This document shows, piece by piece, positions 1 through 35,805 of a stretch of DNA of 35,805 nt. The notes under the pieces are model-generated. The model made no database searches. It was not told the origin of the DNA and worked only from the letters and a program-made list of their open reading frames with translations. Origin of the DNA: Planctomycetota bacterium (lineage in GTDB: Bacteria; Planctomycetota; UBA1135; GCA-002686595); assembly GCA_020847695.1 (NCBI GenBank), contig JADLBP010000289.1, positions 1-35,805 on the forward strand, written 5' to 3'. The position numbers and the translations under genes are program-made. Numbering within the stretch: the stretch's first letter is position 1; the number at the start of each line of letters is the position of its first letter.

Positions 1-269
1 ACGGCGCGCAGAACACGCCGTTCCAAGGCGGAGCGCTGTGCGTCACTCTGCCGATCCAACGGACTCCGCTGGCGAGCTCGGGCGGCAATCCGCCGCCGAA
101 CGACTGCTCCGGCACGCTCGGCCTCGATTTCAACTCGTGGATCGCGACCGGCCAGGATCCGTCGCTGGTCGCCGGCGCGAGCGTGTTCGGCCAAACGTGG
201 TCGCGCGACCCGGCGAGCCCGAGCACGACCAGCCTGTCGAACGCGATCCGCTTCGCGATTTGCCCGTAG
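1..269 (+). CDS. C-terminal part of a large secreted protein (5' end outside window)
   Basis: An open frame enters from the left edge (codons in phase with base 3) and ends at TAG 267-269, giving about 88 C-terminal residues. The tail contains NTPFQGG, LCV, RTPLASSGG, DCSGTLGLDFN, WIATGQDP, ASVFGQTWSRDP and ends in IRFAICP. From memory, this combination of a small disulfide-prone domain, a 'W/YSRDPASP' segment and a final xFxICP is typical of the C-termini of large exported proteins in planctomycetes. The two Cys plus the terminal Cys fit an extracytoplasmic fold. The function of the whole protein cannot be told from this fragment. No convincing terminator follows, only a very short GC hairpin near 280-295. 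Confidence 0.6.
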   Translation, partial: GAQNTPFQGGALCVTLPIQRTPLASSGGNPPPNDCSGTLGLDFNSWIATGQDPSLVAGASVFGQTWSRDPASPSTTSLSNAIRFAICP

Positions 270-856
270 TCTGGACCGACCGTTCGGACGGCGCGAATCG
301 AGTCATACGAAGTTCCGAACGTCGGGGAGCAGCGTGGGCCGCGACCCACACCGCTATCTGACGTTCAGATTGGTGCCCGTTCTCTCGTTCCTCCGCAGTG
401 ATTCGAGCGGTTGCGGGCAGCGACGCGTCGATCGCGACCGATGGAGGACGGAACGCGAGCCAGGTGTTCGGTCGAACACGTCCGTGCGGTTCGTCGGCCG
501 CGAGCCAACGGCGGGGGCGGACGGGCTCGTGTGGAAGCAGGGCCTGCACGTCACCGTCTGCGAGTGACGCCTCCCCGCAGCCGCACGCGCGAGCTTCGCC
601 GGTTTCCGATCAGCGCGCGCAGTGTGTCCCGCGTCCGATCTCCTGGGCAGCGACTTGGGGGTCATCACGCGGGCACGATGGCCGCAAGCAGCTCGCGACG
701 GATGGACTCGTTGCCGAACGATCGGGCCAGACGACGAGCGGTCGTGCCGGGCTCGGCCGCCGACTGGGTGACCGTTCGTTCGCCGGTGGGGCGTCCTCGG
801 CGACGCTCTCGGCAACGGAGGCGCGAGTTCGCGCGCGAAGTCGGGCTCGCGGACAC
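270..856. other. Non-coding stretch between the secreted-protein tail and korA
   Basis: About 590 bases hold no frame that looks like a protein: the open frames on both strands are arginine/proline-rich GC shadows without a ribosome site or recognisable motif. GAC/GAT triplets are frequent around 630-780, somewhat like the repeat region at 4016-4239, but with no regular period. No tRNA, repeat array or strong hairpin was seen. Confidence 0.4.
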
Positions 857-975
857 TAGAATGCCGCGCCGCATTCCGGAGCTCGGCGTCTTGCGCCCGG
901 CTCCGGTTGCGGTCGAAGCGCCCCGGCGTCCTCCTCCGCGCCGGGCTGCCATCCGCCCTGGAGGACCCAAGAGTC
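857..975 (+). promoter_or_regulatory. Possible korA promoter -10 and structured leader with SD/anti-SD pairing
   Basis: A TAGAAT hexamer at 857-862 could be a -10 element, though no clear -35 sits 16-18 bases upstream. In the leader, CCCGGCG (922-928) can pair with CGCCGGG (939-945), leaving a pyrimidine-rich loop at 929-938. That arm and loop include GTCCTCC (928-934), an exact complement of GGAGGAC (960-966), which contains the korA Shine-Dalgarno. The two pairings compete for base 928 and the loop, so the leader could in principle switch between open and sequestered ribosome sites. Regulation is inference only. Confidence 0.25.
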
Positions 976-2841
976 ATGACACAGACGCGAAACGTCGGGG
1001 CCGAGCTCCCGTCGCAGCAATTCGAGAACGTCGTCATCCGCTTCGCCGGCGACTCCGGCGACGGCATGCAGATCACCGGCAGCCAGTTCACGCACACCGC
1101 GGCGCTGCTCGGCAACGATCTCGCGACCTTCCCCGACTTCCCCGCCGAGATCCGCGCGCCCGCGGGCACGCAGCCCGGCGTGTCGGGCTTCCAGGTGCGC
1201 TTCAGCTCGAGCGACATCCACACGCCGGGCGACCGGCCCGACGTGCTCGTCGCGATGAACCCCGCCGCGCTGATCGTCAACATCAAGGACCTCGCGCCGG
1301 GCGGCATCGTGATCGTCAACACCGGTCAGTTCGCCGAGCGCGACGTCGCGAAGGCGGGCTTGAAGTCGAACCCGATGACCGACGGGACGCTCTCCGGCTA
1401 CCGCAAGATCGAGATCGACATCAACGATCGCGTGAAGCGCGCGCTCGAAGGCTCGCCGCTGTCGCCGAAGGACGTCCAGCGCTGCAAGAACTTCTACACG
1501 CTCGGGCTGATGTACTGGCTCTACAGCCGGCCGCTCGAACCGACGATCGCGTGGTTGAAGGACAAGTTCGGCAAGAAGCCCGAGCTCGCCGACGCCAACA
1601 TCAAGGCGCTGACCGCCGGTTTCAACGCGGGCGACATCCAGGAGCTCTTCCAAGCCCGCTACGAAGTCGCGCCGTGCACCACGATGGTGCCGGGCACGTA
1701 CCGCAACATCACCGGCAACGAAGCGGTGGCGATCGGATTGGTCGCGGGCGCGGAGCTCGCGAACCTGAAGGTCTTCATCGGCTCGTACCCGATCACGCCG
1801 GCGACCTCGATCCTCGAGCAGCTCGCGAGCTACAAGCACTACGGCGTCGTGTCCTTCCAGGCGGAGGACGAGATCGCGGCGATCTGCTCGGCGATCGGGG
1901 GCTCGTACTCGGGCTACCTCGGCGTCACGACGACCTCCGGGCCGGGCATGGCGCTGAAGACCGAAGCGATGGGGCTCGCGGTGTCGCTCGAGCTGCCTCT
2001 GGTGATCGTCGACGTGCAGCGCGGCGGTCCGTCGACCGGCTTGCCGACGAAGACCGAGCAAGCGGACCTCCTCCAAGCGATCTTCGGCCGCAACAGCGAG
2101 GCTCCGATCCCGGTGATCGCCGCCTCGACGCCGTCGGACGCGTTCGACTGCGCGGTCGAAGCGTGCCGGATCGCGGTGCAGTACATGACGCCGGTGATCC
2201 TGCTCTCCGACGGCTACATCGCGAACGGCGCCGAGCCGTGGCGTTTGCCGGACGTCGACAAGCTCCCGCGCTTCCCCGCCAAGTTCACGACGGTCGCGCC
2301 GGAAGGCGGGTTCCTGCCGTACGCCCGCGACGAGAAGCGCGCGCGTCCGTGGGTCAAGCCGGGCACGCCGGGGCTCGAGCACCGCATCGGCGGCCTCGAG
2401 AAGGCGCACCTGACCGGCCACATCAGCTACGACCCCGAGAACCACGACTTCATGGTGCGCATGCGCGCCGCGAAGGTCGCCGGCGTCCGCGATTCGATCC
2501 CGACGCCTGCGGTGGTCGGCGACAAGCAGGGTGACTTGCTCGTCGTCGGCTGGGGCTCGACCTACGGCTCGATCGCGAGTGCGGTCGAGATCGCGCGCGG
2601 CAAGGGCCAGCGCGTGTCGCGCATGCACCTGCGCCACGTTTGGCCGCTGCCGGCCGGGCTCGACGAGATCTTCGCGAGCTACAAGGCGATCCTGATCCCC
2701 GAGATGAACCTCGGTCAGCTCGCGCGCGTGCTGCGCAGCGAGTACCAGCGCCACGAATTCATCTCGTATTCGAAGGTCCAAGGACTGCCGTTCAAGACGT
2801 TCGAGCTCAACGACAAGATCGACGCGATCCTCGCCCGCTGA
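976..2841 (+). CDS. korA: 2-oxoacid:ferredoxin oxidoreductase, fused gamma-alpha subunit (KorA type)
   Basis: A 621-residue cytoplasmic subunit that, with KorB, carries out CoA-dependent oxidative decarboxylation of a 2-oxoacid, most likely 2-oxoglutarate, passing electrons to ferredoxin. The first ~200 residues are the gamma-type domain (GDSGDGMQITG near residue 30, then FPAEIRAP and MNPAAL). The alpha domain follows with the diagnostic YPITPATSILE, SGPGMALKTEAMGL and QRGGPSTGLPTKTEQ segments. The gamma-alpha fusion and length match the KorA/OorA family. The start is ATG 976 because GGAGG at 960-964 precedes it; an upstream in-frame GTG-type start at 907 has no ribosome site. korB follows after 33 bases. 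Substrate choice (2-oxoglutarate versus pyruvate or another oxoacid) is inferred from overall resemblance. Confidence 0.93.
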   Translation: MTQTRNVGAELPSQQFENVVIRFAGDSGDGMQITGSQFTHTAALLGNDLATFPDFPAEIRAPAGTQPGVSGFQVRFSSSDIHTPGDRPDVLVAMNPAALIVNIKDLAPGGIVIVNTGQFAERDVAKAGLKSNPMTDGTLSGYRKIEIDINDRVKRALEGSPLSPKDVQRCKNFYTLGLMYWLYSRPLEPTIAWLKDKFGKKPELADANIKALTAGFNAGDIQELFQARYEVAPCTTMVPGTYRNITGNEAVAIGLVAGAELANLKVFIGSYPITPATSILEQLASYKHYGVVSFQAEDEIAAICSAIGGSYSGYLGVTTTSGPGMALKTEAMGLAVSLELPLVIVDVQRGGPSTGLPTKTEQADLLQAIFGRNSEAPIPVIAASTPSDAFDCAVEACRIAVQYMTPVILLSDGYIANGAEPWRLPDVDKLPRFPAKFTTVAPEGGFLPYARDEKRARPWVKPGTPGLEHRIGGLEKAHLTGHISYDPENHDFMVRMRAAKVAGVRDSIPTPAVVGDKQGDLLVVGWGSTYGSIASAVEIARGKGQRVSRMHLRHVWPLPAGLDEIFASYKAILIPEMNLGQLARVLRSEYQRHEFISYSKVQGLPFKTFELNDKIDAILAR

Positions 2842-2874
2842 AACCCGTCCAGGCAAATCACCCAAGGCACTCCA

Positions 2875-3873
<999 letters not shown>

Positions 3874-3897
3874 CGCGCCGATCCCGTCCGACCCGCT

Positions 3898-3938
3898 GAC
3901 GGCGGCTCGCGCCCTTCCGCGCGGGCCGCTGTCGTTTC
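3898..3938 (+). terminator. Intrinsic terminator of korAB
   Basis: Bases 3898-3912 and 3919-3933 form a 15-bp stem with two G-U pairs and a six-base loop (CCTTCC), followed by GTTTCC. The U tract is short, as for most terminators in this window, but the stem is long and GC-rich and sits 24 bases after the korB stop. Confidence 0.7.
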
Positions 3939-4706
3939 CGGAGCGCGAGTCGCGCGGACTGACGCACCTCGCGCCGCTTCGACCGTGAGTGCGCTCTCAC
4001 CGCAACGTGCGTTCGGACGGCCGCGCGTGTTGCGATCGCGGCCAGCGATCCGATCGCGGGTGAGCTGCGACCGCACGTGACCTCCGACCGCACGTGACCT
4101 CCGACGGCGGATTAGCTCCGACGACGAGAGCGCTTCGACCTCAGGCGCGCGCCGACTCCGCGCGAGCGCTGATCGCGCGTGAGCTCGGACTACGACGCGC
4201 GATCTGACTGCGACGCGCGATCGATCTCTCGACGGCAGTGCGCGCGCTGGCGAGGCTCGGTGTGGCGCACGCTCACCACGAATTCGCTTTCGTCGTCGCG
4301 CGGCGAGCACGCAATCGAGGCTACGGCGATGTGCGCATTCGACTCGTGCCCACTGAGTAGCTCGCACGAACCTCCGACGCGGATGCTCGCACCGAAGCGG
4401 GAAAGTGGCGCGCACGTCATTCTGCGCGCATCGCTACCCAGGAGAGGGCAGCCGCGTTTGCGTGCGCCTACGGCATCGGCGGTGCCCGCCTACGCCGTGC
4501 GGCGCATCGCGAGCGCACGGCGCGATGTCGAGACTCGCCGCCGTTCCCATGCGCACTCCCGCGCAGCACGCCACCGAGACCGAACGCCGTCGCCGTCGCC
4601 CGACCTGTGTCGAGCGACGGCCGCTTGCGTCCGTCGGGCCGTCGCGCAGCTCGGAGTCCGCGCAATCCGTCTCTTGGACGCCTTCTTCGAGGACCGAGGC
4701 GCGTCG
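3939..4706. other. Long non-coding region upstream of the respiratory operon
   Basis: About 770 bases lacking a credible gene lie between the korAB terminator and actA. The frames here are Arg/Ser-rich shadows. The left part is a degenerate tandem repeat (separate entry). The remainder has a 7-bp hairpin (4408-4414 with 4423-4429) and direct repeats of GCCTACG around 4467 and 4490. The promoter of the respiratory operon should lie here, but I could not pick a convincing -35/-10 pair or an FNR-like palindrome. Confidence 0.4.
4016..4239. repeat. Degenerate 17-18 bp tandem repeat, about 13 units, each starting GAC/GAT
   Basis: Consecutive units begin at 4016, 4034, 4052, 4069, 4086, 4103, 4120, 4137, 4154, 4171, 4188, 4206 and 4223. 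Every unit starts with GAC or GAT and is 17 or 18 bases long. Units 4069-4085 and 4086-4102 are identical and each contains the palindrome CACGTG. Units 4188-4205 and 4206-4222 are near copies sharing CGACGCGCGATC. Units 4052 and 4171 share GATCGCG and GTGAGCT. The rough consensus is GAYCGCGCGTGAGCTCC. Possible weaker units of 20 bases start at 3941, 3961 and 3981. The unit length is not a multiple of three, so it does not encode a protein repeat. Its role is unknown: a decayed minisatellite or an array of protein-binding sites are both possible. Confidence 0.6.
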
Positions 4707-5338
4707 ATGAACTTCTTCCCGAAGTGGTGCAATGGCCTGCGAACGCTGGCCGGCGCCGGCGCCGCGGCCGCCGGGCTCTACGTCGTCGCGCTGGTCGCGT
4801 ACGGCGCGTCGCCGAAGACGCTCAACGTCGGGTTCGCTCCCGAGCAGCCGGTGCCGTTCAGCCACGCGATGCACGCGGGCGAGCTCGGGCTCGACTGCCG
4901 CTACTGCCACACGACCGTCGAACAAGGCGCGCGCGCGGCGATCCCGCCGACCGAGACCTGCATGAACTGCCACACGCGGATCCGGCCGCAGAGCGAATTG
5001 CTCGCGCCGGTGTTCGCGAGCTGGTCGGACGGCGCGTCGGTGCGTTGGAAGCGCGTCCACGACCTGCCCGACTACGTGTACTTCGACCACAGCGCGCACG
5101 TCACGCGCGGCGTCGCGTGCATCTCGTGCCACGGTCGCGTGGACACGATGGAACGCGTCCGCCAAGAGCAGCCGCTGAGCATGGGCTGGTGCCTCGATTG
5201 CCACCGCAATCCGACGCCCAACCTGCGTCCGCCGGAGTTCGTCACGGCCATGGAGTGGACCCCCGATCGCCCGGCGGCGGAGATCGGCGCCGAGATCGCG
5301 CAAGCGAAGCAAATCCAACCCTCGACCGACTGTTCGAC

Positions 5339-5351
<13 letters not shown>
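4707..5351 (+). CDS. actA: Alternative complex III subunit A, pentaheme cytochrome c
   Basis: A 214-residue membrane-anchored, periplasmic multiheme cytochrome, the electron-transfer subunit of the quinol:cytochrome c oxidoreductase ACIII. One hydrophobic helix lies at about residues 15-33 (uncleaved anchor or signal). Five CXXCH heme sites are at residues 64-68 (CRYCH), 85-89 (CMNCH), 138-142 (CISCH), 162-166 (CLDCH) and 209-213 (CSTCH, two residues from the end). Five hemes is the number known for ActA of Rhodothermus. ATG 4707 is chosen because it places the anchor at the N-terminus; the open frame upstream is Arg-rich and falls in the repeat region. The preceding Shine-Dalgarno is poor. 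The 3' end overlaps actB by 13 bases. Confidence 0.93.
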
Positions 5352-9744
<4,393 letters not shown>

Positions 9745-9752
<8 letters not shown>

Positions 9753-10971
9753 GAGCGTCGCGATCCAGAACGCGAGCGAGCGCCCGCTGCACGGCGTGCT
9801 CGCCGAGTTCGACGACGTCGATTCGATCAGCGCCGCCGCACGCGAAGTGCGCGACGCGGGATACACGCGCTTCGACGTCTACAGCCCGTTCCCGATCCAC
9901 GGCATCGAGCGTCACATGGGTCTGCGCCCGACGAAGCTGCCTTGGATCGTGCTCGTGTGCGGCCTCTCGGGCACGAGCCTCGCGCTGTTCTTCCAGTGGT
10001 GGACCAACGCGGTCGACTACCCGTTCAAGATCAGCGGCAAGCCGCTGTTCGGGATCCCCGCCAACATCCCGGTGACGTTCGAGTTCACCGTGTTGCTCTC
10101 GGCGTTCGCGGCGTTCTTCGGGATGCTGATCCTGAATCGCCTGCCCGAGCACCATCGGCCGGTGTTCGAGAGCTCGCGCTTCCGGCGCGCGACCGACGAC
10201 GGCTTCTTCCTCGCGATCGAGGCCGACGATCCGCAGTTCGACGCGGCGAAGACGCGTGCGTTGCTCCAGAAGCTCTCGCGCCATCCGGTCGAGCTCTGCC
10301 ACGACTCCGGACAGAGCGCGGCGATGCCGGTCTGGATCCGTTCCGCGCTGGTCGCGGTCGGCGCGCTCGCGCTGTTGCCGCTCGCGGCGGTCGTCTGGGC
10401 GCGCGCGTCGGATACGACGCGTCCGCCGATCCACATCGTGCAGGACATGGACTCGCAGCAGCGCTTCCGCGCTCAGGTCGCCAACCAGGTGTTCGCCGAC
10501 GGACGCGCGATGCGTCCCGATCCGGCCGGTACCGTCGCGTGGGGCGAGTTGCGCACCGACGCGACCCTCGCCAGCGGCAAACGCGGCGACGCATTCCTCG
10601 AGACGTTCCCGGTGCCGGTGACCGACGCCGTGATCGCGCGAGGTCGCGAACGCTTCGCCGTCTACTGCACGCCGTGCCACGGTCAGTCGGGCTACGGTGA
10701 CGGGCTCGTCGCGCTGCGCGCCGCCGAGCTCCAAGAGCAGAACTGGGTGCAGCCTTCGTCGCTGCACGATCCCTTGGTGCGTGCGCGTCCGGTCGGCCAG
10801 ATCTTCGACACGATCCGCAACGGCGTGCGCACGATGCCCGCGTACGGCCGTCAGATGTCGGTCGAGGATTCGTGGGCGATCACTGCTTACGTGCGAGCGC
10901 TGCAGCGCTCGCAGAACGCCACGATCGACGACGTACCCGCCGCCGAACGGGCGAAGTTGGGAGTGCAGTGA
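9745..10971 (+). CDS. actDE: Fused ActD-ActE: DUF3341 membrane subunit joined to mono-heme cytochrome c subunit of ACIII
   Basis: A 408-residue protein combining two ACIII subunits usually encoded separately. Residues ~16-190 are ActD (DUF3341): a soluble segment with [13 protein letters not shown], then two helices at about 66-83 and 111-130. A third helix at about 198-218 starts the ActE part, followed by the family segments [30 protein letters not shown] and a heme site CTPCH at 308-312 ([13 protein letters not shown]). The downstream MPAYGRQM offers the Met axial ligand. The DNA has no stop or frame break at the junction. It begins with an 8-base overlap with actC. The fusion would fix a 1:1 ratio and put the ActE heme beside ActD on the periplasmic face. 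I do not know how widespread it is. Confidence 0.9.
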
Positions 10972-10990
10972 AGCACGGAGCACGCGTCCC

Positions 10991-12205
10991 ATGACCCATT
11001 CACTCGCACAACAGACTCCGAAGCTCGGCTCCCGCGCCTCGCGCTGGGGAGCGATCGCCTTGGGGATCGGCGTGGTCGCGCTCGCGGCCGCCGCGTACCT
11101 CGGTTGGTCGAAGGGCGACGGCTTCAAGCGCCTGCAGCACGCCTGGCTGGTCGCCTGCGCGTTCTACCTGAGCATCTCGCTCGGCGGATTGTTCTTCGTG
11201 ATCATCCAGCACCTGACGCGCGCCGGCTGGAGCGTCGTGGTGCGGCGCGTCGCGGAGCTCGTCGCCGCGAACACGCTGGTGATCGCGATCCTGTTCGCGC
11301 CGCTCGTGGTGATGGTGCTGCGCGGAGACGCGTCGCTCTATCCGTGGGCGGACGCGGAGCACGTGCACGCCGAGCCGCTGCTCGCCGCCAAGGCGCCGTG
11401 GCTCGACCCGCGCTTCTTCGCGCTGCGTTGCGTCGTGTACTTCGGCACGTGGTGGCTGATCGGACGCTGGCTGCTCAAGCGCTCGACCGAGCAGGATGCC
11501 GCGACCGGAGTGGAGCCGACGCTCGCGCTCGAGCGCCGCGCCGCGCCGGCGATGGTCGGCTTCGCGCTGACGATCAACTTCGCCGCGTTCGACCTGCTGA
11601 TGTCGATCGTGCCGACCTGGTACAGCACGATGTTCGGCGTCTACATCTTCGCCGGATCCGTGATGTCGTTCTTCGCGTTCAGCGTCGTCGCGCTGCGCTT
11701 CCTCCAGAAGAACGGGCTGCTCGATCGCGAAGTCAACGTCGAGCACTATCACGACCTCGGCAAGTTCCTCTTCGCCTTCGTCTTCTTCTGGAGCTACGTC
11801 GCGTTCAGCCAGTTCATGCTGATCTGGTACGCCGACATCCCCGAGGAGACGTTCTGGTTCAAGGAGCGCATGGAGGGCTCGTGGGCGATCGTGTCGACCG
11901 TCCTGCTCTTCGGGCACTTCGTGTTGCCGTTCGCCGGTCTGCTGTCGCGTCACGCGAAGCGGCGGCTCGGCATCCTGACGTTCTGGGCCGTGTGGCTGCT
12001 CGTGATGCAAGCGGTCGACCTGTTCTGGCTCGTGATGCCGAGCGCGGAGCACGGCGGCGCGCTGGTCGGTGCGATCGACATCGCGTGCCTCGCTGCGGTC
12101 GGCGGAATCTGGGCGTTCGCCCTCACCAAGCTCGCCGGTGAGCGCGCGCTGATCCCCGTGAACGATCCGCGCCTCTCGCAGTCCCTGGCGTTCGAGAACT
12201 TCTGA
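10991..12205 (+). CDS. actF: Alternative complex III subunit F, NrfD-like membrane protein
   Basis: A 404-residue polytopic membrane protein with roughly ten helices, the second, more divergent NrfD-like subunit of ACIII. Recognisable segments are QHAWLVACAFYLSISLGGLF (about residues 50-70), DPRFFALRCVVYFGTWWLIG, SIVPTWYSTMFGVYIFAGS, NVEHYHDLGKFLFAFVFFWSY and FSQFMLIWYADIPEETFWF, all characteristic of ActF. Its role is structural or in proton movement rather than a redox site, judging from the family. ATG 10991 follows the actDE stop by 19 bases with a weak ACGGAG upstream. The next gene begins 2 bases after its stop. It closes the ACIII gene set; no separate actG was found unless the following small protein plays that part. 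Confidence 0.92.
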   Translation: MTHSLAQQTPKLGSRASRWGAIALGIGVVALAAAAYLGWSKGDGFKRLQHAWLVACAFYLSISLGGLFFVIIQHLTRAGWSVVVRRVAELVAANTLVIAILFAPLVVMVLRGDASLYPWADAEHVHAEPLLAAKAPWLDPRFFALRCVVYFGTWWLIGRWLLKRSTEQDAATGVEPTLALERRAAPAMVGFALTINFAAFDLLMSIVPTWYSTMFGVYIFAGSVMSFFAFSVVALRFLQKNGLLDREVNVEHYHDLGKFLFAFVFFWSYVAFSQFMLIWYADIPEETFWFKERMEGSWAIVSTVLLFGHFVLPFAGLLSRHAKRRLGILTFWAVWLLVMQAVDLFWLVMPSAEHGGALVGAIDIACLAAVGGIWAFALTKLAGERALIPVNDPRLSQSLAFENF

Positions 12206-12207
12206 TC

Positions 12208-12519
12208 ATGGAAGCTCGTACTTCGTCCTCCCTGTCCTCGATCCTCGGCGGCACGGCGATCTTCGTCGGCGCGGCTGGGTTGCTCGCGCTGCTGGTGCCC
12301 GCGTTCTACCAGCAGCGGGTCGCCGAGCTGAAGGCCGAGCGCGGTTGGGCCGCGACTCCGCTGGAGACCAACCAGACCAAGTCGGCCCAAGCGTCTCGCT
12401 TGAAGGCGTACGGCTGGATCGATCGCAAGAACGGCGTCGTCGCGCTGCCGATCGAGCGCGCGATGGAGCTCGTGGTCGCCGAATCCGCCGGCATGAACGG
12501 TGGGGAGGTGAAGAAGTGA
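12208..12519 (+). CDS. Small single-helix membrane protein between ACIII and the coxB-like gene
   Basis: A 103-residue protein with one transmembrane helix (about residues 12-32, ending LLVPAFYQQRV) and a short soluble domain containing SRLKAYGWIDRKNGVVALPI and ERAMELVVAE. I recall similar 'YGW-D---G---IPI-RAM-L' segments in small or fused proteins within ACIII/cytochrome oxidase clusters of several phyla, but no established function. The position, 2 bases after actF and overlapping the next gene by 4, argues that it belongs to the complex, either as an assembly factor or an ActG-like accessory subunit. It ends at TGA 12517-12519, and the GGGGAGG near its 3' end (12502-12508) serves the next gene. 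Confidence 0.75.
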   Translation: MEARTSSSLSSILGGTAIFVGAAGLLALLVPAFYQQRVAELKAERGWAATPLETNQTKSAQASRLKAYGWIDRKNGVVALPIERAMELVVAESAGMNGGEVKK

Positions 12520-13559
12520 ACTTCCTCGCGCTGATCCAAGCCGCTGCGGCGGCCGCTCAACCGACGGCGCCCGCGGCGGCGCAAGCGACCGCCGCGCAGG
12601 CTCCGGCGGCCCAAGCCCCGGTCGCGGACGCGGCGGCGCCCGTCGCGCAAGCGGCGAAGGAGCTGCTGCCGCAGGCCTCGACGTTCGCCGCGTCGATCGA
12701 CGACTCGTTCCTGCTGATCCTGTGGTTCGCCGTGTTCCTCGCGATCGTCGTCGCGGGAGCGTTCGCGATCATGGTGCTGCGCCCGAGCGCGGGCACCGCG
12801 GGCTCGACGTCGAGGGCGCTGTATCGCTGGAGCGCGGTCGGCGCGTTCGCGCTGGTCGCCGTCTTCTTCGTGCAAGGCGCTCGCGTGTGGGCCGACATGC
12901 AGGTCGTGCCGCGCGGCGCCGTGCCGGTGCGCGTCGCGCTCGAGGAGAAGGGTTGGAGCTTCACGTACCCGAACGGCTACGTGACCAACGAGCTGCACCT
13001 CCCGATCGATCGCGCGGTCAAGCTGACGTTCCAGGGCGCGAGCGAGCCGTACACCTTCGCGGTGCCGGCGTTCCGCCTGCAGATCGCAGTGCCGGTCGGC
13101 ACGCGACGCGACGCGTGGGTGCAACCGACGCTCGCGGGCGACTGGGAAGTGCGCTCGACCGTACCGTCGCTGCGCAAGGCCGAGGAGCTCGTCGCCCAAG
13201 CGACCGTGCACGCCGAAGGCGGCTACGAGAAGTGGTACCAGGACATCTCCGGTCCGCCGCTCGATCTCCCGCCGGTCGAGCTCGGTCAGCGCTCCTACCA
13301 GATGCGCGGCTGCACGCAGTGTCACACCGTCGACGGCGCCAAGCTCGTCGGGCCGACGTTCAAGGGCTTCCTCGCGCGCGAGCACCGCATGAAGGACGGC
13401 TCGGTCGTCGACCCGAGCGACGACTACATCAAGGAATCGATCCTCGATCCGCAGGCCAAGGTCGTCGAGGGCTTCGAGCCGGTGATGCCGAGCTTCAAGG
13501 GCCGCCTCCACGAACTCGAGGTCGCCGGTCTGGCCGCCTACATCAAGAGCCTCCAGTGA
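12516..13559 (+). CDS. Cytochrome oxidase subunit II-like protein with a C-terminal heme c, CuA ligands missing
   Basis: A 347-residue protein with the layout of caa3 oxidase subunit II. An Ala-rich N-terminus (signal or linker) is followed by two helices (about 64-88 and 103-121), a cupredoxin-like domain (about 130-245) and a cytochrome c domain with CTQCH at 266-270 and a likely Met ligand at 324 (EPVMPSF). The fold is recognisable from EKGWSFTYPNGY and EPYTFAVPAFRLQIAVPVG. The copper site is gone: aligned by eye with bovine COX II, H161 is Y179, C196 is S214, C200 is S218, H204 is A222 and M207 is L225. It therefore cannot bind CuA in the usual way. The start is GTG 12516, with a strong GGAGG eight bases upstream and a 4-base overlap (GTGA) with the previous gene. 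The frame is intact, so it is not an obvious pseudogene. Confidence 0.85.
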   Translation: MNFLALIQAAAAAAQPTAPAAAQATAAQAPAAQAPVADAAAPVAQAAKELLPQASTFAASIDDSFLLILWFAVFLAIVVAGAFAIMVLRPSAGTAGSTSRALYRWSAVGAFALVAVFFVQGARVWADMQVVPRGAVPVRVALEEKGWSFTYPNGYVTNELHLPIDRAVKLTFQGASEPYTFAVPAFRLQIAVPVGTRRDAWVQPTLAGDWEVRSTVPSLRKAEELVAQATVHAEGGYEKWYQDISGPPLDLPPVELGQRSYQMRGCTQCHTVDGAKLVGPTFKGFLAREHRMKDGSVVDPSDDYIKESILDPQAKVVEGFEPVMPSFKGRLHELEVAGLAAYIKSLQ

Positions 13560-15061
13560 ACTCCTCGCACTCCATCGGTTCGACCAATCCCGGCGCGGCG
13601 GCGAAGCCGAGCGCCGGTGGGGAACTCTGGTTCTTCACGCAGGATCACCGCCGGCTCGCGTGGATGTACGCGATCGTGATCGGTCTCTCGCTGGTCGTGG
13701 GCACGGTGCTCGCGGTCGGCCTCGGGCTGCAACCGCTGACCGGGCACGGCACCGCGGCGGACGCGGAGAGCTACCGACGCCTGTACAGCATGCACGGGCT
13801 CGTGATGGTGTTCCTGGTCGCGCTCCCCGCGCTGCCGGGCATCGTCGGCAACTGGCTGCTGCCCGAGCGGCTCGGCGTCGACGAGATGGCGTGGCCGCGG
13901 ATGAATCTGCTCGCTTTCCAGCTGCTGCTGGTCGGCTGCGTGTTCTTCCTGGTCGCGTTCTTCGCGACGCCGCTCGACACCGGTTGGGACTTCGCGCTGC
14001 CGTACGCGTTGAAGAGCAACTCGAGCGTCGCATGGGGCATGCTCGGCATCGTCTTCGTCGCGGCGTCGTTCGCGACCTCGGGCGCGAACATCGTCGCGAC
14101 CGTGATCACCAGCCGCGGCGCCGGACGCTGCTGGTCCGATCTGCCGTTCTTCGCGTGGGCGATGGGCGCGGCGGGGTTGATCCAAGCGATCGTCACGCCG
14201 GTGCTGCTCGCCGCGCTCGCCTTGCTGTTCGCGCAACGCGAAGGAGCGAGCGACGTGTTCGCGTCGAGCGGCGCGGACGTGCGTTTCGACCAGTGGTTCT
14301 GGTTCTGGGCGCACCCGGCGCTCGCCTCGATGCTGCTCGCCGCGATCGCGGTGATCGGGGACGTCGTCGGCGAGCACGGTGACCGGCCGCGCGGTGCTTC
14401 GCGCGCCTCGGTGCTCAGCGTGATGGCGATCACCGTCTTCGCGTTCGCCGGGTGGGGGATCCACGTGCTCGGTCGCACCGATTCGGCGGCGTGCGACGCG
14501 GCGTTCAGCGCGCTCGTGCTCGCCTCGGGTGTGCCGCTGATCGTCCTGATCGTCGATTGGGTGACGACGCTCGAGCGCGGCGAAGCCCGCGCGACGACCG
14601 CGCTCGGTTACGCGGCGACCAGCGTCGTCGCGCTGACCGTCGGCGGAATGGCCGGCGTCTTCCTCGCGGTGCCCGGCACCGGCGCGCACCTGCAGAACAC
14701 GAGCTTCTCGACCGGCGCGCTGCACTTCCTGGTCGTCGGCGGCGTGCTCGGTGCGTTGCTCGCGGGCGTGCACCAGCTCTGGCCGCGCTGGATCGGCGTC
14801 GCCGCGCGCGAAGGCTGGGGCAAGTTCGCGTGCTTCCTCTTCTTCGTCGGCGTCAACCTCGCGTTCGTGCCGCTGTGCGTGCGCGGGTACCTCGGACAGC
14901 CGCGGCGGACGCTCGAAGTCGTCGCCGCGGACGAGCGACTCGGCTGGTACGCGGTGCTCGGTGCCGGGCTGGTCGTCGGCGCGTTGACGCTCGCCGCCTG
15001 GAACCTGGTCGCGACGCTGCTCGATTCGCGCGCGGTGCTCGCGAAGAAGGAGGCGGATTGA
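13556..15061 (+). CDS. Heme-copper oxidase subunit I-like protein lacking the catalytic heme/CuB site
   Basis: A 501-residue, roughly 12-helix protein clearly homologous to COX I: LYSMHGLVMVF, PGIVGNWLLPERLG, MAWPRMNLLAFQLLL, FWFWAHPALASML and TVGGMAGVFLA. Both low-spin heme ligands remain: H80 (bovine H61) and H390 (H378). The oxygen-reducing site does not: heme a3 ligand H376 is A388, CuB ligand H290 is I302, crosslinked Y244 is A257, E242 is A255, K319 is L331, and the Mg-site H368/D369 are Q380/N381. Two CuB-type histidines persist (H253, H303). The alignments around H303 and H390 need no gap, which supports the assignments. GTG 13556 overlaps the coxB-like stop by 4 bases. The protein is probably a membrane b- or a-type cytochrome relay or structural subunit, not an oxidase; this is inference. 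Confidence 0.85.
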   Translation: MNSSHSIGSTNPGAAAKPSAGGELWFFTQDHRRLAWMYAIVIGLSLVVGTVLAVGLGLQPLTGHGTAADAESYRRLYSMHGLVMVFLVALPALPGIVGNWLLPERLGVDEMAWPRMNLLAFQLLLVGCVFFLVAFFATPLDTGWDFALPYALKSNSSVAWGMLGIVFVAASFATSGANIVATVITSRGAGRCWSDLPFFAWAMGAAGLIQAIVTPVLLAALALLFAQREGASDVFASSGADVRFDQWFWFWAHPALASMLLAAIAVIGDVVGEHGDRPRGASRASVLSVMAITVFAFAGWGIHVLGRTDSAACDAAFSALVLASGVPLIVLIVDWVTTLERGEARATTALGYAATSVVALTVGGMAGVFLAVPGTGAHLQNTSFSTGALHFLVVGGVLGALLAGVHQLWPRWIGVAAREGWGKFACFLFFVGVNLAFVPLCVRGYLGQPRRTLEVVAADERLGWYAVLGAGLVVGALTLAAWNLVATLLDSRAVLAKKEAD

Positions 15062-15798
15062 TCCAGAGCTGCTGTTCTCCGGCCGAGACCGCGCCGAGCG
15101 ACCTCGCCCAGCTGTTCGCCTTCGGGCTCTTGATGAGCGCGGGGCACTGCCTGGGCATGTGTGGTCCGCTCGTGTGCGCGGTCTCGATGCCGTCGCAGAA
15201 GGGCAGCCAGCGATGGTCGGCGCTCGCGTGGGCCGGCGTGTACCACGCGGGCCGCGTCGCGAGCTACGCGTTGCTCGGCGGACTGCTCGGCGCGCTCGGC
15301 GGGATGCTGCCGGATCGCACGGCGACCGTCGTGTGGCAAGCGTCGTTGTCGTTCCTCGCCGCCGCGGCGCTGTTCTGGATCGGGCTCGCGCTGTTCGACG
15401 TCTTCCCTCTCGCGTCGCTGCCGTTCGCCGGCCGCGTTTCGCGGTGGTTGATGCAGAAGGTCGGCGGCGCGAAGAGCGGCATCGCCGCGCGCTTCGTCCT
15501 CGGCATGGCCAACGGTCTCTTGCCGTGCGGCCCGGTGTACACCGCCGCGGTCGCGGCGCTCGCATCGGCGAGCCCCGCTCGCGGCGCGATCGCGATGGTC
15601 GTCTTCGGCGCCGGAACGGTACCGGTGCTCGTCGCACTCGCGTTCGGCGTGCGTTGGGTCGGCCAGCGCGTGCGCCTCGGCTTCTATCGCGTCGGCGCGG
15701 CGCTCGCGCTGTTGATGGCTTGCCAGCTCGCGCTGCGCGGTCTCGCAGCGCTCGAGCTCGTCCCGCACGCGCGCTTCCACGAGGTGGTGCTGTGGTGA
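15058..15798 (+). CDS. SafE/TauE-type membrane protein, cytochrome/copper biogenesis type (COG2836)
   Basis: A 246-residue membrane protein with about six helices. The helix-1 motif MSAGHCLGMCGPLV and the later GMANGLLPCGPVYTA (two Cys-containing helices) are the hallmarks of the COG2836 branch of the SafE family, which often sits next to ccoI in cbb3 clusters and is suspected to help copper or thiol delivery. An unusual N-terminal CC (MIQSCCSPAE) adds two Cys. The start chosen is TTG 15058, preceded by AAGGAGG at 15047-15053 and overlapping the coxA-like stop by 4 bases (TTGA). An internal ATG at 15134 would cut off part of helix 1. The gene is followed directly by ccoI. Confidence 0.8.
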   Translation: MIQSCCSPAETAPSDLAQLFAFGLLMSAGHCLGMCGPLVCAVSMPSQKGSQRWSALAWAGVYHAGRVASYALLGGLLGALGGMLPDRTATVVWQASLSFLAAAALFWIGLALFDVFPLASLPFAGRVSRWLMQKVGGAKSGIAARFVLGMANGLLPCGPVYTAAVAALASASPARGAIAMVVFGAGTVPVLVALAFGVRWVGQRVRLGFYRVGAALALLMACQLALRGLAALELVPHARFHEVVLW

Positions 15799-18209
15799 TC
15801 GCCGCCGAACCCGTTCGCGGCCAAGCCGACGACCGCGCGAGGACGCGGCCGCAGGTCTGCTTGCACTGCGGGCTGCCGCTCGGCCGCGCGCGCGACCTCG
15901 GGCCGTTCTGCTGCGCGGGCTGCAAGAACGTGCACGAGCTGCTCCACGCGCAAGGGCTCGAGCGCTTCTACGAGCTGCGAGGCGAAAGCGACGCGCCGCC
16001 GCCCGAGCTCCGGCCGGACACGTTCGCGTGGCTCGATCCGCTGCTCGCGGCGTCGAAGCCCGCGGAGAACGGCACGCAACGGCTGACGCTCGACGTCCAA
16101 GGGGTGCACTGCGCGGCGTGCGTGTGGTTGCTCCAGGAGCTCTGGAACCGCGAGCGCGGCGCGGTCGACCTGCGCGTCAACCCGGCGCTCGGCCGCGCCG
16201 AGTTCCTGTGGAAGCCCGCCGAGCTCGATCTGCGCCACTACCTGCGCGCGGTCGAGCGCTTCGGCTACCGCTTCGGCGCCGCGCGCAAGCGCGACCTCGG
16301 CTCGACGCGCGGACTGGTCGTGCGACTCGGCGTGTGCTTCGCCGCCGCGCTGAACACGATGATCTTCAGCCTCTGCTACTACGTCGGGCTGACGCCGCAG
16401 GACGGCGCGCTCTACGGCGTGCTCGGGCGGTGGAGCTTCGCGCTCGCGACGCTCGCGGTCGCGTTCGGCGGCTCGCTGTTCTTCGTGTCGGCGTGGCGCG
16501 GGCTGCGGCGCGGCGTCGCGCACCTCGATCTGCCGATCGCGGTCGGCATCGCGCTCGGATACGGAGGCTCGGTGTGGGCGTGGCTCGCTCGCGGACCGGA
16601 AGCGTCGTACTTCGACACGATCACGATCTTCGTCGCGTTGATGGTGCTCGGGCGTTGGCTGCAAGAGCGCGTGCTCGAGAAGAATCGGCTCTCGTTGCTC
16701 GCCAGCGACGGCGTCGACGACCTGTACACGCGTCGGCGTCGCAACGACGTGCTCGAGACGATCCCGGCGGCGTCGATCGAGCCCGGCGACGAGCTCTGGA
16801 TCCTCCCCGGCGACCTGGTGCCGGTCGAAGGCACCGTGCTCGGCGAACGCGCGACGATGAGTCTCGATTGGATCACCGGCGAATCGCGGCCGCGCACGTT
16901 CGAGCCCGGCGAGAACGTCCCCGCGGGCTCGTTCCAAGCCGGTGCGACCGCGACGCGCCTCGCCGCCGCCGAAGGCTTCAGCGCCTCGCGCCTCCACTCG
17001 CTGCTCGGCTCGGGCGCGAAGCCGCTAGGCCGTGAGGATCGTCAGGATCGCTGGTGGAGCCGGTTCGCGACCGTGTACGTGCTCGCGGTGCTCGCGCTCG
17101 CGACCGTCGGGTTCGTCTTCTGGCTGCCGCAAGGGCTCGAGCGCGGCATCGAGGTCGCGTTGTCGGTGTTGGTCGTCACCTGCCCGTGCGCGCTCGGGCT
17201 CGCGATGCCGCTCGCGAACGAGCTCGTGCACATGGCGCTGCGACGCCGCGGGATCTTCCTGCGCGAAGCGAGCTTCCTGCGGCGCGCCCTGCGCGTCCGC
17301 CACGTGCTCTTCGACAAGACCGGGACGCTGACGCGCGGCACGCTGCGGCTGACCGAGCGATCGCTCGCCGAGCTCGAAGCGCTCGATCCCGAGTCGCGCG
17401 TGGTGCTCGCGCAAGGCGCGGCGCAGAGCCTGCATCCGGTCAGCCGTTGCATCCACGCGGCGCTCTCGCGTGGCGGGCGGACGCAGCTCGTCCACGGGCT
17501 CGAAGTGCGCGAACTCGCCGGGCGCGGGCTCGAGCTGCGGCTCGGCGCGCGTTCCTGGAAGCTCGGCAACCCGACGTTCGTCGTCGGCGCCGACTCGAAG
17601 CAGGCCGCTCGAACGTTGTTCGCGCGCGACGGCGTCGTACTCGCGAGCCTCGAGGTCGAGGAAGAGCTCAAGTCCGATGCGCGCGAAGAAGTGCGGCGGC
17701 TCGAAGAGGGCGGGCTGCGCGTCCACGTGCTCAGCGGCGACCGCGACGAGCGCGTCACCCGCGTCGCGACCGAGCTCGGCGTCGATCCCGAGCGCGTGCG
17801 CGGTGCGCTCTCGCCCGAGGACAAGGCCCGCTACGTGCGCACGCTCGACATGCGCAACACGTGGATGATCGGCGATGGCATCAACGACGGGCTCGCGTTC
17901 GACGCGGCGTACTGCGCGGCGACCCCCGCGGTCGATCGGCCGAACCTGCCGTCGCGCGCGGACCTCTTCTACCTCGGCGACGGCGTCAGCGCGGTGCGCG
18001 TGACGCTCGCGTGGGCGCGGCGACTCGCATCGGTGCTGCGCGCCAATCTCGTGCTCGCGATCACCTACAACCTGGTGGTGGTCGCGGCGTGCCTCGCCGG
18101 CCAGATCGGACCGATCGCAGCCGCGGTGCTGATGCCGCTGTCGTCGATCGGCTTCCTCACGATGACCACCCTGCGACTGACTCGGAGGACCCAAGCATGG
18201 ACGTCCTGA
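15795..18209 (+). CDS. ccoI: Copper-translocating P-type ATPase for cbb3 assembly (CcoI/FixI type)
   Basis: An 804-residue P1B-type ATPase that exports Cu(I) across the membrane for insertion into the cbb3 oxidase. The N-terminus has the CcoI-specific Cys-rich domain (CLHCGLPLG, FCCAGCKNVHELL), followed by a heavy-metal-associated domain with HCAACVWLL. Catalytic motifs in order are TGES (dephosphorylation), CPC in the metal-binding helix (VVTCPCALGLAMP), DKTGTLT (phosphorylated Asp), HP (LHPVSR) and GDGINDG. GTG 15795 gives a 4-base overlap with the SafE-type gene; an adjacent in-frame GTG at 15792 is equally possible. ccoS overlaps its end by 13 bases. The presence of ccoI immediately before ccoS and ccoN supports the cbb3 role over general copper detoxification. 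Confidence 0.92.
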   Translation: MIAAEPVRGQADDRARTRPQVCLHCGLPLGRARDLGPFCCAGCKNVHELLHAQGLERFYELRGESDAPPPELRPDTFAWLDPLLAASKPAENGTQRLTLDVQGVHCAACVWLLQELWNRERGAVDLRVNPALGRAEFLWKPAELDLRHYLRAVERFGYRFGAARKRDLGSTRGLVVRLGVCFAAALNTMIFSLCYYVGLTPQDGALYGVLGRWSFALATLAVAFGGSLFFVSAWRGLRRGVAHLDLPIAVGIALGYGGSVWAWLARGPEASYFDTITIFVALMVLGRWLQERVLEKNRLSLLASDGVDDLYTRRRRNDVLETIPAASIEPGDELWILPGDLVPVEGTVLGERATMSLDWITGESRPRTFEPGENVPAGSFQAGATATRLAAAEGFSASRLHSLLGSGAKPLGREDRQDRWWSRFATVYVLAVLALATVGFVFWLPQGLERGIEVALSVLVVTCPCALGLAMPLANELVHMALRRRGIFLREASFLRRALRVRHVLFDKTGTLTRGTLRLTERSLAELEALDPESRVVLAQGAAQSLHPVSRCIHAALSRGGRTQLVHGLEVRELAGRGLELRLGARSWKLGNPTFVVGADSKQAARTLFARDGVVLASLEVEEELKSDAREEVRRLEEGGLRVHVLSGDRDERVTRVATELGVDPERVRGALSPEDKARYVRTLDMRNTWMIGDGINDGLAFDAAYCAATPAVDRPNLPSRADLFYLGDGVSAVRVTLAWARRLASVLRANLVLAITYNLVVVAACLAGQIGPIAAAVLMPLSSIGFLTMTTLRLTRRTQAWTS

Positions 18210-18430
18210 TCGTCCTGGTCTTCGTGAGCATCGTGCTCGTCGCAGGCGGGCTCCTCTTGCTCTTCTTCTCGCTCAATCAGCGCGATTTCGAGCACGCGGA
18301 TCGTCTGTCCCTCCTTCCTCTCCTCGACCCCAGTGGGCTCGAACCAAGCGGCATCGCGCACTCCGTCTCCGCCACCGCGGCCGACGAAGCGACGCGCTCC
18401 GCTCCCGATTCCGTCCCTTCGAAACCCTGA
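18197..18430 (+). CDS. ccoS: cbb3 oxidase assembly protein CcoS
   Basis: A 77-residue protein with a single N-terminal transmembrane helix (about residues 3-25) followed by SLNQRDFEHADR, matching the short CcoS pattern of a helix and an acidic 'F-D-D' stretch. CcoS is needed for insertion of the metal and heme cofactors into cbb3 oxidase. The C-terminal ~35 residues are Ser/Ala/Pro-rich and probably disordered, longer than usual. The start at ATG 18197 is supported by GGAGGA at 18184-18189 and overlaps ccoI by 13 bases. ccoNO starts 13 bases after the stop. Confidence 0.82.
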   Translation: MDVLIVLVFVSIVLVAGGLLLLFFSLNQRDFEHADRLSLLPLLDPSGLEPSGIAHSVSATAADEATRSAPDSVPSKP

Positions 18431-18443
18431 GCTCTTCACGATC

Positions 18444-20801
18444 ATGAACGCTTCAACGACCGTTACGCGACGAGTCGAGTACAACGACGCCGTCGTACGG
18501 GCCTTCCTCCTCGCGTCGCTGATCTTCGGCGTGGTGGGACTGCTGCTCGGTGTCATCATCGCGTCGCAGCTCTCGTTCTGGCAGGCGAACCTGGGCCTGC
18601 AGTGGACGACGTTCGGACGCCTGCGCCCGTTGCACACGAACGCGGCGATCTTCGCGTTCGTCGGCAACATGATGTTCGCCGGCATCTACCACTCGATGCA
18701 GAGGCTCCTGCGAACGCGTCTCGGCTCCGATGCGTTGACGTGGGCGCACTTCATCGGGTGGCAGCTGATCATCGTCTGCGCGGCGGTGTCGCTGCCGCTC
18801 GGACTCTCGCAGGGCAAGGAGTACGCCGAGCTCATCTGGCCGATCGACGTGATGGTCGCGGTCGTCTGGGTGATCTTCGCGATCAACTTCTTCCTGACGA
18901 TCGGGAAGCGCAACGAGAAGAACCTCTACGTCGCGATCTGGTTCTACATCGCGACGGTGGTGACCATCCCGGTCCTCTACATCGTCAACAACCTGCAGAT
19001 CCCGACGAGCATCCTGCACAGCTATCCGGTCTTCGGCGGCGTGCAAGACGCGCTCGTCCAGTGGTGGTACGGGCACAACGCGGTGGCGTTCTTCCTGACC
19101 ACGCCGATCCTCGGGATCATGTACTACTACCTGCCGAAGGCGGTCGGTCGGCCTGTGTACAGCTACCGACTCTCGGTGGTGCACTTCTGGTCGCTGGTCT
19201 TCCTCTACATCTGGGCCGGCCCGCACCACTTGCTGAACTCGGCGCTGCCGGAGTGGGCGCAGACGCTCGGCATGGTGTTCAGCGTGATGCTCTGGGCGCC
19301 GTCCTGGGGCGGGATGCTCAATGGTCTGCTGACGTTGCGCGGAGCGTGGAACACGCTGCGCACCGACCCAGTGGTCAAGTTCCTGATCGTCGGCGTGACC
19401 TTCTACGGCATGTCGACGTTCGAGGGACCGCTGCTCTCGATCAAGAGCGTCAACGCGCTCGGCCACTACACCGACTGGATCATCGGTCACGTGCACGGCG
19501 GCGCGCTCGGCTGGAACGCGGGCATGGCGGCGGGCATGTTCTATTGGCTGTTCCCGCGGATGTGGGGCACCAAGCTCTGGTCGACGAAGCTCGCCGACGC
19601 GCACTTCTGGCTGTCGACGTTCGGCATGTTGCTCTACATCGGCGCGATGTGGGTCGCCGGCGTCAACCAGGGACTCTTCTTCCAAGCGCTCGACGCCGAG
19701 GGCTTCCTCAAGAACACCGACTTCGTCGAAGTTCTCAACGGCGGTCAGTTCCTCTATCTGATGCGCCTCATCGGCGGAGTCGCGTTCTTCAGCGGCTACC
19801 TGATGATGGTCGTCAACTTGGTGATGACCGTCCGCGCGGGCACGGCCGTCAACGAGTCGGTCGATGTCCCGGTGCACGAGGAAGGTCCCGCGGCGCCGGT
19901 GCTCGCACTGATCTTCAGCGCGCCGGTGATGCTGACCGTGATCGTCGTCGCGGCTTCGGTCGCGTTCGGCCTCGCCGGGCCGATCACCAGCGCGGTGGTC
20001 GCGGCGATCGGCGCGCTGCTGGTGGTGGTGTGCATGATGTACTACCGCCGCTATCAGGAGCAGAAGGTCCGCTGGCACGCGCTGCTCGAAGGCCGCACGT
20101 TCCTGTTCACGGTGCTCGTCCTGATCGCGATCTTGGTCGGCGGTCTGATCGAGATCGTCCCGACGGTCGTCAACAAGGACTACGGTGCGGTGACCGCGTC
20201 CGCGAACAAGCCCGAGATGGTCGCGACGCCGAGCAAGTACCTGCAAGTCCCGTACACGCCGCTCGAGCTCGAAGGTCGCGACATCTACGTGCGTGAAGGC
20301 TGCTACGTCTGTCACAGCCAGATGGTGCGTCCGTTCCGCCACGAGACGCTGCGCTACGGCGACTACTCGCGCGCGGAGTCGTTCGTCTACGACCACCCGT
20401 ACCAGTGGGGCTCGAAGCGGACCGGTCCCGACCTGCACAGGCTCGCGGGACGTTACCCGAACCTCTGGCACTTCCAGCACATGCGCGATCCGCGCTCGAC
20501 GTCGCCCGGCTCGATCATGCCGGTCTACGCGTGGCTGCACGAGCAGACGGTCGACTTCGCGGCGACGCCGAAGAAGCTCTCCGTGATGCGCACGCTCGGC
20601 GTGCCCTACGAGCAGCAGACGATCGACGACGCGAAGGAGCTCGCGCTCGCCCAGGGCCGGTTGATCGCCGAGGATCTGAAGAAGACCGGCGGCGTCGACA
20701 TCGCGCCCGACAAGGAGATCGTCGCGTTGATCGCGTACCTACAACAACTTGGCCTCTTGCACGAGCCTCCGCCGCTGGCGCAGGCCGTGGAGGTGAAGTG
20801 A
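18444..20801 (+). CDS. ccoNO: cbb3-type cytochrome c oxidase, fused subunits I and II (CcoN-CcoO)
   Basis: A 785-residue fusion of the catalytic subunit CcoN with the mono-heme cytochrome c subunit CcoO. In the CcoN part, the histidine ligands of an active C-family heme-copper oxidase are all visible: RPLHTNAAIF (low-spin heme, H64), WWYGHNAVAFF (CuB), AGPHHLL (CuB pair) and GHVHGGALGW (high-spin and low-spin heme). It thus carries the oxygen-reducing site that the upstream coxA-like protein lacks. The CcoO part starts near residue 540 with a helix, then EGCYVCHSQMVRPF (heme c) and TGPDLHRLAGRYP. The fusion is known in Bacteroidota and Planctomycetota. ATG 18444 follows ccoS by 13 bases without a clear Shine-Dalgarno. 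Confidence 0.95.
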   Translation: MNASTTVTRRVEYNDAVVRAFLLASLIFGVVGLLLGVIIASQLSFWQANLGLQWTTFGRLRPLHTNAAIFAFVGNMMFAGIYHSMQRLLRTRLGSDALTWAHFIGWQLIIVCAAVSLPLGLSQGKEYAELIWPIDVMVAVVWVIFAINFFLTIGKRNEKNLYVAIWFYIATVVTIPVLYIVNNLQIPTSILHSYPVFGGVQDALVQWWYGHNAVAFFLTTPILGIMYYYLPKAVGRPVYSYRLSVVHFWSLVFLYIWAGPHHLLNSALPEWAQTLGMVFSVMLWAPSWGGMLNGLLTLRGAWNTLRTDPVVKFLIVGVTFYGMSTFEGPLLSIKSVNALGHYTDWIIGHVHGGALGWNAGMAAGMFYWLFPRMWGTKLWSTKLADAHFWLSTFGMLLYIGAMWVAGVNQGLFFQALDAEGFLKNTDFVEVLNGGQFLYLMRLIGGVAFFSGYLMMVVNLVMTVRAGTAVNESVDVPVHEEGPAAPVLALIFSAPVMLTVIVVAASVAFGLAGPITSAVVAAIGALLVVVCMMYYRRYQEQKVRWHALLEGRTFLFTVLVLIAILVGGLIEIVPTVVNKDYGAVTASANKPEMVATPSKYLQVPYTPLELEGRDIYVREGCYVCHSQMVRPFRHETLRYGDYSRAESFVYDHPYQWGSKRTGPDLHRLAGRYPNLWHFQHMRDPRSTSPGSIMPVYAWLHEQTVDFAATPKKLSVMRTLGVPYEQQTIDDAKELALAQGRLIAEDLKKTGGVDIAPDKEIVALIAYLQQLGLLHEPPPLAQAVEVK

Positions 20802-20802
20802 C

Positions 20803-21000
20803 GTGTTCCAGGAGTTCTACAAGTCGAGCGAGTGGCTCACGTTGCCGCTGATCGCTCTCGTCTTCTTCTTCCTATTCTTCGTCGCGGTGTTGCTCTGGGT
20901 GGCCTTCGGGATGCGAGACCCGCGTCGGGTCGATCGTCTGTCCGAACTGCCCTTCACCGACCGCGAGAGCGCCACGCATCAGGAGTCGATCCATGGCTGA
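20803..21000 (+). CDS. ccoQ: cbb3 oxidase small membrane subunit CcoQ
   Basis: A 65-residue protein with one very hydrophobic helix (about residues 14-36) and a charged tail (GMRDPRRVDRLSELPF). Size, topology and position between ccoO and ccoP identify it as CcoQ, which stabilises the cbb3 complex. The start is GTG 20803, one base after the ccoNO stop, with GGAGGTGA upstream at about 20789-20796. Its 3' end overlaps ccoP by 8 bases. Confidence 0.8.
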   Translation: MFQEFYKSSEWLTLPLIALVFFFLFFVAVLLWVAFGMRDPRRVDRLSELPFTDRESATHQESIHG

Positions 21001-21637
21001 CCAACACGTAGACGTCACCCTCGATCACAGCTTCGACGGCATCCAGGAGTACGACAACCGCCTGCCGAACTGGTGGCTGTTCACGCTCTATGGCGCGGTC
21101 GTGTTCTCGGTCGGGTACTGGCTCTTCTATCACACGTTCGGCGTGGGCTTCACGCAGGACGAGAGCTACAACCACGAAGTCGAAGTCGCCGCTCAGGAGC
21201 AACTGCAGCGTGAGATGGGCAAGGAAGTGACGGCGGAGTCGCTCTTGCTCATGACCAAAGTGACCGCGCAGACCGATGCCGGCGCGAAGATCTTCCAGCA
21301 GAAGTGCGTTCAATGTCACGGGCCGCAAGCAGCGGGTGACATCGGCCCGAACCTGACCGACGACTTCTGGATCCACGGCCCCGAGCCGCTCCAGATCTAC
21401 AACACCGTGATGAACGGCGTGCAAGACAAGGGCATGCAGGCGTGGAAGGATCAGCTCGGTCCCGTGCGCGTGCGACAAGTCGTTTCTTTCGTACTCACTC
21501 GGAAGGGGTTGAACGTCGCGGGCAAGGCGCCACAAGGGAAGTCGATCGCCGAGTGGGACAAGGAGAACGCGGCTCTGAAGGCTGCGGAACCGAAGCCCGC
21601 GGATGCCGGAACCCCGGCGCCGAAGAGCGGCGGCTGA
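20993..21637 (+). CDS. ccoP: cbb3 oxidase subunit III, mono-heme CcoP
   Basis: A 214-residue membrane-anchored cytochrome c. The N-terminus has the CcoP signature HSFDGIQEYDNRLPNWWLF followed by one helix (about residues 29-46). Only one heme site is present, CVQCH at 105-109, with a Met-containing segment near residue 148 as axial ligand. Canonical proteobacterial CcoP has two CXXCH sites and about 300 residues, so this is the short, mono-heme version. The C-terminal ~30 residues are Ala/Pro/Lys-rich and probably flexible. The start at ATG 20993 overlaps ccoQ by 8 bases. The missing second heme means electrons must enter through one heme here or from a partner such as ActE or the coxB-like cytochrome domain. 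Confidence 0.9.
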   Translation: MADQHVDVTLDHSFDGIQEYDNRLPNWWLFTLYGAVVFSVGYWLFYHTFGVGFTQDESYNHEVEVAAQEQLQREMGKEVTAESLLLMTKVTAQTDAGAKIFQQKCVQCHGPQAAGDIGPNLTDDFWIHGPEPLQIYNTVMNGVQDKGMQAWKDQLGPVRVRQVVSFVLTRKGLNVAGKAPQGKSIAEWDKENAALKAAEPKPADAGTPAPKSGG

Positions 21638-21665
21638 GAGCTCGCGCGCCGGGACGCGCACACCC

Positions 21666-23066
21666 GTGACCACCAAGATCCAAAAAGGCATCCGGCGCAA
21701 GCCGGACCTGGACACCGTCTACTCGATCAACGCCGACGGCTCGCGCAACATGCTGCAGCCGGCCGACGTGAAGGGCCGTTGGCACACGCGCAAGAACCTG
21801 ATCTTCGCGGCGCTGATCGCCTTCTACGTGATCGTGCCGTGGATCCGGGTCGGGGGCGCGCCGATCCTGCGCTTCGACGTCCCCAATCGCACCGCGTACA
21901 TCGTCGGCAACACGTTCACGCGCGAGGACTTCTATCTCGTCTTCTTCCTGATCACGGGGTTCGGGTTCGCGCTGTTCGCCGTGACGTCCTTGCTCGGGCG
22001 GGTGTGGTGCGGCTTCGCGTGTCCACAGACGGTGTTCCTCGAGGGCGTGTACCGGCGCATCGAGGTCTGGATCGAGGGCGACCGCAATGCTCGCCTGCGC
22101 CGCAACCAAGGCGCGTGGACGTTCGACAAACTGTGGCGCAAGGTCGCGAAGCAGCTCGCGTTCATCTTGCTGACGTTCGGCATCACGCACACGTTGCTCG
22201 CGTATTTCATGCCGGTCGAGGAGATGATCCCGGCGATCCTGAACGGGCCGTCGGGGCACTGGCTCGCGTTCTCGTGGACGCTCGCGCTCAGCGCGGTGAT
22301 CTACTTCGACTTCGCGTGGTTCCGCGAGCAGTTCTGCGTGATCATCTGCCCGTACGGGCGCCTCCAGTCCGCGCTGATCGACAACGACTCCGTCGTGATC
22401 GGCTACGACGAGAAGCGCGGCGAGCCGCGCGGCCCGAAAGGCCGAGTCGACGGTGACTGCATCGACTGCGGCAGCTGCGTCAACGTGTGCCCGACCGGCA
22501 TCGACATCCGCAACGGTTTGCAGCTCGAGTGCATCGGTTGCACCAACTGCGTCGATGCGTGTGACTCGATCATGAAGCAGGTTGGGCGCAAGGAAGGCCT
22601 GATCCGCTACGACTCGTTGCGGGGTTTCCAGGGCAACGGACACCGTTGGCTCCGGCCGCGGGTCTTCCTCTACATCGGGCTCGCGTTGCTCGGGCTCACT
22701 GTGTTCGGCTTCACCGCCTCGAAGCGGACGTCGTTCGAAGCGACTTCGCTGCGCGCGCGCGGCATGCCGTACACGCTCGAGGAAGCGCGCATCCAGAACC
22801 TCTACTCGATCCACCTCCAGAACAAGTCGACCACGAAGGCCGAGTACACGGTCGAACCGTTCGTGTCCGAGCCCGTGACCACTCCGGTCGAATGGCGCGT
22901 CGCGTCCGAGAAGCTCGAGATCGAGCCTCTCGGAGAAGCGACGATCTCCGTGTTCGCGTTCGTGAGTCGCGACGCCTACCGCCAACCCTTCCCCGTCGGC
23001 ATCAAGGTCAGCGACCTCGCCGCGCAGGAAGTCCAAATCGTCGAGCTGACCTTCCGAGGCCCCTGA
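21666..23066 (+). CDS. ccoG: cbb3 oxidase accessory protein CcoG (polyferredoxin)
   Basis: A 466-residue membrane iron-sulfur protein of the CcoG/RdxA/FixG family, linked to Cu(II) reduction during cbb3 assembly. About five helices flank CGFACPQTVFLEGVYRRIE and REQFCVIICPYGRLQ, and two 4Fe-4S motifs are seen: CIDCGSCVNVCPTGID and CIGCTNCVDACDSIM. The C-terminal ~110 residues form the family's Ig-like periplasmic domain (NLYSIHLQNKS). GTG 21666 is chosen, giving a normal CcoG N-terminus (KIQKGIRRKPDLDTVYSI); an in-frame ATG at 21603 would overlap ccoP by 35 bases, adds an Arg-rich tail and has no Shine-Dalgarno. It lies 28 bases after ccoP. Confidence 0.92.
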   Translation: MTTKIQKGIRRKPDLDTVYSINADGSRNMLQPADVKGRWHTRKNLIFAALIAFYVIVPWIRVGGAPILRFDVPNRTAYIVGNTFTREDFYLVFFLITGFGFALFAVTSLLGRVWCGFACPQTVFLEGVYRRIEVWIEGDRNARLRRNQGAWTFDKLWRKVAKQLAFILLTFGITHTLLAYFMPVEEMIPAILNGPSGHWLAFSWTLALSAVIYFDFAWFREQFCVIICPYGRLQSALIDNDSVVIGYDEKRGEPRGPKGRVDGDCIDCGSCVNVCPTGIDIRNGLQLECIGCTNCVDACDSIMKQVGRKEGLIRYDSLRGFQGNGHRWLRPRVFLYIGLALLGLTVFGFTASKRTSFEATSLRARGMPYTLEEARIQNLYSIHLQNKSTTKAEYTVEPFVSEPVTTPVEWRVASEKLEIEPLGEATISVFAFVSRDAYRQPFPVGIKVSDLAAQEVQIVELTFRGP

Positions 23067-23068
23067 TC

Positions 23069-23197
23069 ATGCGCGAGCTCTTCCAACGACGTCCGTGGCT
23101 CTGGATCGTCCTGCTGCTCGGCGTGATGGTCGTCGCCAACATCGTGTTCCTGGTGATCGCGCTCACGCACCAGCCGCTCTCCGTGAAGGTCGGCTGA
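23069..23197 (+). CDS. 42-residue single-helix protein in the ccoH position
   Basis: ATG 23069 begins 2 bases after the ccoG stop and the frame ends at TGA 23195-23197. The product is a basic N-terminus (MRELFQRRPW), one transmembrane helix (about residues 10-32) and a short tail (HQPLSVKVG). The position directly after ccoG and the 'RPW-W...AN' start of the helix resemble the N-terminal anchor of CcoH/FixH, but the ~110-residue periplasmic domain of FixH is absent. It may be a minimal CcoH or an unrelated small subunit. There is no Shine-Dalgarno; translation would depend on coupling to ccoG. Its stop is only 6 bases from the convergent mutS stop. Confidence 0.6.
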   Translation: MRELFQRRPWLWIVLLLGVMVVANIVFLVIALTHQPLSVKVG

Positions 23198-23203
23198 ACT
23201 CGC

Positions 23204-25885
23204 TCAGAGCAAGTCGCGGAGCCTTCGCAGTTCGACCAGTGCCTGCAGCGGCGTGAGCTGATCCGGGTCGATCCGCGCGAGTTCCTGCTCGACCGCGCTC
23301 TCGCGGCGACCGAAGAGCGAGAGCTGTTGGACGGTCGAGTTCGAGCCCGCCTTGTGCGCGTGGCTCTGGATGCGCTGAGAGAGATCCTCGGCGTCCGCTT
23401 CCAGGTCGACCAGGATCGCCTTCGCGCGTTCGATCAATCCCGACGGCACGCCGGCGAGCCGCGCGACGTGGATGCCGTACGAGCGGTCGGTCCCGCCGTC
23501 GACGATCTTGTGCAGGAAGACGATCTCGTCCTGATACTCGCGCACGAGCACGTTGCGGTTGCAGACGCCTTCGAGGCGCGTGGCGAGCTCGGTGAGCTGG
23601 TGGTAGTGCGTCGCGAACAGCGATCGGGCGCCGACGTGCTCGTGCAGGAACTCGACGATCGCCCACGCGAGCGCGAGCCCGTCGAACGTGCTGGTGCCGC
23701 GTCCGACTTCGTCGAGCACGATCAACGAGCGGCTCGTCGCGTTGTTCAGGATGTTCGCGACTTCGACCATCTCGACCATGAAGGTCGATTCGCCGCGGGC
23801 GATGTCGTCAGCGGCGCCGACGCGCGTGAAGATCCGGTCGACGACGCCGATCTTCGACTCGCGTGCGGGCACGAAGCTGCCGATCTGCGCCAGCAACACG
23901 ATCAGTGCGGTCTGACGGATGTAGGTCGACTTACCGGCCATGTTCGGCCCGGTCAGGATCGTGATCCGCTTCCCGTCGTGGTCGAGCCGGCTGTCGTTGG
24001 GCACGAACGTCGCGAGCCCCGGTTGACGTTCGATCACGGGGTGACGACCGTCCAGGATCTCGATCACGTCGCCTTCGTCGATCGTCGGTGCGGTGTAGCG
24101 GTACTCTGCGGCGCGCTGCGCGAGAGCCGCGAGCGTGTCGACGTGCGCGAGAGCGGCGGCGGTGTCGAGGATTCGATTGGTGTGGCGCGCAAGCTCGTCG
24201 CGCAGCTCGCAGAAGAGCTTGTACTCGAGCTCCCGAGCCAGCTCCTCGCTCTTCAGCACCTTGCCCTCGAACTCCTTGAGCTCCGGCGTGATGTAGCGCT
24301 CGGCGTTCTTGACCGTTTGCTTGCGGATGTAGTGCTCCGGCACACGGTCGATCTGGCCGCGTGGAACTTCGATGAAGTACCCGAATACCGAGTTGAACCC
24401 CACCTTGAGGTTCTGCATCCCCGTGCGCGTGATCTCGTCGGCTTGGAATCGCGTCATCCACGACTTCCCGTCGCCGGCGATCTGCAGCAGCTCGTCGAGC
24501 TCCTTCGAGAACCCAGGACGAATCAAACCGCCTTCGCGCAAGGTCAGCGGCGGAGCCTCGACCAAAGTCGCGCGAATGCGGCCGAAAACGTCGTCGAGCG
24601 GATCGAGCGAGTCGAGGAGCTCGCCGAGCACTTTCGAATAAACGTGTTCCAACTTCGCGCGCAGCCGCGGCACGGCTTCGAGTGAGCTCGCGAGCCCAAC
24701 CAGGTCGCGGGCGTTCGCGCGACCGGTCGACAGCTTCGCGACCAGGCGCTCGACGTCTTGCACGCCGGTCAGGCACTCACGTACCTCCTCGCGCAGGAAC
24801 GGGGAGCCGACGAGCTCCGCGACCCCGCGTTGGCGGTGGAGGATCGCTTCGGGACGCCGCAGCGGAGCGAGCACCCAGTCGCGCAACAGACGACCGCCCA
24901 TCGGCGTCAGCGTCGCGTCGAGCGTGTCGAGCAACGTGCCCTCGCGACGTGCCTCCCGTTGCGTCTTCACGAGCTCCAAGCACGATCGAGTCGCGCGGTC
25001 GAGCACGACGTGCTCGGAATGGTCGACGAGTTCGAGCCTTCGAACGTGCTCGCACGCGGACTTCTGCGTCTCCTGCAGGTACTCGATCAGCGCGCCGGCG
25101 GGGGAGACGAGCGCCGAGTCGTTCTCCAAGCCGAAGCCTTCGAGCGTCGCCGTCTTGAAGTGCTTCTCGAGGACCCGGCGCATCGAAACGAGGTCGAAGC
25201 GCCAACTCTCGCGCTCGGTCGTACGGGTCCCTGCCGCGGCGAGTTCGCGCGCGATCTCGGGCGCGCGTGCTGCGCTCTCGGGCGACCAGACGATTTCCGC
25301 CGGCTGCAGTCGAGCGAGCTCGTCGCGAACTGCGGCGAGCGGCAATACGGCGCCTTGGAAGACGCCTGTCGAGAGGTCCACCCAAGCGAGCGCGGCGCGA
25401 GGTGTCCGCGAAGCGCGCGCGTCGAGCACCAACAACGCCGCCAGGAAGTTGTGAGCGCGTGCGTCGAGCGCATCCTCTTCGGTGATCGTGCCCGCGGTGA
25501 CCACGCGCACGATCGCACGTTCGACCAGGCCCTTCGACGCCTTCGGATCGGTGGTCTGTTCGCAGATCGCGACCTTGTGACCCCGCCGCACCAGCTTCAT
25601 CAGGTACGGCTCGAGGTTGCGCGCCGGCACGCCGGCCATCGGGACGGCGTTGGGACCTTTGTCGCGCGACGTCAGCGTCAGACCGAGCTCTCGCGACACC
25701 AGCTTGGCGTCGTCGTGGAAGAGTTCGTAGAAATCGCCGAGGCGAAAGAAGAGCACCGCGTCGGGCTCCTCCTTCTTCGCTCGCCAGTACTGCGCCATCA
25801 CCGGCGTCAACGACGCTTCGGCGACGAAGCTGGCTTGGCCTCGCGCGCCCTCGGACTTGGAGTCGACGGAGCCCTGCGGATTCAT
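23204..25885 (-). CDS. mutS: DNA mismatch repair protein MutS
   Basis: An 893-residue cytoplasmic ATPase that recognises base mismatches and starts repair. The mismatch-reading motif is GDFYELF (about residues 50-56, Phe-x-Glu), preceded by a 25-residue extension. Next come the connector and lever domains, and the ATPase domain has Walker A GPNMAGKST (about residue 645), Walker B and D-loop in LIVLDEVGRGTSTFDG, and ATHYHQLTELA. The C-terminus has the short MutS1-type tail (PLQALVELRRLRDLL). Length is normal (E. coli about 850). Transcription comes from a predicted promoter at 25964-25992. It is convergent with the respiratory operon with no room for a terminator between the stops, so each transcript may run into the other. 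No mutL is present in the window. Confidence 0.97.
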   Translation of the reverse strand: MNPQGSVDSKSEGARGQASFVAEASLTPVMAQYWRAKKEEPDAVLFFRLGDFYELFHDDAKLVSRELGLTLTSRDKGPNAVPMAGVPARNLEPYLMKLVRRGHKVAICEQTTDPKASKGLVERAIVRVVTAGTITEEDALDARAHNFLAALLVLDARASRTPRAALAWVDLSTGVFQGAVLPLAAVRDELARLQPAEIVWSPESAARAPEIARELAAAGTRTTERESWRFDLVSMRRVLEKHFKTATLEGFGLENDSALVSPAGALIEYLQETQKSACEHVRRLELVDHSEHVVLDRATRSCLELVKTQREARREGTLLDTLDATLTPMGGRLLRDWVLAPLRRPEAILHRQRGVAELVGSPFLREEVRECLTGVQDVERLVAKLSTGRANARDLVGLASSLEAVPRLRAKLEHVYSKVLGELLDSLDPLDDVFGRIRATLVEAPPLTLREGGLIRPGFSKELDELLQIAGDGKSWMTRFQADEITRTGMQNLKVGFNSVFGYFIEVPRGQIDRVPEHYIRKQTVKNAERYITPELKEFEGKVLKSEELARELEYKLFCELRDELARHTNRILDTAAALAHVDTLAALAQRAAEYRYTAPTIDEGDVIEILDGRHPVIERQPGLATFVPNDSRLDHDGKRITILTGPNMAGKSTYIRQTALIVLLAQIGSFVPARESKIGVVDRIFTRVGAADDIARGESTFMVEMVEVANILNNATSRSLIVLDEVGRGTSTFDGLALAWAIVEFLHEHVGARSLFATHYHQLTELATRLEGVCNRNVLVREYQDEIVFLHKIVDGGTDRSYGIHVARLAGVPSGLIERAKAILVDLEADAEDLSQRIQSHAHKAGSNSTVQQLSLFGRRESAVEQELARIDPDQLTPLQALVELRRLRDLL

Positions 25886-25963
25886 GGCGTCTTTGCCCGC
25901 CGCGAAGCCGCCTCTGGCGACCGCGATGCCGTCCTGGACGAAGGACGAGCGGCGTGGCGTTGC

Positions 25964-25992
25964 AGTCTAAGGAGGACACGCCGAGCCACCAA
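25964..25992 (-). promoter_or_regulatory. Predicted sigma70-type promoter of mutS
   Basis: On the minus strand TTGGTG (25992-25987) is followed after 17 bases by TAGACT (25969-25964), giving a leader of about 70 bases to the mutS ATG. The same -35 hexamer recurs before pckA. Confidence 0.45.
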
Positions 25993-26050
25993 GCCGCGCG
26001 GGTCCGGATCGAGCTCCTGGTACGCCGCTTGCCCGGCCGGCGCGCCCCCA

Positions 26051-26080
26051 TTGGAGGCCGCCGGTCGCTCCGCGTAGGCT
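26051..26080 (+). promoter_or_regulatory. Predicted promoter of the three-lipoprotein operon
   Basis: TTGGAG (26051-26056) and TAGGCT (26075-26080) are separated by 18 bases. The start of transcription would fall about 25 bases before the GTG at 26111. It is divergent from the mutS promoter, with about 60 bases between them. Confidence 0.4.
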
Positions 26081-26110
26081 ACGCGACTCCGGCGTGCGCT
26101 CCGGATCCCC

Positions 26111-27505
26111 GTGAAGAGCTCTTCTCCCTTCCACCTTCGTCTCGTTCGTTGGGCTGCTTCGGCCCGCGTGCGCGTGATCGGCGCCGCGTGTGCGACCAGC
26201 CTCGCCGCGTGCGCTACCTACGGCGAACGCACCGCCGAGGCCTACAGCGCCTTCGAGGCGGGCCGGTTCGCCCAAGCCGAGAGCGAGTACGCGGACCCCA
26301 AGACCACCGACTCTGCGTTCCTTTCCGGCGCCGAGGCGGGGATGGCGGCGCTGACGGGCGGGGACTTCGCGGGCGCGCAGACGCACTTCGATCGCGCTCA
26401 CGAAGAGGTTCGCGAGCTCGAAGATCGCGCCCTGGTCTCCGCCACCGATCTCGGCGAGACGCTGCTGTCCTTCGCGCTCAACGACACGTTCAAGGCGTAC
26501 GAGGGCGAAGGGTTCGAGCGCGTGATGCTGCACGGCTGCCTCGCGATCACGTACCTCGCCCAGGGCCAGCTCGAGGGAGCCTACGTCGAGGCGCGGCGCG
26601 CCAACAAGCTGCTCGAGAGCGAGGAAGCGCTCTACGAGAAGCGCTACGCCGCGGGCGGTCTCGGGCACTTCCTGTCCGCGCTCGCGTACGAGATGCTCGA
26701 CCAGCCGAGCGAAGCGTTCATCGACTACCAGCGCATGGTCGAAAAGGGGGTCGGCAAGGAGCTCGCGGCCCGTGCGATGATCCGACTCGCGCCGCGGCTC
26801 CAACGTGAGAGCGACGTCGAGCCTCTGATCGCGACTTTCGGGGGCGATCCCGCGCGCCCGGAGGGGGCGGCGACGATCGTGCTCCTCGCCGGCGTTGGCG
26901 CGGGTCCGTTCAAACAAGAGGCGGGCATCTCGATCCCGATCGACGGCGGCAAGTTCGTCCAGTGGGCCGTTCCGGTGCACGCCGTGCGGCCTCAACCGGT
27001 CTCGAGCCTGGTCTTGCGATTGGCAGGCGCGTCGGAGTCCGTGCGGACGACCGTGATCGAGGATGTCGGCAAGGTCGCGAAGGAGAACCTCGACGACCGC
27101 ATCGCCTGGCTCGCGGCGAAGTCGGCGGTGCGCGCTGCCTTGAAGTACGAGCTGACGGACAAGCTCGAGGACGAGCACGGTTTGCTCGGCCTGCTCGCCG
27201 GCGACATCTTCACGATCGCGACCGAGCGCGCCGATCTGCGAGCTTGGCAGACGTTGCCCGATACGTGGCAGGCGGCTCGCGCGTTCGTCGCACCTGGAAC
27301 GCATCAGATCATCGTCGACGCGGACGGCGGTTCGAGCGTCGCGCTCGGCTCGTTCGAGCTGTCTCCGGGCGAGACGATGATCGTGTTCGCGCGGTCGCTC
27401 GGCACGCGGGTGTATGCGTATCCGATCGGCGGCCGCCGCACCGACACTCCTGCCGCGCCGGCCACGGTACCTGCCGTGCCGACCGTCGACCCCGCGAGTC
27501 CGTAG
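26111..27505 (+). CDS. Outer-membrane-type lipoprotein, COG3014-like, first gene of LpoB cluster
   Basis: A 464-residue putative lipoprotein. The signal peptide (basic n-region, then IGAACATSLAAC) has a good lipobox LAAC with Cys34. The mature N-terminal half is helical and TPR-like (AYSAFEAGRFAQAE, AGMAALTGGDFAGAQTHFDRAH, ITYLAQGQLEGAYVEARRANKLLE, DYQRMVEKG). The C-terminal half has IVLLAGVGAGPFKQE, IPIDGGKFVQWAVP and DRIAWLAAKSAVRAALKYEL, as I recall for COG3014 proteins. In gammaproteobacteria COG3014, YcfL and LpoB genes form a conserved trio, and the same order is seen here. The exact role is unknown; a part in peptidoglycan synthase activation or envelope assembly is inferred from the neighbours. 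The start is GTG 26111 without a clear Shine-Dalgarno. Its C-terminus is Pro/Ala-rich. Confidence 0.75.
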   Translation: MKSSSPFHLRLVRWAASARVRVIGAACATSLAACATYGERTAEAYSAFEAGRFAQAESEYADPKTTDSAFLSGAEAGMAALTGGDFAGAQTHFDRAHEEVRELEDRALVSATDLGETLLSFALNDTFKAYEGEGFERVMLHGCLAITYLAQGQLEGAYVEARRANKLLESEEALYEKRYAAGGLGHFLSALAYEMLDQPSEAFIDYQRMVEKGVGKELAARAMIRLAPRLQRESDVEPLIATFGGDPARPEGAATIVLLAGVGAGPFKQEAGISIPIDGGKFVQWAVPVHAVRPQPVSSLVLRLAGASESVRTTVIEDVGKVAKENLDDRIAWLAAKSAVRAALKYELTDKLEDEHGLLGLLAGDIFTIATERADLRAWQTLPDTWQAARAFVAPGTHQIIVDADGGSSVALGSFELSPGETMIVFARSLGTRVYAYPIGGRRTDTPAAPATVPAVPTVDPASP

Positions 27506-27540
27506 CTCATCCCCTCCACACTCCATCGAGGAACCGAACC

Positions 27541-27966
27541 ATGAAGACCCTTCCCTTCGCAGCGGCGCTGCTAGCTCTCGCGATGTCTGCCTGTGCCGGT
27601 CAGTCGTCCGTCGGGGGCACGCAGAACGTCTACTCCGGCGCCGAGAACCAGGCCGAACTCGGCCAGGTCTTCGGCAACAGCTACCTGTCGCGGGCACTCA
27701 AGATCCAGAACTACCGCTCCAAGCGGCTGGACGATGGTCGCCTCGCGATCCAGTTCGAGCTGTTCAACGACAGCGACCAGAACTTGCGCTTCGCCTGGGC
27801 GCTCGATTGGTTCGACGCTCAAGGTTTCAAGATCGCCGACGCGACGCGCCACTGGGCCCCGGTCCAACTCGGCGGCGGCGGCTTCACCACCATCCAGCAA
27901 ACGGCGCCGACGCCGACCGCGGAGAACTTCAAGCTCCAGGTCACGTCGCCGAACGAAGTCCACTGA
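27541..27966 (+). CDS. YcfL-like lipoprotein (DUF1425 family)
   Basis: A 141-residue protein with a lipoprotein signal peptide (hydrophobic core AAALLALAMSAC, Cys18; Met at -3 is a less usual lipobox residue). The mature part is a small beta-rich domain: SYLSRALKIQNYRSKRL, LAIQFELFNDSDQNLRFAWALDWFDAQGF and FKLQVTSPNE. The pattern 'L..QFEL.N.....L...W..DWFD..G' is that of the YcfL family, which is encoded beside LpoB. It starts 35 bases after the first lipoprotein gene with GAGGAA before the ATG, and 23 bases separate it from lpoB. The function is not established; it is a likely periplasmic-facing partner of LpoB or the COG3014 protein. Confidence 0.8.
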   Translation: MKTLPFAAALLALAMSACAGQSSVGGTQNVYSGAENQAELGQVFGNSYLSRALKIQNYRSKRLDDGRLAIQFELFNDSDQNLRFAWALDWFDAQGFKIADATRHWAPVQLGGGGFTTIQQTAPTPTAENFKLQVTSPNEVH

Positions 27967-27989
27967 TCTCACACCCAACGAGGTATCCG

Positions 27990-28613
27990 ATGAAGTTCGT
28001 GACCACATCGCTTCTTCTCGCGACGCTCGCGCTCGGCGCGTGCAGCTCGCTCAGCTACGACGACCCGGACAAGGTCGAGACGCTGACCATCGACTTCGGC
28101 TCGACCGATCTGCAGGAACTTGCGGGACACATGGTCCAGTCGCTGGTGACGTCGCAGTCGCTCAACTACATCCAGAAATCCGGCGACGACAAGCGGATCA
28201 TCCTCTTCATCGGCGGCGTCAACAATCGCACGAGCGAGCACATCGACACGACAGGCATCACCGACTCGATCAAGGTGCCGCTGCTCCAGAGCGGGAAGTT
28301 CCGTCTCGCGACCAGCAAGCAGGGGCAGGACGAACTCGCGGAGCAGGTCCGGTTCCAGCAGGGTGAAGGTCGAGTCGATCCCGCCCAGGCGAAGGCCTTC
28401 GGGATGCAGGTCGGCGCGGACGTCATCCTGTACGGCAACCTGCGCTCGATCGAGAAGGCCAAGGGCCGCAACCTCGAGGACCTCGGCTACAAGAAGGACG
28501 ACGTCTGGTACCAGTTCACGCTCGAGGCTGTGAACATCGCGACCGGCGAGGTCATCTGGGCGGACCAGAAGGAGCTGCGCAAGTCGAAGAAGACCGGCAT
28601 CTTCGGCAAGTAG
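27990..28613 (+). CDS. lpoB: Penicillin-binding protein activator LpoB family lipoprotein
   Basis: A 207-residue lipoprotein with signal LLLATLALGAC (lipobox LGAC, Cys18). The mature domain has DFGSTDLQELAGHMVQSLV, RIILFIGGVNNRTSEHIDT, GKFRLATSKQGQDEL, QVGADVILYGNLRSIEKAKG and VNIATGEVIWADQKELRKSKK, matching the LpoB/COG3417 domain. In E. coli LpoB spans the periplasm to activate the peptidoglycan synthase PBP1b; there it has a long flexible linker after the lipid Cys, which is missing here, as in many non-enteric relatives. The partner here is unknown. A hairpin with a T tract (28628-28680) ends the operon. Confidence 0.85.
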   Translation: MKFVTTSLLLATLALGACSSLSYDDPDKVETLTIDFGSTDLQELAGHMVQSLVTSQSLNYIQKSGDDKRIILFIGGVNNRTSEHIDTTGITDSIKVPLLQSGKFRLATSKQGQDELAEQVRFQQGEGRVDPAQAKAFGMQVGADVILYGNLRSIEKAKGRNLEDLGYKKDDVWYQFTLEAVNIATGEVIWADQKELRKSKKTGIFGK

Positions 28614-28627
28614 CCCAGAGGCGATCT

Positions 28628-28680
28628 CCGCGCGCGCCGAGCGGTCCGTGCCAGACTGCTGGGCGCGCGCGGGGCTTTTC
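28628..28680 (+). terminator. Intrinsic terminator of the lipoprotein operon
   Basis: Bases 28628-28638 and 28662-28672 form a perfect 11-bp GC stem around a 23-base loop, followed by GGCTTTTC. It lies 14 bases after the lpoB stop. Confidence 0.75.
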
Positions 28681-28691
28681 ATAAGTCCATG

Positions 28692-28916
28692 TTGAGCTGC
28701 TAGTTGCGCGCGAATCCTCCGCCGGGCCGAGCGCCTCCGTTCGGTCGACCTACCGATCTCGCTTGGACCTGTGCGCGCGCTGTCCGGATGGGGGACACAG
28801 ACGCGGCAGCGCGCAGGGACGAAGGACGAACGGACACTCCTGAGATCGATACCTCTTCAGAGCTTCTTCACTCCTGAGCCCGGGCCCGCTACTGATCTGG
28901 CGGGCCCGAGTTCTTT
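28692..28916 (+). ncRNA. Candidate small RNA between two terminators
   Basis: This stretch begins just after the lpoB terminator and ends in its own strong terminator (28881-28916). It has no credible reading frame. Internal pairing is substantial: CGATCTC (28754-28760) matches GAGATCG (28842-28848), enclosing a long GC stem between about 28768-28782 and 28807-28818, capped by TGTCC/GGACA (28781-28785 and 28793-28797). A TTGAGC at 28692 could be a -35, but no good -10 was found. It does not show the SRP, tmRNA or RNase P signature sequences I know; a 6S-like RNA cannot be excluded. Confidence 0.3.
28881..28916 (+). terminator. Intrinsic terminator, no protein gene upstream
   Basis: A perfect 9-bp stem (28881-28889 with 28900-28908) has a 10-base loop, followed by AGTTCTTTT. 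The T-rich side is downstream on the plus strand only, so it terminates plus-strand transcription coming from the gene-free segment after lpoB. Confidence 0.65.
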
Positions 28917-29080
28917 TGGTTCGTCCCCTTGGCCATCCGACCGCCCCGAGCCTCGATAAGCCGTGCTCCGGTCTTCCGCGCTTTTTTCGGCGCCCCGACG
29001 TTCGGTCTCGCCGTCGATTCGGCATGGGGGTCCGCAGCCCACGTGGCTGCGCTGGGGATCCTAAACTCTTCTCGATGCCG
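28917..29080. other. Gene-free segment with nested hairpins between two terminators
   Basis: No gene is seen. A T6 run lies at about 28982-28987. Bases 29020-29025 (CGGCAT) pair with 29075-29080 (ATGCCG), enclosing a 6-bp hairpin GCAGCC/GGCTGC (29034-29039 with 29045-29050, loop CACGT). The structure abuts the terminator at 29081, so it might be a second small transcript; no T-loop consensus of a tRNA is present. Confidence 0.25.
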
Positions 29081-29117
29081 CAAGCCCACCGGTTCACGCC
29101 GGTGGGCTTGTGTTTTT
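29081..29117 (+). terminator. Intrinsic terminator upstream of the epimerase gene
   Basis: A perfect 12-bp stem (29081-29092 with 29099-29110) with loop TTCACG is followed by TGTTTTTG. This is the best-formed Rho-independent terminator in the window, yet no protein gene precedes it within 460 bases. Confidence 0.75.
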
Positions 29118-29258
29118 GGGCCAGAGGGTGCGGCTCCGGGCCGCGGGGGCGCGGACCTCTCCACCGCGGCCTGCGAGTCGGCCGAAGTAGAGGCCGGCTA
29201 ACGCACCTGTCGCGGCGCCGGGAGTCTGGCGCGCGCTACAGTGCACCGATCCCCCCGC

Positions 29259-30230
29259 ATGCCCATCCATCTCGTCACCGGCGGCGCCGGTTTCATCGGG
29301 TCTCATCTCGTCAGCGCGCTCGTCTCCCGAGGCGCGCGGGTCCGCGTGCTCGACAACCTGGTCACCGGTAGGCGCGAGAACCTCGCGCACCTGGCGGTCG
29401 GTCCGGTCGGCAGCGGCGCGCCGGTCGAGTTCCTGGAGGGCGACATCACCGACCCTCACGCCGCGAAAGAGGCGTGCCGGGGCGTCACCGCGCTCTTCCA
29501 CGAGGCCGCGCAGGTCTCGGTGCCGCAGAGCATCCAGGACCCGAGCCGCTGCTATGCGATCAATGTTGGAGGGACGCTCAACCTCCTCGAAGCGGCCCGC
29601 GCGTCCGGAGTGCAGCGGGTCGTCTTCGCAGCTTCGTCGGCAGCGTACGGCGACACCGAGGAGCTTCCCAAGCACGAAGCGATGCTGCCGCGCCCGCTCT
29701 CGCCGTATGCGTCGGCCAAGGTCGGCGGGGAGCACTTGCTCTCGGTCTGGGGCCACGTGCACGGACTCAAGACCGTGTCGCTGCGTTACTTCAATGTCTT
29801 CGGGCCGCGGCAGGTCGACGACTCTCCGTACACAGGCGTGATCGCGATCTTCGCCAAGGCGCTGATCGAAGGTCGCCGACCGACGATCTACGGCGATGGC
29901 GAGCAGACTCGCGACTTCACCTACATCGCCAACGTCGTGCAGGCGAACCTGCTTGCGATCGAGCAGGACCTGCCCGCGGGCGCCGTGGTCAATGTCGGCT
30001 CGGGCGACCGCATCACGATCAACGAGCTCTTCCGAGCCATGGCGGACCAGCTCGAGAGTTCGGTCGAGCCGCGGTACGAGCCCGCGCGCGCCGGTGACGT
30101 GAAGCACTCGGTTGCGTCCCTCGAACGCGCGTCGAACTGGCTTGGATACTCCCCGCGCGTCGGTTGGCGCGACGGCCTGCGCGAGACGGTCGACTGGTAT
30201 CGCCAGCGGGTCGCTTCGCCGCGCAGCTAG
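29259..30230 (+). CDS. NAD-dependent sugar-nucleotide epimerase/dehydratase (extended SDR, UDP-GlcNAc/Glc 4-epimerase-like)
   Basis: A 323-residue extended short-chain dehydrogenase acting on a nucleotide sugar for envelope polysaccharide synthesis. The Rossmann motif is GGAGFIGSHL (about residues 8-17), LDNLVTGRREN binds the cofactor ribose, and the catalytic Tyr-Lys is in PYASAK (about 148-153) with AASSAAYG carrying the Ser. RYFNVFGPRQ and DFTYIANVVQANL are typical of the WbpP/GalE-like UDP-N-acetylglucosamine 4-epimerase branch; the precise sugar is uncertain. ATG 29259 is chosen over a GTG at 29241 because the Rossmann strand then starts at residue 3. A TACAGT at 29237-29242 could be a -10, which would leave a leader of only about ten bases. 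It is a single-gene unit ended by the hairpin at 30266-30300. Confidence 0.9.
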   Translation: MPIHLVTGGAGFIGSHLVSALVSRGARVRVLDNLVTGRRENLAHLAVGPVGSGAPVEFLEGDITDPHAAKEACRGVTALFHEAAQVSVPQSIQDPSRCYAINVGGTLNLLEAARASGVQRVVFAASSAAYGDTEELPKHEAMLPRPLSPYASAKVGGEHLLSVWGHVHGLKTVSLRYFNVFGPRQVDDSPYTGVIAIFAKALIEGRRPTIYGDGEQTRDFTYIANVVQANLLAIEQDLPAGAVVNVGSGDRITINELFRAMADQLESSVEPRYEPARAGDVKHSVASLERASNWLGYSPRVGWRDGLRETVDWYRQRVASPRS

Positions 30231-30265
30231 GCAATCGACCAGCTCGCGGGCATCGACCGCCCGTT

Positions 30266-30300
30266 CGCGGACCGACTTGCGGCTGGTTCGCGCCGTTTTT
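30266..30300 (+). terminator. Intrinsic terminator of the epimerase gene
   Basis: CGCGGACC (30266-30273) pairs with GGTTCGCG (30285-30292), with one G-U pair, followed by CCGTTTTT (T5 at 30296-30300). It lies 35 bases after the stop. Confidence 0.7.
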
Positions 30301-30346
30301 GCCCGCTTCGGAGCCTGTCGCGGGCGTTCTGCGCCCTTCGGTCTAC

Positions 30347-30375
30347 TTGGTGATTCTGACTGGTCGGGATAACCT
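30347..30375 (+). promoter_or_regulatory. Predicted sigma70-type promoter of pckA
   Basis: TTGGTG (30347-30352) is followed after 17 bases by TAACCT (30370-30375), about 61 bases before the pckA ATG. The leader can form a small hairpin (CGCTTCGC with GCGAAAGCG near 30390-30412). The -35 is identical to that proposed for mutS. Confidence 0.45.
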
Positions 30376-30436
30376 GGCGGGCTCTTTCAACGCTTCGCAA
30401 GACCGCGAAAGCGCGGCCCCACCCCATCCGATCCAC

Positions 30437-32119
30437 ATGAACCCGACCTCTGCCACGCAGACCCAGGCCGACTACAAGGCCGAGCTCGAACGCCTCCTCG
30501 GGCTGAAGAACGTCACCTACAAGTACAACCTCTCGAAGGACGAGCTCTTCCACGAGGCGATCAAGAACGACCGTGGCCGCGTCCGCAAGGACGGCGGTTC
30601 GAACGAGCAGAAGTGCTATGCGACCAAGCTCGGCACGAAGGGCCCGCTGGTCTACTACACCGACCCCGACTGCACGGGCCGCCGCGTAAAGGACACCTAC
30701 GCCGTCTGCTGGCCGGAGATCGCGGACGTGTTCTGGTGGAAGGACGACATGCAGCGCTACGACCCGGAGAAGTACCAGGGTCTGCTCAAGCGCGTCGTCG
30801 AGCACGTCAACGAGAAGAAGTCGCAGCTCTACGTCAAGGACGTCTTCGTCGGCGCGGACCCGGACTTCGCGATCCCGTATCGCTTCGTCGGTGAGTACGC
30901 GGCCCACGCGATGTTCGCCCACAACATGTTCCCGAAGGACCTGGTGGGGGTGAAGGACGTCGCCGCGCGTCGCTGGACGATGCTCAACGTCCCGTCGTTC
31001 GTCTGCGTGCCCGAGCGCGACGGCTCGCGCGCGGAAGCCGCGATCATCATCGACGTCAAGAACAAGATCTGCCTCGTCGCCGGCCGCGCCGACTACTGCG
31101 GCGTGGTCAAGAAGACGATCTTCACGGTCGGCAACTACCTGCTGCCGCTGCAGGGCCGGCTGTCGATGCACTGCTCGGCAAACGTTGGACCCCGCGGCGA
31201 CGCGGCGATCCTGTTCGGACTGTCGGGCACCGGCAAGACGACGCTGTCCGCCGATCCCGACCGTCGCCTGATCGGTGACGACGAGACGATCTGGAGCGAC
31301 GCCGGTCTCTGCAACCTCGAGGATGGCTGCTACGCGAAGCTGATCGACCTCAACAAGGAAGCCGAGCCTGTCATCGCGGCCGCGCTCTCCAAGCCCGGCA
31401 CGATCATCGAGAACGTGCCGCCCGCGAAGGGCAAGAAGATGGAGGAGTGCGATCCGCAGGAGCTGGATCTCACCGACAAGTCGATCACGGAGAACACGCG
31501 TTTCAGCTACCCGCTGACCGCAAACCCGAACGTGATGCCGAAGGCCCAAGGCCCGCACCCGGAGACGATCGTGCTCCTGACGGCGGACGCTTTCGGCGTG
31601 TTGCCGCCGGTCGCGGTGCTCGACGCGGAGCAGGTCATGTACCACTTCGTGTCGGGATTCACGGCGAAGCTCGCCGGCACCGAGGTCGGCGTCACCGAGC
31701 CCAAGGCGGCGTTCAGCGCCTGCTTCGGCGCGCCGTTCATGGCCCACAAGCCGTCGGTGTACGCGAAGCTGCTCGGCGAGAAGATGCAGAAGCACCGTGC
31801 TCGTTGCATCCTGCTCAACACCGGCTGGAGCGGCGGCGCCTACGGCGTCGGCAAGCGCATCTCGATCAAGCACACGCGCGCGCTGCTCAACGCGGCGCTC
31901 TCCGGCGCGCTCGACAAGGTCGAGTACGAGCTGCATCCGACGTTCAACCTGAAGATGCCGAAGTCGTGCCCGGGTGTGCCCGCGGAGATCCTCAATCCGC
32001 GCAACACCTGGACCGACAAGACCGCCTACGACGCGGCGGCGACCAAGCTCCGCGACATGTTCCGGAAGAACTTCGAAGAGAAGGGCTTCGCGAAGCTCGG
32101 CATCAAGGCCGGCATGTGA
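30437..32119 (+). CDS. pckA: Phosphoenolpyruvate carboxykinase (ATP)
   Basis: A 560-residue cytoplasmic enzyme converting oxaloacetate and ATP to phosphoenolpyruvate, CO2 and ADP (gluconeogenesis). Diagnostic motifs are the substrate/metal region (SMHCSANVGPRGDAAILFG), the kinase-1a P-loop GLSGTGKTTLS (about residues 260-270), kinase-2 LIGDDE, NTRFSYPL and NTGWSGGAYGVGKRI. The length is a little above the usual 520-540 residues because of an N-terminal extension. The ATP rather than GTP form is supported by overall motif pattern and size. ATG 30437 has no Shine-Dalgarno; the upstream frame is Arg-rich and lies in the promoter and terminator region, so it is excluded. It is monocistronic, with its own promoter and terminator. 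Confidence 0.97.
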   Translation: MNPTSATQTQADYKAELERLLGLKNVTYKYNLSKDELFHEAIKNDRGRVRKDGGSNEQKCYATKLGTKGPLVYYTDPDCTGRRVKDTYAVCWPEIADVFWWKDDMQRYDPEKYQGLLKRVVEHVNEKKSQLYVKDVFVGADPDFAIPYRFVGEYAAHAMFAHNMFPKDLVGVKDVAARRWTMLNVPSFVCVPERDGSRAEAAIIIDVKNKICLVAGRADYCGVVKKTIFTVGNYLLPLQGRLSMHCSANVGPRGDAAILFGLSGTGKTTLSADPDRRLIGDDETIWSDAGLCNLEDGCYAKLIDLNKEAEPVIAAALSKPGTIIENVPPAKGKKMEECDPQELDLTDKSITENTRFSYPLTANPNVMPKAQGPHPETIVLLTADAFGVLPPVAVLDAEQVMYHFVSGFTAKLAGTEVGVTEPKAAFSACFGAPFMAHKPSVYAKLLGEKMQKHRARCILLNTGWSGGAYGVGKRISIKHTRALLNAALSGALDKVEYELHPTFNLKMPKSCPGVPAEILNPRNTWTDKTAYDAAATKLRDMFRKNFEEKGFAKLGIKAGM

Positions 32120-32163
32120 TCGGGCGCGAGACCGCCCTGCGCGGCCTCGCGGCGACTTTCAGG

Positions 32164-32200
32164 GCGCGCAGCTCGCTGGCGAGCTGCGCGCTCGCGTTTC
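32164..32200 (+). terminator. Intrinsic terminator of pckA
   Basis: A perfect inverted repeat of 13 bp (32164-32176 with 32179-32191) has a two-base centre, so the RNA loop would open to about four bases, followed by TCGCGTTTCC. It lies 44 bases after the stop. Confidence 0.6.
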
Positions 32201-32263
32201 CGGGCCGGACGTTCTCGTGCGGCGCCGTGCTATCCTCGGTTCGGAAACTCGGAGGCGAAACCC

Positions 32264-32644
32264 GTGGCTGATGCAAAGTCTCACTATCTCCAAGGGCTGA
32301 AGCTCTTCGGACAGAGCAAGTTCGAGGAGTCGATCGTGGAGTACCGCGCCGCCCTCGAGCTGCAACCCGACTGGGTCGACGTGATCCACGCGATGGCGAC
32401 CGCGCAGTCGAAGCTCGGCCGTCAGGACGAGGCGATCGAGAACGTCCAGCGCGTGATCAAGCTGACGCCCACCGACGCATTCGCGTTCACGTCGCTTTCG
32501 ATCTTCCTCCAGCGCAAGGGAATGATCCCCGAGGCCGAGCAAGCCGCTGCGCAGGCGCGCATGCTCTCGTGGAAGGAAGAGCTGAAGAAGAACCCGAAGG
32601 CGCCGCCGCCCAGCGGGCCGGGCCCGATGCACGTCGTGCAGTGA
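32264..32644 (+). CDS. Small tetratricopeptide-repeat protein
   Basis: A 126-residue soluble protein with about three TPR units: SHYLQGLKLFGQSKFEESIVEYRAALELQP split over residues 6-35, WVDVIHAMATAQSKLGRQDEAIENVQRVIKLTP over 36-68, and a third from 69 with GMIPEAEQAAAQAR. The tail is Lys/Pro-rich. TPR proteins bind other proteins; the partner is unknown. GTG 32264 is supported by GGAGG at 32251-32255. A TATCCT at 32231-32236 may be the -10 of its promoter. The radical SAM gene follows after 25 bases and could be co-transcribed. Confidence 0.85.
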   Translation: MADAKSHYLQGLKLFGQSKFEESIVEYRAALELQPDWVDVIHAMATAQSKLGRQDEAIENVQRVIKLTPTDAFAFTSLSIFLQRKGMIPEAEQAAAQARMLSWKEELKKNPKAPPPSGPGPMHVVQ

Positions 32645-32669
32645 GACGATCGCGGGGCGTTCGCGCGCG

Positions 32670-33548
32670 ATGATCCGCTACGAAGGCACTCTCTACCGAC
32701 CGCCGTCGGAGGCCGACAGCCTGATCCTGCAGGCGACGATCGGTTGCAGCTACAACGAGTGCACGTTCTGCGCGATGTACCGCGCGAAGCGCTTTCGCGT
32801 GCGACCGATCGACGAGCTCGCGCGCGAGATCGAGTGGGCTTCGCGCGCGGACCCCGAAACGCGCAAGGTCTTCCTGGCCGACGGCGACGCGCTGATCGCG
32901 AAGAGCTCGTTCCTCTTGGACGTGCTGGCGCGCCTGCGCTCGGCGTTCCCTGGACTCCAGCGCGTCAGCTGCTACGCCTCGCCGCAGGCGCTCGCGGTGC
33001 GCAAGGTCGAGGAAATGGCTGCTCTGCGCGAGGCCGGCCTCTCGCTCTACTACCTCGGCATCGAGAGCGGTGACGACGAGGTTCTCGAGCGACTGAAGAA
33101 GGGCGTCGACTCGACGGAGCTGATCCGCGTCGCTCGGAAGGCGCACGAAGCGGGCGTGAAGCTCTCGACGATGATCCTGCTCGGCGCGGGCAACCGCGCG
33201 CGTTCGCTGGAGCATGCACGCAACTCCGCGCGAGTCGTCAACGCGATCCAACCGCGCTTCGTCAGCACTTTGGTGATGACGCCGGTCGAAGGGACGCCGC
33301 TTTGGGACGAAGCGACGCGAGGCGAAGTCGACGACCTCGCTCCGATCGAGCTCGCTCGCGAGCTGCGGGAGTTCCTCGCCGCGCTGCGGCTCGACGGCAC
33401 CGTCTTCCGTTCGAACCACGCAAGCAACTACCTCGCGCTCGGTGGGACGCTGCCCAAGGACCAGGCGAAGCTGGTCGCCGCGCTCGACGCCGTGCTCGGC
33501 GATCCGCGCAACGCGCGGTTCCGGCCGGAATGGACGCGCGGGCTCTGA
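32670..33548 (+). CDS. Radical SAM protein of unknown substrate
   Basis: A 292-residue radical SAM enzyme. The cluster motif is in GCSYNECTFCAMYRAKRF (about residues 25-42) and reads C-x4-C-x2-C, a spacing I recall for a COG1032-like family starting 'GC(S)xNxCTFCxMY', rather than the classical C-x3-C-x2-C. Further family features are FLADGDALI (glycine-rich SAM contact replaced by GD), YYLGIESGDDEVLERLKKG and STLVMTPVEGTPLW. No B12 or extra Fe-S domain is evident. The reaction is unknown. The gene overlaps the GH16 gene by 19 bases and follows the TPR gene closely, with no clear Shine-Dalgarno at ATG 32670. Confidence 0.88.
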   Translation: MIRYEGTLYRPPSEADSLILQATIGCSYNECTFCAMYRAKRFRVRPIDELAREIEWASRADPETRKVFLADGDALIAKSSFLLDVLARLRSAFPGLQRVSCYASPQALAVRKVEEMAALREAGLSLYYLGIESGDDEVLERLKKGVDSTELIRVARKAHEAGVKLSTMILLGAGNRARSLEHARNSARVVNAIQPRFVSTLVMTPVEGTPLWDEATRGEVDDLAPIELARELREFLAALRLDGTVFRSNHASNYLALGGTLPKDQAKLVAALDAVLGDPRNARFRPEWTRGL

Positions 33549-34393
33549 GCGCCGTCGCGCTCGCGGCGGCCGCCTGCGCGTGCGCTGGGCCCGAGCGCAT
33601 CGTCGGCGAACCCGGTTGGAAGCTGGTCTGGCACGACGAGTTCTCGGGCGAGGGGCCGGTCGACGAGAGGGATTGGGTCCACGAGCAGGGGTTCGTCCGC
33701 AATCAGGAGCTCCAGTGGTACGCGCCGGAGAACGCGCGTCGCGAAGAAGGTCTCCTGGTGCTCGAGGCACGCCGCGAGCGACGCGCGAATCCGAGCTTCG
33801 AGCCGGGAGCGAAGGATTGGCGCCGAGCGCGCGAGTTCGCCGAGTTCACCTCGGGCTCGATCAAGACGCGCGGGCTGCACGAGTGGCTCTACGGTCGTTT
33901 CGAGCTCCGGGCGCGCATCGACACCCGGGCGGGACTGTGGCCGGCGTTCTGGACGGTCGGCACCGCGCGCCCGTGGCCGGGATGCGGCGAACTCGACATC
34001 ATGGAGTACTTCCGAGGCACGCTGCTCGCGAACGCGGCGTGGGCGAGCCCGAAGCCGGGCGCGGCGGTGTGGGACGATTCGAGGACGCCGCTCGCGACGC
34101 TCGCGCGCGACGACGGCGATGCCGACGTCGCCGCCTGGAGTTCGCGTTTCCACGTCTGGCGCATGGACTGGGATGCCGAGCGGATCCGTTTCTTCGTCGA
34201 CGGCCGTTTGCTCAACGAGGTCGATGTCGCGCGAGCGCGCAACGAGAGCCTCGATCGCGCGCTACCGTTCCGCGAGCCGCAGCACGTGATCTTGAACCTC
34301 GCGATCGGCGGCACTTCGGGCGGCGACCCGAGCTCGACCGAGTTCCCGGCGCGCTTCGAGGTCGACTGGGTGCGCGTGTGGCAGCGCGAGTGA
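33530..34393 (+). CDS. Glycoside hydrolase family 16 protein, putative lipoprotein (beta-glucanase/laminarinase type)
   Basis: A 287-residue exported hydrolase. The N-terminus (MDARALSAVALAAAACACAG) is a short signal with Cys16/Cys18, possibly lipidated, though the lipobox is not canonical. The GH16 fold is clear: KLVWHDEFSG, NQELQWYAPEN, SGSIKTRG, YGRFELRARI, GLWPAFWTVG, the catalytic E-x-D-x-x-E in ELDIMEYF (E154 nucleophile, D156, E159 acid/base), FHVWRMDWDAERIRFFVDG and the C-terminal VDWVRVWQ. The beta-bulge form E-x-D-x-x-E points to laminarinase- or agarase-like beta-glucan/galactan cleavage; the substrate cannot be fixed. ATG 33530 lies within the end of the radical SAM gene (19-base overlap). 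A long hairpin follows the stop. Confidence 0.92.
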   Translation: MDARALSAVALAAAACACAGPERIVGEPGWKLVWHDEFSGEGPVDERDWVHEQGFVRNQELQWYAPENARREEGLLVLEARRERRANPSFEPGAKDWRRAREFAEFTSGSIKTRGLHEWLYGRFELRARIDTRAGLWPAFWTVGTARPWPGCGELDIMEYFRGTLLANAAWASPKPGAAVWDDSRTPLATLARDDGDADVAAWSSRFHVWRMDWDAERIRFFVDGRLLNEVDVARARNESLDRALPFREPQHVILNLAIGGTSGGDPSSTEFPARFEVDWVRVWQRE

Positions 34394-34405
34394 GCGCACG
34401 CAACG

Positions 34406-34445
34406 CGCGCGGGCCGCGTCGAACGACTTCGACGCGGCCCGCGCG
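34406..34445. terminator. Bidirectional terminator between convergent genes
   Basis: A perfect 18-bp stem (34406-34423 with 34428-34445) has a CGAC loop. It sits 12 bases after the GH16 stop and 15 bases beyond the stop of the minus-strand DUF59 gene, so it can end both transcripts. Neither side has a long T tract. Confidence 0.75.
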
Positions 34446-34460
34446 ATGGACTGGGTTCGG

Positions 34461-34793
34461 TTACTCGTCTTCGCCGATGCCGAGGATCTTGCGACCTTCC
34501 TCGGAGATGCGCTGCGGATTCCACTGCGGCTCCCACACGACGACGACCTCGGTCGACGTCACGCCGTTCACGGTGTTGACGCGACGACGCACCATCTCGG
34601 GGATCGTCTTCGCTTCCGGGCACGACTGCGAAGTCAGCGTCATCGTGACGTTGCACACGCCGTCGGCGCACTTCACGTCGTACACGAGCCCCAGGTCGAC
34701 GATGTTGACCGGAATCTCGGGGTCGTAGACCTGCTTCAGCTCGGCGTAGATCTGGTCGAGTTGGCTGCTCATGGACGTGGGTTCCGGGGACAT
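34461..34793 (-). CDS. MIP18/SufT-like iron-sulfur assembly factor (DUF59)
   Basis: A 110-residue cytoplasmic protein. It has the DUF59 core VYDPEIPVNIVDLGLVYDV, VTMTLTSQSCP (conserved Cys) and EVVVVWEPQW, matching SufT/PaaD-like proteins that help Fe-S cluster maturation. Such proteins usually sit in suf operons; here it stands alone downstream of an EamA transporter. Two starts are possible: ATG at 34793, or the internal ATG at 34772, which gives the more usual short N-terminus. Neither has a good Shine-Dalgarno. Its supply of Fe-S assembly would suit the Fe-S-rich KorAB, ActB and CcoG proteins nearby, but this is only context. Confidence 0.85.
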   Translation of the reverse strand: MSPEPTSMSSQLDQIYAELKQVYDPEIPVNIVDLGLVYDVKCADGVCNVTMTLTSQSCPEAKTIPEMVRRRVNTVNGVTSTEVVVVWEPQWNPQRISEEGRKILGIGEDE

Positions 34794-34814
34794 GGGGGAG
34801 ATCGCGAGCTCCGG

Positions 34815-34843
34815 ATTGTAGCCCCCGCGCGACCAACCTGGAA
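34815..34843 (-). promoter_or_regulatory. Predicted promoter of the DUF59 gene
   Basis: On the minus strand TTCCAG (34843-34838) is followed after 17 bases by TACAAT (34820-34815), a five-of-six match to the -10 consensus. It lies in the 69-base gap after the EamA gene, so the DUF59 gene can be transcribed on its own. The leader to ATG 34793 would be about 15 bases. Confidence 0.45.
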
Positions 34844-34862
34844 CGACGGCGGGCCTTAGCCG

Positions 34863-35805
34863 CTACGTACCCCGAGCGACCCGGGCGGCGCGGCGGCGGG
34901 CGAGCAGCGGCCCGAGCTCGGCGATCACGTTGCCCGCGAGCAGCGCCCCTCCGCCGATCCACAGCCAGCGATTGAACGAGTCCGACCCTGCGCCGATCGA
35001 GATCAGGGCCGCCCAGACAGGCTCGATCGCGTACAGGATCGCGGCGCGCACGGGGTCCAGCTCGCGCTGGAACAGGTTCATCAACGAAATCGCGACCACG
35101 GTGGCGAGCAGCGACGAGCCGAGCAGCGGGATCAGGAACGCGCGGTGGGTGAGGAGCTCGATCACTTCCTCGCCGCGGACGTCCGCGCCGAGCCCGTACC
35201 CGACGAGCAGCGGCAGCGACGCGATGGTGACCACGACGAATGAAGTCAGCGTCACCGGCATCGGCGCGACGCCCTTGGTGATGCGGTCGGTCGCCAGGAT
35301 GTGCCCGGCGAAGACGAGCGCGCAGCCGACCGTGAGCCACTCGCCGAGTCCGAACGTGAGCTGCGGCGGCCCGCCGATGAACGCGCCACCGAACGTCGCG
35401 AGCAACGCGCCGAGGATCAGCACCGGATGCGGCGCCTTGCGAGCGATCGCGGCGGACAGCAGCGCGGTGAACACGACGTAGAGACTGGTCAAGAACGCCG
35501 ACACCGCCGGCGAGACGCCTTCGAGGCCGAACATCTGCAGCACGAAGCCGCCGAAGAGCAGTCCGCCGAGCCAAAGCCCGCCGAGCCAGACGCGCGCGTT
35601 CAAGCCGCGGCGCGCGCTCGGCACGGCGAGCGCGAGCACCAACGCCGCGACTCCGAAGCGCAGCACGAGGAAGAGCGCGATCGTGAACGGTCCGAGGTCG
35701 CGCCCGACGCTCGCGTCGTCGGCGTCGATCGCCTGCTTCATCCAGACGAACGTCAGGCCCCAGATGAACGTCACCGCGAGCAGCGCGAGCGCCGCCTTGC
35801 GTTCG
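34863..35805 (-). CDS. EamA/DMT-family transporter, 5' end cut by window edge
   Basis: At least 314 residues of a polytopic inner-membrane protein with about ten helices in two EamA repeats: LLAVTFIWGLTFVWMKQAID at the N-terminus, SAFLTSLYVVFTALLSA in the first repeat, and LFQRELDPVRAAILYAIEPVWAALI in the second, which is the characteristic end-of-repeat motif. The frame continues past a GTG at 35774 to the window edge as ERKAALALLAV, the normal start of such proteins, so the true start lies just outside. Drug/metabolite transporters export amino acids or other small molecules; the substrate is unknown. The tail is Arg/Ala-rich. Confidence 0.88.
   Translation of the reverse strand, partial: ERKAALALLAVTFIWGLTFVWMKQAIDADDASVGRDLGPFTIALFLVLRFGVAALVLALAVPSARRGLNARVWLGGLWLGGLLFGGFVLQMFGLEGVSPAVSAFLTSLYVVFTALLSAAIARKAPHPVLILGALLATFGGAFIGGPPQLTFGLGEWLTVGCALVFAGHILATDRITKGVAPMPVTLTSFVVVTIASLPLLVGYGLGADVRGEEVIELLTHRAFLIPLLGSSLLATVVAISLMNLFQRELDPVRAAILYAIEPVWAALISIGAGSDSFNRWLWIGGGALLAGNVIAELGPLLARRRAARVARGT

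Follow-up and report, generated by a model that had tools for sequence, protein, structure and literature searches.

A selected COX I homologue that has lost its oxygen-reducing site, encoded between ACIII and cbb3 oxidase genes in Planctomycetota

Two described respiratory assemblies are among the systems closest to the locus investigated in this study. In Rhodothermus marinus, ACIII and a caa3 oxidase form a supercomplex, in which a large membrane subunit is located next to ActC and ActE adjoins the c domain of subunit IIc (PMC5928083). In Rhodobacter capsulatus, cytochrome cy, which is anchored by a membrane helix at the interface between bc1 and cbb3, links both complexes (PMC7876108). The locus resides on a window of 35,805 nucleotides (the whole stretch of DNA that was analysed) from a Planctomycetota bacterium and encodes homologues of the oxidase subunits I and II, termed Cox1' and Cox2'. 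It resembles ACIII-linked caa3 oxidases of the R. marinus type (PMC5928083) in its place after ActF, in the fusion of subunit II to a cytochrome c, in the descent of Cox1' from COX I and in the c domain of Cox2', whose nearest solved relative (1w2l, 2e-22) was deposited as cytochrome oxidase subunit II. Unlike in these oxidases, Cox1' lacks the high-spin heme ligand, the cross-linked tyrosine and one CuB histidine, and the cluster is devoid of CuA, SCO, Cox3 and Cox4.

All genes of the cluster are located on the + strand. The ACIII part starts with ActA (4179..5351), a multiheme cytochrome c with five CxxCH motifs (Pfam Cytochrome_C7, 2.9e-14), followed by ActB (5348..8344), which contains a molybdopterin-type and an Fe-S domain (Fer4_7, 4.9e-14 in the ORF 4607-8344) and whose start is approximate, with the alignment of relatives beginning around position 5405. 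The NrfD-type membrane subunit ActC (8232..9752; Pfam NrfD, 1.8e-23), whose real start may be downstream, precedes a fusion of ActD to a mono-heme ActE-like cytochrome c with a single CxxCH (9745..10971; Pfam ActD, 7.2e-66; Cytochrome_CBB3, 2.6e-12). ActF (10991..12205), a second NrfD-like membrane subunit with an orthologue in every ACIII cluster inspected, was assigned by its position and a weak similarity to ActC (27%). It is followed, as in most of these clusters, by a small membrane protein (12208..12519) with a YGWIDRKNGVVALPIERAMELV motif, for which no Pfam family was found. Directly 5' of ActA, a two-gene 2-oxoacid:ferredoxin oxidoreductase (907-3873; POR, TPP_enzyme_C) is encoded.

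Downstream of cox2' (12516..13559) and cox1' (13556..15061), the window continues with a membrane protein of the DsbD_2 family (15058..15798; Pfam DsbD_2, 1.4e-40), whose TTG start overlaps the stop of cox1', and a CcoI/FixI-like P-type ATPase with an ATPase-cat_bd domain (15795..18209; E1-E2_ATPase, 1.2e-26; ATPase-cat_bd, 6.9e-9), a putative supplier of copper. A single gene spanning 15060-18209 was considered and rejected, as Pfam separates the two proteins. The cbb3 oxidase is encoded by a CcoN-CcoO fusion (18333..20801; Pfam COX1, 2.4e-109; FixO, 3.1e-83), whose active-site histidines are intact, with GHN, PHH and GHVH motifs that align with those of the solved CcoN structures 3mk7 and 9g6b, and which carries the heme c site of CcoO (CYVCH). 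It is followed by a mono-heme CcoP with one CxxCH (20993..21637; Pfam FixP_N, 4.6e-19) and a CcoG/FixG-like Fe-S protein (21603..23066; Pfam Fer4_18, 2.6e-37; FixG_C, 5.1e-10). The well-studied CcoP of Rhodobacter contains two heme c sites. In the cbb3 operons of the order (window 20993-21637 and L117-L121), CcoP has one such site and CcoN and CcoO are encoded by one fused gene; the mono-heme CcoP was thus discarded as a special trait, being also common to the cbb3 operons of relatives.

The same gene order, ActABCD/EF-small protein-Cox2'-Cox1'-DsbD_2-P-type ATPase-CcoNO-CcoP-CcoG, is found in five of five clusters, each with the ACIII genes directly upstream, which agrees with the position beside ACIII that the initial annotation had pointed out. 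In contrast, canonical ACIII clusters of relatives read ActABCDEF-small protein-SCO-Cox2-Cox1-Cox3-Cox4, and SCO, Cox3 and Cox4, which each of the 12 inspected canonical clusters contains, are absent from each of the five with Cox1'. In the window, overlaps of four bases connect the small protein to cox2', cox2' to cox1', cox1' to the DsbD_2 gene and the latter to the ATPase gene, and cox2'-cox1' is thus probably translationally coupled to the genes on either side. Among 154 genomes of the order, ActC was detected in 118 and CcoN in 67, but the two are adjacent in only the five genomes with Cox1'. Further cases could be concealed by the shortness of some contigs, although in G019, G033 and G095, whose genomes are near-complete, about 60 kb or more lie between ActC and CcoN.

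Cox1' is encoded by an uninterrupted 501-codon frame, which runs from GTG at 13556 to TGA at 15059-15061; its product of 501 residues was initially annotated as a COX I homologue with retained fold motifs. This assignment is well founded, as residues 33-457 match Pfam COX1 with an E-value of 1.3e-73. NCBIfam COX I equivalogs match with E-values down to 5e-86, at scores well under their curated cut-offs (289 bits for the CtaD model compared to a cut-off of 671 bits), phmmer aligns residues 25-472 with solved COX I chains, and a hydropathy count yields 12 TM helices. Judged by its sequence, Cox1' belongs without doubt to the COX I family by descent, whereas as an enzyme it falls outside the A-type heme-copper oxygen reductases. 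The reverse strand of 13556-15061 is also open, which is common at 68% GC, and was dismissed as a reading since the COX I homology resides on the + frame. AlphaFold2 predictions reached a mean pLDDT of 35 with three alignment rows and of 51 with eight rows, some of which were COX I genes of contigs classified as viral; with the latter model, Foldseek matched COX I chains, but at a TM score of 0.43 and an rmsd of 17 Å, so that the quality of both models is too low to judge the geometry of a heme pocket. Several such IMG/VR contigs (L108-L116) carry bacterial-type cytochrome oxidase genes and are probably host flank or misfiled.

The distinct properties of Cox1' are illustrated in an alignment of its five family members with 53 CoxA proteins of canonical type, most of which stem from the same order. 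The two low-spin heme ligands H80 (codon 13793..13795; bovine H61) and H390 (bovine H378) are invariant in all five, and so are H253 (codon 14312..14314; bovine H240) and H303 (bovine H291), two histidines of the CuB type. The third CuB ligand, bovine H290, is replaced by I302 in the window (codons of I302 and H303, 14459..14464), the cross-linked Tyr 244 by A257 and the K-channel Lys 319 by L331, with the histidine and tyrosine lost in each member and leucine found throughout at the lysine position. At the Mg site, bovine H368 and D369 correspond to Q380 and N381, and the equivalent of H368 is lost in all five. The high-spin ligand, bovine H376, corresponds to A388 (codons of A388 to H390, 14717..14725), and the members contain A, V, A, P and Q at this position; since the replacements differ, no new ligand is fixed there as judged from the alignment. 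At positions 80, 253, 257, 302, 303, 331, 380, 388 and 390, the five proteins thus read HHAIHLQAH, HHAIHLQVH, HHGIHLAAH, HHCAHLAPH and HHGVHLQQH, compared to HHYHHKHHH in 52 of the 53 canonical proteins, the remaining one of which lacks only the Mg histidine. The same five key residues are gone and the same four histidines retained in every member, so that the pattern of retained low-spin and CuB-type ligands and of losses from A257 to A388, which had been proposed for the window from comparison with the bovine protein, holds in the alignment with canonical CoxA and throughout the family.

Two further substitutions that had been counted among the changes are better described in other terms. 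The residue corresponding to bovine E242 is indeed alanine (A255), but this is no loss specific to the gene, as local canonical CoxA proteins also contain Ala or Val at this position (HPAVY). Similarly, the D-channel Asp (bovine D91) is replaced by glutamate (E110) in the window, but the position is not conserved in the family, whose members read E, E, E, A and G. In the local canonical proteins, a Tyr-Ser pair just before the histidine forms the A2-type arrangement of the heme-copper oxidase classification; the pair preceding H253 is gone from all five Cox1' proteins (Y251 to W/F, S252 to A). R38 in the bovine enzyme is the partner of the heme a formyl group, and the arginine at the equivalent position 57 is lost in the entire family. 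In contrast, R451, a residue of the propionate type, is kept in five of five, as are W144, N99 and N117.

How much weight the retained histidines can carry depends on the background of conservation. Canonical CoxA has 150 near-invariant columns, of which the five Cox1' proteins without exception retain 45 and lack 53; in total, 105 are not kept across the entire family. Against canonical invariant columns as background, the retention of both low-spin histidines has a hypergeometric probability of P=0.089, and that of all four histidines (low-spin and CuB-type) one of P=0.007, whereas the loss of five out of five O2-site, K-channel and Mg residues in all members corresponds to P=0.005; all of these sets of residues were picked post hoc. 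The statistics lend modest support to the retention of heme, and with respect to its ligands, Cox1' is likely to bind it. Members of the heme A synthase family occur in each of the five genomes; their absence, which would have narrowed the type of heme, was therefore ruled out.

The partner subunit Cox2' (12516..13559) is a subunit II-cytochrome c fusion that has lost its CuA ligands, as defined by alignment with canonical Cox2. Both TM helices are retained, but the CuA motifs (C..EYC...H..M and DVIHSF) are missing and every ligand is lost in five of five proteins; where canonical Cox2 reads ...DVIHSF...C(A/T)EYCG..HS.M..., the protein of the window contains EPYTFAVPAFR...TVPSLRKAEELVA. The cytochrome c domain (13275..13553; Pfam Cytochrom_C, 9.8e-8), with CTQCH and Met-Pro motifs, is the best conserved portion of Cox2', and its CxxCH and MP motifs are present in all five (GCxQCH...MP, with GCTQCH in the window). 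CuA is the usual electron donor to the low-spin heme, and without it the usual electron entry to the low-spin heme of Cox1' is gone. A subunit II without CuA is also found in the quinol oxidases bo3 and aa3-600, which, unlike Cox1', retain the complete heme-copper centre and are active in O2 reduction.

Compared to the protein of the window, the Cox1' orthologues show identities of 97% in G002, 75% in G001, 48% in G084 and about 43-45% in G022. They define a conserved family, as the same losses recur in all four, which comprises five genomes from two genera of uncultured Planctomycetota. Protein and profile searches of 154 genomes from the order and of 392 sampled across the phylum detected no further orthologue, and the closest named records are Planctomycetota MAGs. 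In a phylogenetic tree, the five proteins form a single clade with full SH-aLRT support on a very long stem, and due to this long branch the position of the clade within CoxA is not settled. Between the window and G002, which differ by a dS of 0.19-0.20, the dN/dS ratios of Cox1' (0.094) and Cox2' (0.083) are similar to that of CcoNO (0.082), which belongs to a working oxidase. At larger distances the ratio goes up, with dS compressed by the high GC content of third positions, and the estimate of selection therefore rests on the close pair. Cox1' is under strong purifying selection. With no stops or frameshifts in cox1' in any of the five genomes and four orthologues sharing identical losses, the initial proposal of an intact frame under selection was upheld, and the random loss and frame breaks that would indicate decay were not encountered. 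Cox1' is at the same time the fastest-evolving gene of the cluster, with an identity between the window and G022 of about 43-45% compared to 84% for ActC and 76% for CcoNO.

The initial annotation had overlooked the dead Cox2', the absence of SCO, Cox3 and Cox4 and the presence of a cbb3 operon. Together, these features suggest that redox activity resides in the cytochrome c domain of Cox2'. In the reading that we favour, and hold with moderate confidence, a former ACIII-linked caa3 oxidase has been kept as a membrane anchor docked on ACIII, whose cytochrome c passes electrons to cbb3. Cox1' and Cox2' would be the remnant of this oxidase, which would have given up oxygen reduction once the cbb3 operon lay downstream. 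The 12 helices of Cox1' and the two of Cox2' would constitute a platform docking on ACIII; if this docking was inherited from caa3, both proteins would still reside on ACIII, with the heme c of Cox2' at its exit. There, it would be reduced by ActE or ActA and, since CuA and the O2 site are gone, could only send electrons outward, with cbb3, encoded next in line, as its obvious acceptor. The electrons would be passed on to CcoO or CcoP, and cbb3 would perform all O2 chemistry at the point of the chain behind ACIII. Cox1' may still hold a low-spin heme at H80 and H390 as a structural or side cofactor.

Held in the membrane and placed between a complex III and cbb3, the cytochrome c of Cox2' would resemble cytochrome cy of R. 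capsulatus (PMC7876108), although as a functional analogue for which we do not claim common descent. The anchor of cytochrome cy is a single helix and its complex III is bc1, whereas here the proposed anchor is a dead oxidase core and the complex III is ACIII. Several observations are at odds with this reading of an anchor that hands electrons to cbb3. A cytochrome c can be anchored in the membrane without a protein of 12 helices, so that anchoring alone does not account for the retention of Cox1', a pure scaffold leaves the four invariant histidines unexplained, and Cox1' evolves faster than the neighbouring genes. Moreover, cytochrome b proteins occur in G000, G001, G002 and G022, in addition to another ACIII and its canonical caa3 in G001 and G022 and to a second ActC and a canonical caa3 in G000 and G002, and the ACIII of the cluster thus need not feed cbb3 alone, nor cbb3 draw from ACIII alone. 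A more elaborate version, in which the low-spin heme of Cox1', a two-His metal site at H253 and H303 and the CuA-less Cox2' would together form a permanent electron bridge in an ACIII-cbb3 supercomplex, is conceivable but doubtful.

Pseudoenzymes occur frequently in the kinase and protease families. In the open literature, searches for a dead or divergent COX I, for an ACIII combined with cbb3 and for respiratory clusters of Planctomycetota returned no description of such a locus, and the initial remark that a described case is not known thus stands within this scope. In the same literature, we found no description of an oxygen-reductase core that is under selection after the loss of its O2 site and CuA. 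If our preferred reading of a docked anchor is correct, a terminal oxidase can lose its chemistry and yet remain part of the architecture and wiring of a supercomplex, and the reading predicts an ACIII-cbb3 supercomplex, a pairing not found in the literature searched. Automated tools would likely call Cox1' a cytochrome c oxidase subunit I and thereby credit its hosts with an extra oxidase.

Among the alternatives, one, which follows the initial annotation, assigns the function to Cox1' itself, which would work as a low-spin membrane cytochrome, an electron relay or redox sensor without O2 chemistry. The invariance of H80, H390, R451 and W144, the retention of all 12 helices and the heme A synthases of the five genomes are all consistent with such a protein, but its usual donor CuA is lost, its interior no longer holds an acceptor, the arginine at position 57 is gone and two histidines may be kept by chance, with P about 0.09; we thus consider it unlikely, and the same applies to the reduction of the H80/H390 heme by quinol or by the heme c of Cox2' that it would entail. 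Less probable is a role of Cox1' and Cox2' in the assembly or regulation of cbb3 or of the supercomplex rather than in electron flow, for instance with the H253/H303 pair serving in copper handling or assembly. Although two of three CuB histidines are invariant and the genes overlap with those of DsbD_2 and the P-type ATPase, which supply copper, the complete heme c domain of Cox2' argues for electron transfer, and the cbb3 operons of relatives contain the ATPase, CcoNO, CcoP and CcoG without Cox1'.

It is also very unlikely that Cox1' is a slowly decaying relic carried between two useful blocks of genes. Its rate of evolution, the 105 of 150 canonical columns no longer held in all five proteins and the varied replacement of the high-spin histidine by A, V, A, P or Q would fit such decay, but the frames are whole in all five genomes, the dN/dS of 0.094 at a dS of 0.19 is near that of the working neighbour CcoNO, and the gene is retained across two genera. 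Finally, despite two retained CuB histidines, we give hardly any credence to an oxidase in which other residues serve the high-spin heme and CuB, since no substitute His, Tyr or Lys is invariant, with positions 388, 302 and 257 variable or aliphatic, and CuA, SCO and Cox3 are lost as well.

The remaining respiratory genes of the five genomes provide additional context. The second ACIII with its canonical caa3 set is located on contigs C379 and C161 of G000 (L102, L122), C84 of G001 (L099) and C67 of G022 (L101), and the ActC proteins of these loci share merely 54-59% identity with that of the window. In G084, which contains one ActC and one Cox2-type match, a search for a bc-type cytochrome b found none, which speaks for the favoured reading; the notion that this genome is without any other A-type oxidase proved wrong, as one is encoded on contig C38. 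Two further proteins related to COX I were encountered in G000. The first, a membrane protein of about 244 residues (L005, 730-1464 on contig C50), matches only positions 314-393 of the COX1 profile (E=5e-5) and contains an HAHMILVGF motif; similar short partial matches are also found in G001, G002 and G003. The second (L004, 1351-3675 on contig C95) is a COX1-family protein of 774 residues that resembles a quinol-dependent NO reductase.
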